Below are positions 1 through 64,000 of a DNA stretch of 64,000 nt, piece by piece. Made by a program: the position numbers and the translations under genes. Source of the stretch: Anabaena sp. PCC 7108 (GTDB taxonomy: Bacteria; Cyanobacteriota; Cyanobacteriia; Cyanobacteriales; Nostocaceae); contig NZ_KB235896.1 of NCBI RefSeq assembly GCF_000332135.1, positions 310,001-374,000 of the forward strand. The letters run 5' to 3'. Position 1 is the first letter of the stretch; each line of letters starts with the position of its first letter. The notes beneath the pieces are model-generated. The model was not told where the DNA came from. It did not search any database and saw only the letters and a program-made list of their open reading frames with translations.

Positions 1-717
1 TATAATTACTGATTCTAATGTTAAAGGCAGTTCCTCTTGTTGCCAAATAGCACCATTAATTGTGCCGTGATTAGCATTGCTAGTTTTGTCATTAGCATCC
101 CCATTCAAGGGATAATAACCTACTAATCCTGGCTCATTTCCCAGCATACGGGAGTTCATGTTTTGCTGAATTTCTTCTGGAGTGCGAGCAATATTCCACA
201 GGCGAATATCAGCAATTTGACCTGCAAAAAAACGTCGAGTTCCTCCTCCTTTACTGATAGAAGTACCCGCTGCTACGTATAGAGGAGAAGCATTTTGCGT
301 AGATTGAATTGTTGTATCTTGGGTTTGACTTTGTTCAATCCCATCAATATACAAGAACAATTGGGAATCTTGCTTAACAAAAGCTACATGATGAAATTTT
401 TGGTCATTAACTACTATTTTTGAGGAAAGCGAGGGATTTTTGCCATCATAGCGAGATCCATAGACTGTTCCCTTGGTAGAACTATAACGGATAGAATAGG
501 GGAAAGCACTTCCTTGCCATTTTTCAATAATATTGATATCAAAAATCGTATTAGACCCTGGTTCAATTGTGCCAACTTTTAACCAGAGTTCGATGCAGAA
601 ATTTTGATTTTGATCAAAGTTAATAGCATCTTGGTTAGGAATAACTAGGTAATCATCCTGTCCATCAAATGCTAATACGGATTGGTTGGAAATCAAATTA
701 CTTGACATAATTCTCAT
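1..717 (-). CDS. LamG/concanavalin-like domain protein, partial (5' part only)
   Basis: An open frame runs on the minus strand from an ATG at 717 to the left edge of the window without a stop (239 codons), so the C-terminus is missing. The translation begins MRIMSSNLISNQSVLAFDGQ and has the hallmarks of a LamG/pentraxin-like jelly roll: FDGQDDYL near the start, FCIELWLKV, FHHVAFVKQ, LFLYIDGIEQ, FAGQIADIRLWNIARTPEEI and GLVGYYPLNGDAND. This family binds carbohydrate or other ligands, usually as one module of a large extracellular or surface protein. An alternative start is the ATG at 708; no strong ribosome binding site separates the two. No signal peptide is visible. The domain call is firm; the function of the full protein is unknown. 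Confidence 0.75.
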   Translation of the reverse strand, partial: MRIMSSNLISNQSVLAFDGQDDYLVIPNQDAINFDQNQNFCIELWLKVGTIEPGSNTIFDINIIEKWQGSAFPYSIRYSSTKGTVYGSRYDGKNPSLSSKIVVNDQKFHHVAFVKQDSQLFLYIDGIEQSQTQDTTIQSTQNASPLYVAAGTSISKGGGTRRFFAGQIADIRLWNIARTPEEIQQNMNSRMLGNEPGLVGYYPLNGDANDKTSNANHGTINGAIWQQEELPLTLESVII

Positions 718-973
718 GAACTAGGGTTTGCTGAATAAGTATAGAAATTGAATCTAGGTGTTACACAAATTGAAAAATTAAGAGTTGGTTGATTAAGTAG
801 GTAAACAGAAAAATTTAAAGGTATGTGAAGAAAAGTAAATAGGGCTGAAACCCTCTTTCCCCCTGCTAGAAAGCCCCCTGCTCCCTGCCTTACCCCAACG
901 ACAATTTTTAACGCCCACCTACTTAGTCCTCAAATTTATACTGTTATTTATAGGGAAAATGCCAGGGTTTTAG

Positions 974-1162
974 CCTATCTTCCGCACCCTCAACTGTCAC
1001 AATCGGTTTTTACTCTTTTTTGTGATGATATGAGGATGTATTGTATACCACATCTCAATGAATTAACGGATACATGATGTCGATAAGGCATAATTTATAT
1101 CCAAAAATCAAGAGAGAATTAAGTGATAATACTATGTGACACCCCAGGGTGCGGAATGTGGG
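974..1162. mobile_element. 189-bp MITE with IS1634-like ends
   Basis: The element lies in the 718-1435 intergenic stretch, which otherwise holds nothing I can identify. Its ends are inverted copies sharing TTCCGCACCCT followed a few bases in by TGTCACA. It is flanked by a perfect 6-bp direct repeat TTTTAG at 968-973 and 1163-1168, which I read as the target-site duplication. The right end reads GGTGCGGAATGTGGG and matches the terminus of the full-length IS at 51037-53067, which also made a 6-bp duplication. The element has no coding capacity. I infer that it is a non-autonomous relative mobilised by that transposase. Confidence 0.7.
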
Positions 1163-1435
1163 TTTTAGATATAGCAACAGACAGGGTGGTTAGGACACCA
1201 ACTGATGATAAAACCTAGACACCAAAAGACTTTTCCTACTGTCACCTGCTATATCTGTGTCCACCATAAAAGTATACAGATTCGGTAGTGGCATAGTGTG
1301 CTGATGGAGACTAGAATAATTCCCACAATATGGGAGGAATTAGAGCAAATTTTTTGTTCCAATTCCTCTTTTTAATCATCAGTACTTATGTGTTACTGGG
1401 TAACAGCTAAATCACTGATTAATGCTGCTAGTATG

Positions 1436-2671
1436 TTAGTTGGCATTAACATCTTTTTTTTGGTCTTCATCCAGCAGTTCGATCAAGAAAGGACGTAAAG
1501 TATCCTTAACAGGGCGAGACAACTGATACCAAAATTGTTCCTGCTCTTTCAATAATTGAATATAAGTGTCAGGGCTGTGTGGGAAGGGAACAGTAAATGG
1601 GATATCAAAAAGACCACCAAAGGATAGAGACGATGGTTGACCACCAAGTCCCGTGACTGTAATAGCTTCGCCACCGTTAGCATATTCACCAATGAAAAAA
1701 TTCCCAATCTGTATTCCTTGCGGTGCGATCGCTGAGATCGGCAGGGGAGGATTTAGGGGGATAGTTGGAATTACATCCAATGTATTTTCGATGCGATAGC
1801 TAAGTTCTGCTCCTATTTGCTGGTTGTAGAAATCTACAAATGCTTGATTACCAATTTTACATCCAGCGATCGCATAAACTTTCAGCAAAAGTCCTCCATT
1901 TTCAACAGTACCGAACCAGCGTCGCAGAGACAGTGCCGCTAGTTGACACAGAGATCCACCCAAACTGTGTCCTGTTGACCATACCTCTATTGGTTCTGTT
2001 GAGGGTGTTTGCTTGGGTAATACCTGCTCTTCGACAAATTGAAAAATTTTCTCTAGTTCTTCATCGTTATCCACTTCACCGTCTTCAAGGACTTTGGTAA
2101 TTAACTCTTGAGCTTGTTTCTCAAACTCTGGTCCTAGCAGAATTGTTCCCGCATCTATCATAGCTGTGATGCAGGCAAATTTTCGCATCGGTGGCAAATT
2201 ATGCAGATACCGTAAATCTGTCGATTGTAACTTGCCCTGTACTGTCCGAAAGAAGCATTGAATTTCATCAGATACCGACTCAAAGGCCAGCTGAAATCCT
2301 TTTACGACTTTTGCCCTTTGGCTGGACAACGCACCGTAAGGAATGAGAAGCCAATCTACATCAGTAGCTGAATCAGTCAGATTAACCGCACCGCCACTAG
2401 CTATTGCTGTGCCTCGGAAGGAAATTACATACTGATGCGAGTGAGGATTTTTGATAATTAGTGCGCGAATATTCGTGTCGTCATTGCGGACGGTGTGAAC
2501 TAAATCCCATCCCTGATTTTTATAGAGCGCCTGGTAAAGTATTTTTAGCTCTGAATCGTCAATACTACCATCATCATGCACGAAAACATCGTAGGCATAC
2601 TTAGAAAAAGTTGTCATCAGAATGGCTTCATCAAAACTAAAGCCTTTACGTAACTTCAAAAATGTGGTCAT
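1436..2671 (-). CDS. class 3 lipase-like alpha/beta hydrolase
   Basis: This 411-residue protein carries the lipase nucleophile elbow GHSLGG inside EVWSTGHSLGGSLCQLAAL. It also has an earlier oxyanion-type strand YVISFRGTA and the class 3 landmark DWLLIPYG, as in fungal-type triacylglycerol lipases (Lipase_3 family). A candidate catalytic Asp lies in NTLDVIPTIPLNPP, and a His in FPHSPDTYIQL near the C-terminus. No signal peptide is seen, so it is probably cytosolic or membrane-associated. The ATG at 2671 is preceded by GGAG at a good distance. It lies 83 bp downstream of the NRPS on the same strand and may be the last gene of the left arm of the cluster. A role in hydrolysing or editing an acyl product is possible but unproven. 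Confidence 0.75.
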   Translation of the reverse strand: MTTFLKLRKGFSFDEAILMTTFSKYAYDVFVHDDGSIDDSELKILYQALYKNQGWDLVHTVRNDDTNIRALIIKNPHSHQYVISFRGTAIASGGAVNLTDSATDVDWLLIPYGALSSQRAKVVKGFQLAFESVSDEIQCFFRTVQGKLQSTDLRYLHNLPPMRKFACITAMIDAGTILLGPEFEKQAQELITKVLEDGEVDNDEELEKIFQFVEEQVLPKQTPSTEPIEVWSTGHSLGGSLCQLAALSLRRWFGTVENGGLLLKVYAIAGCKIGNQAFVDFYNQQIGAELSYRIENTLDVIPTIPLNPPLPISAIAPQGIQIGNFFIGEYANGGEAITVTGLGGQPSSLSFGGLFDIPFTVPFPHSPDTYIQLLKEQEQFWYQLSRPVKDTLRPFLIELLDEDQKKDVNAN

Positions 2672-2754
2672 ATTGATGTCTCCATTTTATCAATTTACAA
2701 TTTAGATGAAATTTGAGTATAAACTAGCACCAAGCTAGTTAATTATACACAGAT

Positions 2755-5700
2755 TTAACCAGAGGTTGTATCGGGGATACAATCAAGGTACTGTCTCAGT
2801 ATTTCTGCGATCGCAGACGCATGGGGATGTCGTAGTAAGTTCAGATGATTGCCGGGTACAGTATGGACATCGACACCACCTTTTACCAAATCACGCCAAC
2901 CCCAAGTTTCATCTTGATCAAGCTCTACATCACTTGTTTTTAGCAGGATAACTTTGCCATCATAAGACTGTGCTTTATACCGATACAAAGCTTCAGCATT
3001 AGCCACCAGCATCTGGACTAGACGAAGTGTGACACGAAGTTGCTCACATTTTGTCATGGTCTGGGGATTTTTAGTGGCAACTTGAGGAATTTCAGAACGA
3101 TGTCCAAAAAATGACAACATCTGGTTAATTATACCTTTAGTTTGATCATCACCTTTGGACGGTTGAGAAGATGATGGTTCTGTTACCCTGATTAGGGCAA
3201 GGTAATCGTAGACCCAAGGCAGCATTTCTGGCACACTTACTAAGAAACCAGCTATTCTCCAGAGATCCTTGGCTTTGTAGCCAGTTTTCAAATCAGGGGG
3301 AATATCAACTAGGACTAATAAGTCCACGTCCTGATTTGCTTGTTTAAGACGAACAGCCATTTCATAAACAATGTAGGCTCCTAGTGACCAGCCTGACAGT
3401 AGGTAAGGACCTTGAGGTTGAACTGAACGGATGGCTTGAATATAATAATCAGCCATGTCTTCAACTCGCTTTAAAGGCCGTTTTTCCCCCGTCAATCCCG
3501 GTGATTGTATTCCATAGATAGGGTGATCAGAACCAAGTTGATAGGCTACAGGGTAATAGGGAAAGACGAAACTAGCCATCGGGTGAATCCAGAAAAAAGG
3601 CCGCTTGCTGCCATTTGGTTTGATGGAAACTAGACAGGGATTAGAGGTGAACGCATCTTCAATATCCCTATTACCATGTCCCAGTCCTCCTGATGATAGA
3701 TCGGGCTTTTCAATAACTTGGGCTAATTCGGCAATGGTGGAAGACTGGAACAGAACCCACAACGCTAGATCACAACCAAAAGTCTCCTGTATCTGAGATA
3801 CAATTTGCGCTGCCAGTACCGAATGACCACCCAGCGAAAAGAAGTTATCATGGATGCCTACTTTTTCCAGCCCCAGAACTTTTTGAAAGATTTCAGCTAA
3901 CTGACGTTCAACTGGATTGCGAGGTTCTGTTTGTTCAGTAACTTTCAATCCTGTGTAGGTGTGAGTTAACTGTTTTATATCAACTTCCCCTGAATCTGTC
4001 AAAGGTATTTCATCCAGTTGGACAAAATGGCAGTGAGTTAGAGTACCGAAGCAATCGGCTAGGTTAGGCTGATACAATTGCTCAATGGATAATTCGCTAG
4101 TTTTGGCTGTGAATAAGGCAGTTAATTGTTGTAAATTCTGGCAATCTAAAGTGAAGCGCTGAATATGTGACTTCCCAGCATCCAATCCTACTAAAAGATG
4201 GTTAGAGCGATGTGCTAACGCTACTAACAAGGAATCTATTCCTTGAGAGGGCGAAATAGCACAAAATCCTTTAGCTCTACTTAATTCTTTCATGGGATAG
4301 CCGCGACTCATACCGGTTTCATCCCACATACTCCAACTCAAGCAATAGCTTTGCCAGGAAGTATGTTGCCTTTGGTACGTGCTAAAAGCTTCTTGGAAAC
4401 TATTAGCCGCTGCATAAGCACCCACACCTGTACCCCCAAAGAAACTATTGACTGAGGAAAAGTGAATGAAGAAACCAGGATTCTGATGTTGTAGCAGGTG
4501 ATGGATTACCCAAGTTCCCATTACCTTCTGTTGCAATTTAGCTGTTAAGCTTGCTTGGGTTGCAGATGTTATTAATTGTTCCTGGAGAACTCCCGCTAAA
4601 TGAATTACTCCATCAATTTGAGTTTCCCACTGGGATGATACCAAATTAATGGTCTGTTTCATGTCATCCAGATTACAAATATCAACAGCTTGGTAGAGAA
4701 CAGAACCTGGAAGTTGTCTTAACTGTTGATATGCTTGTATTTTCGCGGTTAAAGCATCTTCACCTTCTTGATAATTCTCCCAAGTGCTTTCATCTGGTAA
4801 AGGTGTCCGACCAATTAACAATAAACGAGCTTGATAATGCTCTAATAAATACCTAGCAATTTTAATGCCAATACCTCCCAGTCCACCAGTGATTAAATAG
4901 ACTCCACTGGTTTTGAAAGGAAGTTGTTGCTGTTCTTGTTCGGCAAAATCTGTCTTTTGCAAACGAGGAACTAAGCGTTGTCCATCTCTGTAAGCTACTT
5001 CCGATTCTGGAGTCAAAACAGAAAATTCTGACAACAGATAACTTCTATTAATTTCAATCGCAGCAATGGGTAGATCAATATGGCGACATTCCAACCAAGG
5101 TATTTCCTGGGGGATGGTTTTGAGGAAGCCCAAAACTGTTGCTTTTTGATATGCGATGGGCGTTCGCGTAGCGTGTCCGCAGGACTCAGCCTCACCTTCG
5201 CTGAACGCGTCACTTGGTAAAATAGATTGACTGTAACTAGCTACAAACAACAACTGTATATTATCTTTTGTTTCATGCAACTTATCTATTGCTTTCACTA
5301 AAAACAGTAAGCTATAGAGTCCTTTTTGTTGACTAACCTCAAGAGTTTCTAGGTCAGAAATATCATCATTATACGTTTCATAATTCCAGAGATGGAAAAT
5401 ATGACCAATGGCATAATTGTTAGTGATTAATGATTTTATTAACCAGTGATAATCTTCTTCATTAGCAGGATTTACCACATAATGTTCACTGCTAATTTGA
5501 GCAAAGTTATTTCCCGCCTCAACTTTGATACAAGGATAATTTTGAGCTTCCAGTCTTTGACAAAGTGATTGTCCTAATCCTAAATCATCAACAAAGACTA
5601 TCACTGCTTGTCTGACAGTAGAAATAGGATTAATTCGCGCCTGCTTCTGACACCAAACTTTCTGATAGAACCAATCAGGAATTGTATTTTTGCCTAAAAG

Positions 5701-8700
5701 AATATCGATGTCTTGAATTAAGGAACTAAAATCACCAGATTCTAGTTTCTGTTTAAGTAGAGAACGCTGAATTTTGCCACTTGTGGTCTTAGGAAATTCC
5801 TGACGTTCTATAGGAATCAGATAGGTAGGAGTAATTCCTAACTGAGAGGCAACTTCTTTTCTGATATCTTGAATAACTGACAAGTAAAGTTGAGAGTCTG
5901 TTTTTTCAGGTGAAAAGAAGATTGCTAATCCTTCAGTTCCTGTTTGTTGATTGGAGAATGCACAAGCCCCTGCATAAGTGGGAACTACACCTGCAATGCT
6001 ATTAACAATATCTTCGACTTCATAGCAGTAATAATTAGCTCCATTGATGATAATTAATTCCTTCTCTCTTCCGGTCAAAACCAAATGACCATTCAGAATA
6101 AAGCCTAAGTCTCCTGAATTAAACCAACCATCTCCAACAAAAGCTTCTGCATTAGCTTGTGGATTATTTAAATAACCTGGGGTGACGACTTTTCCCTTAA
6201 TCTGAAAACGCCCGATTACACCTTCTGGCAAAAGGGAATTTTTATCATCAGTGATGCGAATTTGCACTCCTGGAACTGGGCAACCAAGGTCAGTAAATTC
6301 AATCACATCTACGCTATAATCGGTTGTTTGCTCTAACTGAGCGCCAACAGAAGATTTTTTAATCCGATAAATATCAGTTTGCTCGTTAAACTGATTTTGA
6401 TAAGTCATGCAAGTACAGACTTCAGCCATACCAAAAGCTGGTTGCATAACTTGAGAAGAAATACCAAAAGGTGCAACTGAATTCAAAAATTCTCGGACAA
6501 CTTTAGGAGTTACCTGTTCTCCTGCATTCATCAAGAATTTAACTGAAGAGAGATCCCAATTGTTCCCAGGAGTTTTTGCCAGTGCTTCACTAATTAACTT
6601 AAATCCAAAGTTTGGAGACCAACTGTGAGAAACTCGGTATTCCTCCATCAAATCTAACCATTTCAAGGGGTTAGCTAAGATAACTGCTGTTTCCACTTCA
6701 ACTTGTTGACAACCCAAATATGTATCTTTGAAATGGCACGTTAATATAGGGACAACATGGTCAACGGGCAACCAATTCAGGCTAATATCTTCAGTTGCAT
6801 AGCCATTAAATTGTTTAGCTGCATGGATATGAGCAATGATTCCTTGATGAGTTTCTTGAATACACTTGGGAACTCCTGTGCTACCAGAAGTTAGCTGTAA
6901 AAAAGCTACTTCATCAGAGCGACTAGGATAAAATTCCGAGGTAGGTGAGTAATTTTTTAACTCGGCTACAGAACAAATTTTTAATTCTGGTAGCGGTAGT
7001 AATGAACCCAAGTTTTCTAGAGCTTCAACAAGAATGTTACTCGCTAAAATACAGGGGTGTTCGAGTAATTCCCATGTATTGTATAGTTTATTGATAACTG
7101 CATTTTTCTCTGTGTAAGTGGGGGCTACAGCGACGGTAACAGGTTGAATTCCTCCGAGGATACATCCCCATAAGGTTGGAAAATAATCACGCAAAGATGA
7201 AATTTGCAGAATAACTCGCTGTCCTGGTTGCAAGCCTTGATTTCGCAAGCCGCTAAGAATGCATTTAGCCTCTTCTAATAGGCTAGTGTATGTCTGAAAT
7301 TCCTTTTCGCCTTTTGCAGAGATGTAAGTAATGCCTTGATTTTTGGATCGAGTTGCTGTTTGAATTAATGCTTCTGATAAAGTTTTGGGAGCATCTTCTG
7401 GAATATTCAGCACACCACCATCGCTAATTGCGGGTTTGCTAAATTGTGGTTTTTCTGTAGGGATAAAACTAACAACAGAGGCGGTTTCAGCAATCCGTAA
7501 GGAAATTGCCGTGTTATTTATTCCTGGTGGTAGTAGTTTTGCTAAGTGGAGTGGTGAAGGTGACGGCGTATGACGTGAACTGGCAATTACTACCGCTTGC
7601 TCAATTTCGGGATGGCTGTTTAATTGTTGCTGCCATTGTTCTAGAAGTTTAGTATCAATTACTTCTAAATAAGTTAAAACCTGCTCATCAATTTGCCCTG
7701 TTGCTGTCAATGGCAAATTCGATACTTGCAGATATGCAACTGGCAACATATAACCGGGCAAATTAGCCTGTAAATGAGCATTGAGAGATTCATTTGCTAA
7801 GGATTTTGAGCCAACTAAGTAAGCAACAAGTTTCCCCTCCCGCGCGAGAACATAGCAATCTTCTATACCAGGAATTGATAGTAACTCCTGCTCTATTGTT
7901 TGAAGATTGATCCGGTGTCCCCCAATCCAGATTTGCCTGTGTATTAATCCCAGTACTTCTAGAGATCCATCTCGACGCAGACGACCCCATATTTTAGTTC
8001 TCTGTAACCTTCCTAGTGAGGGATGTTCTATAACTTCAGTTTGTTCTTGCTGCTGCAAATGACTTTTATTTAAATGGGCATCACCAATATCACCAATATA
8101 AATCTCTCCTTCTACACCAAAAGGCAGCAATTCTTGATGATTATCTAATACATAAATTTGTGAATTATCTGCCCATTCATGATCAATAAATTTATTATTT
8201 TCAGCCTTGATAGCAGGGTTATGACATACACTTAATATCTGCTCTCGTTCAGATTGAGATAACAACGGCAGTTGACTAACTTTTTGCTGTGGATTGGATA
8301 TAATTGCTGCTAATATATTTTGGAAATGACCTGCCATCTGGGCAATAGTCTGTTCATCAAATAAATCTGTGTTGTACCTAAAAAACCCAACTAGATCAGA
8401 ACTTCCTTCTGCCATCATCAAGTCTAGATCAAACTGTCCCTCCATTTGGGACATTTCATAAGGTTTTAATTTAAATCCTTCTCGATCTACTTCACCACCT
8501 AATAATAGTTGTTGGCTATGGGGAAACTGCCGTAAGTTTTGCAAAACAAAGTTGAATAAAGCTTGAAATATAGGGGAACGGCTGGGATCGCGTTTTGATT
8601 GTAATCGTTCTACCAGCAAAGCAAAAGGAAAATCTTGATGCACCAATGCTTCTGATACGCAGGAGCGAATTTGAGTGAGAAACTCCTGAAAGGTGGGACT

Positions 8701-9771
8701 TTCTGAGAAATTCACCCGCATTACAACTGGATCAACAAAGTAGCCAACTAGTGGCATAAATTCAGATTTAGTTCTACCTGAAGTGGGAACACCGACTAAA
8801 ATATCTTCCTGTCCCGTGTAACGATGTAGGAGAATCTTAAATGCCGCCAGCAGCACCATAGATTGAGTCGCACCTTCCTTTTGAGCCAGCTGTTTGATTT
8901 GTGCTGTCAGCTTTGGAGATAGTGTGAATCGATGAGAAGCGCCGTTATAAGTTTGTATAGGTGGCCGTGGTCTGTCTGTTGGTAAATTGAGTATGGGTAA
9001 ATCTCCTGCCAATTTTTTTTGCCAGTATTCCCAAAGTTTTTCTCCTGGAGTGCTTGTTAACAATTCTCTTTGCCAACGCACGTAATCTATGTAGGAGTTT
9101 TTCAGAGGAGTCAGAGGTGGCTCAACCCCTGACTCTAGGGCAGGATAGGTCATGATCATTTCTTCCATCAGCAATGGAAGACACCAAGCATCAATGGCAA
9201 TATGATGTACTGTTAGTAATAAAATATGTTCTTGTTGAGAACGAGTAAATAAACTCACTCGCATTACTGAACCATTTTCCAGGTCAAAGGGTTGCTGGGA
9301 TTCTTGAAAAACCTGGTGATGAAGTTCCTGGTCACTCCAAGTAGAAGCATTTATCTGCTGAAAGTTTGGTAATTCGGTTTGATGGATCTTTTGAACTGGC
9401 TTGTTACCTTGTTTGGGAAAACTGCTACGCAACTGCGGATGACGTTCTATGAGAGTCTGGAAAGTTTTTTGCAAAGTCGTAACATTGACATAGGAACAGA
9501 TACGACAGGTAAATGCCACATTGTAAAATCCATTCTCTGGTGCTAATTGCCACAGAAACCACATGGCTTGTTGACCATAGGAGAGGGGATAAACATTTAA
9601 AATATCTGGGGAATCATGAAGTACCTGTAAAATTTCAGTTTTGTGCTGTTGTAGTTGTGCAATAACATCAGCAGTTAGGACAGATTGGGAACCACCAATA
9701 CGCAATTTTTCGCCGTTAAGTCCTAATTTAACTCCTTTCAAAGAAAGGTCTTGTAAAAATTCTACTATCAT
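2755..9771 (-). CDS. NRPS-like megasynthase: docking-C-(vestigial A)-A-KR-PCP-TE
   Basis: This 2338-residue protein starts with a TubC-type docking domain (about 1-50). A condensation domain follows (about 57-480) with an HHxxxD motif at His189-His190 and Asp194. Residues about 500-720 are the C-terminal piece of an adenylation domain that lacks its core; its A10 motif reads PLTATGQID, with Gln where the catalytic Lys should be. A complete adenylation domain follows (TSGSTGVPK; FGMAEV; SGDLGF; KTTSGKIQR). Then come a ketoreductase (TGGLGGIG; SSVNS; Tyr1786 in YAAAN), a carrier domain (GGHS, Ser1984) and a thioesterase (GWSLG, Ser2129; late His in GNHLNLL). Split Asub-like pieces on either side of A-KR resemble the pseudo-Asub of keto-acid-activating depsipeptide modules. 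It is the last synthase of the left arm: the start overlaps the PKS stop by 4 bp (ATGA), which suggests translational coupling. Substrate unknown. Confidence 0.9.
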   Translation of the reverse strand: MIVEFLQDLSLKGVKLGLNGEKLRIGGSQSVLTADVIAQLQQHKTEILQVLHDSPDILNVYPLSYGQQAMWFLWQLAPENGFYNVAFTCRICSYVNVTTLQKTFQTLIERHPQLRSSFPKQGNKPVQKIHQTELPNFQQINASTWSDQELHHQVFQESQQPFDLENGSVMRVSLFTRSQQEHILLLTVHHIAIDAWCLPLLMEEMIMTYPALESGVEPPLTPLKNSYIDYVRWQRELLTSTPGEKLWEYWQKKLAGDLPILNLPTDRPRPPIQTYNGASHRFTLSPKLTAQIKQLAQKEGATQSMVLLAAFKILLHRYTGQEDILVGVPTSGRTKSEFMPLVGYFVDPVVMRVNFSESPTFQEFLTQIRSCVSEALVHQDFPFALLVERLQSKRDPSRSPIFQALFNFVLQNLRQFPHSQQLLLGGEVDREGFKLKPYEMSQMEGQFDLDLMMAEGSSDLVGFFRYNTDLFDEQTIAQMAGHFQNILAAIISNPQQKVSQLPLLSQSEREQILSVCHNPAIKAENNKFIDHEWADNSQIYVLDNHQELLPFGVEGEIYIGDIGDAHLNKSHLQQQEQTEVIEHPSLGRLQRTKIWGRLRRDGSLEVLGLIHRQIWIGGHRINLQTIEQELLSIPGIEDCYVLAREGKLVAYLVGSKSLANESLNAHLQANLPGYMLPVAYLQVSNLPLTATGQIDEQVLTYLEVIDTKLLEQWQQQLNSHPEIEQAVVIASSRHTPSPSPLHLAKLLPPGINNTAISLRIAETASVVSFIPTEKPQFSKPAISDGGVLNIPEDAPKTLSEALIQTATRSKNQGITYISAKGEKEFQTYTSLLEEAKCILSGLRNQGLQPGQRVILQISSLRDYFPTLWGCILGGIQPVTVAVAPTYTEKNAVINKLYNTWELLEHPCILASNILVEALENLGSLLPLPELKICSVAELKNYSPTSEFYPSRSDEVAFLQLTSGSTGVPKCIQETHQGIIAHIHAAKQFNGYATEDISLNWLPVDHVVPILTCHFKDTYLGCQQVEVETAVILANPLKWLDLMEEYRVSHSWSPNFGFKLISEALAKTPGNNWDLSSVKFLMNAGEQVTPKVVREFLNSVAPFGISSQVMQPAFGMAEVCTCMTYQNQFNEQTDIYRIKKSSVGAQLEQTTDYSVDVIEFTDLGCPVPGVQIRITDDKNSLLPEGVIGRFQIKGKVVTPGYLNNPQANAEAFVGDGWFNSGDLGFILNGHLVLTGREKELIIINGANYYCYEVEDIVNSIAGVVPTYAGACAFSNQQTGTEGLAIFFSPEKTDSQLYLSVIQDIRKEVASQLGITPTYLIPIERQEFPKTTSGKIQRSLLKQKLESGDFSSLIQDIDILLGKNTIPDWFYQKVWCQKQARINPISTVRQAVIVFVDDLGLGQSLCQRLEAQNYPCIKVEAGNNFAQISSEHYVVNPANEEDYHWLIKSLITNNYAIGHIFHLWNYETYNDDISDLETLEVSQQKGLYSLLFLVKAIDKLHETKDNIQLLFVASYSQSILPSDAFSEGEAESCGHATRTPIAYQKATVLGFLKTIPQEIPWLECRHIDLPIAAIEINRSYLLSEFSVLTPESEVAYRDGQRLVPRLQKTDFAEQEQQQLPFKTSGVYLITGGLGGIGIKIARYLLEHYQARLLLIGRTPLPDESTWENYQEGEDALTAKIQAYQQLRQLPGSVLYQAVDICNLDDMKQTINLVSSQWETQIDGVIHLAGVLQEQLITSATQASLTAKLQQKVMGTWVIHHLLQHQNPGFFIHFSSVNSFFGGTGVGAYAAANSFQEAFSTYQRQHTSWQSYCLSWSMWDETGMSRGYPMKELSRAKGFCAISPSQGIDSLLVALAHRSNHLLVGLDAGKSHIQRFTLDCQNLQQLTALFTAKTSELSIEQLYQPNLADCFGTLTHCHFVQLDEIPLTDSGEVDIKQLTHTYTGLKVTEQTEPRNPVERQLAEIFQKVLGLEKVGIHDNFFSLGGHSVLAAQIVSQIQETFGCDLALWVLFQSSTIAELAQVIEKPDLSSGGLGHGNRDIEDAFTSNPCLVSIKPNGSKRPFFWIHPMASFVFPYYPVAYQLGSDHPIYGIQSPGLTGEKRPLKRVEDMADYYIQAIRSVQPQGPYLLSGWSLGAYIVYEMAVRLKQANQDVDLLVLVDIPPDLKTGYKAKDLWRIAGFLVSVPEMLPWVYDYLALIRVTEPSSSQPSKGDDQTKGIINQMLSFFGHRSEIPQVATKNPQTMTKCEQLRVTLRLVQMLVANAEALYRYKAQSYDGKVILLKTSDVELDQDETWGWRDLVKGGVDVHTVPGNHLNLLRHPHASAIAEILRQYLDCIPDTTSG
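5157..5216. repeat. palindromic dispersed repeat inserted in frame in the NRPS
   Basis: The stretch contains GCGTTCGCGTAGCGTGTCC and a distal CGCTGAACGC, so it can fold back. The core GTTCGCGTAGCGTG recurs at 40745 in tnpB. In the NRPS it is read in frame and encodes a low-complexity, Ala/Ser/Glu-rich tract (SDAFSEGEAESCGHATRT, about residues 1519-1538) between the adenylation and ketoreductase regions. It looks like a repeat that settled in an interdomain position where the protein tolerates it. Confidence 0.6.
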
Positions 9772-12665
9772 ATTTCTATCTCAATCCAATCACTATTTTT
9801 GATGTTCATCTGAAATTGATCATTACTTTCTGGCTTCACAGTTTGAGTAATATTTATCGGAACTAGTTGATGGTTGATCTGAGTTGATAGGGTGACAATA
9901 GTTGACCCTTCCATAAAAATATTAATAGGAATATCTAAATTCAAATCCGTTTGCATCTGATTTCGCAATTCCGTAAGCATTAGCGAGTCCATGCCCATTT
10001 CAAAAAAATTTTGCTCTATGTTGGGCAATTGAGAGCCTTTAAATCCTAAAATCCTGCCGATTTGCTCCTGAAGATAAGTTATTAATAGAGTTATGCGATC
10101 GCTTTTATCTGCCGTTTCTAGCTGTTGTAAGATTTGGGTATTTTGGGTAGAAATTGATGGTTTTGCAGCTTGTTGTTCTATTTCGAGCTTTTTGGGCAGA
10201 TATTGCTTTTGAGGCTGGATAGTACCTGTGTCAATCCAATATCGCTCTCTTTGAAATGGATATGTTGGTAGTGCAACTTTTGTCCGCTGATAATCACGGT
10301 CAAATCCTGACCAATCTACTTTGACTCCGGCTACAGACAACTGCCCTAAACTAGAGAGCATGACTTGCCATTCCTCCATTCCCGGAAGCAAAGAAGGTAG
10401 CCACATACCCTCAGGTTGGCATTCACGCCCCATGTCCAATAAAATGGGCTTTGAACCAATTTCTAAGAATACTTTATACCCAAGTTTATGCAATGTCTGC
10501 ATACTTTTAGCAAACTGCGCTGCACTAGATACATGATTCATCCAGTATGGCGCTGTTGCTATCTCTTCATCAGCCAGATTACCAGTAACATTGGATATTA
10601 ATGGTATTTGCGGCTGATTGTAGGTGACTTGATTGGCTATGGCTGAAAATTCTGCCAACACTGATGACACCATCTCGCTACCAGATGGTAACTGCTGCAT
10701 CAATTGTCCTCGATGGGCAATGAGTTTGAGTCCATCTTCTAAGCTGAAAACCCCTGCTACAGTTGCAGCAACATATTCGCCGACATTATGTCCCATGACT
10801 GCATTTGCTTGAATACCCCAAGATTTCCAAAGTTGATACAGGGCATATTCAAAGGCAAATAAGGCTGATTGAGTATAGGCGGTTTGATCTAATAATGATG
10901 ATGCAATTTGTTCTCCGGCTTGGTCAGGATATAGTATCTCTAACAGCGAATGTTTCAGATAGGGGCGTAGAATTTCATTACACTGCTCAAGCGTTTGGCG
11001 GAAGATGGGCTGAGTGTCGTAGAGTTGCCTTCCCATGTTGATGTACTGGCAGCCTTCTCCAGTAAATAGGAAGGCGATTTTCATCTGCTTTTTACTTGCT
11101 TGATTGCTGAACAATCCAGTAGTATGGTTTCCTGTGGCAAAAGCGGCTAGTTGTGCGATTAATTGCTCTTTTGAGTCAATTACAACTGCGAGACGGTGCT
11201 GAAAATGCGATCGCCCTGTATTCGCCGTAAAACAAATATCTGCTAATTCTAGCTTTGGATGATCTTCAAGGTGACTTTGATAGCGACTGACCAATGCTTG
11301 CAAAGCTGGTTCAGTTTTGGCAGATAAAGTTAATAAATGACTTGAACGCTCCCGCAAATTTTCATGTTTAACTTGAGGGGGCGCTTCTTCTAAAATTACA
11401 TGAGCATTCGTACCACCAAAACCAAAGGCACTAACCCCTGCCAATCTCGGTTGTTCTTGGGCTGGCCATTCCTGTAGTTCTGTGGGAATTTGAATAGGAG
11501 TGTTTTTAATTTTAATGTAAGGATTTAACTCTTGAAGATGCAAATGAGCCGGAATCTCACCATGTTGTAGCGATAAAACTACTTTGATCAACCCAGCAAT
11601 CCCAGAAGCAGCTTCCGAATGACCAATATTTGTCTTGACTGAACCAATCCAACAAGGTTGATTTACTTCCCTACCTTCCATCAGCACTGCTTTGAGAGAG
11701 TTCACCTCAATGCTATCTCCCAAAGGTGTTCCCGTACCTTGAGTCTCGACATAGCTGATCTGTGATGGTTTCACCTCAGCCCTGGCTAAAGCTTGGCGGA
11801 TAACTGCTTGTTGAGAAGGTCCGTTGGGGGCTGTGAGTCCATTACTCAGACCATTTTGGTTAACGGCTGAACCTCTAATAATTCCTTGAATATTGTCTCC
11901 ATCTCTCAGTGCATCAGCCAGACGTTTGAGAACTACAACTCCACATCCCTCAGCTCGGACGTAACCATCCGCTGACGCATCAAAGGTTTTGCAACGACCG
12001 TCTGATGACATCATTTGAGCATGAGAGAGGGAGATTGTTGCTTCTGATGACAAAATTAGGTTAACTCCCCCAGCCAGACACAGATTAGACTCTCCACTCA
12101 ACAAACTTTGACAAGCGTAGTGGAGTGCTACCAGTGATGAAGAACAAGCAGTATCTATGACTAAACTTGGACCACGTAGATTGAGTAGATAGGATAAACG
12201 ATTAGCAATAATGCACAAACCGGTGCCAACTGCATTGTAAGCATTAATTTGAGCATTTTCTTTCGCTAAAATTATTCCGTAGTCATAGTTAGAAGCACCT
12301 AAGAAAACTCCTGTTTGACTACCACTAAGTTGTGTTGATGGAACTATGCCGGCATTTTCCAAACTTTCCCAAGCAACTTCCAACAATAACCTTTGTTGAG
12401 GATCTAGACGTTCTGCTTCTCTGGGAGAAATTTGGAAAAAATTAGGATCAAAGTAATCTACTTGTTCTAAAAAGCCGCCTTTTATGCTTTTTGATTTGCC
12501 AGTGCTAGGGACTACGGAATGCTTGTGCAACGAGTCCCAATCATAAGGTCGTGATGATATCTCCCTAATCGCATCTATTTTATTAGATAGAAGTTCCCAA
12601 AAAGATGTTAGATTTTCAGCACTAGGAAATCGGCAACCAACTCCTATAATTGCTATTTTTTCCAT
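9768..12665 (-). CDS. type I polyketide synthase, KS-AT-ACP, with altered KS and AT active sites
   Basis: This 965-residue protein has a ketosynthase (about 1-425), an acyltransferase (about 535-830) and an acyl carrier domain (about 860-935, Ser894 in MGMDSL). The KS keeps the nucleophile Cys174 (DTACSSS) and the second His349 (NIGHSEAASG), but the first catalytic His, normally in HGTGT, is Gln309 (VETQGTGTPLGD). The AT nucleophile motif, normally GHSxGE, reads GHNVGE with Asn627 in place of Ser, and the usual GQGSQ reads GEGCQ. By family knowledge these changes should block decarboxylative condensation and malonyl self-loading. There are no reductive domains. The start is 3 bp after the upstream halogenase stop, and the end overlaps the NRPS start. 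It may act as a pass-through carrier or depend on enzymes in trans; recent decay is the alternative. Confidence 0.9.
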   Translation of the reverse strand: MEKIAIIGVGCRFPSAENLTSFWELLSNKIDAIREISSRPYDWDSLHKHSVVPSTGKSKSIKGGFLEQVDYFDPNFFQISPREAERLDPQQRLLLEVAWESLENAGIVPSTQLSGSQTGVFLGASNYDYGIILAKENAQINAYNAVGTGLCIIANRLSYLLNLRGPSLVIDTACSSSLVALHYACQSLLSGESNLCLAGGVNLILSSEATISLSHAQMMSSDGRCKTFDASADGYVRAEGCGVVVLKRLADALRDGDNIQGIIRGSAVNQNGLSNGLTAPNGPSQQAVIRQALARAEVKPSQISYVETQGTGTPLGDSIEVNSLKAVLMEGREVNQPCWIGSVKTNIGHSEAASGIAGLIKVVLSLQHGEIPAHLHLQELNPYIKIKNTPIQIPTELQEWPAQEQPRLAGVSAFGFGGTNAHVILEEAPPQVKHENLRERSSHLLTLSAKTEPALQALVSRYQSHLEDHPKLELADICFTANTGRSHFQHRLAVVIDSKEQLIAQLAAFATGNHTTGLFSNQASKKQMKIAFLFTGEGCQYINMGRQLYDTQPIFRQTLEQCNEILRPYLKHSLLEILYPDQAGEQIASSLLDQTAYTQSALFAFEYALYQLWKSWGIQANAVMGHNVGEYVAATVAGVFSLEDGLKLIAHRGQLMQQLPSGSEMVSSVLAEFSAIANQVTYNQPQIPLISNVTGNLADEEIATAPYWMNHVSSAAQFAKSMQTLHKLGYKVFLEIGSKPILLDMGRECQPEGMWLPSLLPGMEEWQVMLSSLGQLSVAGVKVDWSGFDRDYQRTKVALPTYPFQRERYWIDTGTIQPQKQYLPKKLEIEQQAAKPSISTQNTQILQQLETADKSDRITLLITYLQEQIGRILGFKGSQLPNIEQNFFEMGMDSLMLTELRNQMQTDLNLDIPINIFMEGSTIVTLSTQINHQLVPINITQTVKPESNDQFQMNIKNSDWIEIEI

Positions 12666-12668
12666 TTT

Positions 12669-13997
12669 TTAAAGTGCTAGAGAAAACTGATTAAAGGCTT
12701 TGATATTATTTTTGATCGCTTTTCCAATGGAAGCGCCTGAGGCCATTACACTCATATTCCGATTTACAGGCCACAAATAATCTAGCTGATTTGCAAACTT
12801 ACGTAAATCTGATAATAGGTGATTGTGTACCTTCAGATTGACATGGAATCCTTCATGCTCATGACATAGGCACTTTTCAATCCACTGAAGTGCCTCTTCT
12901 TTGGACATATTAAATACAGGACTCTGCAAGAGTTTCATAATAAAAACTATCGCATTACTATCACTCAAGAAGCGATTGCTTGATATTCCAGAAATAGCAT
13001 TGAGGTTTTCATGCTGTGCTTGTAAGATAGCTAAATTTGCAATCAATTTTTCATAGGTCGATGGCTTAGGTAAAGTTTTATAAAAGTCTCTACCCAGGAA
13101 TAAGGAAGTTGTTGTATGAAAAGCCTCATCTAAAAAATGATAGTGAGATATAGTTGTTGGACTGGCTATAAATTCATTATTTTTCTGCAATTTTCTGTAA
13201 TATTGATGAATGCCAAATTCATGATTTTTCAGAGCTAGATTAGCCATGTAGCGCACAGCAAAAAAATTGGCAGCTAGGAATGGATAACTTCTCCAGTTAT
13301 CGGAAAAGAACTGTCTTCTGGATGGGGCTGATTTTCCCGAAAGCCCATTAAAAAAGCCATTGCTAGCAAATGATGCAGGTTTATTGACATCTTTTACTTC
13401 TCCGAAATTTTCGGAATGAGATTGCTCTTTGTTTTTGAGCATCATCATAGTGATAAAATTGGCAGCAGAGGATAGATAATCAGAAAGTTGATAACTTTTC
13501 TGGCTGCTCAAAGATACTTTATCTGAACCAGAATTAATGAGAGCTTTCTTACCTAGTAAAGATTTTGTAGTTTGATAATTTACCTGATAGAAAGTATGAA
13601 TATGTTTGCGTTCTTGGGCAGTTTCATGAGCTAACAATTCGACAAGCATTTTATAATCACTACTTACAGACATCAGGCAATCTGCTGTGACTGTGTTGTA
13701 ATGAATTAGCTCAGTTTCGCTATCAGCAGTTAGTTTATAAAACAAAGTCCAATGCAAATGATTGAGAGCAAATTTTTGAGATTGAGAAGCTTGTTCATAG
13801 AGTGGTGTGCCATAAAGCAGTGAGTGTTCTGATTCACTCCAGTAAGCACTGCTGTTACTATCATAGTTAAAGTTTTTATCTAATTCCTCTATTTTTTCAG
13901 TGTAATCAGATTCAAGATTATTACTATAATTTTTCTCCAAGAGGGAGATAACTGGATTTACCGGAGATGTTGGTGAAGTTTGATTGCTAGTAATCAT
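12669..13997 (-). CDS. CylC-like dimetal-carboxylate halogenase, copy 1
   Basis: This 442-residue protein belongs, in my reading, to the CylC family of ferritin-like dimetal-carboxylate halogenases, which chlorinate unactivated carbons of ACP-bound fatty acyl chains. Candidate metal-ligand motifs are HETAQERKHIHTF, LDEAFHTT and HEHEGFHVNL. All three are conserved at matching positions in the neighbouring copy (14091-15470). It has no signal peptide or membrane segments. A ribosome binding site (AAAGGA) precedes the ATG at 13997. It lies between copy 2 and the PKS, downstream of a FAAL and an ACP, the context expected from cylindrocyclophane- and columbamide-type clusters. Assignment is by recognition of the motifs and context; the regiochemistry and the halide cannot be read from sequence. 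Confidence 0.75.
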   Translation of the reverse strand: MITSNQTSPTSPVNPVISLLEKNYSNNLESDYTEKIEELDKNFNYDSNSSAYWSESEHSLLYGTPLYEQASQSQKFALNHLHWTLFYKLTADSETELIHYNTVTADCLMSVSSDYKMLVELLAHETAQERKHIHTFYQVNYQTTKSLLGKKALINSGSDKVSLSSQKSYQLSDYLSSAANFITMMMLKNKEQSHSENFGEVKDVNKPASFASNGFFNGLSGKSAPSRRQFFSDNWRSYPFLAANFFAVRYMANLALKNHEFGIHQYYRKLQKNNEFIASPTTISHYHFLDEAFHTTTSLFLGRDFYKTLPKPSTYEKLIANLAILQAQHENLNAISGISSNRFLSDSNAIVFIMKLLQSPVFNMSKEEALQWIEKCLCHEHEGFHVNLKVHNHLLSDLRKFANQLDYLWPVNRNMSVMASGASIGKAIKNNIKAFNQFSLAL

Positions 13998-14090
13998 GAG
14001 TTATCATTCCTTTCTATATGTAGTTGATGATGGTTATTAGATGGATATTTGTCAAGGATATTGTTTAACAAATAGCCGAAACTCTAATTT

Positions 14091-15470
14091 TCAGGTAGAG
14101 GCGATTATTGATTCGGAGAACTGCTTAAAGGTTTTGACATTGTTTTGGAGAGCTTTGCTAATCGAGCCTCCTGAAGCCATGATCCCCATTTCACGGTTTA
14201 TCTTCCATTGGTAATCTAGGCAACCGAAGAATTTCTGCAAAGATTCCAAGAGACTTTGATGATATTTGAGTCCTACATGGAAACCTTCGTGTTCTTGACA
14301 AAAACACTTTTCCATCCAATCGAGAGCTTCTTTTGTTTCCATCTCAAATAGGGAGGATTTTAAGAGCTTGTAGATAAAAACCATGAACAGCGGATCATCG
14401 GCAACACAGCGATTGGGAAAGACTCCAGAAAGACCATTTAACAGGTTGCGCTGCATCATGTAAATTATCTGACCAGATACAAATTTCTCGTAAGCAGTTG
14501 GCTTTGGGAAATCCTTATACATATCTTTGCCGATTGTTTGGGAAATCGTGGTGTGGAAAGCCTCGTCCATTAAGTGGTAATAGGAAACAGCTGTTGGGGC
14601 TGGTATATATTCGCCTTTTCGCTCTAATTCTCGGAAATACTTAACATAGGGATACTCTTGGTTCTTCAGGACAGCATTAGCCATATAGCGTAATGAATAA
14701 TACTGACACGCCATAAACGGCGACATACCCCAGTGAGTAGTGAAAAACTTTAACCAGTAACGGGGTGCGATTAGTCCTCCTACACCATCTGCTGGTGCAG
14801 GAATTGGCTGGCCTTTCTCCTCCAAGTCTCGCAAATACTGAGAATAATACTGTTGTTTATCTCTCAGCATTGTCTTAGCGATCGCGTTTAAGGTATTATC
14901 TCGATATATAGAAAATCGGGAATTCCCCTTGCTAGAGATGAAAAACTCCTGAACAAAATCAGGGATTAAAGATTTAAACCAATTATTATTATCTTTATCT
15001 GATTTGGTATAAACGGAATTGCCCAAGGTGGTTTTGCCGACTATAGCCATTTTTGTTTTGAAACCAATTTTTTGAAAGGTGCGAATGTGGTAGCTTTCCT
15101 GATCGGTTTCAAAATCTAATTCCTGACAAAGTGTTTCATAAGTACCAAGGTTGCGAAACACACCATTCGTAACACTATTATAAATACTTGTATTTGCTTC
15201 GCTGGCAGCAATATAGTTATAGTTTGCTACCCAAAAAAGATGGTTTAGTGCTAGTTTTTGTGAGTTAGAAGCAACATTGTAGAGGGGAGTACCATATAGA
15301 ACTGAAAGTTCGGGATCGCCCCAGTAATAATTACTGTTAATTTTGTAATCATACTCATTTCCCAAGTCTCTAATTTTCTCAGTATAGTCTGAGTCCGTGT
15401 TATTCTGATAAGTTTTTGAAATGAGTTTTAGGTGCTTTGTCTGTTGTACTTGTGGCTGGGTCGCTAACAT
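14091..15470 (-). CDS. CylC-like dimetal-carboxylate halogenase, copy 2
   Basis: This 459-residue paralogue of the downstream gene shares its layout: SDYTEKI near the N-terminus, LYGTPLY, then the putative metal-binding motifs FETDQESYHIRTF, MDEAFHTT and QEHEGFHVGL, ending in a matching GIMASGGSISKAL tail. It has a longer middle section (about residues 165-215) than copy 1. GGAG lies just upstream of the ATG at 15470. The 93-bp gap to copy 1 and the shared strand indicate one transcript. Tandem CylC-type enzymes occur in the columbamide cluster, where they chlorinate different positions of the acyl chain; I infer a similar division of labour here. Confidence 0.75.
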   Translation of the reverse strand: MLATQPQVQQTKHLKLISKTYQNNTDSDYTEKIRDLGNEYDYKINSNYYWGDPELSVLYGTPLYNVASNSQKLALNHLFWVANYNYIAASEANTSIYNSVTNGVFRNLGTYETLCQELDFETDQESYHIRTFQKIGFKTKMAIVGKTTLGNSVYTKSDKDNNNWFKSLIPDFVQEFFISSKGNSRFSIYRDNTLNAIAKTMLRDKQQYYSQYLRDLEEKGQPIPAPADGVGGLIAPRYWLKFFTTHWGMSPFMACQYYSLRYMANAVLKNQEYPYVKYFRELERKGEYIPAPTAVSYYHLMDEAFHTTISQTIGKDMYKDFPKPTAYEKFVSGQIIYMMQRNLLNGLSGVFPNRCVADDPLFMVFIYKLLKSSLFEMETKEALDWMEKCFCQEHEGFHVGLKYHQSLLESLQKFFGCLDYQWKINREMGIMASGGSISKALQNNVKTFKQFSESIIAST

Positions 15471-15564
15471 AACTTTCTCCAGAAAATATTACTAATAAAA
15501 TGCTGATTATTTCGACCTTTATTGTCACTTCAAGATTAGTGACATCCCAAAATAGATACTCTTA

Positions 15565-15849
15565 TTAGTTGACCTGAGCTAAATGTTCCGCTAGGTCCGC
15601 AATTGTTGGATAATCATACATGATTGTTGGTTCTATGTCTTTTCCTAGCCAATCTTGTAAATCTCCCGTTAACATTACTGCGGATGATGAATCTAAACCA
15701 TAACGGGCAAAAGTATTTTGTAAATCTATTTCTTCAGGTTCAATTTCTAGCAAATCTGATATGTAGGAAACTAGCCAGTTGCTAATTTCTTGTGATGTCA
15801 ATTTATCGCTTTGTTCACTTACTCTGTTGTCTTCAGAAAGTTTAGTCAT
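15565..15849 (-). CDS. stand-alone acyl carrier protein
   Basis: A 94-residue acyl carrier protein with the phosphopantetheine attachment motif YGLDSSSAVML (DSS), followed by LQDWLGKDIEPTIMYDYPTIADLAEHL, typical of FAAL-partner carriers. It should accept the fatty acyl group from the FAAL at 16155-18041 and present it to the two halogenases downstream. GAGG lies about 9 nt before the ATG at 15849. The gene is separated from the FAAL by about 305 bp, which is unusually loose for this pair. Confidence 0.9.
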   Translation of the reverse strand: MTKLSEDNRVSEQSDKLTSQEISNWLVSYISDLLEIEPEEIDLQNTFARYGLDSSSAVMLTGDLQDWLGKDIEPTIMYDYPTIADLAEHLAQVN

Positions 15850-15995
15850 GTTAAAAACCTCAATTTTTGGTATATTTTACTGCGAATGAATTCAAACTCG
15901 TATTTTCTGATTTTTCAGTTTTTCACTTGCAGGGATTATAGGCTGATTTTGATTCTCTAACTGTATTAGTTTCTTGATCCTTATCTTATATTGTG

Positions 15996-16142
15996 TTAGC
16001 CATTTTTACAAAGATATTCGTCAAGTTTATCTTCTTCTCCAGCCATATTTTGCTCAACATTGGCAATCATTTCTGTATACTGATTAATCAGATTTTCTAC
16101 CTGATTTATTATCCAGTACAATCTCCTTGCATAGATTGTCAT
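15996..16142 (-). CDS. possible small ORF between FAAL and ACP
   Basis: A 48-codon open frame starting MTIYARRLYWIINQVE lies in the 305-bp gap between the FAAL and ACP genes on the same strand. Its second half is acidic and helical in character (NMAGEEDKLDEYL). It has no good ribosome binding site and I recognise no family. It could be a small protein, a leftover of a longer gene, or chance. Confidence 0.15.
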   Translation of the reverse strand: MTIYARRLYWIINQVENLINQYTEMIANVEQNMAGEEDKLDEYLCKNG

Positions 16143-16154
16143 TCATAGCATTAG

Positions 16155-18041
16155 CTATTTTTGAAGTGCATTAGCTTTCGCACCCTCCTTGATATTTACT
16201 CTTTTCAAATCAGGATTAATTTCCTGTACTTTTTCTAAGAGCGAGTTAACATCAGTTTCCAACTTTTGAAGTTTAACTTGATGCTGAAGGCTTTCATTAC
16301 CATCTTCGACCACATTCAAACTGCCATCTACAAACCCACGCCGACAAGCATGGCGCTGGATTTTCCCGCTAGATGTCTTGGGAATACTACCAGGCTTAAT
16401 CAAAACTGTGGCATATACTTGTAAGCCGTGGTGATCTATCACTGCCTCGGTGATATTTCCGATGACCTCTTTAATATTCAACCTCCTCAAAGATGTTCGT
16501 TCTACTTCTTGCACAACAACTAATCGCTGTTGCCCTTTTTGCTCTACTGTAAAGGCTGCCCCCCCATCAAATCGTAGTGCTGGATGACTGTTTTGAACCG
16601 TTAACTCAATATCCTGGGGGTAATGATTTTGTCCACGGATGATAATAACATCCTTGAGTCTTCCTGTGACAAATAGTTCGCCATCTTGCAAAAATCCCAA
16701 GTCTCCTGTGCGGAGAAACGGACCCTCACCTGTATCTGACAGATAAGCTTGGAAAGTTTCTGCGGTTTGTTCTGGTCGTTGCCAATAGCCAGCAGCCACA
16801 GAAGAACCCGATACCCAAATCTCCCCTATACGATTAGTCGGACATAAGGTTAAAGATTCGGGATCAACAATGGCGATTTTTTCATCTAACCAGGTTTGAC
16901 CACAACCGACAATTGTTCTAGTTCCTGCTTCAGATTCAGCCGCTACTACCTGATTTTCTTCAAGGGCTGCTGCTTCTAGCTCGTACAGAACGGGGGGAGA
17001 TGTTTTCAAACCGCCGGACACGAATAAAGTCGTTTCAGCCATGCCGTAACAAGGATACAATGCTTCTTTACGAAAACCACACTCGGCAAAATATTTTGCA
17101 AAGCGATCTAGCGTTTCCGACCGCACTGGTTCGGCTCCGTTGAAAGCGACTTCCCAACTGCTCAAGTCAAGACTAGACAGTTCTTCAGGAGTAATTTTGC
17201 GAACGCAAACATCATAAGCGAAATTGGGTCCACCACTAGTAGTCGCTTGGTAACGAGAAATAGCTTGCAACCAACGCAAAGGCTTTTGCAGAAAAGCTAC
17301 TGGTGACATGAGAATGGAATGTATCCCTAAATACAGGGGCTGCAAGACATTGCCAATCAATCCCATATCGTGAAATAAGGGCAACCAACCGACGAAAATT
17401 GTTTTATCTGTATGTCCGAAGCCGATCTTAATCGCTCTCTGATTGGATAGCAAATTTCTATGCGTTACCATTACTCCCTTCGGTATTCCCGTAGAGCCGG
17501 AAGTGTATTGGAGAAATGCTAGACTATCCTGATCTAGTTTCAGTTCTTGCCAATGTGAACTGAGATTGCTGTCGATGTCATCAGTACTTAACCATTGCAT
17601 AGTTGGCAATTCTGGATTTTGGTCCCATTGATTTACCAAGTTTGCTAACAAGGATGATGTAGTCAATACCACAGTTGCTTGAGCATCTGTGACTATCGAT
17701 TGCAATCTTAATAAGTTCATATTCTGACGGGGTGGATATGCAGGAACTGCGACAACCCCTGCATATAAACACCCCAAGAAGGCTGTAATAAATTCTAGAC
17801 CAGGTGGATACAATAACAAAGCACGTTCACCAGCTGATCCTAGAGACTGAAAACGGGATGCGATTGCTCTGGCTTTTTGATCTAGTTCTTGATAAGTCAG
17901 GCTGACTTCTTCCCTTTCGCCATCTTGCAGAAATGTGTAAGCCTTTTGCTGTGGCTGATTCTGCGCTCTATAGATAAGTAGTTCTATTAATGTTGAAAAT
18001 CTCTCTAGAGGATTTTGCAAATCGTTCAAACGAACATTCAT
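16155..18041 (-). CDS. fatty acyl-AMP ligase (FAAL), left arm
   Basis: This 628-residue adenylating enzyme has LQYTSGSTGIPKGVMVTH (ATP loop), WLPLFHDMGLIG, YGMAETTLF, LRTGDLGF, IIIRGQNHYPQDIE and the C-terminal Lys motif PKTSSGKIQRHACR. The combination QNHYPQDIE plus HDMGLIG is typical of FAALs, which convert free fatty acids to acyl-AMP and load them on an ACP rather than on CoA. The C-terminal tail (about 590-628) is charged. It is the first gene of the left (minus) arm, facing the divergent control region, and should prime the downstream ACP at 15565. A CylA/ColA-type role is likely by analogy. Confidence 0.92.
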   Translation of the reverse strand: MNVRLNDLQNPLERFSTLIELLIYRAQNQPQQKAYTFLQDGEREEVSLTYQELDQKARAIASRFQSLGSAGERALLLYPPGLEFITAFLGCLYAGVVAVPAYPPRQNMNLLRLQSIVTDAQATVVLTTSSLLANLVNQWDQNPELPTMQWLSTDDIDSNLSSHWQELKLDQDSLAFLQYTSGSTGIPKGVMVTHRNLLSNQRAIKIGFGHTDKTIFVGWLPLFHDMGLIGNVLQPLYLGIHSILMSPVAFLQKPLRWLQAISRYQATTSGGPNFAYDVCVRKITPEELSSLDLSSWEVAFNGAEPVRSETLDRFAKYFAECGFRKEALYPCYGMAETTLFVSGGLKTSPPVLYELEAAALEENQVVAAESEAGTRTIVGCGQTWLDEKIAIVDPESLTLCPTNRIGEIWVSGSSVAAGYWQRPEQTAETFQAYLSDTGEGPFLRTGDLGFLQDGELFVTGRLKDVIIIRGQNHYPQDIELTVQNSHPALRFDGGAAFTVEQKGQQRLVVVQEVERTSLRRLNIKEVIGNITEAVIDHHGLQVYATVLIKPGSIPKTSSGKIQRHACRRGFVDGSLNVVEDGNESLQHQVKLQKLETDVNSLLEKVQEINPDLKRVNIKEGAKANALQK

Positions 18042-19154
18042 AAGCCACTAGTATTTTATAGGTTAGTAAGTAACACTATCAAAATTAAGCTGTTTTTAGT
18101 ATTCAGACTTGATACTCAATCAAGGTTGTTTTTTGTATGCCTTTTGGTATATTGACATTCCCACTTAAATTTAATTCATCTTAAATTTAAGAATGCCCTA
18201 GACACCGAAATCAATTTGTCACAACTCCAAACCAAACGGGACAATGGATTTTGTTAAGTACCGAAAATTAGTAATATTCAGTTCCAGGTACAATCAGCGA
18301 TCACTATTCGATAACCATAGGCAATAGCGAGTATTTTTCCTATCATTGAGAATTTAGTCATATCAAAATAGTACTTCTAACCTATGCGATAGTATCATAC
18401 ACCCCTCTAAAAAACCAAGTTAAATTTTTTATCTTAATTTTATACTCCAAAACTTAAGTTTTTTATCATAAGTTTTATACTCTACAGCAATTAGGATAGT
18501 TATGATATTATGTCTCCTATAACTGACGGAACATACGATTGCCTGATAGATAAAAGTCATCAGACAATAGAGTTCTAACCTTAGTGGAGGGATTAACTTC
18601 CCCACCACAGTACACCCTTCTTCCATTCACAAAAAAAGCTCTGACCAGTATCTGATTGTATAAAAACGGATTAATCATTACGTATGAAAACAAAATCCAC
18701 TCAAATTTATTGCTACCCAAAGCTGGATTAATACGTAAGCGATTATCATGACTTGGAAGGCGGTGGTTGAAAAAGTTCCCATAATCATATACTCCCTGGC
18801 TACTGAGACTACACCCCTATTGCAAGCACGGTTATGGATAAGAAGTCAAAACATAAAAATATAACTTCAACATTGACAAAAAATATTAAATATGAGATAT
18901 GGTTTTCAGGAACTTAAATTGAATTTCAATAATTTTTGAGCGATGCCTGCTACTTACTCTGAAGAGGAAGCTATACGGATTGTGTTGAAGAGAGCGAAGC
19001 GATCGCTATTTATTCTCAACTTCATCCTCAAAACCTGGAAACAAAGCAATTTTATTCACACCCGTAATGGTAAGTTTGTATGGTGTATAAGTTTTAGACA
19101 CATACAGCTTCTCCGAATATTGCCGTAATCAACCTAACCAAAGAAGAAGGTTTT
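18042..19154. promoter_or_regulatory. divergent intergenic region between the two cluster arms
   Basis: This AT-rich 1.1-kb stretch separates the minus-strand FAAL arm from the plus-strand arm and must hold both promoters. It contains two adjacent imperfect direct repeats, TTTTTTATCTTAATTTTATA at 18425 and TTTTTTATCATAAGTTTTAT at 18459, both continuing into ACTC, which could be operator sites. An AAATTTAA-based inverted pair lies near 18168-18190. I see no convincing gene: the short frames here show no family features. I cannot place promoter boxes with confidence. Confidence 0.4.
18425..18483. repeat. tandem imperfect direct repeat in the divergent control region
   Basis: Two units of about 23 and 24 bp (starting 18425 and 18459) match except for one substitution and one inserted base, and are spaced 34 bp start to start, about three helical turns. 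This geometry fits cooperative binding of a regulator on one face of the DNA, but that is inference only. Confidence 0.45.
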
Positions 19155-20288
19155 ATGCAGAAATCTAATCAAGAGAAGTGGGTACTGTACAGTACCTGTG
19201 ATGAAGATTCATACTCGGAGTTACGAGCTTTAGATATTACATCCAACGACAGAGTGCTTGCGGTAACAGGCAGCGGCTGTCGAACTCTTAGCCTTCTTGC
19301 TTGCAATCCCAAGTCCTTAATCTCTGTAGACTACTCACCTGGTCAAAATTATCTGCTCGAATTGAAACTAGTAGCAATTCGGGCTTTATCATATGAGAAG
19401 CTACTGCAATTTTTTGGTGTAGAAGATTGCTCCAATCGTTGGGATATATTTTGTTCATTCAAAGAGCAAATATCTGATCAAGCATTTGCGTATTTTAGCG
19501 CCAATCGGTGGGCAATTGAAAATGGAGTTCTCTGCTCAGGTCGTCATGAATTATTTTACGTTAGATTCGTTGCGCCATTAATGCGAGTACTTTATGGTAA
19601 ACAACTGGAGCAGATTGCTCAAGCTTCAACATTAGAAGAGCAGCGTGAAATTTTCAATAAACATATCTCTGGTTTTTTCTGGAATTCTTTGATTCGTATA
19701 GGCTTTTCACCTTTGTCAATAACCCTCATTCTCAACGATCCCAAATATGTCGTAGAAATGAATGTCAATGTTGGCGATTACCTCATAGAAAGACTGAATC
19801 ACACTTTCAATAACCATTTAGTCCGGGAGAATAACTGGACTAGTTTCATGTTCTATGGTAAATATCTGGGAAGACGTTGTCTTCCTCATTTTTTACTTGA
19901 GGAAAATTATCATGCTATCCGTAATGCCACAACCAAACTTGAGATTGTGACAGGAAATCTGGTCGAATGCATGAAAAAAATGCCAGAACGGTCAATCGAC
20001 AAGTATTCACTATCAGATGTTACAAGTTGTATTGACACAGAGACTTTTAAAGCTTTAATAAACCAAGTTATTAGAACAGGGGAAAACCAAGGAAAATTAT
20101 GCTATCGGAATTTTCTGAATAAGCAATTAATTCCATCTGATGTAGAAAATATTCTTCAGCGAGATCATGAATTAGCAGAGGCTCTTTATCATGATGATTT
20201 AGCATTTGCCTATAGTTTTGAGATAGCGCAAATTAACAAAATAGAAAAGCAAGTTGCAGAAACTAGAACAGTAGCTGAAATTAGTTAG
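19155..20288 (+). CDS. DUF3419/BtaA-like SAM 3-amino-3-carboxypropyl transferase
   Basis: This 377-residue protein has the DUF3419 signature at its N-terminus: DRVLAVTGSGCRTLSLL (SAM-binding loop), PKSLISVDYSPGQNYLLELK and KLLQFFGVEDC. Characterised relatives (BtaA) transfer the 3-amino-3-carboxypropyl group of S-adenosylmethionine to diacylglycerol in betaine-lipid synthesis, releasing methylthioadenosine. A C-terminal methyltransferase-like segment with EIVTGNLVECMKKMPERSIDKYSLSDV is also typical. AAGAAGG precedes the ATG. It is the first gene of the right arm. In this context it may attach a homoserine-like unit to a cluster intermediate; a betaine-lipid role is less likely because no BtaB-type N-methyltransferase is fused or adjacent. 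Confidence 0.7.
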   Translation: MQKSNQEKWVLYSTCDEDSYSELRALDITSNDRVLAVTGSGCRTLSLLACNPKSLISVDYSPGQNYLLELKLVAIRALSYEKLLQFFGVEDCSNRWDIFCSFKEQISDQAFAYFSANRWAIENGVLCSGRHELFYVRFVAPLMRVLYGKQLEQIAQASTLEEQREIFNKHISGFFWNSLIRIGFSPLSITLILNDPKYVVEMNVNVGDYLIERLNHTFNNHLVRENNWTSFMFYGKYLGRRCLPHFLLEENYHAIRNATTKLEIVTGNLVECMKKMPERSIDKYSLSDVTSCIDTETFKALINQVIRTGENQGKLCYRNFLNKQLIPSDVENILQRDHELAEALYHDDLAFAYSFEIAQINKIEKQVAETRTVAEIS

Positions 20289-20325
20289 TAGAAATAACTG
20301 AGGTAATATTTAGAGAGTCACGATT

Positions 20326-21309
20326 ATGTGCTTGAATCAAAATTTCAGAATTCACCCCATTCCTAATAGCTGGTATCGTGTTTGTTTTAGTAAAGACCTG
20401 CGTCCAGGCGAAGTTAAGCCACTGCGTTACTTTAACAAGGATCTCGTTCTCTTCCGCACAGAAAGTGGTGAAGCCTGTGTCTTTGATGCTCACTGTCGTC
20501 ATTTAGGAGCGCATTTAGGTCATGGAGGAGAGGTAAAGGGTGAATGTATCCAATGTCCTTACCACGGTTGGACATGGCATAAAGAGGGACAGTGCGTTCA
20601 TGTTCCTTACCATCACACTGGTAATAATCCAACTGTTCAAATTGGCAAATGGCCAGTAGCTGAACTTAATGACACAATCTTTACTTACTACCACAGTGAA
20701 GGAAAGCCACCCACTTGGGAAATGACCGAATTTCCTGAATTTTCTTCTGGAGAGTGGGTATCTGCAATCCAAATGTATAAACGCAACGTTACATGCTCTA
20801 TACAAGAAATTGCCGAAAATAATTCAGATACTGCACATTTCAGCCATTTACACAAAGCCAGGTTTGGTAAAGTCCTCACCGAATCTCTGGAATTAGATGG
20901 TTTGGTACGTACTCATATTGCCTCTTATGAACTTGAAGTACCGATTATATCTAGATTGCTTGGTATTAATGAATTCCATACTGCATATACACAGTATGGA
21001 TTAGGTTGCAATCGAAATCATGTCTCCCTTAAAGCCAATGGAAAAACAGTCCTAGAATGGCGAATTATTTGTATGCATACGCCAATTGATAAAGAAAATG
21101 CCGAAGCGCTATGCATGACAAAACTGAAGAAATTCATAAATGTTCCCATCACCCGTTTATTAGTAGAACTACTGACTAAAAAAGCCTGTGATGAAGTTGA
21201 CAGAGATGCAATGGTATGGGATCACAAAATTTTTCATGAGAATCCCCCTCTCTACAAGGAGGAACACAGCATTAACCAATTCCGAGAATGGGTTGAACAA
21301 TTTTACTAA
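20326..21309 (+). CDS. Rieske non-haem iron oxygenase
   Basis: This 327-residue protein has a Rieske [2Fe-2S] domain with CRHLGAHLGHGG and CPYHGWTW (Cys-X-His and Cys-X2-His ligands). The catalytic domain has the mononuclear-iron motif NSDTAHFSHLH. The arrangement resembles KshA/Neverland-type Rieske monooxygenases or desaturases that act on lipophilic substrates. It is soluble, with no signal peptide. It would need a ferredoxin and reductase, neither encoded nearby. It starts 37 bp after the DUF3419 gene on the same strand. A hydroxylation or desaturation of the acyl product is the likely role. Confidence 0.88.
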   Translation: MCLNQNFRIHPIPNSWYRVCFSKDLRPGEVKPLRYFNKDLVLFRTESGEACVFDAHCRHLGAHLGHGGEVKGECIQCPYHGWTWHKEGQCVHVPYHHTGNNPTVQIGKWPVAELNDTIFTYYHSEGKPPTWEMTEFPEFSSGEWVSAIQMYKRNVTCSIQEIAENNSDTAHFSHLHKARFGKVLTESLELDGLVRTHIASYELEVPIISRLLGINEFHTAYTQYGLGCNRNHVSLKANGKTVLEWRIICMHTPIDKENAEALCMTKLKKFINVPITRLLVELLTKKACDEVDRDAMVWDHKIFHENPPLYKEEHSINQFREWVEQFY

Positions 21310-21388
21310 ATTCGGATATTACCGAAAAAGATATCAAAATACGATATCACAATCAGTACCCACTCACCCTCCTAAGAGCATCTAAGAA

Positions 21389-22510
21389 ATGAATTTTTTA
21401 CACAAAGAACGTGCTACGCTCGAAAAATTTCTACCAACCCTTGATAGCCAACTGCAAGCAAAATCTCTTATGGAGATGGAAGGTAAGGAAAGTCCGGCGT
21501 TAAATATTTTTCGTCAACTTGGTGGTCCAGGATTATTGATTCCCCGCGAATATGGAGGGGGTGGTGTTACACCTTTAGAACTCGCTCACATTCAACGAGC
21601 AGTTGCCAGTCGTTCACCTTCCTTAGCGCTGGCTGCAAATATGCATCATTGCACAGTAATTGCTTTCCTAGACAGCATTGCTGATGAATCCGTTGCGGAG
21701 TTCGTTCGGGCTATTGCTGAGAACAATCTTTATTTAGCTTCTGGCTTTGCTGAAGGCAAAACAAGTGCAAGTATCTTGGTACCAACCATGACATCACAGC
21801 GGGTTGATGGTGGTTTACTTGTTAATGGTAGCAAAAAACCTTGCAGTTTATCCGCATCAATGGATTTTTTAACGGCAAGTGTGATTGTTCCTAGTAAATC
21901 AGGAGATGGACAGGAGTTAGCCTTAGCTATCATTGCCGCTGATTCACCAGGCATAGAGTGTAAACCTTTTTGGAATACTTGGGTTCTTAGTGGAGCAGAA
22001 AGTGAGGAAGTAATTTTAAAAGATGTATTTGTCCCAGAGGAATTTATTTTCTATTTAGGTAAGCCAGAAGACTTGGGAAGCATCATGGCTAGGGCGTTTG
22101 TTTGGTTTGAGTTATTTGTATCAGCTTCCTATCTGGGTGTAGCCAGCGCCCTCGTCGAGCGAGTAATTACCGAACGCAGAGGTACACCTACCGAGCGCTC
22201 ATTGGTGGCAATTGAAATCGAAGGAGCAATGGCTTCACTCGAAGCTGTCGCCCATGCGATTATGCTTGGTTGGTCAAGCGATACTGAAATTGCACAAGCC
22301 TTATTTGTGCGTTATTCAGTGCAACGTGCTATAGAACGAGTTGTTGAAACGTCAGCAGAATTACTGGGCGGCATGGCCTTTATTAGTTCTGGAGAAATTG
22401 CCTATTTACTAGCAGCTTCCAGAGCTCTTGCATTCCATCCACCTTCACGTCTGAGTATGGCATCTTATTTAGATGACTATTTAGCGGGTGGTCCTTTACT
22501 GATGCCTTAA
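21389..22510 (+). CDS. acyl-CoA/acyl-ACP dehydrogenase-like flavoprotein
   Basis: This 373-residue protein has the acyl-CoA dehydrogenase layout: helical N-terminus with GGPGLLIPREYGGGGVTPLEL, a beta domain with VNGSKKPCSLSASMDFL and a C-terminal helical domain with ETSAELLGGMAFISSGEIAYLLAASRALAFHPPS. Members oxidise the alpha-beta bond of acyl thioesters using FAD. It sits 79 bp after the Rieske gene and before a FAAL-ACP fusion, suggesting that it works on an ACP-bound chain, as similar enzymes do in other FAAL clusters. The catalytic base cannot be assigned confidently. Confidence 0.85.
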   Translation: MNFLHKERATLEKFLPTLDSQLQAKSLMEMEGKESPALNIFRQLGGPGLLIPREYGGGGVTPLELAHIQRAVASRSPSLALAANMHHCTVIAFLDSIADESVAEFVRAIAENNLYLASGFAEGKTSASILVPTMTSQRVDGGLLVNGSKKPCSLSASMDFLTASVIVPSKSGDGQELALAIIAADSPGIECKPFWNTWVLSGAESEEVILKDVFVPEEFIFYLGKPEDLGSIMARAFVWFELFVSASYLGVASALVERVITERRGTPTERSLVAIEIEGAMASLEAVAHAIMLGWSSDTEIAQALFVRYSVQRAIERVVETSAELLGGMAFISSGEIAYLLAASRALAFHPPSRLSMASYLDDYLAGGPLLMP

Positions 22511-22624
22511 TTTGAAAAGACGCGATGTAAATTCCCTGGAATAGGCTTGTACTTATGCTTTAACAATAAATCATAAGTACGAACCAGTGATAATTTATCA
22601 CGCCAACCTACTTAAATAATTCCC

Positions 22625-24718
22625 ATGAATCAGGTCATTACAACAATTACAAATAGCAATTTTATCAGCAACAATAGCTTCTCTAATTTAGTTGATCTTT
22701 TACGCTATAGAGCTTTAAATCAACCAGGTCAAACTGCTTTCACGTATTTAGAAGATGAAGAAGGACTAGAATCAACTTTAAATTATCAGCAACTAGATGC
22801 TAAAGCTAGAAGTATTGCTGTATATTTGCAGAATATATTGACTCCAGGAGAGAGAGTTTTATTACTCTACCCACCAGGACTTGATTATATAGCAGCCTTT
22901 TTTGGATGTCTGTACGCAGAATTAATTGCAATTCCTTTATATTCGCCGAGAAATAACCGAAAGATGTCTCGGATTCAGGCAATTCTGGAGGATTCTCAAG
23001 CACAAATTGCTTTGACAAATAATCAATCTCTGATTAATGTACAAACATTATTGAATCATGCTCCTGATTTAAAAAAATTACAATGGTTAGCAACTGACAC
23101 AATTGATGAAAACTTAGCTGAACAATGGCAGTCAAAATCAGTTAGTAGTGTTTCTATTGCTTATCTTCAATACACATCTGGCTCTACTTCAACACCTAAA
23201 GGTGTAATGATTAGTCATGAGAATGCGTTAGAGAACTCAGCAGAAATAGCCATTTCCTGGAGAACAGGAACTGATAGTATTCTCGTATCATGGCTACCTC
23301 ACTTTCATGATTTTGGACAAATATACGGTGTCATTCAACCAGTTTACAATGGTTTCCCATGTATATTTATGTCCCCTGCCGCATTTACTCAAAAACCAAT
23401 TCGATGGCTAAAAGCAATCTCTGACTACAAAGCTACTCACAGTGGCGCACCAAATTTTGCTTATGATTTATGCGCCGACAAAATCAAACCTGAACAACGC
23501 GAAAATCTAGACCTAAGTCGTTGGGAGGTGGCTGTAAATGGTGCAGAACCAGTAAGAAAGCAAACATTGGAAAAATTCTATCAAGCTTTTGCACCTTATG
23601 GTTTCCGTTGGAGTACTTTCTACCCAGGTTATGGTCTAGCAGAGGCAACACTAAAAGTGTCATCTGCCAGAAATAACAACTCACTAACAACTTTAACTGT
23701 TCAAGCTGATTCACTGGCAAAAAATTTAATTGTCGCAGCATCAGAAGACGAGCAGTTTACAAGAACATTAGTTGGATGTGGTAGTACTGTATTAAACGCA
23801 AAAGTTGTAATTGTAGATCCTGAATCTCTCACTCAATCTCCATCTGGTCAAGTTGGTGAAATTTGGATATCAGGACCTAGTATTGCTCAGGGATATTGGG
23901 GACGAATTCAAGAAACTCAGCGCACATTTGGAGCTTATCTAACTGATAATGGTGAAGGACCATTCTTGCGAACAGGTGATTTGGGTTTTGTCAAAGATGA
24001 TGAGTTATTTATCACAGGTCGCATTAAGGATTTGATCATTATTCGAGGTAGCAACCACTATCCTCAGGATATTGAGCTAACAGTAGAAGAAAGTCACCCC
24101 AGCTTACGTTCAGGATATAGTGCAGTCTTTAGTATCAATGAGAATGAGCAAGAAAGACTTGTTATTGTTTCTGAAATCGAGCGGAGTTACCTGCGGAAGT
24201 TGGATGCTGATGAAGTAATTCAAGCTATACGCAAAGCAGTATCTAAAGAACATGAATTAGAAGTATATGCTATATCACTTTTAAAAACAGGTAGCATTCA
24301 TAAAACCTCTAGTGGCAAAATTCAACGTCAAGCTTGTCGTACTCAATTTTTAAATAACCAATTAGATGCAGTACGAGAGTGGAAAGATACATCAAACAAA
24401 CCAGTAGTAAATCAAGGTACATCTCCCATGCAAAATAACCTATCTATCATCATCAAATTAGGTATTCAAGATTGGCTAGTTTCCTGGATTGCCAAAGAGA
24501 GAAACTTAGATATAAAAGAAGTTGACCCCAATCAATCTCTTACTGACTACGGTCTTAGTTCCTTAGATAGTATGAATTTACATGGAGATTTGGAAAATTG
24601 GCTGGGATATTCAATTATTCCTGATTGGTTGTGGGATGCTCCATCAATTGATGCATTAGCCCACCAAATTTCTCAATCTCAAATTGCTCTTTCTGTCCCT
24701 AAAGTTGCTGCATTATAG
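22625..24718 (+). CDS. FAAL-ACP fusion, right arm
   Basis: This 697-residue protein has a FAAL domain (about 20-590): LQYTSGSTSTPKGVMISH, WLPHFHDFGQIYG, YPGYGLAEATLKV, LRTGDLGF, IIIRGSNHYPQDIE and HKTSSGKIQRQACR. It is fused to a C-terminal acyl carrier domain (about 615-690) with YGLSSLDSMNLHGDL, where the Ser of LDS is the phosphopantetheine site. It is a self-contained fatty-acid activating and loading unit, independent of the FAAL and ACP of the left arm. It probably feeds the KAS III-like enzyme downstream. There is a 114-bp gap to the upstream gene. Confidence 0.92.
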   Translation: MNQVITTITNSNFISNNSFSNLVDLLRYRALNQPGQTAFTYLEDEEGLESTLNYQQLDAKARSIAVYLQNILTPGERVLLLYPPGLDYIAAFFGCLYAELIAIPLYSPRNNRKMSRIQAILEDSQAQIALTNNQSLINVQTLLNHAPDLKKLQWLATDTIDENLAEQWQSKSVSSVSIAYLQYTSGSTSTPKGVMISHENALENSAEIAISWRTGTDSILVSWLPHFHDFGQIYGVIQPVYNGFPCIFMSPAAFTQKPIRWLKAISDYKATHSGAPNFAYDLCADKIKPEQRENLDLSRWEVAVNGAEPVRKQTLEKFYQAFAPYGFRWSTFYPGYGLAEATLKVSSARNNNSLTTLTVQADSLAKNLIVAASEDEQFTRTLVGCGSTVLNAKVVIVDPESLTQSPSGQVGEIWISGPSIAQGYWGRIQETQRTFGAYLTDNGEGPFLRTGDLGFVKDDELFITGRIKDLIIIRGSNHYPQDIELTVEESHPSLRSGYSAVFSINENEQERLVIVSEIERSYLRKLDADEVIQAIRKAVSKEHELEVYAISLLKTGSIHKTSSGKIQRQACRTQFLNNQLDAVREWKDTSNKPVVNQGTSPMQNNLSIIIKLGIQDWLVSWIAKERNLDIKEVDPNQSLTDYGLSSLDSMNLHGDLENWLGYSIIPDWLWDAPSIDALAHQISQSQIALSVPKVAAL

Positions 24719-24919
24719 CGAGCTTCTGTAAATCCTTTCACCCTGAGAAATTCTTTAAGCTCCCCTTATTTAACCAAAGTTGGTAGTTATACCTGTAATA
24801 GTATGCGGAGTGATGGGGAGAAAAATTAATTCTTGCTTCTGAAACTCTTAAGGCCTATTCATAACTATCAACTTACATAATTTACCAAAACAATTGTTGT
24901 CTTCTTTCCATAAAATCAC

Positions 24920-25963
24920 ATGAAAATTGAAGCAATCAAAGCTGCTTTGCCGACAAAGAAACTCACAAATGATGATATTTTGGCATTGATTGAAGAATAT
25001 AGCACACCAATCTTTGCTGGAGATTTAAAGACAGCTTTAAGTAAAATTAGTTATTTCCTTCGCTATTCAGGTTCAGATGTTCGTTACTGGTTAGACAAAG
25101 ACGAAAAGCCAATTGATTTAGTAGCTCGTGCTTTTCAAGAAGCAATTAATGAGGCAAACTGCGACAAAGATGACATAGATTTACTAGTTTATACAGGTGT
25201 TGGTCGAGGATTTATAGAACCGGCAGCAGCCTATCACGTTGCAGCTAGTCTCGGTTTACAAAACGCAGAGTGTTTTGATATTCTCGATGCTTGTATGAGT
25301 TGGACTCGTGTACTAAACATAGTCTACTCACTATTTAAATCTGGTCGTTATAAACGAGCTTTAATAGTTAATGCCGAGTGTAATATGCATTTTGGTGGAC
25401 CAGTCTTTCCTAGTGTTTTCCAACTGCCGAATATTGAAGCTATTGAATGGTCTTTTCCTGCTTATACTTTGGGAGAAGCAGCGACAGCAACAATTGTTTC
25501 CTACGATCCAGATCGAGAATGGGAATTTTACTTTAAATCTCGTCCTGACTTGGCAGATTTGTGCAATGTACCTTTAGATGGATACGAAGGTTATTGCATA
25601 CCTTCTCCGCGTATTGGTTTAAATGGCATTAACAAATTTACCTCTTTTGGAGTTGAGTTGCACGCCAATGCATATCAGGAGTTCATCGATATCTTTAAAT
25701 GTTTAAAAGCTCCGATTGAAGAAATTCGTGCAATTTTCCCCCATGCATCGTCCAAAAGAGAGTGGGACAAAGTTGCCGAAGCATTAAACATCAAACATCT
25801 CCTTTGGCATATTTATCCAACTTATGGAAATTTAGTCTCTGCTTCTGTACCTACAGGTATCGTCTCAGCTATCGAGGCAGGACAGATTAAGCGAGGAGAT
25901 CGGATTGCTGGTTGGATTGGTAGTGCAGGTATGTCTTTTTGTGCATATTCGTTCATCTATTAA
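24920..25963 (+). CDS. KAS III (FabH)-like ketoacyl synthase
   Basis: This 347-residue thiolase-fold enzyme keeps the KAS III triad: Cys125 in ILDACMSWTR, His in FPHASSKREWDK, and Asn in PTYGNLVSASVPTG. The AGW-type C-terminus (AGWIGSAGMSFCAYSF) also fits. It is larger and more divergent than housekeeping FabH. Such enzymes condense an acyl starter with a malonyl-ACP or act as C-, O- or N-acyltransferases in natural-product pathways. Its place directly after the FAAL-ACP suggests that it uses that carrier-bound chain. A 201-bp gap without a visible gene precedes it. Confidence 0.88.
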   Translation: MKIEAIKAALPTKKLTNDDILALIEEYSTPIFAGDLKTALSKISYFLRYSGSDVRYWLDKDEKPIDLVARAFQEAINEANCDKDDIDLLVYTGVGRGFIEPAAAYHVAASLGLQNAECFDILDACMSWTRVLNIVYSLFKSGRYKRALIVNAECNMHFGGPVFPSVFQLPNIEAIEWSFPAYTLGEAATATIVSYDPDREWEFYFKSRPDLADLCNVPLDGYEGYCIPSPRIGLNGINKFTSFGVELHANAYQEFIDIFKCLKAPIEEIRAIFPHASSKREWDKVAEALNIKHLLWHIYPTYGNLVSASVPTGIVSAIEAGQIKRGDRIAGWIGSAGMSFCAYSFIY

Positions 25964-25975
25964 TTAAGAAGTTAT

Positions 25976-26000
25976 AAGAGAGGTATCCTGTATCTCTCTT
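25976..26000 (+). terminator. hairpin with T-rich tail after KAS III gene
   Basis: AAGAGAG pairs with CTCTCTT across an 11-nt loop, followed by TATCTTCTTTT. It lies 13 bp after the KAS III stop and could be a rho-independent terminator or attenuator within the right arm. Confidence 0.5.
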
Positions 26001-26052
26001 TATCTTCTTTTGAAAATAGCCGATAATTAATTAACAAGAGGTTTAACAGTTA

Positions 26053-28671
26053 ATGTTGTTGCAACTTTTCAAATTTGTTAGCGTAACTTTCATTTACCTC
26101 TGTGGATATTTTATTACTACTGTAGGTAAAAATAAAGAAGAGCGAAGCTTAAAACAGGGGCAATGGATTTATCGCTATTTCCTTCAGATGGGACCTGTCT
26201 ACATTAAGATTGGACAAATTTTAGCGACACGTTCCGATTTGATTCCAGAAAATTGGGTACAAGTATTGCGAGAACTGCAAGATAATGTGCCTTATATGAA
26301 TGAAGCTGATACAAGGAAAGTTATCACTCAAGATTTACCTCTGGCATTTGAAAACATTTTTAGTGAATTTTCCTTTCAGCCATTAGCTAGTGGTTCCATT
26401 GCTCAAGTCCATATTGCCACCTTATTAACTGGGCAAAAAGTCGCTGTCAAAGTTGTTAAAAAAAATGTTCGTAATCAACTTAAACAAAATCTAGATATTA
26501 TCCAGTTCTTTGTTGCTATCCTTGATTTTTTAGTTCCATCTGTACGAGAACTAGGTTTACCAAAGCGTCTGCAAGAATTAAGAAATTTGCTGATTATTCA
26601 AGCAGACATGAAGCAGGAAGCTCAAAAGCAGGAAGAAGTATATACCAACTTTAAGGATCATCCTTATGTCATAGTTCCTGCGGTTATTAAAGAGCTTTCT
26701 ACTTCTAACTTATTGTTCATGGAGTTCATGGAGGGAATCCCCGGAAAAGATGTTCATAAAGTTGAATTAAAACGAAATCTTCTCGCTCAAAGGTTTCAGG
26801 ATACCATTTATACTATGCTTTATATGCATGGTTTATGTCATGGAGACCCTCATCCTGGAAATATCTTTTTTACAAAAGATGGCTCGATTATTCTCCTAGA
26901 CTATGGCATTACTGTTCAACTTAGCGAAGATGAAAAATGGGGTTTATCGTCTTTTTACTATGCTTGTACTCGTAAGGAATGGGCTGTAGCTGTAGAGCGT
27001 TTTACTCAGCACTTTGTCACAGATAAAGATTACATTTTTCAAAATTTGAGCCAGTACGAGCAAGAAATTCAAAGGGTTTTACAATATCACTTTGATATCA
27101 GTACAACGCAATGGTCAACAGTTAGTTATTTCCAAGATGTTAGCAAGATATTGCGTAAGTATCACGCACGGTACACAACTAATTTTACAAAAGTTGAGTT
27201 GGTATTTTTATCTTGCGAAGGTTTTGCAACGCAAATCGATCCCAATATTGACATCTGGGAGAATGCAAGTAAGTTTACAGACCGTTATTCTCCCTACATG
27301 AGTTCAGAAGTCAAAGAAACGTTTGATGTTTATTTTCAACAAACGGCTCCTTCTTCTTTAGCAATGCGTGAGCGTGCCAGTATTTCCTTAGTTGCACCTA
27401 CTCACATTAACCGATATTTTTTCCCCAGCACTTATCCAGTATTTGTCAAAAAGGCTAATAAAAGCAAAATTGAAGACTTTGATGGTAATGTTTTCGTAGA
27501 CATATCATGCGGTTATGGTCCTCATCTCTTAGGCTACGCTCATCCTGCCGTTAACCAAGCAATTTCTGAATCTCTTGCTAACGGATTTGTCAACGCAATT
27601 GGCAGTGAAGCGGAATTAAAACTAGCCGAAATGCTGGTTGAGGCTTTACCAGGTGCTGAGAAAGCAATCCTATCCAACTCAGGAACAGAATCAATTTTAC
27701 AAGCTTTCCGTCTGTGTCGTGCTTACCGAAAGAAAGATCGAGTAGCGAAGTTTGAAGGACACTATCACGGATTTTCTGATCAAGGAATGGTCAGTTCTTG
27801 GTTTCGCTTTACAGGTGAAAAATTTGATCCTCAGCCCATTGCCGGAACTCAAGGAACTGATAGTGCTACGGTCAAAAATACTCTGGTTTTGCAATATGGT
27901 TACATTCAAGGTTTAGAACGATTACGATCAGAAGCATCTGAGTTAGCCTGTGTTATTTGCGAACCAATGCCTTCATTACTAGCTAATTACGACGTTGAAT
28001 TTCTCACAAAACTGAGAGCAATATGTACAGAGTTAGATATTCCTTTAATTTTTGATGAAGTTGTTTCTGGATTTCGGGTAGCTTATGGTGGTGTCCAAAA
28101 CTTGGCAGGAATTACCCCTGATTTGACTTGCTTGGGTAAAGTAATTGGTGGAGGACTTCCTTGCGGTGCAGTTGTTGGGAAACAGAAACTGATTGATATT
28201 GGTAAAAGTTCCCAAGATCCTTTTTCTGACTATGAAAAGAAAGCCTTTGTCGGTGGAACAATGAGTGGAAACTCACTGACTTGTGTTGCAGGAACAGCTG
28301 CATTAACTTATCTCAAAGAACATCCAGAAATATATGTACAACTGGACAATAACACTAATTGGCTGGCAGAAAAACTACTAGAAATTGGTCACTCTCACGG
28401 TGTACCCATCAAGGTCAAAGCCAATCGTTCCATCTTTTCTTTGACATTTAGTCACAGACCTGCTAAATACTTCCGAGAAAAGCAAGCTGGTAGTAATTTT
28501 AAAGTCAATCTTGCTTTAGCCTACTATATGCGTAAACATGGCATTTATATGCCTGAACTCCATACATTAATGTTGAGTGCAGCCCATACTCAAGAAGACT
28601 TAGAACTTATTGGTACGGCATTTGATTTAAGTTTGCAGGAAATGATCAAGGATGGTTTCTTTACACTTTAG
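26053..28671 (+). CDS. fusion of UbiB/ABC1 kinase-like domain and class III (GSAM-like) aminotransferase
   Basis: This 872-residue protein joins two unrelated domains in one frame. Residues about 1-420 are a UbiB/AarF/ABC1 atypical kinase: a hydrophobic N-terminus, KIGQILATRSDLIP (KxGQ), PLASGSIAQVH, VAVKVVKK, HGDPHPGNIFF and LLDYG. Residues about 435-872 are a PLP-dependent class III aminotransferase closest to glutamate-1-semialdehyde aminomutases: SNSGTESILQAFRLCRA, FEGHYHGFSD, LIFDEVVSGFR, and Lys696 in LGKVIGGGLPCGAVVG as the Schiff-base residue. No stop or frameshift separates them. The aminotransferase half resembles AMT domains that install amines on PKS/NRPS chains; the kinase half may aid handling of a lipophilic substrate at a membrane. 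The pairing is not one I recognise. Confidence 0.9.
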   Translation: MLLQLFKFVSVTFIYLCGYFITTVGKNKEERSLKQGQWIYRYFLQMGPVYIKIGQILATRSDLIPENWVQVLRELQDNVPYMNEADTRKVITQDLPLAFENIFSEFSFQPLASGSIAQVHIATLLTGQKVAVKVVKKNVRNQLKQNLDIIQFFVAILDFLVPSVRELGLPKRLQELRNLLIIQADMKQEAQKQEEVYTNFKDHPYVIVPAVIKELSTSNLLFMEFMEGIPGKDVHKVELKRNLLAQRFQDTIYTMLYMHGLCHGDPHPGNIFFTKDGSIILLDYGITVQLSEDEKWGLSSFYYACTRKEWAVAVERFTQHFVTDKDYIFQNLSQYEQEIQRVLQYHFDISTTQWSTVSYFQDVSKILRKYHARYTTNFTKVELVFLSCEGFATQIDPNIDIWENASKFTDRYSPYMSSEVKETFDVYFQQTAPSSLAMRERASISLVAPTHINRYFFPSTYPVFVKKANKSKIEDFDGNVFVDISCGYGPHLLGYAHPAVNQAISESLANGFVNAIGSEAELKLAEMLVEALPGAEKAILSNSGTESILQAFRLCRAYRKKDRVAKFEGHYHGFSDQGMVSSWFRFTGEKFDPQPIAGTQGTDSATVKNTLVLQYGYIQGLERLRSEASELACVICEPMPSLLANYDVEFLTKLRAICTELDIPLIFDEVVSGFRVAYGGVQNLAGITPDLTCLGKVIGGGLPCGAVVGKQKLIDIGKSSQDPFSDYEKKAFVGGTMSGNSLTCVAGTAALTYLKEHPEIYVQLDNNTNWLAEKLLEIGHSHGVPIKVKANRSIFSLTFSHRPAKYFREKQAGSNFKVNLALAYYMRKHGIYMPELHTLMLSAAHTQEDLELIGTAFDLSLQEMIKDGFFTL

Positions 28672-28697
28672 TTCGTAAATCAGAAATAAAGTCTAAT

Positions 28698-28721
28698 GGA
28701 GAGATAAGCAGCTTACTCTCC
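28698..28721 (+). terminator. hairpin after the kinase-aminotransferase gene
   Basis: GGAGAG pairs with CTCTCC, with an inner TAAG/CTTA extension, followed by TTTCTCTATTATT. It lies 27 bp past the stop codon and is terminator-like, although the T tract is interrupted. Confidence 0.45.
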
Positions 28722-28767
28722 TTTCTCTATTATTCCTCCTTTTTCAAACAATAACTGAGATTATTTT

Positions 28768-30228
28768 ATGAACTCACTAAAATCTTCCCCACACTCTACT
28801 CGTAAATGCAAAGTTGCTGTCATTGGTGCTGGTGCTAGTGGTATTGCTACCGCAAAATGTCTTCTTGAAGATGGTCACGAACCTACTGTTTTTGAAAGCA
28901 GCGATCAAGTTGGTGGTGTTTGGGTCTTTAAAAATAATAGCGGACGAGCTTTTAGTACGGTTCACTTTCAACACTCAAAATATGTTAGTGTTTTCTCTGA
29001 TTATCCTATGTCGATAGAGTCAAGTGATTTTCCTAACCATACAGAAGTTCTTCACTATCTCAATGACTATGTAGACCACTTTGATCTTAGGAAACATATC
29101 AAATTCAATACAACAGTAGATAAAGTTTCCAGAAAGAATGATAATTGGGAAGTTACTGTCAGCTATTCTGGTGGTCAATCTACTTTTAATTTCGATGCTG
29201 TGGCTGTTTGTAGTGGTATTTATAATGAAGCCAGATTGCCAACTTTTCCTGGTGAAGATAAATTTCAAGGAAAAATAATCCATTCCAAAGATTATAAAGA
29301 GCCTTCAATTTTTGCGGGTAAAAATGTTCTAATTCTCGGTAATGGACCAAGCGGAGTCGATATTGCAGTTACTGCATCTTATAGCTCTAATAAAACAATT
29401 TGGAGTTACCGCAAAAATCGTTGGTTACTGCCTAGATACTGCGAAGGATTACCTTTTGATTTTATCGTTACTCGTCTGAATAAACATATCCCTTTTCGTC
29501 ATGAAATTTTATCTTTAGTTCACTTTAAAAAGTTTTACCCGATTATGTTGAACCACAAAGATTGTGGTGTTAAGCCAGATGTTGGTCCAGAAAAGTCTGG
29601 CCCAGTTTTTAACGAAGATGCTTTAAACCGTATCCGGCTGGGAGCAATTAAAACAAAACCAAATATTGCACATTTTGAAGAAAATAAGGTTGTATTTGAA
29701 GATGGTAGCAGTGAATTAGTAGATATGGTTGTGTATGCAACAGGCTACCAAGTTAGAATTCCGTTTATGAATGAATATTTAGGTGAAGACCATCAAAAAA
29801 ACTTAAATCTTTATAAGATGGTATTTCCTCCAGAATTACCTAACTGTGGCTTTATTGGATTTGTTTATGGAAACGTCATATTTCCTACCTCGGAAATGCA
29901 AGCACGTTGGTTTTCTAAAGTTATTTCTGGTGAAGTTGAGTTACCATCAAAAGCAGTAATGGCAGCGCAAATAGAAGCCAACAGAAAATATCAGGAAGAA
30001 GGTTGGCTTGACAGTGCATACCGCAGCTTGCGCGTTTCAGCTTTTGACTACATGGATGACATAGCCAAAGAAATTAACGCCTTGCCTAAAATTTGGGAAA
30101 ACTGGACTATTTTGAAGGAAATTTTCGCAGGTCCAATGATGGCTACACAATTCAGGCTTAATGGACCTCATAAATGGGAAGGTGCTATGTCTTGGATTAA
30201 AAAAGTACCCAAGCTAGTTCGTAAGTAG
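28768..30228 (+). CDS. flavin-containing monooxygenase (FMO-like)
   Basis: This 486-residue class B flavoprotein monooxygenase has the FAD Rossmann motif GAGASGIATAK near residue 20, the FMO fingerprint FQGKIIHSKDYKEP, the NADPH motif GNGPSGVDIAV and the C-terminal YATGY. The family oxygenates nitrogen or sulfur, or performs Baeyer-Villiger chemistry. Being next to the aminotransferase, N-oxygenation of a freshly installed amine (hydroxylamine or oxime) is an attractive inference. There are no membrane segments. The gap of about 100 bp from the upstream gene contains a terminator-like hairpin. Confidence 0.9.
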   Translation: MNSLKSSPHSTRKCKVAVIGAGASGIATAKCLLEDGHEPTVFESSDQVGGVWVFKNNSGRAFSTVHFQHSKYVSVFSDYPMSIESSDFPNHTEVLHYLNDYVDHFDLRKHIKFNTTVDKVSRKNDNWEVTVSYSGGQSTFNFDAVAVCSGIYNEARLPTFPGEDKFQGKIIHSKDYKEPSIFAGKNVLILGNGPSGVDIAVTASYSSNKTIWSYRKNRWLLPRYCEGLPFDFIVTRLNKHIPFRHEILSLVHFKKFYPIMLNHKDCGVKPDVGPEKSGPVFNEDALNRIRLGAIKTKPNIAHFEENKVVFEDGSSELVDMVVYATGYQVRIPFMNEYLGEDHQKNLNLYKMVFPPELPNCGFIGFVYGNVIFPTSEMQARWFSKVISGEVELPSKAVMAAQIEANRKYQEEGWLDSAYRSLRVSAFDYMDDIAKEINALPKIWENWTILKEIFAGPMMATQFRLNGPHKWEGAMSWIKKVPKLVRK

Positions 30229-30296
30229 GTTATTGACACTAAACACTAATATTTTGTTGATTGGTGCATAAGTATCAAATATTCAGGAGTGGGATA

Positions 30297-30974
30297 ATGA
30301 GCATATTCAAAGCTATTGTGAGCTTACTAATCTATGGTTTTTTGCTGATTGATATACCGCTTTTAGGTTGGGGTATTGATGATTTGAGAGGATTTTTGGC
30401 AAATCCAGTCAGAGGTATTTTCTTATTGGCTGGAATTGCTATGAGTATCGTCTATGCCTGGTTTATGCCTAAAAATACTTTGGGTGATGGAATTAAAGAT
30501 AAATTGGTAAATCGCCAAAAAGTCATGTTATGGTTGAGCATTCTTCTTTACATTATCATGTTTAGCCTCTTGCCTTATTGCGATCGCCACAACCTATGGC
30601 AAATTCCATCTGAAAACTCTTTAAGATACGTTGGGTTAGTAATTTTTACTATTGGTGTAATTTTCTCCTTTTGGGGTCCAATACACCTTGGTCAACAATA
30701 TAGTTTCAATTTGACACTGCAAGAAGACCATGAATTAGTCACAGATGGACCATTTAGTTATATACGTCACCCTCGTTATCTTGGTTTAATTCTTTGGATT
30801 TTAGGAGTTTCACTCATCTATCTTTCAATTGCAGGTTTGGTAATAACTGGCATAATGACTCTGTTGTTGGCATGGCGAATTTATGATGAAGAAAACTTAC
30901 TTCAGCAAGAATTTGGTGAACAATGGACAAATTATTGTCAGCAAACAAAGCGGATAATTCCTCTGATTTATTAG
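30297..30974 (+). CDS. ICMT/PEMT-like integral membrane methyltransferase
   Basis: I place the start at the ATG at 30297 because AGGAG lies 8 nt upstream; a longer in-frame ATG exists at 30261 without such a site. The protein is about 225 residues with about six hydrophobic segments. Its C-terminus is the isoprenylcysteine carboxyl methyltransferase/NnrU-type signature: GPFSYIRHPRYLGLILW, then DEENLLQQEFGEQWTNYCQQT. Such enzymes methylate carboxylates or other groups on lipophilic substrates from SAM at the membrane. It follows the FMO by 68 bp and plausibly methylates the cluster product. Confidence 0.8.
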   Translation: MSIFKAIVSLLIYGFLLIDIPLLGWGIDDLRGFLANPVRGIFLLAGIAMSIVYAWFMPKNTLGDGIKDKLVNRQKVMLWLSILLYIIMFSLLPYCDRHNLWQIPSENSLRYVGLVIFTIGVIFSFWGPIHLGQQYSFNLTLQEDHELVTDGPFSYIRHPRYLGLILWILGVSLIYLSIAGLVITGIMTLLLAWRIYDEENLLQQEFGEQWTNYCQQTKRIIPLIY

Positions 30975-31051
30975 AGTGAAGAAGACAAAATTATTTTGAC
31001 TAATCACTGTAGAAAGTCAGGAATCAAAAGTCAGAGTATTGGAGTTAAAAA

Positions 31052-31606
31052 ATGGCAGTTCTCAAACTTGAAAATGGTACTTTCTACACTGATTTAATGA
31101 ATATTTCTCAGGAGTTAGCACCCCTGAATATTCAAATTAATCACTGGACTGTTGCAAATAACCCCGAAATCAAAGGATTATTGGCACAAGATAGCCTCAA
31201 TGAACAAGAAAAAGAACAGGTTCTCAAAGCTTTAGATAGTTACTTTGAGCAACTAAAACAGATAGCAGGTTATACAACTCGTGATTTGGTTGTGCTGCAT
31301 TCAGGTATTCCCAATCTTGATGGGTTACTAGCAAAGTTTGAGAAAATTCATACCCATGCAGATGATGAAGTTCGCTATATCATTGATGGAGAAGGAATTT
31401 TTGGCTTTGTACTTCCTGATGATAGTCAAGTGGAATTGACAGTACAACCAGAAGAATATATTAATGTCCCCGCCGGAACTGAACATTGGTTTTATCTAAC
31501 CCCAGTAAAACGAGTGAAAGCAGTACGCTATTTTATTACCACAGAAGGTTGGACACCCCAATATACAGGTAGAGAAATTCGTATTTGCCAACTCCTAGAA
31601 AAATGA
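31052..31606 (+). CDS. mtnD: acireductone dioxygenase (methionine salvage)
   Basis: This 184-residue cupin has the acireductone dioxygenase metal motif HTHADDEVRYIIDGEG (two His and the downstream Glu) and a third His in AGTEHWFYL. It oxidises the acireductone made from methylthioribulose phosphate to the keto acid precursor of methionine, using Fe(II) or Ni(II). Length is normal for MtnD. It is followed by an mtnX remnant and mtnB, so this is a methionine-salvage block. In this position it may serve the DUF3419-type transferase of the cluster, which would release methylthioadenosine. Confidence 0.92.
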   Translation: MAVLKLENGTFYTDLMNISQELAPLNIQINHWTVANNPEIKGLLAQDSLNEQEKEQVLKALDSYFEQLKQIAGYTTRDLVVLHSGIPNLDGLLAKFEKIHTHADDEVRYIIDGEGIFGFVLPDDSQVELTVQPEEYINVPAGTEHWFYLTPVKRVKAVRYFITTEGWTPQYTGREIRICQLLEK

Positions 31607-31652
31607 AAGGGAATAGGGAACAAGGTTAATTATAAGTTTGCTAGGAGAATAG

Positions 31653-31787
31653 ATGAGACAGATTGTTTTTTGTGACTTTGACAGTACTATTACAGTTGAA
31701 GAAACTTTATCTGAACATCAAAAATCCTATATTCTCTGGAATAACTTTTTAGGACTCACGCAATCATTTAGCGAAATCGTGGATTGA
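31653..31787 (+). pseudogene. mtnX: remnant of mtnX (HAD-type salvage phosphatase), 5' end only
   Basis: A 44-codon frame preceded by AGGAG starts MRQIVFCDFDSTITVEET, which is the nucleophile motif (DxDxT) of MtnX-type phosphatases of about 220 residues. After about 20 codons the similarity ends and the frame stops 5 bp before mtnB. The sequence TAGGACTCACGCAA at 31750-31763 lies near the junction and closely matches the end of the MITE at 62252-62377. I infer that an insertion followed by deletion removed most of the gene. If no other copy exists, the salvage step needs another phosphatase. Confidence 0.65.
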
Positions 31788-31792
31788 ATTCT

Positions 31793-32446
31793 ATGACCAG
31801 CCCCACAATAGCAGATCCTCGTTTACAACTAATTGCCACTGCCCGTTATTTTTACGAACAAGGTTGGATGCTAGGAACTGCTGGCAACCTCTCAGCACGT
31901 TTACCTGATGGTAGTTTCTGGATTACAGCCAGTGGTAAATCTAAAGGTGAGTTATTGCCAAGTGATTTTATTCGCATAGATTCAGATGGCACAGTAGAAG
32001 CATCACCATCTAATTTGCAACCTTCAGCGGAAACATCTATTCATCAGGTAATTTACAGCTTGTTTCCAGAATCACAAGCTTGTTATCATATCCACTCAAT
32101 TGAAGGTAATTTGGTTTCTCGCCTAGTTGCAGGAGACAGTCTACCTTTACCACCACTAGAAATGCTCAAAGGCTTGGGAATTTGGCAAGAAAACCCCTAT
32201 TGTCTAATGCCAATTTTCACCAATCATCTGCAAGTTTCCCAGATTGCTGTTGATATTGAAAAACGGTTTGCTGTAACTCCACCGCAAATACCAGCTTTAC
32301 TAATTCGTGATCATGGTATTACAGTTTGGGCTGCTTCAGGAGAAGCATCTCGTAATTACATTGAGTTATTAGAGTACATCTTTCGTTATATGGTCGTCGC
32401 TAGTAGGCTAGACCTAAAAAAATGTAGCCCAGAGAGTAACTATTAA
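31793..32446 (+). CDS. mtnB: methylthioribulose-1-phosphate dehydratase
   Basis: The likely start is the ATG at 31793; a TTG lies 9 bp upstream in frame. The roughly 217-residue protein is a class II aldolase-fold MtnB: GWMLGTAGNLSARL, FWITASGKSKGEL, the metal site YHIHSIEGN, and a late His in LLIRDHGITVWAAS. It dehydrates methylthioribulose 1-phosphate in the methionine salvage pathway. It lies directly behind the mtnX remnant and 446 bp after mtnD's start-to-stop block, on the same strand. Confidence 0.92.
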   Translation: MTSPTIADPRLQLIATARYFYEQGWMLGTAGNLSARLPDGSFWITASGKSKGELLPSDFIRIDSDGTVEASPSNLQPSAETSIHQVIYSLFPESQACYHIHSIEGNLVSRLVAGDSLPLPPLEMLKGLGIWQENPYCLMPIFTNHLQVSQIAVDIEKRFAVTPPQIPALLIRDHGITVWAASGEASRNYIELLEYIFRYMVVASRLDLKKCSPESNY

Positions 32447-32629
32447 ATCTGGGTTGTGGATTATGAACTAAATAGAGCAAATAGAGCGATCGCCTACGGC
32501 ACTTGTAAAGCCAATTACTAATTAAGAATACCTATGATAAAAGCAATTTTTATGAGACGGTTATGATTTTTCTTGCCCTTTTTGATCCTATTTTTACAGT
32601 TACGACTGCACCTACATTGAGGAAAAATC

Positions 32630-34282
32630 ATGACTCCTAAACCTTCATTCAGCCCTGATTATGCAACGGCAAATAATTTTATTGCCAAACCAGATATAAA
32701 GCAATCAAGTAGGAGTAGAGAAAGAGCTAATAGCATTATAGAATGGCTGCGTAATTATGCTAGTACCCGCATTAATTCCCGCTTGATCGACGAGCGTCGT
32801 TGCATACCACCGTATATAATCCTCGATTTTGGCAATCAGGGAATACTGGGAATGCAAGTACCTGAACAATACGGAGGTTTAGAATTAAGTACTTACGATG
32901 CAATGCGCGTGACAGAACAAATAGCTGGTATTGATATTACACTAGCTACATTTGTAGTAGTCAATAACTTTTTGGGAGTTCGCCCAATTTTACAATATGC
33001 AAACGAAGGATTTCGCCAAGAACTCCTACCTATCCTTGCTCAGGGACGCGAACTGGCTTCCTTTGCTTTGACAGAAACGGGTGCTGGTTCAAATCCACGA
33101 AGTTTAGCAAGTATCGGCATACCAGATGCCACAGGTGGTTGGCGCTTGAGAGGGAAAAAGATTTGGATTGGTACTGCTTCATGGGCTGGTTTAATCAATA
33201 CTTTTGTCAAGCTAGTTGACGCTGATAACAAGCCAATAGGAATTACTGGTTTTGCCCTGCGTCAGGGAACATCTGGCTTACGCAACGGACCAGAATCCGT
33301 AACAATGGGAATGCGAGGCATGGTTCAAAATACTATACATTTTGACGAAGTACCTGTATCTGAAGTCAATTTGCTAGGGAAAATTGGTTCTGGTATGGCA
33401 GTTGGTCAGGACGCAATGCTATTGACTCGGTTGGCAATTGGAGCTAAAAGTCTCGGTGGCATGAAACGTTGCGCCCAGTTGATGCTACGTTATGCAACTC
33501 GACGTGATATTGCTACAGGACGGCTGATTGATAATCCTTTAACTTTAGTCCGTTTGGGTAATCTAACAGCTGCAATTACAGCATTGGAAAATTTAATAAC
33601 TCGGATTTCAGAATTAGTCGATAATGGATATTCTGTGCCAGGAGAAGGATATATTGTCTGCAAAACATTTGGTTCGGAATCTCTATGGCAAGCAGCTGAT
33701 AATCTAATTCAACTTTTAGGCGGTCGCGGTTATATCGAGACTAATATCGCTCCTCAAATACTGCGAGATGCCAGAATATTTCGTGTTTTTGAAGGACCCA
33801 CTGAAACTCTAAATATGTTTCTTGGTTCGTCTTTATTGCAACCGAGGGAAGAATTACAAATCTTTTTCTGTAATAGTCTTAATGCTCCAGTTGTTTGGGA
33901 AAGTTTAAAATCAGCCGTAGGAGAAATAAATGCACGTTGGTCAGAATCAATCGCTCCATTTAGCGATCGCACTTCTGCTCGCCGTTGGGCTTCCTTAGTT
34001 GCTGGTGAAGTGGCAACTTACGCAATTTTGCTTGCTGCTTTGCAAGGAACGCCAAACCATAAGCCATTAAATCAATTACATCGCGGCGCAATCGATTGGG
34101 TTCAATCTCAGTTTGACATTGCACTCCAGAAAGCTCTTAGCGGCCAAGAACTCATATCTGCCACCCAAAGTGCTGATGAAACTACAGCACTGATATCCAG
34201 CTATAATGAAACAATTGGGGACTTACAACAAACTCTCCCCGGTGAAGATCACTCGCTCGACGAGCTATTAAACCCACTCTAA
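32630..34282 (+). CDS. acyl-CoA dehydrogenase family protein, right arm
   Basis: This 550-residue protein has acyl-CoA dehydrogenase motifs: GMQVPEQYGGLELSTYDAM, FALTETGAGSNPRSL (FAD/acyl loop), the beta-domain segment KIWIGTASWAGL and QLLGGRGYIETNIAPQILRDAR with FEGPTETL. It has a C-terminal extension of about 130 residues beyond the classical fold. It probably introduces unsaturation into a carrier- or CoA-bound chain. It is the last clear biosynthetic gene of the right arm. A heavily deleted second copy lies at 36516-36650. Confidence 0.88.
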   Translation: MTPKPSFSPDYATANNFIAKPDIKQSSRSRERANSIIEWLRNYASTRINSRLIDERRCIPPYIILDFGNQGILGMQVPEQYGGLELSTYDAMRVTEQIAGIDITLATFVVVNNFLGVRPILQYANEGFRQELLPILAQGRELASFALTETGAGSNPRSLASIGIPDATGGWRLRGKKIWIGTASWAGLINTFVKLVDADNKPIGITGFALRQGTSGLRNGPESVTMGMRGMVQNTIHFDEVPVSEVNLLGKIGSGMAVGQDAMLLTRLAIGAKSLGGMKRCAQLMLRYATRRDIATGRLIDNPLTLVRLGNLTAAITALENLITRISELVDNGYSVPGEGYIVCKTFGSESLWQAADNLIQLLGGRGYIETNIAPQILRDARIFRVFEGPTETLNMFLGSSLLQPREELQIFFCNSLNAPVVWESLKSAVGEINARWSESIAPFSDRTSARRWASLVAGEVATYAILLAALQGTPNHKPLNQLHRGAIDWVQSQFDIALQKALSGQELISATQSADETTALISSYNETIGDLQQTLPGEDHSLDELLNPL

Positions 34283-34317
34283 TCTCTAATAGCTGATTCT
34301 AGCCCTTTCAAATTGAT

Positions 34318-34536
34318 TCAGAGGGAACAGGAAGCAACTCTTAACAGAAAAAACTCATGTTTAAAAACATGAGATTGAAATAATGACACTGTTTTTTTCG
34401 TGTCACTCTCCTTGTAAAAACATCCTTTTTTTGACTGAGATTTAAACTCAGAACTAAAGTTTCTTATCTGTTCCCTGCCCCCTGCCCCCTGCCCCCTGCC
34501 CCCTGCCCCCTGTTCCCTGTTCCCTGTTCCCTTCTT
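34318..34536. repeat. hairpin-rich dispersed repeat, copy A
   Basis: About 215 bp match copy B at 62129-62437 closely, once the MITE inserted in copy B is removed. The repeat holds several fold-backs: CTCATGTTT with AAACATGAG, GACAC with GTGTC, and CTGAG with CTCAG. It ends in a run of CCCTG-containing heptamers. No open frame is present. It lies between the acyl-CoA dehydrogenase and the first Coq4-like gene. Its function is unknown; the hairpins could stabilise RNA or end transcripts. Confidence 0.65.
34471..34531. repeat. heptanucleotide tandem repeat
   Basis: Eight complete 7-bp units and a partial ninth: one TTCCCTG, five CCCCCTG, two TTCCCTG, then TTCCC. This is an STRR-type (short tandemly repeated) sequence common in Nostocales and likely to vary in copy number. 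Confidence 0.85.
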
Positions 34537-34749
34537 TTGTAAACAATATATATTATTTCAGTCCTACCATCTTAAATCCTACACTCATATTTTGGTTTTT
34601 TTGAAGGTTGAAATAACTATATATTGGTTCCGATTTCCCTCACATTCAAAGGGCTATATCTGATTTATAAACAAAACATTAAGATGCCATTATCTTGAAA
34701 AAAGTTAGTTATAATGTATTGTATAAATTTGATTATCTAAGGTATCCCA

Positions 34750-35460
34750 ATGTCTAAAACTACCTTTACTATCGATGCTGATAATATGAGTCTATTTATG
34801 ACTCCAGAAATGCAGGAAATCTTGACCCCAGATAATGTGAAAGCTCTCAAAGGTTTCATTGGCATGGTCAATGACGGACTAGATGTAGACAAATTTTTTG
34901 ATATTGAAAATGCATTAGCCAACCATGAAGTTTCTGCTGCCCAGGCTGCCTATGTCAAGTCTGATCCTGAAGTTGCTAAACTTTTTGAAGAACGATATAT
35001 TGCCCCGACTCCCGATATAGACGAATTACTCAAACTGCCTAAAGATTCCTTAGGCTTTGCCTATGCTTCTAATCTGCGTGCAGCAAACTTTGAGCAAGGT
35101 TTTTATCCCGCAGTCGATATTAAAAATGATGTGGACTATTTAAATTTGCGGGTGCGACAAACCCATGATATTTGGCACGCCGTTACAGGGTATTTATACG
35201 ATTTGGATGCGGGAATTAAGTTGGCAGGATTCCAGGTTGCACAAAATCGCTCAACGAGTATGGTGATGTTTCTTGCTGCATTATTCCTGTATACGATCAA
35301 GACGAACGGAGATTTTAACCATATTGCAAATATTATTAAGGAGGGCTTCGATGTAGGGTGTCAGGCAAAACCCTTTCTAGCCCAGAAGTGGGAAGAGGCT
35401 TGGGAAAAGCCAATAGCACAATGGAGAGCGGAGTTAAATGTCACTTCTGTAAGAGATTAG
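34750..35460 (+). CDS. Coq4-like protein, copy 1
   Basis: This 236-residue protein carries the Coq4 core motif THDIWHAVTGYLYDLDAG. Coq4 proteins bind a metal through HDxxH and a Glu about 12 residues on and act in ubiquinone C1 chemistry. Here the His and Asp are present but the expected Glu is Gly. The rest (about 1-130) is helical, with ALANHEVSAAQAAYVKSDPEV and LPKDSLGFAYASNL. The second copy at 37576 is clearly paralogous, and about 35 bp upstream of the two starts are also alike. Cyanobacteria make plastoquinone by another route, so a tailoring or lipid-binding role is possible. Confidence 0.75.
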   Translation: MSKTTFTIDADNMSLFMTPEMQEILTPDNVKALKGFIGMVNDGLDVDKFFDIENALANHEVSAAQAAYVKSDPEVAKLFEERYIAPTPDIDELLKLPKDSLGFAYASNLRAANFEQGFYPAVDIKNDVDYLNLRVRQTHDIWHAVTGYLYDLDAGIKLAGFQVAQNRSTSMVMFLAALFLYTIKTNGDFNHIANIIKEGFDVGCQAKPFLAQKWEEAWEKPIAQWRAELNVTSVRD

Positions 35461-35938
35461 AGTATTGATGAGCCTGTACTGGCAGCAATCTAACTTATTC
35501 GCAGACTTGTAGAAAAACCGGGCGTTGCATAAGTGCGGGATGTTTTTTGAGTGTAGAGCCGAGAATCCCTACCCATGGAACATCTCTACAAGAAATTGCC
35601 TCAACACAAGTCACAAACAGCTTCATTATTAAACCGTCAATTCAACAATTAAAGGTTGGGCTTAAGGGATTTTTAACCAATAAATTCCTTCATTTGGTAG
35701 GGTGGGCATCTTACCCACCCTTGTGTAAGCAAAAATTTCTAACTTCTTGACGGAGAAAAAGTTTGAAGGGTTGGCAGGATATACCACAATAAAAAAATCA
35801 AGCTAACATGAAAAAAAACATCGTTTTTCTACCCAATCATAACTATTTGCGGGCATCCAGAAGTAAAATTTTGGATTTTAGATGTTGCTGCTATTAAAGA
35901 CTTACTCGTAATCTAAAATCCAAAATCTCAAATTAATA
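35461..35938. other. intergenic stretch with a GC-rich hairpin
   Basis: No credible gene is seen. At 35699-35721 AGGGTGGG pairs with CCCACCCT across a 7-nt loop, a widespread cyanobacterial intergenic hairpin. A short plus-strand frame (35547-35750) spans it but has no recognisable features. Confidence 0.5.
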
Positions 35939-36220
35939 TTAATCTCTGTAGCTAGTAGCCCCTGGCGCATTGGGGTCCCGATAAGCGGTTGGTTGTTCTT
36001 CACGCCTTTTACCTGCTAAACCTGCTAGACCTAATAGTCCAATTAATCCCAGCCAACCCCAATCAAAATCGTTACGATCATCATAATAAACGTTTCTGTT
36101 GGGTACAACGTCTGTTCTGGGTTGAGTTACCTGGGCTTGTGCGGGTAAATTTAAGGGTAAAATTCCCATCATCAACGTCAGAATTCCAACACCAAGAGTT
36201 TTGGTAAAATTGCTTTTCAT
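35939..36220 (-). CDS. small secreted WGxxGxxG-type protein
   Basis: This 93-residue protein has a signal peptide (MKSNFTKTLGVGILTLMMGI, cleavage near AQAQ at about residue 30), a short polar stretch, then WGWLGLIGLLGLAGLAGKRR. That is the WGxxGxxG motif plus basic stop of cyanobacterial cell-surface or anchor proteins. A short polar tail (AYRDPNAPGATSYRD) follows. It is probably exported and held in a membrane by the C-terminal segment. Function is unknown. It is transcribed opposite to its neighbours. Confidence 0.75.
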   Translation of the reverse strand: MKSNFTKTLGVGILTLMMGILPLNLPAQAQVTQPRTDVVPNRNVYYDDRNDFDWGWLGLIGLLGLAGLAGKRREEQPTAYRDPNAPGATSYRD

Positions 36221-36515
36221 GGTGAAATTGCCTTACACCGACTCGGATATTTACCAATGTATCTATTTTGCAAATTTATCAAATCAATCTGAGGCTATAA
36301 TCTAGATTTTGTTGTAAATCAGGCTAAGGGTATATTTGGGCTGGCTGAAATGTTGTTCCCTACCCAATGATTACTACTGGGCTAACAACTGCGGTAGAGA
36401 ACCACAACTTATACAATATCGAATGACCTAGAGATCAGGAACTTGTGAACTCCACCCCGGATTAGCCTCTGCCCACGCAGATATGGATTAACAAAATTTC
36501 ATTAGACTACTGATT

Positions 36516-36650
36516 ATGCAATTCCCGAATAATTTTATTAACCAATTTATTAACCAAGCAGATATAAGAAAATCAGATCACAGAAACAATTGCGTACTTA
36601 CAACAAACTCTTGCCGATGAATATAACTCCTGTGACTAGCTGCTGCAAGT
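36516..36650 (+). pseudogene. ghost of a second acyl-CoA dehydrogenase gene
   Basis: Bases from 36516 translate as MQFPNNFINQFINQADIRKS, echoing ANNFIAKPDIKQSS near the start of the dehydrogenase at 32630. From about 36583 the DNA (GAAACAATTGCGTACTTACA) matches the far 3' end of that gene near 34207 and stays similar to about 36645. So the first and last parts survive and nearly all of the middle is deleted. Together with the Coq4-like gene 925 bp downstream, it marks an old duplication of the dehydrogenase-Coq4 block. The rest of 36221-36954 shows nothing else. Confidence 0.65.
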
Positions 36651-36954
36651 TTATACCGTCTAACATCACCTAAATCAATGGTTAATACCCCAAGCATTTG
36701 AATAATTAGGGTGACTCAATTTTTGCACCGTTTCAGAAAATGAGAAATTTCTTTAACCGGAAATCCAGCCCCACTATTTTACTAGTTGTTAATTTATTGT
36801 TAATTTAATTTCCAGTTCAAAACAATTATTTTATGCTGATTGGCTGATATGAAGCGAGGATTCCTATATTACCATCTATTAGTTAATTTCACTTTTATGA
36901 ATGATCATAGATGGTAATATTTTATATATTTATTGGGTGAACTTTTACAATACT

Positions 36955-37356
36955 TTAACTGGCATTATAAGAATGTGATTCCCAATATCCGATCATTAAA
37001 CCGACACCCACACCCCATAACAACCAAGCGGCAGCAAGCAACAACTGTGCTGGTTCAAGACCGTACCAATTTTGAAACCACGTTAACGCCACGCCATCAA
37101 GTAACAGCGCTGTTAATGACATCAGTACCGTGGCTATCAACAACTTTTCACCCTCTACCTTCCCAATTATTGCACCTATTTTAACTAACACCCAAGCTAT
37201 GGGTATGGATAAAATAAAGAATAATATTAGCCAGGGATTGCCATTAACAAACAAGTGATCACCCGCAAATCGGATAAACAGTAAAGCTATAAACCAAAAT
37301 ATGATTCCCAGACTCACAAACAGGATTAAGTTGCTCAATGGTTTCTCATTATTCAT
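36955..37356 (-). CDS. four-helix membrane protein, DUF5367-like
   Basis: I place the start at the ATG at 37356; a TTG lies 9 bp upstream in frame. The roughly 133-residue protein has about four hydrophobic helices (LILFVSLGIIFWFIALLF; WLILFFILSIPIAWVLV; LLIATVLMSLTALLLDGVAL; LLLAAAWLLWGVGVGLMIG). The motif ALLLDGVALTWFQNWYG fits the DUF5367 group, which has no known function. It stands alone on the minus strand between the two Coq4-like genes, so it was probably inserted after the block duplication or was part of the duplicated segment's new surroundings. Confidence 0.6.
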   Translation of the reverse strand: MNNEKPLSNLILFVSLGIIFWFIALLFIRFAGDHLFVNGNPWLILFFILSIPIAWVLVKIGAIIGKVEGEKLLIATVLMSLTALLLDGVALTWFQNWYGLEPAQLLLAAAWLLWGVGVGLMIGYWESHSYNAS

Positions 37357-37575
37357 GCGGATCAAACCCTTTTTAAAAATGGACTAAGAAATGTGAATTA
37401 AATAATGTGCAAAAGTAGGATATATGTACTTTGCAATATATAAGTAAATCATAGCATAATGGATCATTTCAAGTTGAATTCAGAATAGCAGGTAAAGTTT
37501 TGTATTAGCATTTAAAATTTCTGTCTTCGTCACTATAAAATTCATTGTGTAAATTGGATTATCTCAGATATCACA

Positions 37576-38298
37576 ATGTCAAAATCTACTTCTTCCTACA
37601 TTATCAATGGTGATACGAGTATATCTGTTAGTTCAGAATTAGTGAAAGGTGTGCAAGCTTTCCTTTATTTTATCAATGACGGAATGGATATTGATAAAAT
37701 TTTTGATGTTGATGCTGCATTAGCCAAGCATGAAGTTACTGCTGCTGAGATTGCCTATGTCAAGTCTAATCCTGAAATCGCTCAACTTTTTGAAGAACAA
37801 TATCTTCAACCAACTCCCAATCTAGAAGAATTACTCAAACTACCTGAAGATTCCTTAGGCTTTGCCTATGCTTCTAACTTGATATCAGCAAACTTTACGC
37901 CACACTTTTATCCTCAAGTAGAGCTTAAAGATGATGTGAGCTATTTAGCTCTGCGGATGCGACAAACCCATGATATTTGGCATACCGTTACAGGATATGG
38001 CTTCGATATTGCTGGGGGACTTAAGCTGGCAGCATTTCAGATCGGGCAAAATCGTGATCCAGTTTCAGTGATGTCGATTGCCGGACTGCTCATGAATACG
38101 ATCAAGATGAACAAAGATTTAAGCCCAATTATAAGTTTAGCTTACGAGGGCTACAATGTCGGGTGTAAAGCAAAACCCTTTCTGGCGCAGAAGTGGGAAG
38201 AGGCTTGGGAAAAACCACTTGCAGACTGGAGAGCGGAGTTAAATGTCACTTCTGCAATAGCTCGAACCATTGAAGAGCGCGCACTAGCAGCAATCTAA
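37576..38298 (+). CDS. Coq4-like protein, copy 2
   Basis: This 240-residue paralogue of 34750-35460 shares LKLPEDSLGFAYASNL, RQTHDIWHTVTGYGFDIAGG and KAKPFLAQKWEEAWEKPLA. As in copy 1, HDxxH is kept and the downstream Glu is Gly. It lacks copy 1's MTPEMQEILTPDN stretch near the N-terminus and has a slightly longer C-terminus. Its upstream DNA (GTAAATTGGATTATCTCAG) parallels that of copy 1, so leader or promoter elements were duplicated too. Function is unproven. Confidence 0.75.
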   Translation: MSKSTSSYIINGDTSISVSSELVKGVQAFLYFINDGMDIDKIFDVDAALAKHEVTAAEIAYVKSNPEIAQLFEEQYLQPTPNLEELLKLPEDSLGFAYASNLISANFTPHFYPQVELKDDVSYLALRMRQTHDIWHTVTGYGFDIAGGLKLAAFQIGQNRDPVSVMSIAGLLMNTIKMNKDLSPIISLAYEGYNVGCKAKPFLAQKWEEAWEKPLADWRAELNVTSAIARTIEERALAAI

Positions 38299-38307
38299 CT
38301 TATCTAA

Positions 38308-38358
38308 ATGGCGATAGCTTCGCTTTGTTCAAGACGCTCCGCGAACAGCGCGGACATT
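38308..38358. repeat. HIP-like palindromic dispersed repeat
   Basis: The segment GGCGATAGCTTCGCTT followed by GACGCTCCGCGAACAGCGCG belongs, by composition and palindromic character, to the same broad repeat group as those at 5157, 40746 and 53237. Here it lies between genes, after the second Coq4-like gene. Confidence 0.5.
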
Positions 38359-38504
38359 GCCCAAAAATCAGCGAAAAATCACTTGTAAATGGCTGAAACC
38401 TATACCTCATATTTGGTATATCCTGTTAATCCGCAATAATACAAACAGTTTGAAACGTGACTCTTCGATAATCACTAAAACTTTAAACTCATAAGGAGAT
38501 ACCG

Positions 38505-38981
38505 ATGTCTGAGCTTAAGACCGAATTTTTGTTCGAGATGAGAATACAGATTCAAGCCCCGATGGATGTTGGACAAGGACCCGATGGACACCGCATGATC
38601 TTTATGGCCAAATCTGGACATTTCGAGGGACCAAAACTCAAAGGTGAGATTATTCCCATGTCCGGTGGCGATTGGTCTAAAATACGGGCAGACGGATCAG
38701 GCTCAATGGACGTTCGTCAATGCCTGAAGACCGATGATGGGGCTATCATTCTCATGACTTATGGCGGACGGATGGTCACCAGCCCAGAAAACTTTGAGTA
38801 TGCGGTGGATTATTTCAAGCCGGACGATCCAAAGGGCGCAGACGAGCGATACTATTTCAGGACTAATCCTTTATTTGAGACAGGTGATGATCGTTACGCA
38901 TGGCTCAATAATATTATTGCAGTCGGCAAGGGACGCACTGGTGATGGCGGCGTAATTTACGAAGTATTTGCAGTAAATTAG
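38505..38981 (+). CDS. DUF3237 (UPF0311) family protein
   Basis: This 158-residue protein has the DUF3237 pattern: FEMRIQIQAPMDVGQGPDG, GHFEGPKLKGEIIPMSGGDW, MTYGGRM and the C-terminal YYFRTNPLFETGDDRYAWLN. The small beta-barrel family has no established general function and often sits beside secondary-metabolism or dissimilation genes. GGAG lies upstream of the ATG (ATAAGGAGATACCG). GC content seems higher than in its neighbours, which could reflect a different origin. Confidence 0.82.
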   Translation: MSELKTEFLFEMRIQIQAPMDVGQGPDGHRMIFMAKSGHFEGPKLKGEIIPMSGGDWSKIRADGSGSMDVRQCLKTDDGAIILMTYGGRMVTSPENFEYAVDYFKPDDPKGADERYYFRTNPLFETGDDRYAWLNNIIAVGKGRTGDGGVIYEVFAVN

Positions 38982-39203
38982 GTATTACAAGGGGATTGTT
39001 ATGCGGCTATTACGGGAGTGAGTAGCAATCGAAAACCGTAGACTTCCCTTTTCTTAACTTGTTTTCACCAACTGAGAATCAGCGATCGCCTATGGCTTAG
39101 ACTAGGCTATAGGCATTACTCAAAGCGCAATCACTAAGGTAGAGTGTCTGCAAAGCCTTAAATAAAGTAAGCTAGATCATCTTTTCACTAACAGGAGGAT
39201 AGA

Positions 39204-40076
39204 ATGAGTTTTGATACTCAAGAAAATCACACCCAGAAATATAAAACTGTCGAGCTACCTCAAGGAATACTTCACTACAGCGATCGCGGACAGGGACCAA
39301 TATTAATCTTTCTACACGGGCTTCTGGTTAACGGAAGACTCTGGCGTGATGTTGTATCTGTGCTTGAAAGCGAGTTTCGCTGTATTGTACCAGAGTTACC
39401 TCTCGGCTCTCATATCCAACCAATGAACCCCGACACCGACTTAACTCCACCAGGTGTTGCTCGCTTAGTAGCAGACTTTATTACAGCCCTCGATTTAGAT
39501 AATGTCACCTTAGTTGGCAACGATACAGGCGGTGCTATATGCCAGTTAGTTATTAGCCAGTACCCAGAAAAAATATCAGGACTTGTACTCACTAACTGTG
39601 ATGCTTTTGAAAACTTTTTACCCTTATTTTTCCGTCCACTTCAGTATGCTGCTCGGATACCAGGCTTTATCTTTGCATTTGCACAGTTAATGCGCTGGAG
39701 TTTAATTAGACATATCTTGTTTGGACTACTTGCACACAGACCCTTAGGATCTGAAGAAGATGCAGCATACTTTACACCACTAATTCGGTTTGCTGGCGTG
39801 CGTCACGATCTAACCAAAGCTGTATGTGGTATTTCCAATCGTTACACTATTGAAGCAGCCAGTTCCTTTGCCAATTTTAACAAGCCAGTATTAATTGTTT
39901 GGGGTGAAAACGATCCATTCTTTTCTTATCGCTTTGCTGAACGCCTCAAACAATCTTTTCCTAATGCTCGATTAGAGCGGATTGCAAAATCCCGTACTTT
40001 CGTACCGGAAGATCAACCTGAAGCCCTAGCACAGTTAATTATAAGTTTTGCTGTGACTGGATCAGTGAGAAGTTGA
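39204..40076 (+). CDS. alpha/beta hydrolase with Asp nucleophile position and no classical His
   Basis: This 290-residue alpha/beta-hydrolase-fold protein has the oxyanion motif LHGLLVNGRLW and the nucleophile elbow VGNDTGGA, where Asp107 sits in the position used by haloalkane dehalogenases and epoxide hydrolases. The segment that normally holds the catalytic His (GHF) reads SRTFVPEDQPE, so the His is missing at that place. AGGAGG precedes the ATG. A hydrolytic dehalogenase role would be tempting near halogenases but is weakened by the lost His. The gene stands alone, 222 bp after the DUF3237 gene. Confidence 0.75.
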   Translation: MSFDTQENHTQKYKTVELPQGILHYSDRGQGPILIFLHGLLVNGRLWRDVVSVLESEFRCIVPELPLGSHIQPMNPDTDLTPPGVARLVADFITALDLDNVTLVGNDTGGAICQLVISQYPEKISGLVLTNCDAFENFLPLFFRPLQYAARIPGFIFAFAQLMRWSLIRHILFGLLAHRPLGSEEDAAYFTPLIRFAGVRHDLTKAVCGISNRYTIEAASSFANFNKPVLIVWGENDPFFSYRFAERLKQSFPNARLERIAKSRTFVPEDQPEALAQLIISFAVTGSVRS

Positions 40077-40266
40077 GGTAAACTCTTAGCTAAAATTAAG
40101 TAGGCGCACGATATTAACATATAATGAACTCTGCAAAAAGTTTATGATTAGCAGTAATGCTAACTTATAAGGAAAAAGGCTGAAAACCCTTGAGATTAAG
40201 TTTTGGAGCGTGGCGTAAAAACTTAACCGTCCTTTAGGCAAGAGATGAAAGCCTAAGCCTTGGGCT

Positions 40267-40458
40267 TTAGCCCTCAGTGATAGAGATGTTTCTAGCATAC
40301 CTCTCTACCAATTCAGAAACACTAATCTTTTCTGTTTTGGCTTGCCTTGCCAAAAATTCCCATGCGGTATTTGTGAGCATAATACCCCGTCGCTTTTTAG
40401 GTTCATCGTAAAGCACCGGAATATTTTTTGTCCTTTTTTTTCCTTTTCCTGTTGACAT
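40267..40458 (-). CDS. small CopG/ribbon-helix-helix-like protein inside the IS
   Basis: A 63-residue basic protein: KGKKRTKNIPVLYDEPKKRR, then IMLTNTAWEFLARQAKTEKI followed by SVSELVERYA. The second half matches the pattern of CopG-like regulators (strand, then a helix-turn-helix with SELVER). It is divergent from tnpB (59-bp gap), and its stop lies in the left-end hairpin, so it appears to be cargo or a regulator of the element. It could repress tnpB from the shared promoter region. Confidence 0.6.
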   Translation of the reverse strand: MSTGKGKKRTKNIPVLYDEPKKRRGIMLTNTAWEFLARQAKTEKISVSELVERYARNISITEG

Positions 40459-40516
40459 ACTGAGAATGTATGATTAAACTAATAACAAATTTAACATGAA
40501 AGGAGGTAATTAATTA

Positions 40517-41720
40517 GTGCTGGTTTTAGAGTACAAAGCCAAATGCAATCAAAGTCAAAAACAGGCTATCAACGAAGTACTCAGGACAACTCAGTTTATT
40601 AGAAACAAAGCTATTCGTTACTGGATGGACTCACCCAAAGAAGCGAAAATTAACAGAATTGCATTAAATAACTACTCAACAGCACTACGGAAAGAGTTTA
40701 GTTTTGTAGAAAAATTAAATTCAATGGCTTGTCAGTCTGCAACTGTTCGCGTAGCGTGCCGAAGGCATAAGAGCATGGCAAGCAATCCAAAGGTTTTACG
40801 ACAACTGCAAAAAGAAAGTCGTAGGTAGAAAGGGATATCCTTGTTTTCAAAAAGATAATCGTTCAGTAGAATACAAAACCTCTGGATGGTTATTGCACCC
40901 AACAAAAAGACGTATCACTTTTACTGATAAAAAAGGTATTGGTGAACTTAAATTATTGGGTAAATGGGATATTCATACATATCCAATCAAGTTAATCAAA
41001 CGAGTCAGAATTGTTAAACGTGCTGACGGTTTTTATGTTCAATTCTGTGTAGATACAGAAGTTAAACAAGAACCTAGGATAGCTGATGGTGAAATTGGTT
41101 TAGATGTGGGTTTGGAGTATTTTTACTCTGATTCCAATGGAGATCATGAAGCAAATCCCCGTTTTTTAAGAAAAGCCGAAAAATCCATCAAACACTCTCA
41201 AAGTCTCATTTATTCTAAGGAAAAAGGTAAAAACCAAAGACGAAAAGCAAGACAAAGATATGCTCGAAAACATTTAAAAGTAAGTAGGCAACGGAATGAA
41301 CACGCTAAAAGAACAGCGCGTAACGTATGCAAAGCTAACGCTTTAGTCGCCTATGAAGATTTAAAAGTCAAGAACATGGTAAAAAATCATTGTCTTGCTA
41401 AGTCAATCAATGATGCGGCTTGGTCTACTTTTCGTCAATGGCTAGAATATTTTGCCGTGAAATTCAACAGCGTTGTTATTGCTGTTGCACCACATTACAC
41501 ATCACAAAAATGCAGTAATTGTGGTGCAATGGTGAAAAAATCTCTTTCAACTCGCACCCATAAATGTAATTGTGGATGTAAGCTTCAAAGAGATGTTAAT
41601 GCAGCAATAAATATTCTTAATCTTGCCAAAAATAGGGAAGGGCATTCCCGAATTAACGCTACAGGAGTTGGAGTCTCTACTCTAGTTGGTGAAAACCTCC
41701 TAGAGCAAATTCTGACGTAG
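40517..41720 (+). pseudogene. tnpB: tnpB (RuvC-like RNA-guided nuclease), frameshifted
   Basis: Two frames together make one TnpB of about 390 residues. The first ends at 40828; the second runs through to 41720 and is open from 40768 onward (AWQAIQRFYDNCKKKVVG continues into GWLLHPTKRR). The RuvC residues are all in the second part: Asp in GLDVGL, Glu in VAYEDLKV and Asp in LQRDVNAAINIL. A zinc-ribbon CSNCG/CNCGC is also there. The shift is caused by the 22-bp repeat at 40746-40767; removing it restores the frame exactly. The first ORF starts with GTG at 40517 after AAAGGAGG. Confidence 0.85.
40746..40767. repeat. 22-bp palindromic repeat inserted in tnpB
   Basis: The segment TTCGCGTAGCGTGCCGAAGG plus two bases shares TTCGCGTAGCGTG with the repeat in the NRPS at 5157-5216. 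Its length is not a multiple of three, and it accounts exactly for the reading-frame change. Confidence 0.65.
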
Positions 41721-41991
41721 AATGTAGAATCTCCGTGGCTTTAGCCCGGAGAGTGTCAATAACTCTTCATCTTTTTCGCAGTATTCTCATGATCGCACCG
41801 CCAGCGTTTCTAAGCAAAATTGAGTCCTAGATAGCATTTTTGCTTTTGACACCAGACATACTTGACTTGTTCAAGAAGTCGGGGATCTAGTCTTAATAAT
41901 GAATTTAAGGCGAAGGTGGGGGCGTTCAGTGCTAACCTAAAAGATGACATTGCTTGATCTCAGGTCGTTTACGACCCATTCTCAAAAATAG

Positions 41992-43461
<1,470 letters not shown>

Positions 43462-43481
43462 TTTCGTAATCCGTAATTCGT

Positions 43482-43507
43482 AATTCGTAATTTATGAATT
43501 ACGAATT
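43482..43507. repeat. AT-rich hairpin between beta and epsilon genes
   Basis: AATTCGTAATT pairs with AATTACGAATT around a 4-nt loop, preceded by further CGTAATT units. Such repeats are common between cyanobacterial genes and could tune relative expression of the two cistrons. Confidence 0.55.
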
Positions 43508-43534
43508 AACAACCATCAATTAGAAACTAAAAAT

Positions 43535-43948
43535 ATGACCCTGACTGTTCGTGTAATTGCCCCGGATAAAACCGTTTGGGATGCTGAAGCTGAAGAAGTA
43601 GTTTTACCTAGTACTACTGGTCAATTAGGTATCTTGAGTGGACACGCGCCGCTATTATCTGCCTTGGATATAGGTGTAATGCGTGTTCGTGCTAACAAAA
43701 ATCAAGATTGGCAAGCGATCGCACTTGCGGGCGGTTTTGCCGAAGTTGATGAAGACGAAGTGACTATTTTAGTCAACGGTGCTGAACGTGGCGACAAAAT
43801 TAACCTGGAAGAAGCCCGAACCGCTTACAATCAAGCCCAAACTCTTCTGAATCAAGCCCCAGCAGGCGACCGTCAAGCCCAAATTCAGGCAACTAAAGCC
43901 TTTAAACGCGCTCGCGCTCGGTTTCAAGCCGCCGGCGGTTCGGTATAA
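43535..43948 (+). CDS. atpC: F1 ATP synthase subunit epsilon
   Basis: This 137-residue protein has the epsilon signature [41 protein letters not shown] and [19 protein letters not shown], then a C-terminal helical hairpin ([14 protein letters not shown] and [10 protein letters not shown]). It links F1 to the rotor and inhibits ATP hydrolysis. It is called atpE in plastid nomenclature. It is co-oriented with the beta gene. Confidence 0.97.
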
Positions 43949-43999
43949 ACCCAATCTTGCACTTACAAATAGTGAAAGTGAGTTTTTGACAAATCAGTA

Positions 44000-44023
44000 G
44001 GGGTTGAGCATTGCTCAATCCCC
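44000..44023 (+). terminator. strong hairpin after atpC
   Basis: GGGGTTGAGCA pairs with TGCTCAATCCCC with almost no loop, 51 bp beyond the epsilon stop. There is no immediate T tract, but it is a good candidate 3' end for the beta-epsilon transcript. Confidence 0.5.
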
Positions 44024-44117
44024 ATAATACTAAGATTATATATATTTTTTGGTATCGACTCAATAAATGGGCAAATTAGGGAATTATTTTTGTGATTTCT
44101 ATTGTGACGACAGAGGA

Positions 44118-45416
44118 TTAACCGAAAACTTCTGTAATCGGAATTTCAATAATAAATTCTGAACCTCCTTCAGGGACTATTTGGTAAGTCAAACTACCTT
44201 TGTAAATTTCAGTGATAATTTGGTGGCTAGTAAATAAGCCTAATCCCATACCTTTAGCAACTAATTTGGTAGTAAAAAATGGCTCAAATAAACGATACTT
44301 ATTTTCTTCAATAATTCCCATACCATTGTCTTTAATACTGATTATTACTTTATTTTCTGGGTGAGTATATGTATGAATCCAAATTTTTGGTTGAAATGAA
44401 CTATCAATAAATGAATTGATTTTTACATCAAGTGCATCAATAGCATTTTGCAAAAGATGCATTAGCACTTGATTAAATAAATTTGCATAACCTATAAATT
44501 CTGGTAAATCCTCATATTTCTTAAAAATTTCAACTGCAACTGAACCATTTTTTAATACCATTTGATAGCGTAATATCATCAAAACACTATCAATACTTTC
44601 GTGAACATTAAAAGGTTTGATACCTGACTTATCAAGACGAGAGAAAATATGTAGAGCATGAACAACTGAGCGAATTCTTTCGGCTCCAGTGCGAATAGAA
44701 TGAATTACTCTAGTAAAATCTGGAGATAAAAACTCCAGTTCAATTTCATCGATGAAATTGCTAATTTCTGGAGTTGCATTTGGAAATGCTTTTTGATAAT
44801 AGTTAATCAGACTAATTAGCTTTTCAGCATATTCAGATGCAGGATTAAGATTACAAAGAATAAAACTTAAAGGGTTATTAATTTCATGAGAAATTCCAGC
44901 AGCAATTCGACTTGTATTCAGTAGCTTTTCTTTTTGAATAAGTTCAGCTTGAGCATTTTGTAATGCTAGTAGCATATTTTGTAATTGCTGATTATGAGAT
45001 TCTTGCTCTTTTTGTAAATTTTGAAGCTTTAACTGAGTTTGAATTCTTATTAGTACTTCTTCTAAGTGAAATGGTTTGGTTATATAGTCAACACCTCCAG
45101 CTTTAAATGCTCTCACCTTATCACTAATATCATTACCAGCACTTAAAAAAATAATCGGAATTGATTGATTTTCTGGAACACTTTTTAAATATTCACATAC
45201 TTCATAACCTCCCATTTCTGGCATATTAATATCTAAAAGTATTAAATCTGGTGGCAGTGCCTGAACAGCCATTAATGCAGATTGTCCACTGATAGCTTTG
45301 CGAATTTGATAATTCTGTTTTGATAAAAAATCTGATAAAAATCTAATATTTTCAAGTTTGTCATCAACAATTAGAATATCCGCTACAAATGATTTTTTTT
45401 GTCCAGACATATTCAT
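44118..45416 (-). CDS. response regulator-histidine kinase hybrid
   Basis: This 432-residue protein has an N-terminal receiver domain (LIVDD; phospho-Asp in PDLILLDINMPEMGGYEV; Lys in ITKPFHLEEV). A coiled coil follows (about 130-165). The kinase core has GISHEINNPLSFILCN (H-box), NAIDALD (N-box) and DNGMGI with GMGLGLFTSHQI (G-boxes). Such receiver-first kinases relay signals from an upstream kinase. It is the third gene of a minus-strand operon, starting 21 bp after the end of the small response regulator. Confidence 0.92.
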   Translation of the reverse strand: MNMSGQKKSFVADILIVDDKLENIRFLSDFLSKQNYQIRKAISGQSALMAVQALPPDLILLDINMPEMGGYEVCEYLKSVPENQSIPIIFLSAGNDISDKVRAFKAGGVDYITKPFHLEEVLIRIQTQLKLQNLQKEQESHNQQLQNMLLALQNAQAELIQKEKLLNTSRIAAGISHEINNPLSFILCNLNPASEYAEKLISLINYYQKAFPNATPEISNFIDEIELEFLSPDFTRVIHSIRTGAERIRSVVHALHIFSRLDKSGIKPFNVHESIDSVLMILRYQMVLKNGSVAVEIFKKYEDLPEFIGYANLFNQVLMHLLQNAIDALDVKINSFIDSSFQPKIWIHTYTHPENKVIISIKDNGMGIIEENKYRLFEPFFTTKLVAKGMGLGLFTSHQIITEIYKGSLTYQIVPEGGSEFIIEIPITEVFG

Positions 45417-45437
45417 TTAATTTACCAATACCTTTTT

Positions 45438-45914
45438 TTATTTAGTCGCTGCTTGCAATTCTTTAACTTGAGATTGAAGATAAAAAATTGTTTGTTGATA
45501 CTTGATAATAGTCAATTGATGTTGAACTCGTGCCAATACCTCCTCCATATAAAACGGCTTGGTAATATAGTCTGCACCACCAGATCGAAAAGCTTGACCC
45601 TTATCAGTCATATCTTGTGATGCACTTAAAAAAATAATAGGAATATCAGCAGTTTCAGGATTTGATTTCAGTTGTTGACAAACCTCATAGCCATTCATTT
45701 CTGGCATTCTGATATCTAACAGAATTAAACTAGGTGGAGATGCTGCAACCGCTGTCAGCGCCATTTTGCCACTGATGGCCTTGCGAGTTTGGTGTCCATT
45801 ATGCTCCAAAATACTGGATAAAAGACGAATATTTTCTAAAACATCATCAACAATCAAAATATTTATTTGGGTAGTTTGTATTAGCAGCTGATCGGGTGTA
45901 CTTTCATTATTCAT
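45438..45914 (-). CDS. single-receiver response regulator
   Basis: This 158-residue protein is a stand-alone receiver domain: ILIVDDVLENIRLL, phospho-Asp in SLILLDIRMPEMNGYEVCQQ, Thr/Ser switch in IIFLSASQDMTD, and Lys in YITKPFYMEEVLARV. A short coiled-coil tail follows. It has no output domain. It lies 3 bp after the big kinase and 21 bp before the receiver-kinase, so it is probably the shuttle between the two. Its receiver closely resembles that of the downstream protein, suggesting duplication. Confidence 0.92.
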   Translation of the reverse strand: MNNESTPDQLLIQTTQINILIVDDVLENIRLLSSILEHNGHQTRKAISGKMALTAVAASPPSLILLDIRMPEMNGYEVCQQLKSNPETADIPIIFLSASQDMTDKGQAFRSGGADYITKPFYMEEVLARVQHQLTIIKYQQTIFYLQSQVKELQAATK

Positions 45915-45917
45915 AAT

Positions 45918-48900
45918 TTACCTGTCAAGATCATCTGGTGTTGGTTGAGTCAAGATCATCAGTTCCTTAAACTGATAGTTTGAAATCAATTCAGTTACAG
46001 CCGTAATCAGTTCAGTGTGTTCAGAAGGAATTTGAGTAATTAGCTGAAGACTATTAGCATCATTACCTTGGGCAGAATAAAAGTGTAATTGGTGAATCCA
46101 TTCGCTGGGCATAACACTCAAAGCAGCTCTATCAAGTACAAAGTTATCGGTTTTATTTGCTAAATTGTCAGTAGTTTGTTTCTCTGGAGTAGATGTATCC
46201 AATTGTATTTGTAGATGAGAAGAAAGAGTTTCTATAATTTCTTCCCAGCGAAACGGTTTGCTGACAAAATCATCACACCCTACGGATAAGCTTTCCTCTC
46301 GCTGTTCTGTAAAGGCACTTGCAGTCAGAGCAATAATTTTTGTGGGAGTTTGTAGATTGGTTAACGTTTGTTCCAAAACCCGAATCTGTTGAGTAGCTTG
46401 ATAACCATCGAGGATAGGCATTTGCATATCCATAAAAATTAGATGAGGTTGCCATTCCTGCCAGAGAGCGATCGCAATTTGCCCATTTTCAGCTTCTTGC
46501 ACTTCAAAACCTAACTTTATTAAAATTTTGCTCAGTAGTAATCTGTTAGTAGAATTATCTTCAGCAATCAAAATTCGGTAATTATGCCCAGGAGCAATAC
46601 TAACGGCATGATCAACAGGAAAAAATTGGGAACTAGGCATTGCTGAGGCTAAACTAGTCTGGATATGAAACCTGAAACAACTACCTTTACCCAATTGACT
46701 ACGAACCGTAATTTCACCCCCCATCAATTGCACAAACTTCTGACTAATTCGCAACCCTAAACCTGTTCCTTCCTTAGATTTTTGTCCTGCGCGTGTTTGC
46801 TGAAATGCTTGAAATAAATCGCCAATTTCTTCTGGAGCAATACCAAGTCCAGTATCTTCAACTGCAAAAAAGAGAGACTGCTGAGTAGTAAGTAATCTGG
46901 TGTCACCCTCGGATAAATTCTGATTCCTAATTCGCAGAGTTACGCTTCCTTTCTCTGTAAACTTGATCGCATTGCCTAACAAGTTAATTAGTACCTGACG
47001 GAGTTTGTTTTCATCTGTTTTGATGTAACGAGGTACAGACTCATCAACATCAAAACTCAGTTGTAAAGCTTTTGATTGTGCTTTCAGTTCCAGCATAGCT
47101 TTTAAACTTTCCAGCAACTTATACAGATTAAACTCCGTTTCATAAAGTGTGATACGTCCCGCTTCAATTTTTGACATTTCTAACACATCATTAATCAATG
47201 CCAGCAAATGTTCACCACTGTTATTAATAATTTCAATATACCGTTGATGGTCAAAAGTTAGAGACTGATCTTGTTGCATTAACTGAGTGAAGCCGAGAAT
47301 AGCGTTCAGTGGAGTTCGCAATTCATGGCTCATATTAGCTAGAAACTCACTTTTAGCCCGGTTAGCAGCATCAGCAGCTTCTTTGGCTAGTTTTAGTTCT
47401 TCTGTCTGTTGCTGAGTTTGGGCAAATAGTTCTGCCTGTTGTACAGCTACACCCAATTGATTACCTATTTGGGTGACAATTCCGATTTCTGCTTCTTGCC
47501 AATGACGGGGATGGCCATTTTGATAAACTGCCAACAAACCCCAGAGTTTTTGACCACAGAAAATGGGGGTAATGATGTAAGCTCGTGCTTGTAATTCTTT
47601 GAGAAAATTGAGATAGCAGTCATCAAATCCCGCTGTGTAAATATCGGTGACACAGCAATAACTATTTTTTTGCTGATAAATTCCGCCTTTATTCTCCTGT
47701 AAATAAGTATCACGATGTAAAACATCTGCACTGCTAAGTTGAGTTGTCACACAATTGTTTCCTTCAACAGCAATTTGGGTTAGTTTGGGATCATTTGCCC
47801 GTGAAGGAAGCAAAACATTCCAAGACTGCGTGACAGACTCAGAAACTAATTCTCCACTCCAGTCTGGTTTAAAGCGGTAAATTAAAACGCGATCGCATTT
47901 AATAGCTTGCTGTAATTCAGTAGTGGTGACATTAAAGATAGATTCCAGGTTGAGAGTTTGACGCATTTGCAGAATTACCCCGTTAATTGCCTGTTCTTTT
48001 TCTGCCATTACCCTCATAGCAGATTCGGCAATAGTTCTTTCCCTAACTTCAACTTCTAAGGAGTGATTAGCTTTCACCAATTCAGCAGTACGTTCCTTAA
48101 CTCGTAATTCTAGATTTTCATAAGCAGTGCGTTTCTCTTCTTCTGCCCATTTACGTTGTAGTTCAGCAGAAGCCCGTGCTGCAAAAACCTTTAAGATGGC
48201 TTTGTTGCGATCATCAGCTAAAAAGGGTTTGACATCAACAATACAAAGATTGCCAATTACATTTTGATTAATGTCAACTAAAGGAACACCCAAATAGCTT
48301 TCTGCACCCATCTTCTCCATGAATGTGTTACCGGGAAATTTCTGCTGTAAGTCGCTAGGATAGGCATAGGGCATATTTTTATGAACTACATCTTTACAAG
48401 GAGTATTAATCAGTTCATATTCAAAATTTGCGGCTAAATGATCTACATACCAAAAATTAATACTTCGTAGCTTTTGTAAGGAGTTGTCAACAGTTTCAAA
48501 CACTATTGCATAGGCAACATTAAGTGCTGTAGCTAGGTTTTCAACTAAAGCCGGAAAAAATTCGTCTCCAGTCACAGAAGCAGTACCAGATACAATCGTT
48601 TGTAGAGTTTCTTCAGCGCTTTTTCGTTCGGCTATTTGCTTTTCTAATTCTCGGTTGATGGCTTCTAGCTGTTCTGGTGTTCGCAATCCCAAAAACTGTG
48701 GGAGGAGTTCCACTAATCGTAAAGCTGTATAACAAGAAATTAAAGCTGTGACGGCGCGTTCAATGCCAGAAATCCAGTAGTAAGGATACCAAAGTGTTAA
48801 AATATCCAGGAGATGTCCTGTACCACAAAGGATAATAAATGCCCCAAACAAAACAAAGACATTGGAGAAAGGCATATCACTCCGTTTGCGGACAAAGTAA

Positions 48901-49058
48901 ATCAGCATGGCTGGAATAGAAAAATAAGCGATCGCAATTAACGCATCACTAAGTATATATAAACCCACTAAAGGAGTTTGCCAGAGATAGCAATGCCCAT
49001 GTGGTATGTAGGCACGAGATAATACAATATTGTGAAAAAATTCCCATATTGCTGACAT
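45918..49058 (-). CDS. hybrid histidine kinase with ethylene-receptor-type sensor
   Basis: This 1046-residue protein starts with three membrane helices matching the ethylene-binding domain of ETR1/SynEtr1: [21 protein letters not shown] (Asp38, Tyr45) and [12 protein letters not shown], whose Cys78 and His82 correspond to the copper ligands. Then come a GAF domain (about 160-310), a coiled coil, a second GAF domain (about 355-530) with Cys481 in [11 protein letters not shown], a histidine kinase core (His578 in [23 protein letters not shown]) and a receiver (Asp877 in [14 protein letters not shown]), plus a C-terminal tail of about 110 residues. It should sense ethylene, and perhaps light through a GAF domain, and signal to the two downstream genes. 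Confidence 0.9.
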
Positions 49059-49324
49059 AGTTTAACCTTAGTTTCCTAAATCTATATAGTCATGAGAAAT
49101 TACATAATTGATATCTAATATAGGATATGTAATTTTTTTAATAGCCAGAATATTTAATTATCACTGATTTAAATTGTTACATTATCCGCAATGAAAAACC
49201 AGCACCGATGGAACTTTAAGCCAGTAATTTAATCATCTGAGCAGGAATGTTATTGTTCAGAAAAGAAAGATTGATAGAATCAGCTACTAAACGGATGTTC
49301 AACTAAATAAAATCTGTCGGTAAA

Positions 49325-50710
49325 GTGCGTGTGATTCCCTATGATGACTCTTCAGACTCAACCCAAAAACGCCGAAGAGGCGTTATCATCAGTTCTCAAG
49401 GTTGGCAAAGCTTACAAGCTGCTGAACACTTGTCCGCAGCGCGGGAAAATTCCGGTCATCCTTATACTTTAGAGCAGTTAAGCGATCTGCTTGCAGCAGC
49501 GCTTCGCTATCGCACCGGCATCAGCCCCAAAACCTTAACCAAAGTGCGACGACGACAAAGCCCCATAGATCAACCTACTCTAGCTTCCTATTTTGAAGCC
49601 TTTGGATTATCTTTAGGAGAAGATGATTACCTCAAACAAGAAGCAGATCATAATCTAGGAATGGCTGTTCTCAATAGCTTGCTGCAAGCACCTTTGAAAG
49701 GACAACTTCCCCTAGATTCGCCATTTTACATCTATCGTCCACCAGCAGAAAAACTCTTTATTCGGGAAATATTTAAACCAGGCGCATTAATTCGCATTCG
49801 CGCACCCCGACAATTTGGAAAAACATCTCTCATTGCTCAAGGGTTAACTCAAGCTAAAGAACATGGCTGTCGTTCAGCCGTTGTCAGCCTACAACTGGCA
49901 GATAGTCAAGTTTTGGGCAATTTAAGCCATTTTCTCCAATGGTTGTGTTTAATGGTCAGTCGTAGTTTAGGCATACCCAACCGCTTAGAAGAATTATGGA
50001 ATCCATTATTTGGCAGCAACTATAGTTGCACTGACTATTTTGAAACATATTTGTTAACCGCAGCAGAAAGTCCACTACTTTTAGTGTTAGATGAAGTTAA
50101 CGTTTTGTTTAACCACCCAGATATAGCTGCCGACTTTTTTGGAATGCTCCGAGCTTGGTATGAACAAGCCCGACACAATACAGGCAACAGCGAATCATGG
50201 CAAAGATTACGGTTGGTAATTGTGTATTCAACAGAGGTTTTTTTACCATTAAATTTGCATCAATCACCCTTTAATGTCGGATTACTAATTGAATTACCAG
50301 CTTTTACTCCACAGCAAGTTCAAGAATTAGCTATTCGCTATGCTGCTCCCACTCCAGAAATCTCTGGAATAGAATTAAATAAACTTCTGGGTGGTAATCC
50401 CTATCTAACTCAGTTAGCTCTATTTCACTTCAGTCAAAGAAACCGAAATATAGAACAATTAATAACAGATTTAACTACCCCTGATAGTATTTTTAATAGT
50501 CACTTACGACAACAGTTAGGATATTTGGAACAAAATCCACACCTCAAAGAAGCCATGCGACAAATAATTACGTCTCCTCAGGGTATTGAACTACATCCAA
50601 CTCAATCATTTAAACTGCAAGGTGTGGGCTTAATTCGCTTTCATAATCAATTGGCAGTTCCTAGTTGTGATTTATATCAAAAATATTTTTCTCAGGTTCT
50701 GAATTGTTGA
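49325..50710 (+). CDS. AAA-like ATPase with N-terminal helical domain
   Basis: This 461-residue protein begins at a GTG. Its N-terminal 110 residues are helical with HTH-like character (YTLEQLSDLLAAALRYRTGI; SYFEAFGLSLGEDDYL). The C-terminal part is an AAA-like ATPase (AAA_35 type): IYRPPAEKLFIREIFKPGAL, Walker A RAPRQFGKTSLI, Walker B LLLVLDEVNVLF and GLLIELPAFTPQQVQELA. Similar domains occur in cyanobacterial WD40-coupled ATPases such as the one at 53570 and in predicted conflict or signalling systems. No partner is obvious. It diverges from the kinase operon across 266 bp in which I see nothing definite. Confidence 0.75.
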   Translation: MRVIPYDDSSDSTQKRRRGVIISSQGWQSLQAAEHLSAARENSGHPYTLEQLSDLLAAALRYRTGISPKTLTKVRRRQSPIDQPTLASYFEAFGLSLGEDDYLKQEADHNLGMAVLNSLLQAPLKGQLPLDSPFYIYRPPAEKLFIREIFKPGALIRIRAPRQFGKTSLIAQGLTQAKEHGCRSAVVSLQLADSQVLGNLSHFLQWLCLMVSRSLGIPNRLEELWNPLFGSNYSCTDYFETYLLTAAESPLLLVLDEVNVLFNHPDIAADFFGMLRAWYEQARHNTGNSESWQRLRLVIVYSTEVFLPLNLHQSPFNVGLLIELPAFTPQQVQELAIRYAAPTPEISGIELNKLLGGNPYLTQLALFHFSQRNRNIEQLITDLTTPDSIFNSHLRQQLGYLEQNPHLKEAMRQIITSPQGIELHPTQSFKLQGVGLIRFHNQLAVPSCDLYQKYFSQVLNC

Positions 50711-51036
50711 TCATGTTAATATGGGGAACAGGAAACAGGGAACAAAAGCAATTATTTTAACTTTTGAATGAAAGAAATAACTTGTTCCTAGTCTCCAACT
50801 CTACTGTCACTTTGAATAAGAGAAACAAAAACAACAAAGCCCATGTTACAAGCTTTACCAGAAACCAAAACAATAACTTTTGACGAATTTCTGGAATGGA
50901 AACCAGAAGTCGGCAACTATGAACTACATGAAGGGGTAATTGTTGAAATGCAGCCATTAGGAGATCATGAGGAAATTAACGGGTTTGCCGCCGGTGAAAT
51001 AACCGTAGAATACAAACGATTAAAACTTCCTTATAT

Positions 51037-53067
51037 CCCACATTCCGCACTTCAAAAAGTAGCATAATTTAACTACATTGACGGTCAATTAAAACTTATG
51101 GTTTGAACAATTACGTATCAATGTAAAATAAAATTATGAACACACAAAGTTGAGCTTTAGAAGGTGTTTAAAAGCTATTTCAACAATAATATTTAATTTA
51201 AGGTGTGCAATCAGTTATCAAAAAGATAACCAATGAAATCGTAAAACCAGAGAAAAAACTAAGATAATAAATAATATTTTTGACAAGCAGTAGGTAGGAA
51301 TTGCAAGATATGATGATGCGACTCTGTTAAGTTAAGAATTCGTTGAAATCCTTGTATCATCAAAAGATGAATCCCTTGAAAACATTGAAATATCCATCTT
51401 AATGTGGGAGATTCTGTGGGTTTATTCAGTTGATTTTTCACTGTGGCTTTTTGTGCCTTCAATGACATTCTTAATTGTTTTTGTCCTAAATTATAAACCA
51501 AAAGACATAATGCCATTAACATCATCATTGTCTCTACTCTTTCAGGATTTTTGACAAACAGACTATCCGCGAAAAATAACGGGTCTTTGATAAATCTAAA
51601 TCCTCTTTCTGTAGATTGTTGTTCTTTATATATTTTGAGGATTTCTTCTGACTCTAACTCAATAGTATCCAGAATATTGGTGGCTAAAATAAATCTGCCA
51701 CACGAGTTTTGTTGTTGTGTAATTAACTCCTGATTTTCTCTTAATTTACATTTCACTCTATAAACTGTTGTTTTCCCTTTATTGGTTTCAGTAATTTCCC
51801 GCTCGCATATTTGATGATATTTTAATTTGGTTGTTATTTCTTTGATTTTCAATTCGGCTAAAGATTTATCAGCAAATTCTTCCTGTTCTAATTTATCTAC
51901 TAGTTTGTTAGCTTTTAATAACTCTTCTTGGATTTTTTTGTCTAGTTTATTTAAGTCTGCTTTTTTTCTCTCTACACTTTCTACTAATAACCATCTTTGC
52001 TCTATTCCTCCATAAGATACTTTCTCTTCCAGATAACTATAACCCTGTATTTTACAGGCTTTCATGTCATTATTGATGGAGGCTTTCACTAAATTTCTTG
52101 CTTTTTTAATGGATAATGGTACTCGACTTATCCATTTCATGTTTGACATTAATGTTAAATTACTTTCGCTATATAATGCACTGTCCGCCACCATGATACT
52201 TTCAAAATCTATTTGTTTAGAATATTCTACTAAGATGTGAGCGAATACTGCTTTATCTGATTCGTTTCCTGATGCTCCTCTAAAAAATAATGGTATATCC
52301 CCATCACTACTTACTATTAAATCTAATATACATTGTTTTAAGTCTGGACGATGGTCACGCGAATATCCTTGTGTGATTATAATTGGATGTTCTCTATTTA
52401 TTCCTAGTTCTTTCTCTAGATTATTTAGGCAATTCTTATATTCCCCGTGTAAATGTAATGAGCTTGAGTCTAAATGGGAATATTTTGTGTCTATTCCATA
52501 TTTCTTTACTACTTCTAAGGCAATGATTAAGAATAGTTTAGTTAATCCATATTTATAGAGTTTATCCATGACTCTACCTATTTTATCGTCGTTTAAATCT
52601 TCTGCTTTTATCCCATCTCCTATTAGATGTTCTACAGCTTTATCTTTAAAGAAATCTGGAAATAAATATAGTGGTCTTGATACAAAGCCTAGTCCGTTGA
52701 GAATAATTGCTTTGACTACTTCTCCTGTATTTACTTTTTCTCTGATATCTATTGAAAATATCTCGTTGATTTTTTCTACTATTCCTATTTCATCTATTAT
52801 TCCTGCGATTATTCCTAAGTGATCTATGTTTTTACTCTCAATTTCTTCTTTTTGGTAATTCATATTATGAAGGCATTTTTTGGTAATTCAGTTTCATTCT
52901 CTCATTTTTTCCTGAATTTATTCTCAATGCCCTATGAATTTCTCTTTAGTAGTCCAATGGCAATTAAAGTCTATATTTTTACTTTCTTAGTTGCGTATTT
53001 GTATTTAAGCCTCTATGCTGCTTATGATACTTGTATTTGTACTACAAATTGAAGTGCGGAATGTGGG
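51037..53067 (-). mobile_element. IS1634-like insertion sequence, 2031 bp
   Basis: The left end reads CCCACATTCCGCACTTCAA and the right end is its exact reverse complement over those 19 bases. The element is flanked by the 6-bp direct repeat TTATAT (51031-51036 and 53068-53073). It carries one transposase gene on the minus strand. The empty site can be reconstructed from the interrupted Uma2 gene, which proves the boundaries. The complete ends and intact transposase suggest a recent, possibly active insertion. Confidence 0.92.
51259..52863 (-). CDS. IS1634-family transposase (DDE type)
   Basis: This 534-residue transposase has an N-terminal DUF4277-like region (IESKNIDHLGIIAGIIDEIG; LNGLGFVSRPLYLFPDFF). 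The DDE catalytic core has Asp in YSHLDSSSLHLHG, Asp in MVADSALYSE and Glu in QQSTERGFRF, followed by KDPLFFADSLFVKNPERVET. It is full length with no internal stops. It is the only gene of the IS at 51037-53067 and the best candidate driver of the MITE at 974-1162, which has similar ends and the same duplication length. Confidence 0.92.
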   Translation of the reverse strand: MNYQKEEIESKNIDHLGIIAGIIDEIGIVEKINEIFSIDIREKVNTGEVVKAIILNGLGFVSRPLYLFPDFFKDKAVEHLIGDGIKAEDLNDDKIGRVMDKLYKYGLTKLFLIIALEVVKKYGIDTKYSHLDSSSLHLHGEYKNCLNNLEKELGINREHPIIITQGYSRDHRPDLKQCILDLIVSSDGDIPLFFRGASGNESDKAVFAHILVEYSKQIDFESIMVADSALYSESNLTLMSNMKWISRVPLSIKKARNLVKASINNDMKACKIQGYSYLEEKVSYGGIEQRWLLVESVERKKADLNKLDKKIQEELLKANKLVDKLEQEEFADKSLAELKIKEITTKLKYHQICEREITETNKGKTTVYRVKCKLRENQELITQQQNSCGRFILATNILDTIELESEEILKIYKEQQSTERGFRFIKDPLFFADSLFVKNPERVETMMMLMALCLLVYNLGQKQLRMSLKAQKATVKNQLNKPTESPTLRWIFQCFQGIHLLMIQGFQRILNLTESHHHILQFLPTACQKYYLLS

Positions 53068-53236
53068 TTATATTATTCCCAAGCAAGCATTAATTAAGAT
53101 TGATGATAGAGATTCTGCTTATTCACCTGATGTGGTAGTGATCAATCAAAAAAATCTTTCCGCTGAACCACTTTGGAAAAAATCATCAACTGTTACTCAA
53201 GCCGAATCTGTTCCTTTAGTCATTGAAGTTGTGAGT

Positions 53237-53293
53237 CAGTGCGTTGCGCGGGTTTCCCGCGTTGAAGCAACTGACGAACCCGTAAGGGTTAGC
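53237..53293. repeat. 57-bp palindromic repeat inserted in frame in the Uma2 gene
   Basis: The normal family sequence VVS-TNWRDDYGHK is interrupted by 19 extra residues (QCVARVSRVEATDEPVRVS). The DNA folds: GTTGCGCGGG followed by CCCGCGTTGAAGCAAC. Its length is a multiple of three, so the frame is kept, as with the NRPS insertion and unlike that in tnpB. Confidence 0.75.
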
Positions 53294-53569
53294 ACTAACT
53301 GGAGAGATGATTATGGACATAAACTTGTTGACTATGAAACTTTTGGCATTCCTGAATATTGGATTATTGATTATTTAGGTTTAGGTGGTAGACGATATAT
53401 TGGTAATCCAAAACAACCAACTATTTCTATTTACTATTTAGTAGAAGGTGAATATCAAGTTAATCAATTTCGAGGTCATGAGCCGATTATTTCACCCACA
53501 TTTCCTGAATTGAATTTAACTGCTGACCAGATTTTTAAAGCTGGAAGAATAGAATAAATAGAATATAAT

Positions 53570-56499
53570 ATGCTTACCTATTCTAGCCCTAATTCATCTT
53601 ATCAAGTAGGTGGAAGTTTGCCTTTCAATGCTTCTACTTATGTTTGTAGGGAAGCAGATGATTTACTATTTCAAGGATTGTTGGCTAGTGAGTTTTGTTA
53701 TGTGTTTAATGCTCGACAAATGGGTAAATCTAGCTTGCGAGTTCAGATAACTCACCGATTACAAGCTGAGGGAATTCAATGTGGTGTAATTGATATTACG
53801 TCCATTGGCACAAGAGAGGTAACACCAGAACAGTGGTATGCTTCAATGCTTGGACTTTTGGTGAAAACATTTAAGTTAAATATTAGTTTACTGAATTGGT
53901 GGCAACAACGTTCTCATCTTTCTTTTGTGAATCGAGTTAGTGATTTTTTTGATTCTATTCTCTTACCACAAGTTTCTACACCTATTGTTATTTTTATTGA
54001 TGAAATTGATAGTGTTCTGAGTCTGAAATTTTCCACCGATGATTTTTTTGCGCTGATTCGTGCTTGCTATAATCGACGAGCCGAACAACCGGAATATCAA
54101 CGGCTGACGTTTGCTTTATTTGGTGTCGCCACTCCCGCAGATTTGATTTCTGATGCTACTCGTACTCCCTTCAATGTCGGAAAAGCTATTGAATTACGCG
54201 GCTTTCAATTTAAGGAAGCGACTCCCCTATTAACAGGATTGATAGGAGTTGTTTCTGATTCCCAATCTACCCTAAAAAGAATTCTTGATTGGACAGGAGG
54301 ACAACCATTTTTAACACAAAAATTGTGTAATCTTGTTAGTAATAAAATTGATGTTGATCACCTTGTCGAAACTTACATACTCGAAAATTGGGAAAGCCAA
54401 GATGAACCAGAGCATTTAAAGACTATACGCGATCGCTTGCTTTATAGTGAACAACGCATTTGGAGATTGCTGGGAATATATCAACAAATTCTGTTGCGAA
54501 GTCCCTGTGATACCCAACCTGCTGGCATTTTCGCCGATGATAGTCCAGAACAAACAGAATTAATATTAACAGGATTGGTAGAAAAACGGGGAGGGATTCT
54601 CCAAGTCAAAAATCCTATTTATCAACATATTTTTAACTTAGATTGGGTTGGTAAACAACTAGCTAATTTACGTCCTTATTCTCAAGCTATCAATACTTGG
54701 ACAGCATCAGGATACATAGATGAATCTTGGTTATTACGGGGAAAAGCTTTGCGGGAAGTGTTGACTTGGACACAGGGTAAAAGTTTAAGTGATTTAGACT
54801 ATCGCTTTCTGGCTGCTAGTCAAGAACTAGAACGTCAAGAAGTCCAGAAAACCTTAGAAGCAGAACGATTACAGGAAGTAGAAGCCAGACTTGAATTAGA
54901 ACAACGGCGTTCTGTAGAACAACGGCGGAATCTCAGAGTACAAAGAGTCCTGTTAGGAATTGTCAGCCTAGTGATGGTGATAGCGATCGCACTGGGACTG
55001 GTAGCATATCAACAATATCAGCAAACCGCAATTAGTGAAGTGCGTGCGATCGCTCTTTCCTCAGAAGCTCTATTTGCCTCTAATAAAGGCTTTGATGCCC
55101 TCCTCCAAGCAATTAAAGGCAAACAGCGTCTCCAGCATCTCAAAAATGCAGATACCCAACTTCAAGCACAAGTAGATTCTGCCCTGCAAAGAGTAGTATT
55201 GAGTATTCAAGAGCATAACCGTCTAAATGGACACACAGCAGCAGTTTTAGCCGTTCACATTAGCCCCGACGGCCAGCAAATTGCCACAGCCAGTGTAGAT
55301 AAAACCATCAAACTGTGGAAACCAGATGGTACATTCCTCAAAACCTTAACAGGACATCAATCAATAGTGCGAGCCGTTAAATTTAGCCCAGATGGCCAAA
55401 TTATCGCCTCTGGTGGCGATGACACCACCATCAAACTGTGGAAATCAGACGGCACATTCCTCAAAACCATCCCCACTAAAACAGCCGGAATTTGGAATCT
55501 GGCCTTTAGTCCCGATAGTTCCACCATCATCTCTGCGGGAATTGGCACTTTGCAAATCTGGAGTCGAGAAGGTTAATTATTACACAAAATTCAGTCAGAA
55601 ACCACAGGAATTAGAGATATTACCTTTAGTCCAGATGGTCAAACCATAGCCGCAGCTTGTGCCGATAACCGCATTAAACTCTGGAATCGCAACGGTACAT
55701 TAAAAATGATTTTAGCAGGACATAATGCCCCCGTCCAGGCAGTGGCCTATAGTCCCGATGGTAATCTGCTGATTTCCGGCGGTGCTGATGCCAATATCAA
55801 ACTCTGGAATCGAGAAGGTAAAATGTTGCAGACCATATCTAGTGGTCATGACGCTACCATTTAGCGGTTAGCCTTCAGCCCTAATGGTAAAACCTTTGCG
55901 ACCGCTAGTTGGGATAAAACGATTAAACTCTGGAATCGAGATGGTAGCTTAATCACCACCCTCAGAGGACATAACGCCGCAATATGGGGCATGGCTTTTA
56001 GTCCTGATGGCAGTTATATTGCCTCAGCAGGGGCAGAAAACATAACTCGTCTCTGGAAAACCCAAAATATCTTTCAACACACTCTCTACACTTCCATAGG
56101 CACAGTTCGTAAAGTCGCCTTTAATCCTGCGGGGACAATTGTGACTGTGACGGGAACAGACAAAACCATCAAACTCTTTAATACCAACGGCATTAAGTTA
56201 CGCACCATTAAAACCCGTACCACTGATGTCTCTGATGTTGTTTGGAATCCTACTGGCAACTTGCTGGCATCTACTGGAGAAGACAAAATTATTCGGCTTT
56301 GGCAACCAGACGGTACTCTAGTTAATAGTTTGGCAGGTCATACTAATGCTACGGTTGAGAAGAGTGATTCTTTGCTTTGTGAAGAAATTTTATGATTTTT
56401 TTCTCACGCTCCAGACACTCCAGACGCAGAGAGGATATCACTTAGTGCCAGATTGCTAGTGGTAGTAAAGACAAAACAATCCAACTGTGGCATAGCTGA
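53570..56499 (+). pseudogene. AAA-like ATPase/WD40 fusion, broken by two in-frame stops
   Basis: The intact first part (53570-55576, 668 residues) has an AAA-like domain (Walker A NARQMGKSSLRVQ; Walker B IVIFIDEIDSVL), a coiled coil, a transmembrane helix near 460-481 (LLGIVSLVMVIAIALGLVAY) and WD40 blades (SPDGQQIATASVDKTIKLW). The same frame then meets TAA at 55574 and TAG at 55862 but continues as clean WD40 repeats (FSPDGQTIAAACADNRIKLW and more) to about 56366. The final blade, IASGSKDKTIQLWHS, ends at the TGA at 56497 and is reached only after about 90 bp of unrelated sequence. The TAG replaces the Trp expected in TIWRLAFSP. The protein is probably made only in shortened form. Confidence 0.85.
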
Positions 56500-56578
56500 C
56501 TTGGGACTGGTGATTGGTGGTAATTTGACTTAATTACCCATTACCAATCACCAATTACCCATTACCAACTTAAAATAA

Positions 56579-56878
56579 TCAGGCGCTACCAGTGAAGGCA
56601 ACTTCTGGAAATTTCAACTGCGCTTCTGCCATTGGACGGTTTCTGCCTTCCTCTTGCCAGTAGTTAATCACTTCTGTGGCTTTGTTTAGCAACTCGACGC
56701 GATCAACATCTGTAATCCAGTGTTTGGATTCTAACTCTTTTTTTAGCTCTTCCCAGGCATCATTTCTGGGCCAGAAAAAGTATTTGGTTAAGGGACTGGT
56801 TCCTTTACCAACAACCTGATCGACTGCTAGGGCGACGTTTTCGTCTAACCAGAGAATTTTTAAAATGAACTTGGTCAA
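56579..56878 (-). CDS. ycf65: probable 30S ribosomal protein PSRP-3 (Ycf65)
   Basis: This 99-residue protein matches the PSRP-3/Ycf65 family of cyanobacteria and plastids: [61 protein letters not shown]. It is a component of the 30S subunit specific to cyanobacteria and plastids. It is transcribed away from the CRISPR array. The 56500-56578 gap holds TTACCCATTACCAA-type repeats only. Confidence 0.9.
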
Positions 56879-57269
56879 TTACACCTCCCGGAAAAATCCG
56901 GCTATGACATTACTAACGTTAGGGATGCTGGCGGCGGTCTACGCCGACGCTTATTTTAACGCAAACTCTGACCAATTGACTACTGAGAATTGTTGATGGA
57001 TGATGGTTGAGGGGTGATTTTTGCCTAGATTTTTTTCCCGGATAGCGCGGGGGGGTGGGTGTTGAAAAACCTGTGACTCCAAAAAAGCCGGAAATCATTT
57101 TGTAGCAAGACTTTCCAGCTTTTTTGAGCTTGAATCACCCGCGCACCTTATCCAGACTGGGTTTCAGCCATTTTTAATCTTGACACGATCCTGGAAATCG
57201 ACTATGATTAGACCACCCGCGCAATCGAACCTTGAAAACCAAATACAGTCAGCCTTTCCGGCTCCTGCT
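56879..57269 (+). promoter_or_regulatory. presumed CRISPR leader region
   Basis: No gene is seen in this 391-bp stretch before the first CRISPR repeat. It has a long hairpin at 57081-57125 (AAAAAAGC and GGAAA pairing with TTTCC and GCTTTTTT) and ACCCGCGCA twice (near 57137 and 57213). The degenerate repeat at the far end of the array and the GAAAC end of the repeats both put the leader on this side. The PSRP-3 promoter must also lie here, on the minus strand. Confidence 0.5.
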
Positions 57270-57744
57270 ATTGCAATTTCACATAATCCCTATTAGGGAT
57301 TGAAACATGAACAGATGATCATTCAAGATGCTCACTATCTACATTGCAATTTCACATAATCCCTATTAGGGATTGAAACACCAAATCAGCGAATACGTCA
57401 CACCGGAAACTTATTGCAATTTCACATAATCCCTATTAGGGATTGAAACTAGATCCAAATATCCCCAAGGACGCATAGATGTTTCTGTAATTGCAATTTC
57501 ACATAATCCCTATTAGGGATTGAAACAGCTATCTCTTTTAGACTAATATTACTTTCTTTATCATTGCAATTTCACATAATCCCTATTAGGGATTGAAACA
57601 TTTCAAATGTAATATCTTGAAGGTGGTTTACTCTAATTGCAATTTCACATAATCCCTATTAGGGATTGAAACAGCTGAAGTAGGCACAACTGTGTTACCA
57701 GTACCAGATTGCAATTTCACATAATCCCTAATAGGGATTGAAGC
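57270..57744 (+). CRISPR. CRISPR array, 7 repeats and 6 spacers
   Basis: The 37-bp repeats begin ATTGCAATTTCACATAATCC and end AGGGATTGAAAC, with an internal AATCCC/GGGATT palindrome. Starts are at 57270, 57343, 57413, 57490, 57563, 57636 and 57708. Spacers are 36, 33, 40, 36, 36 and 35 bp. Repeats 1-6 are identical; repeat 7 has two changes (CTAATAGGG and GAAGC), marking the old, distal end. The ATTGAAAC end is the usual crRNA 5' handle, so transcription is on the plus strand. There are no cas genes in the window. The repeat style fits cyanobacterial type III or I-D systems, but subtype cannot be settled here. Confidence 0.97.
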
Positions 57745-57841
57745 TATAGCAAAATGACAAATTCAGGAATTTCTACATTAGGGATGAAAGCACAGTCCCA
57801 ATCCTGGAATATGATAAAGATTCCAGTTTCCAGTTGCTTTC

Positions 57842-58633
57842 ATGACCAAACAAACAAACACAATCGTCGTTTTTGATATAGATGGAGTAATCCGCGATGT
57901 CGGTGGCTCATATCGCCGCGCTTTAGCAGATACTGTAGAGCATTTTACCGACGGGGCTTATCGTCCCACACCTGTAGATATTGACAATTTGAAATCAGAA
58001 GGGATTTGGAATAACGATTGGGAAGCCTCCCAAGAATTCATTTACCGTTATTTAGAAACCCAAGGACAAAAGCGCGAACAACTACAATTAGATTATGAAA
58101 TTATCGTTACCTATTTTCAAACTCGTTACCGAGGCACAGATTCCGAAAATTGGAATGGCTATATTTGTAATGAACCATTGTTATTACAACCTAGCTATTT
58201 AGAACAATTGACACAAGCAGGAATTAGTTGGGGATTTTTCAGTGGTGCTACTCGCGGTTCTGCTACCTATGTCTTAGAAAAACGTTTAGGTTTACAATCT
58301 CCTGTTTTGATAGCTATGGAAGACGCACCCGGTAAACCTGACCCCACAGGACTTTTTGACACTATTAGCTTACTAGAAAATGGCTGTGATCAAAGAAGAC
58401 AAACTGTCATATATGTGGGCGATACAGTAGCAGATATGTACACTGTGGAAAAAGCCAGAGTTTTAGATAATTCTCGTACTTGGATAGGTGTAGGAGTTTT
58501 ACCACCCCATGTTCAGGAAACAGTAGCGCATCGAGATGCTTATACTCAGACGTTAATAAAAGCAGGTGCAAAGGTTGTATATAGTAATGTGCAGGAATTA
58601 ACACCTGTGAAGATTCCCAAATTAGAAGTGTAA
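57842..58633 (+). CDS. HAD-superfamily phosphatase (TIGR01548-like)
   Basis: This 263-residue protein has HAD motif I VVFDIDGVIRDVGGSYRRAL, motif II FFSGATRGSATYVL, a Lys in EDAPGKPDPTGL and motif IV VIYVGDTVADMYTVE. The layout matches the TIGR01548 family of cyanobacterial and archaeal HAD hydrolases with unknown substrate. It starts 97 bp after the CRISPR array and is followed after 26 bp by the P450 gene, with which it may be co-transcribed. Confidence 0.85.
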   Translation: MTKQTNTIVVFDIDGVIRDVGGSYRRALADTVEHFTDGAYRPTPVDIDNLKSEGIWNNDWEASQEFIYRYLETQGQKREQLQLDYEIIVTYFQTRYRGTDSENWNGYICNEPLLLQPSYLEQLTQAGISWGFFSGATRGSATYVLEKRLGLQSPVLIAMEDAPGKPDPTGLFDTISLLENGCDQRRQTVIYVGDTVADMYTVEKARVLDNSRTWIGVGVLPPHVQETVAHRDAYTQTLIKAGAKVVYSNVQELTPVKIPKLEV

Positions 58634-58659
58634 ACTCAAAGAACAGGAAATTTATCAAA

Positions 58660-60057
58660 ATGTCTAATGTAAAACTACCTAATGAAGTTCAAGATCACCC
58701 TTGGATACAGACATTCAAGTGGCTAACTAATCCCTTGGAATATATCGAAAAATGCGCTAAAAGTTATGGAGATATCTACACTCTGCGTCTTGGACCGACT
58801 TTTAAACCGCAAGTCTTCATTAGTAAGCCCCAAGCTATTCAACAGATTTTTACCACAGATCCTAAAGATTTAGATTCAGGTTTAGCCGCAGGTTTTCAAG
58901 CCCCTTTATTGGGGAAAAAATCTTTATTAGCATTAGATGGTAAACCCCACCGCAGAGAACGTAAATTACTCACACCCCCTTTTCATGGGGAAAGAATTTT
59001 GGCTTATGGTGAGTTAATCTCTGAAATTACAGAAAAAGTGACTAGAAAGTGGCAAATTGGACAACCATTTTCAGTTCTTTCATCTATGCAAGAAATATCC
59101 TTTCAGGTGATTTTGAAGGCTGTATTTGGTCTCAGAGAAGGGAATCGTTATCAAAAACTGCAAGAAATTCTGATTGAAATTCTTAATCCCAAAAGCCCTT
59201 TTTTGCGAGCAATGATGCTGTTTTTCCCATTTCTGCGCCGGGATTTAGGTGCTTGGAGTCCTTGGGGAAAATTCCTGCGTTTGCGCCAGGAAATGGATGA
59301 TTTGATTTATGCTGAAATTCAGGAAAGAAGATCGCAATTAGATCCATCTCGGACTGATATTTTATCTTTAATGATGGCGGCTCGTGATGAGGCTGGTGAG
59401 CCGATGAGTGATGTAGAATTACGTGATGAGTTGATGACTTTGTTGGTAGCAGGTCATGAAACTACAGCTTCTTCTTTAGCTTGGGCATTATACTGGATTC
59501 ATTCTCAAACAGGTGTACGGGAAAAACTCTGGCAAGAATTAGATAGTCTGGGTAAAAATCCTGATGTCAATGCTGTTTTCCGATTACCTTATTTAAATGC
59601 TGTTTGTTCGGAAACATTGCGAATGTATCCGGTAGCAATGTTAGGTTTAAATAGATTGGTAAAATCGCCTTTAGAAATTGGCGGTTATCAATTTGAACCA
59701 GGAAATATATTAATTCCTGCTATTTATTTGACTCATCATCGAGAAGATTTATATCCTAATTCTAAACAGTTTCAACCAGAACGTTTTTTAGAACGGCAAT
59801 TTGCTCCTTATGAGTTTTTGCCTTTTGGAGGTGGAAATCGTCGCTGTATTGGGATGGCATTTGCTTTATTTGAAATGAAATTGGTGTTAGCCAATGTACT
59901 CTCTAGTTGGCAGATGGAAATGGCTAACAGTCAGCCTGTGCAGCCAGTTCGTAAAGGCTTTCTATCTGCGCCAAGTGGTGGTGTAGCAATGATTGTTACC
60001 CAGAAAAGAGGGCAAATTGAGCCAGTTTTAACAACTAATACAAATTCCGGTTTTTAA
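58660..60057 (+). CDS. cytochrome P450, CYP110-like
   Basis: This 465-residue protein has the I-helix LLVAGHETTASSLAWALYW, the K-helix ExxR in CSETLRMYP, the meander QFQPERFLERQFAPYEFLPF and the haem loop FGGGNRRCIGMAFALFEMK with ligand Cys396. There is no membrane anchor. It resembles the CYP110 group of Nostocales, which hydroxylates fatty acids and terpenes in known cases. No redox partner is adjacent. The substrate is not predictable from sequence. Confidence 0.92.
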   Translation: MSNVKLPNEVQDHPWIQTFKWLTNPLEYIEKCAKSYGDIYTLRLGPTFKPQVFISKPQAIQQIFTTDPKDLDSGLAAGFQAPLLGKKSLLALDGKPHRRERKLLTPPFHGERILAYGELISEITEKVTRKWQIGQPFSVLSSMQEISFQVILKAVFGLREGNRYQKLQEILIEILNPKSPFLRAMMLFFPFLRRDLGAWSPWGKFLRLRQEMDDLIYAEIQERRSQLDPSRTDILSLMMAARDEAGEPMSDVELRDELMTLLVAGHETTASSLAWALYWIHSQTGVREKLWQELDSLGKNPDVNAVFRLPYLNAVCSETLRMYPVAMLGLNRLVKSPLEIGGYQFEPGNILIPAIYLTHHREDLYPNSKQFQPERFLERQFAPYEFLPFGGGNRRCIGMAFALFEMKLVLANVLSSWQMEMANSQPVQPVRKGFLSAPSGGVAMIVTQKRGQIEPVLTTNTNSGF

Positions 60058-60145
60058 GGATTTTCTGTTATTCCTGTGTTCACCTTTAGGAAAAGTCAAA
60101 ATTAAGAGTATTACTGCTTTTTCAAAAATAAGGATACCGTCAATT

Positions 60146-60679
60146 ATGCCTTTAATTAGCCTCATTGCTGCTATTTCCGAAAATCGGATTTTAGCTGACT
60201 CAAGCAAGGAAGATATTCATGTGGGTATTCCTTGGGATATTCCCAGTGATTTACATCATTTTCAGCAAAAAACTTGGCGACATCCTGTAATTATGGGGCG
60301 CAAAACTTATTCTACCTTCAATACACCGCTTCCAAATCGTACAAATATAATTGTTACCAGAGATGGTAATTTTAAAGCCCCTGGCTGTCTTGTTTTTGAT
60401 TCACTTCAAGCGGCGATTGAATGGACGAAAATGAGTGAAACGGAAGAGATATTTATCGCGGGTGGAGGACAAATTTATACTGAGGCTATTAAATTTGCAA
60501 ATAAGCTTTATTTGACTATTGTTGAAGGTAATTTTTTTGGCGATATTTATTTTCCTGAATTTGCCAATTTTGGCACAGTAACTAAGGAAAAACAGTCTCA
60601 GGAAAATGGCTTTAAGTTTAAGTTTGTGGAGATTGAAAGGTGCGTTAATGAGGTAACGCAACCTACCATTATGGGATAA
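60146..60679 (+). CDS. folA: dihydrofolate reductase
   Basis: This 177-residue protein has DHFR motifs: ISLIAAISENRILA, IPWDIPSDLHHFQQKT (active-site Trp and Asp), VIMGRKTYSTF, NIIVTRDGNF and EIFIAGGGQIYTEAI. It reduces dihydrofolate to tetrahydrofolate with NADPH. The loop after ILADSSKEDIHVG is slightly longer than in E. coli. It starts 88 bp after the P450, on the same strand. Confidence 0.92.
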   Translation: MPLISLIAAISENRILADSSKEDIHVGIPWDIPSDLHHFQQKTWRHPVIMGRKTYSTFNTPLPNRTNIIVTRDGNFKAPGCLVFDSLQAAIEWTKMSETEEIFIAGGGQIYTEAIKFANKLYLTIVEGNFFGDIYFPEFANFGTVTKEKQSQENGFKFKFVEIERCVNEVTQPTIMG

Positions 60680-60703
60680 TTAATGTTTGGTTTGGGAATT
60701 CCC

Positions 60704-61504
60704 TTACTGTAATTTCAAGAACTTATCTAACGCTGCTACCATACTGGGAGGCCAACGACGGATATTTGCTACCCAGTTCATATCTTTGTAACGGGTATCG
60801 AGTCCATAAGCTGCTACCCAGTTGCTTTCTGCTTCTCCTTTTTTCCCACTTACCCAATAAGCTGCCGTTAATGCAGCACGCATATCGGCAAATTGGGGAT
60901 ATTTACGGACTATATTTCGCATTTCTCGGATGGCTTTGTCTATTTGATTGGTTTCGTATAAAGCCAAGGCATAATTAGCTCTAGCAAAGGCAAAATTAGG
61001 GGAGATGGCTGTAGCTTTTTGATAATCTGCGATCGCATCTTGCCATTTTCCCAATCCTGTTTTGGCGTTACCACGATTGTTGTATGCCATTGTATCATTG
61101 GGATCGAGTTCTAAAACATGATTATAGTCTGCGATCGCTTCTTCCCACTTTCCCAAACCTTCCCAGGCTGTCCCCCGATTTAAATAAGGGTCAGTGACGT
61201 TAGGTGCTAATTCCACAGCTTTGTTATAATCTTTCAGTGCTGCTTCTAACTTATTCTGACTCACACGAGAATTACCGCGATTACTCCATGCTCCAGCATT
61301 ATTGGGGAATTTTTCAATTATTTCTGTCCAATAAGCTTCCGCAGTCACAAAATCACCTTTCTCTGTCGCTGCAAATGCCTTAGTTGCTAGTTCATCTCCG
61401 GCTTGTAACTGTTCTTCGGTAATGGGTTGTGATTGTGCAGATACAGGTGTACTCCAGCCGAAAACCATTAACAAACTCAGGAAAATACTAATTAATTTAA
61501 TCAT
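60704..61504 (-). CDS. exported TPR-repeat protein
   Basis: This 266-residue protein has a signal peptide (MIKLISIFLSLLMVFGWSTP, cleavage after about VSA at residue 23). About four to five tetratricopeptide repeats follow, for example AGAWSNRGNSRVSQNKLEAA, TDPYLNRGTAWEGLGKWEEA and TMAYNNRGNAKTGLGKWQDA. It probably acts as a scaffold in the periplasm or thylakoid lumen. The C-terminal part is rich in Trp (NWVANIRRWPPSMVAALDKF). No partner is identified. It converges with the DHFR gene across 24 bp. Confidence 0.85.
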   Translation of the reverse strand: MIKLISIFLSLLMVFGWSTPVSAQSQPITEEQLQAGDELATKAFAATEKGDFVTAEAYWTEIIEKFPNNAGAWSNRGNSRVSQNKLEAALKDYNKAVELAPNVTDPYLNRGTAWEGLGKWEEAIADYNHVLELDPNDTMAYNNRGNAKTGLGKWQDAIADYQKATAISPNFAFARANYALALYETNQIDKAIREMRNIVRKYPQFADMRAALTAAYWVSGKKGEAESNWVAAYGLDTRYKDMNWVANIRRWPPSMVAALDKFLKLQ

Positions 61505-61586
61505 CTAACTCTCTGTGATGTGTAACAGAATTTATGATAAAGCAATCTTCAATTATTAAGTACTAGGACAGAATTAATTACACAAT

Positions 61587-61659
61587 GTCATTGCGAATGG
61601 AACGCAGTGGAATGACGCAATCGCAAGGGCTGGGATTGCTTCGCTTCGCTCGCAATGAC
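61587..61659. repeat. GTCATTGCGA-type inverted repeat element
   Basis: GTCATTGCGA at the left end and TCGCAATGAC at the right end frame a palindromic element containing TTCGCTTCGC. This is a familiar class of dispersed cyanobacterial repeat. It lies in the 61505-62487 gene-free region, which is built largely of such elements. Confidence 0.65.
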
Positions 61660-61814
61660 TGTAAATATTTTTGTCCAATTACTTAGTGAATAACAAGATA
61701 CCCCAGTTCTCTAAAAGGGAGTAGATTATGTGCAGAATAATTATTATTGAAAGCAGATCGATTACCTAATCTGTATCAACTGAAAGTAGTTATTTCCGGC
61801 ATACATATTAGTAG

Positions 61815-61872
61815 GGTGCGTCAGATGGGATAATTTTATTAATTCTGAGCAAATTATCGGGTCTGACGCACC
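61815..61872. repeat. short inverted-repeat element
   Basis: GGTGCGTCAGA and its complement TCTGACGCACC bound a 58-bp AT-rich segment. The motif TAGGGTGCGTCAGA also occurs inside the MITE at 62252-62377 (TAGGGTGCGTCAGACATC), so the two share sequence. Confidence 0.6.
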
Positions 61873-61892
61873 ATAGAAGAGATAAAATCCAC

Positions 61893-62007
61893 GGCGTTGC
61901 TGAATAAGGGGATGATTGAGGCTGACGCGGGGACGCGGGGACACTCCAGACGCGGTGATTATATATTGATGCAGATTCTCAAATCATCCCGCAATGGGAG
62001 CAACGCC
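61893..62007. mobile_element. 115-bp MITE with GGCGTTGCT ends
   Basis: The left end GGCGTTGCTGAATAAGGGG and right end ATCCCGCAATGGGAGCAACG(CC) are inverted over GGCGTTGCT and again over GGATGATT. The element is flanked by near-identical octamers AAATCCAC (61885-61892) and AAATCTAC (62008-62015), a likely aged target-site duplication. It has no coding capacity. Confidence 0.6.
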
Positions 62008-62128
62008 AAATCTACAATTCATATTTAATAAACTTTGTCAATGCGTAACCCGGATTTCTATTCACAATACCCTTTTGGACTAAAACCCCAAATAATTTAG
62101 CAGAAGAGAAACCTAAATTGTAAAAATT

Positions 62129-62437
62129 TCAGAGGGAACAGGAAGCAACTCTTAACAGAAAAAACTCATGTTTAAAAACATGACATTGAAATAATGACAC
62201 TGTTTTTTGAGATGCGTAGCACGAAAAAAACATCCTTTTTTTTGACTGAGCCAGGACTTACGCAACTGGCACATTGGTAGGGTGCGTCAGACATCAACAA
62301 TCTGTTTATTTGCAGGATTTATGCAGTAGTAAAGCACCCTACAACAGATTTTTAGTGTGACACTTGCGTAAGTCCTATGAGCTTTAAACTCAGAACTAAA
62401 GTTTTTTATTTGTTCCCTGTTCCCTTCTTATGTAAAG
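62129..62437. repeat. hairpin-rich dispersed repeat, copy B (interrupted)
   Basis: This matches copy A (34318-34536) from TCAGAGGGAACAGGAAGCAA through the CTCATGTTT hairpin (here with ACATGACATTG) to ACTCAGAACTAAAG and a short TTCCCTG run. It is split by a 126-bp MITE at 62252-62377. It has only two heptamer units at its end, where copy A has eight. Confidence 0.65.
62252..62377. mobile_element. 126-bp MITE nested in repeat copy B
   Basis: The ends CAGGACTTACGCAACTGGCA and (reverse) TAGGACTTACGCAAGTGTCA are inverted copies. A perfect 5-bp duplication TGAGC flanks it (62247-62251 and 62378-62382). Copy A of the host repeat at 34318 provides the uninterrupted comparison. Inside are TAGGGTGC and GCACCCTA, so nearly the whole element can fold. 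A related end lies in the mtnX remnant at 31750. Confidence 0.8.
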
Positions 62438-62487
62438 ACATTTCCAGAAACATCTCTACATTTTAGATTTGGTGAATTTTGAATTAT

Positions 62488-62880
62488 TTACACGCCTTCT
62501 ACCAAAGCACTATACTCATCTGCTGTCAAGGAATCGTCAAAAACCTCATCTGGGTCATTGACGCGCAGTTTCAGGAACCACCCTTCACCATAGGGGTCAT
62601 CTACTATTTGGTCAGGAGAGTCAATCAATTCCTGATTGCGTTCTACTACTGTACCAGAAACGGGTGAATTCAGTTCTTCAACGGCTTTTACTGACTCAAT
62701 AGTACCAAGGCTATCTCCCTTAGAAACAGCATCACCAATATCTAGTAGATCTAAAAATACAATATCACCCAATTGGTTTAGGGCAAACTCAGTAATACCA
62801 ATGGTGGCGATTTCGCCATCTAACCGTGCATATTCATGAGAATCTAGATATCGCAAATCCTGCGGATATTCCAAAGACAT
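62488..62880 (-). CDS. gcvH: glycine cleavage system H protein
   Basis: This 130-residue protein has the lipoyl-domain hallmark SLGTIESVKAVEELNSPVSG with the lipoylated Lys65, and LRYLDSHEYARLDGEIATIG at the N-terminus. It shuttles the aminomethyl group between the P, T and L proteins of the photorespiratory glycine cleavage system. It lies 81 bp downstream of gcvT on the same strand. gcvP is not next in line; a gene-free repeat region follows. Confidence 0.96.
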   Translation of the reverse strand: MSLEYPQDLRYLDSHEYARLDGEIATIGITEFALNQLGDIVFLDLLDIGDAVSKGDSLGTIESVKAVEELNSPVSGTVVERNQELIDSPDQIVDDPYGEGWFLKLRVNDPDEVFDDSLTADEYSALVEGV

Positions 62881-62961
62881 AATACTTCCTCTTCCACATT
62901 AAAAAATTAGTGTTACCACAGTAACCTAAAATACATTATTCCTCAAAAACATCAAAGGTTA

Positions 62962-64000
62962 TCAGTTAGTGAGACGATTTTTTGAGCGATAAAATGGACG
63001 CTTCACAACTACTGTGGGAAAAGCTTTACCCCGAATTTCCACTTCTAGCTGCTGTTTGACAGTTGCTAACTGGGTGGGAACATAAGCTAGGGCTATGGGA
63101 TAGCCTAATGTGGGTGAAAGAGTACCACTAGATATTTCTCCTACTACTTGCCCCGATGATAATACTGGGTATCCGTGACGGCCGATATTGCGTCCTTGGG
63201 TTTGTAACCCGACAAGTTTACGTTGTACTCCCTGAGTTTTTTGCTGTGCTAAAACAGTACGTCCAATAAAATCACCTTTGGTATCTAAATGTACTAACCA
63301 CCCTAAACCGGCCTCTAAGGGTGTGGTGGTATCGTCTATATCCTGCCCATAAAGCGCCATTGCTGCTTCCAGACGCAGGGTATCTCTACAACCAAGCCCA
63401 CAAGGTACAATACCAACATTATATAAACTTTGCCACAATTTTATCCCCACTGAAGGATCTACCATAACTTCAAAGCCATCTTCGCCTGTATAGCCTGTGC
63501 GGGCTAGAAATGCGGGTTCTCCGAAGATATCTGTTTCTAAATGACCAAAAGCTTTAATTGGAGATAAGTCCGCTGTCACTAAAGATTGCAGCTGCTTAGT
63601 CGCTGTTGGTCCCTGAACTGCAATTAAGACTTTATCCTGGGAGATGTCTTGAAACTCAACTGTATCAGTGTCCAGATGTTGCAAAATCCAGCTTTTGTCT
63701 TTATCTGTAGTTGAGGCATTGACGATAATTACTACCTTTTCCGCATTAGTTTTGTCTGTACCTTGGTAGTAAATAATAATATCGTCAATAATTCCACCTT
63801 GGGGATTTAATAAGACTGTGTATTGTGCTTGACCAGTTTGCAGACGACTCAAATCGGAGGGAACTAAATTTTGCAGCTGCGATATCAGGTTTTTTCCTTG
63901 GAGGGTGAATTTACCCATGTGGGAAATATCGAACATTCCAGCGGTGTTTCTGACAGCCTGGTGTTCTTGGATGATACCGCTATATTGTACGGGCATTTCC
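62962..64000 (-). CDS. gcvT: glycine cleavage system T protein (aminomethyltransferase), partial
   Basis: The frame enters from the right edge as ...EMPVQYSGIIQEH, which is internal in GcvT (normally GWEMPVQY), so the true start lies beyond the window. Family motifs are VRNTAGMFDISHMGKF, GIIDDIIIY, ARTGYTGEDGFEVMV, CGLGCRDTLRLEAAMALYG and SSGTLSPTLGYPIALAYV. It transfers the methylene group of glycine to tetrahydrofolate. The visible part is about 346 residues. Confidence 0.95.
   Translation of the reverse strand, partial: EMPVQYSGIIQEHQAVRNTAGMFDISHMGKFTLQGKNLISQLQNLVPSDLSRLQTGQAQYTVLLNPQGGIIDDIIIYYQGTDKTNAEKVVIIVNASTTDKDKSWILQHLDTDTVEFQDISQDKVLIAVQGPTATKQLQSLVTADLSPIKAFGHLETDIFGEPAFLARTGYTGEDGFEVMVDPSVGIKLWQSLYNVGIVPCGLGCRDTLRLEAAMALYGQDIDDTTTPLEAGLGWLVHLDTKGDFIGRTVLAQQKTQGVQRKLVGLQTQGRNIGRHGYPVLSSGQVVGEISSGTLSPTLGYPIALAYVPTQLATVKQQLEVEIRGKAFPTVVVKRPFYRSKNRLTN

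Follow-up and report, generated by a model that had tools for sequence, protein, structure and literature searches.

A fixed KS0-AT0-ACP module of cis-AT origin, probably a non-extending relay, in a putative chlorosphaerolactylate/nocuolactylate-type cluster of Anabaena sp. PCC 7108

The window (the whole 64,000-nucleotide stretch of Anabaena sp. PCC 7108 DNA analysed here) contains a run of genes on the minus strand, to which all coordinates refer unless noted. Read 5' to 3', these encode a fatty acyl-AMP ligase (FAAL, 16155–18041), a stand-alone ACP of 94 aa (15565–15849), two AurF-like proteins of 459 aa (AurF-like protein 2, 14091–15470) and 442 aa (AurF-like protein 1, 12669–13997), a 965-aa KS-AT-ACP protein (9768–12665), an NRPS (2755–9771) and a class 3 lipase-like protein (1436–2671). 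The NRPS is composed of TubC_N, C, an A-domain fragment, A (FAAL/CoA-ligase-like), KR, PCP and TE, with the TubC_N (β-hairpin) docking domain at its N-terminus (9616–9768; PF18563, 5.9e-12). The AurF-like proteins are 42% identical to each other, and each gives a weak AurF match below the cut-off; judging by cluster context, they are likely CylC-type dimetal halogenases. Nocuolin-type genes (DUF3419, Rieske, acyl-CoA dehydrogenase, FAAL-ACP, KASIII-like, ABC1-aminotransferase and FMO) occupy the plus strand at 19155–30228. DUF3419, Rieske and dehydrogenase genes also adjoin the cluster at each of the four close orthologous loci, and the lipase-like gene lies beside the NRPS in three of these, the fourth ending first.

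The frame of the 965-aa protein is intact, with Pfam matches to ketoacyl-synt, Ketoacyl-synt_C, Acyl_transf_1 (partial) and PP-binding. In its KS domain (residues 1–430, 11376–12665), Gln309 (CAA, 11739–11741) replaces the His of HGTGT, while the acyl-accepting Cys174 (12144–12146), Lys344 and the second His, His349 (11619–11621), are kept in the translation. The AT is a remnant (residues about 526–810, 10236–11090) with a large subdomain and no small subdomain, in which Asn627 (AAT, 10785–10787) replaces the Ser of GHSxGE. The ACP (9861–10103) retains Ser894 in GMDSL and is followed by an acidic C-terminal tail, SDWIEIEI (9771–9794). Both substitutions, and the retention of Cys174, His349 and Ser894, had been reported in the first-pass annotation and are confirmed by the codons and the translation. 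Damage to the AT goes beyond these two point changes. Between the HR of HRG and the Y.QP motif, the window AT has 29 residues, whereas three intact relatives all have 97; the 68 missing residues were lost in frame at residues about 667–669 (junction at 10659–10667). Comparison with the CurL KS-AT (4mz0_A) places the missing segment at approximately CurL 721–791; the HAFHS motif and second catalytic His are absent.

In the excerpted text of PMC5764310 and PMC5772238, a KS lacking the HGTGT His is termed KS0 and is non-elongating, and the requirement for this His in decarboxylative condensation is given as established in passages of PMC4661987. The window KS has lost the His and retains the active-site Cys, as expected of a KS0. 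Its setting is not the usual one of a trans-AT, AT-less module, as an AT remnant follows; nor does that remnant have the GHSxGE Ser or the HAFHS-bearing small subdomain of a canonical cis-AT extension module. From these residues, the KS seems unable to condense and the AT unable to load an extender unit.

By gene content, the best reading of the cluster is that it belongs to the chlorosphaerolactylate/nocuolactylate type. FAAL, ACP, CylC homologue(s) (so assigned only by context and the weak AurF match), type I PKS and C-A-KR-T-TE synthetase are found in one same-strand run. The cly (chlorosphaerolactylate) and noc (nocuolactylate) clusters, as described in parts of PMC8406957, PMC12184294 and PMC11837247, likewise contain a FAAL, an ACP, one or two CylC homologues, a type I PKS and a depsipeptide synthetase, with nocuolin-type genes adjacent. 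For the matching product type, C12:0 is given as the FAAL substrate in the portion of PMC11837247 that includes Table 2, and the natural product was made from a C12 acid, 12-bromododecanoic acid, according to excerpts of PMC9557163, a paper in which none of four biosynthesis terms occurred. Given this substrate and this precursor, no chain extension would be expected. One could still imagine that the module extends, with a free AT loading the ACP and the KS condensing with Gln309 in place. Cys174 and His349 are kept, and the genome does contain a stand-alone AT-like ORF of 294 aa, probably FabD. However, condensation requires the missing His, and the C12 chain of this product type, in the same excerpts, comes from a C12 starter. 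We consider continued extension very unlikely.

Gln309 has an equivalent in five further genomes (G002, G003, G223, G133 and G061), and the AT Ser is lost in all of them (Asn in four, Asp in one; in four orthologues, Asn, Asn, Asn and Asp). Because both losses recur in these genomes, sequencing error is excluded. Of the two residues whose fixation the first-pass annotation proposed to check, Gln is invariant in these genomes, while at the AT site it is the loss of Ser that is constant. Frames are intact in the four close orthologues, making five of 950–999 aa with the window. The dN/dS check suggested earlier for this gene indicates purifying selection, with pooled values of 0.164 (0.114–0.221) for the KS, 0.252 (0.178–0.314) for the AT core and 0.225 (0.125–0.372) for the ACP, similar to the means for the neighbours (NRPS, 0.235; hal442, 0.232; FAAL, 0.162).

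These data bear on recent pseudogenisation, which the first-pass annotation had offered as the alternative to a pass-through function and according to which the gene would be decaying and in frame by chance. The AT gaps do vary between lineages (68 residues in the window, 82 in G002, 67 in G003, 44 in G223 and 67 in G133), and fragments of the small subdomain are kept in G223. Neither frame loss nor relaxed selection was found, though; five frames are intact, dN/dS is well below 1 in KS, AT core and ACP, Gln recurs together with the lost AT Ser, and the neighbours and docking tail are conserved. Decay of this kind is highly improbable. The differing gap sizes also leave a single shared AT deletion unsupported as the whole story.

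In the KS tree, the window module falls in a clade of six (100*) beside G153 and G060. The AT tree places G061, on a long branch, outside the cly clade (p-AU for the six-row clade, 0.034), and on these sequences it is doubtful that the dead AT of G061 shares a single origin with that of the others. The dN between the window KS and the intact sister pair is about 0.20, compared to 0.07 within that pair, so the KS must have gone through a phase of rapid change. The dN/dS point estimate for the AT lies above that for the KS; this and the lineage-specific gaps suggest that erosion may be continuing in part of the AT.

At the same position as the window module, the G153 locus (L070) has an intact homologue, a KS-AT-DH-KR-ACP module that keeps every KS and AT catalytic residue, preceding an NRPS 81% identical to that of the window over residues 2–1718. 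The G153 module is sister to the window module in the KS and AT trees and ends in the same SDWIEIEI. It differs in having the full set of KS and AT catalytic residues, a DH and a KR. With a common tail and similar NRPSs, the pair makes the silencing of a module that is nevertheless kept directly testable.

The SDWIEIEI tail is present in three of the four orthologues (SDWIELEL in G133), and the NRPS shares 81–86% identity with its counterparts from five related genomes across the stretches read. An acidic peptide after the ACP and a TubC_N at the partner's N-terminus form, by sequence, a SLiM/β-hairpin docking pair, and we propose that the tail is the SLiM peptide. Docking of this kind has been described at ACP/C junctions in passages of PMC9113145 and PMC13324335.

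The first-pass annotation called it unexpected for a KS of this kind to have a dead AT next to it. In a scan for Q-type KS genes, which judged the KS motif alone, the AT was dead in all 12 genes whose AT was readable. We then have a survey of 143 cyanobacterial KS-AT modules (179 before removal of identical KS stretches; frames <700 aa excluded), a non-random set that gives no estimate of prevalence, its members having been picked for their resemblance to this gene or for the Q pattern, and some of them from places already under suspicion. The AT is damaged in 30/30 modules with a damaged KS versus 19/113 others. The Cys174 equivalent is present throughout (30/30 and 113/113). Among the KS-damaged modules, Lys344 is kept in all 30 and the AT Ser in one, and 27 have lost most of the AT small subdomain. 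The KS tree requires at least seven changes of state for KS damage, and five for Gln309; when KS loss and AT loss were compared in an independent-pairs test, the median p was 0.0625, above 0.05. A TubC_N-docked protein comes next after 21/30 KS-damaged modules, compared to 7/80 KS-intact frames, and the remaining 9/30 have none following. The TubC_N-docked partners of KS0-AT0-ACP modules are NRPSs or a protein of ~640 aa without a recognised catalytic domain.

The conserved ACP and C-terminal tail would also fit a scaffold, in which KS and AT are idle, Cys174 is inactive, the chain reaches the module ACP or the C domain directly, and the protein persists because of its ACP and docking tail. 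In six HAVGT modules, the ACP with its FEI tail is a separate ORF of 102–110 aa, and hence ACP and KS-AT can be uncoupled. Yet the KS has the lowest dN/dS point estimate in the protein, and retention of Cys174 and Lys344 in every KS-damaged module stands against the near-universal loss of the AT Ser. We regard a pure scaffold as unlikely. Whether cyanobacteria have repeatedly converted cis-AT extension modules into KS0-AT0-ACP relays is, in our judgement, evenly balanced. Such conversion would discard the KS chemistry, the AT Ser and most of the small subdomain and keep the Cys, Lys, ACP and tail, yielding adaptors that move the chain onto a tailed ACP for a TubC_N partner.

For the window module, the explanation we favour, with a probability of roughly 0.7, is a fixed non-extending relay (KS0-AT0-ACP) in a cis-AT assembly line that would pass a FAAL-loaded, probably chlorinated C12 chain to a lactate NRPS. 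The FAAL would load a C12 medium-chain fatty acid on the 94-aa ACP, and the chain would be chlorinated by the two AurF-like proteins. Cys174 of the KS would then take up the chain and hand it on, within the protein, to the ACP at Ser894; a trans-AT KS0 accepts acyl chains from an ACP in vitro, according to the excerpted PMC10952193. No extension would take place at this module, as its KS has Gln at the position of the condensing His and its AT would be unable to load malonate. The acidic ACP tail would dock on TubC_N, lactate formed by the A and KR domains would be joined to the chain by the C domain, and the TE would release the lactylate. The pass-through role suggested in the first-pass annotation thus stands as the best explanation, with Cys174, the ACP Ser and the docking tail kept in all five close members; the surprise it attached to the dead AT does not.

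Alternatively, the module could be a halogenation platform or gate, holding the chain on its KS or ACP until the AurF-like proteins have done their work. In all five clusters the gene immediately upstream of the module is AurF-like, and such genes are also found in the KS0-module loci L096, L097, L078, L072, L077 and L080. None was seen, however, in the stretches (≤20 kb) around the KS0 modules of L073, L099, L102, L104, L106, L107 and L109, and a stand-alone ACP is present. We find this extremely improbable.

Under the relay reading, domain order alone would lead to an extension-module call and a predicted product two carbons too long. Gln309 and the lost AT Ser would together make non-extending cis-AT modules easy to recognise from sequence, and KS0-AT0-ACP would offer a natural adaptor design for PKS-NRPS linkage. 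We found no description of a KS0-AT0 cis-AT module from cyanobacteria in the CC-licensed PMC papers that our searches covered.

The closest solved KS-AT by sequence is CurL (4mz0, curacin), which matches the window protein over the KS, linker and retained AT but has HGTGT, GHSVGE and a small subdomain with SHAFHS. Trans-AT KS0 modules (KS0-ACP, including the KS0 of mupirocin MmpA and MmpE), as described in parts of PMC5764310, PMC5772238, PMC10952193 and PMC7619045, similarly lack the HGTGT His, and in them the chain moves on unextended, as we propose here. Unlike these, the window module derives from a cis-AT line, has an eroded AT of its own and precedes an NRPS with a TubC_N docking domain. 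It is a KS0-AT0 variant of the KS0 hitherto known from trans-AT systems.

The gene at 9768-12665 (minus strand) translates into an unbroken frame of 965 aa, in which a domain search finds matches to a KS, a KS-AT linker, a partial AT and an ACP. Both substitutions reported by the first-pass annotation are present: codon 309 (11739-11741) reads CAA, replacing the His of the KS HGTGT motif with Gln, and codon 627 (10785-10787) reads AAT, replacing the AT Ser with Asn. Cys174, His349 and ACP Ser894 are retained, as had been claimed, and so is Lys344. Loss of the AT Ser thus stands, but the extent of AT damage was understated, as the sequence skips from GSEMVS to VLAEF. Counted from HR (of HRG) to the Y.QP motif, the window protein has 29 residues where three intact relatives each have 97; 68 are thus missing. 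In ATs, this stretch forms the ferredoxin-like small subdomain, which carries the second catalytic residue (HAFHS). Aligned with CurL (4mz0_A), the nearest solved KS-AT by sequence, the protein matches in two pieces, which overlap in the window protein and omit approximately CurL 721-791.

Similar changes are seen in four close orthologues (genomes G002, G003, G223 and G133; 81.5-88.5% identity, 950-999 aa), two of which have the sequences of the Anabaena lutea FACHB-196 (G002; locus L064) and Sphaerospermopsis aphanizomenoides BCCUSP55 (G223; L063) proteins. All four carry QGT[GA]T, with the AT Ser replaced by Asn in three and Asp in one. HAFHS is absent from the AT in all four, and the AT gaps span 82, 67, 44 and 67 residues, respectively, with short fragments of the lost part remaining in G223. 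A deeper relative in G061 (70% identity over residues 1-820) also carries QGTGT and GHN, lacks 82 AT residues, and continues into a PKS_DH domain, an ACP and a TE. This KS0-AT0-DH-ACP-TE protein (L067:7701-12224), KS0-AT0 meaning that KS and AT are both altered, lies in a FAAL/AurF-like cluster; since, by eye, the usual His is missing from its DH, the module looks silenced apart from the KS Cys, ACP and TE.

Recent pseudogenisation had been raised as an alternative. Nei-Gojobori dN/dS values, pooled over the ten pairs among the five orthologues, are 0.164 for the KS (bootstrap range 0.114-0.221), 0.295 for the KS-AT linker (0.155-0.548), 0.252 for the AT core (0.178-0.314) and 0.225 for the ACP (0.125-0.372). 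Means for neighbouring genes are 0.235 (NRPS), 0.232 (the first AurF-like protein, 442 aa) and 0.162 (FAAL). The protein is thus under purifying selection comparable to that on its neighbours, which argues against recent pseudogenisation. Values above 1 occur in one of ten pairs for the post-AT linker and in three of ten for the last 30 residues, where dS is very small and one pair is undefined. Distances in the ACP-coding 3' part are unlike those in the rest of the gene (dS 0.65 for window-G003, 0.07 for window-G002), a pattern that suggests gene conversion of the 3' end.

In a tree built from the KSs of 143 modules, the window KS falls in a six-row clade (100) that adjoins modules L069 (G060) and L070 (G153), which retain HGTGT, GHSVGE and HAFHS. 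KS dN is ∼0.20 between the window and these two and 0.07 between the two themselves; the window KS therefore went through a phase of rapid change. The AT tree again puts the five close members (95/91) next to L069/L070, with G061, a long branch, outside; p-AU for the six rows as one clade is 0.034. G153 has, at the equivalent cluster position, an apparently active KS-AT-DH-KR-ACP module, whose C-terminal SDWIEIEI matches that of the window, and an NRPS 81% identical to the window NRPS (residues 2-1718). Most simply, the window lineage lost DH and KR, and its KS and AT were silenced.

A dead AT beside such a KS had been deemed unexpected. We scanned the DNA of 388 cyanobacterial genomes for V-E-x-Q-G-T-[G/A]-T, disregarding the AT, and found 15 places in 14 genomes (one match in the reversed control), including one in G585 that does not encode a KS and two in G465 that lie in broken frames. 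None of the 12 readable places, window included, has GHSxGE, so the combination is not exceptional. Among 143 distinct modules, the AT is damaged (Ser or xxFHS lost) in 30/30 with a damaged KS (Q309, Y349 or HAVGT) versus 19/113 others (Fisher 2.9e-18, ignoring kinship), the 19 including short or cut frames (e.g. L018, L128). On the tree, KS damage requires at least 7 changes (Q309 at least 5) and AT damage at least 21. An independent-pairs test with six pairs gave averages of 4.6 concordant, 0 discordant and 1.4 tied (median p 0.0625). The small-subdomain stretch is <50 residues in 27/30 KS-damaged modules, compared to a median of 91 in KS-intact ones (<50 in 15/113). The other three, all Q-type, have 90-95 residues: L147 retains the AT Ser, with no xxFHS motif found; L080 retains HAFHS, with Ser replaced by Gly; and in L106 (4147-10296, G562), the dead AT is followed in the same frame by another AT match and an ACP. 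Damaged ATs with intact KS motifs also recur (L074, L075, L112, L118, L131, L135, L136, L140, L142, L148, L150, L151); such modules could likewise be skipped, or be loaded in trans.

KS-damaged modules keep Cys174 (30/30), Lys344 (30/30) and mostly His349 (27/30), compared to 1/30 for the AT Ser. A protein with TubC_N, a beta-hairpin docking domain, lies downstream of 21/30 of them versus 7/80 KS-intact frames (Fisher 4.3e-10, ignoring kinship; 32 frames at locus ends left out). On the KS tree, the 21 belong to roughly four lineages and hence are not 21 independent events. In 15, the module has its own ACP and is followed directly by the TubC_N protein; in the other six, the HAVGT modules, the ACP is encoded by an intervening ORF of 102-110 aa. 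Acidic tails (DWIEIEI or DWIELEL, EIFEI, ETFEV, EMFEI, EVFEL, EVFEI, EEITI and similar) terminate the ACP-bearing protein in 21/21, resembling the short linear motif described for beta-hairpin docking at ACP/C junctions (PMC9113145, PMC13324335). Outside the 21 are L106, L147, L102 and L103 (the latter two with an NRPS C domain in frame), L109 (A and PCP matches, no C match), L067 (ending in a TE), and L073, L061 and L055, which precede other proteins (for L073, a GMC oxidoreductase).

In several clusters, KS0-AT0 modules are followed by a conserved ∼640-aa protein with a TubC_N-like N-terminal stretch (L096:9005-10930, L097:6315-8234, L099:9565-11484, L104:11379-13289, L107:11856-13733, L078:6852-8735, L072:11574-13448 and L077:5561-7432; 58-89% identity to that of L096). 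For the L096 and L077 members, TubC_N alone exceeded the Pfam cut-off, and NCBIfam gave no match at E up to 1. Possibly, these proteins form a new family of off-loading or tailoring enzymes.

The minus-strand gene order is FAAL, 94-aa ACP, two AurF-like proteins (sharing 42% identity), the 965-aa protein, NRPS (TubC_N, C, A fragment, A, KR, PCP, TE) and a lipase-like protein; FAAL-ACP, KASIII-like, Rieske and other genes adjoin on the opposite strand. The A fragment of the NRPS (2755-9771; residues ∼626-692) is an A-domain C-terminus remnant between C and a FAAL/CoA-ligase-like A domain. The second AurF-like gene (14091-15470) has no counterpart at this position in the clusters of the four close orthologues (L063-L066), which have instead a 543-546-aa ORF between FAAL and ACP, acyl-CoA dehydrogenase-like in the one scanned (L065). 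On gene content, we assign the cluster to the chlorosphaerolactylate/nocuolactylate type. NocQ and ClyF are described as depsipeptide synthetases joining fatty acids and hydroxy acids (PMC12184294); in the nocuolin pathway, NocH is given as a FAAL-ACP and NocG as a ketosynthase (PMC11837247). A published table gives C12:0 as the FAAL substrate, by hypothesis for chlorosphaerolactylates and on in vitro evidence for nocuolactylates (PMC11837247, Table 2), and chlorosphaerolactylate B was prepared from 12-bromododecanoic acid (PMC9557163); chain extension is therefore not expected.

The window module retains the residues for accepting and passing on an acyl chain and has lost those for malonate loading and condensation. 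In trans-AT systems, KSs lacking the HGTGT His go by the name KS0 (PMC5764310, PMC5772238), terminal KS0 domains are reported in algal PKSs (PMC4661987), and the MmpA KS0 is reported to accept acyl chains from ACP in vitro (PMC10952193). Based on these residues and precedents, we propose that the 965-aa protein is a non-extending relay: the chain would move from ACP to Cys174, then within the protein to Ser894, and on to the NRPS, with no extension anywhere along the route. The module would thus work like a KS0-ACP relay. Unlike the KS0 modules of trans-AT systems, however, it belongs to the cis-AT kind and carries an eroded AT.
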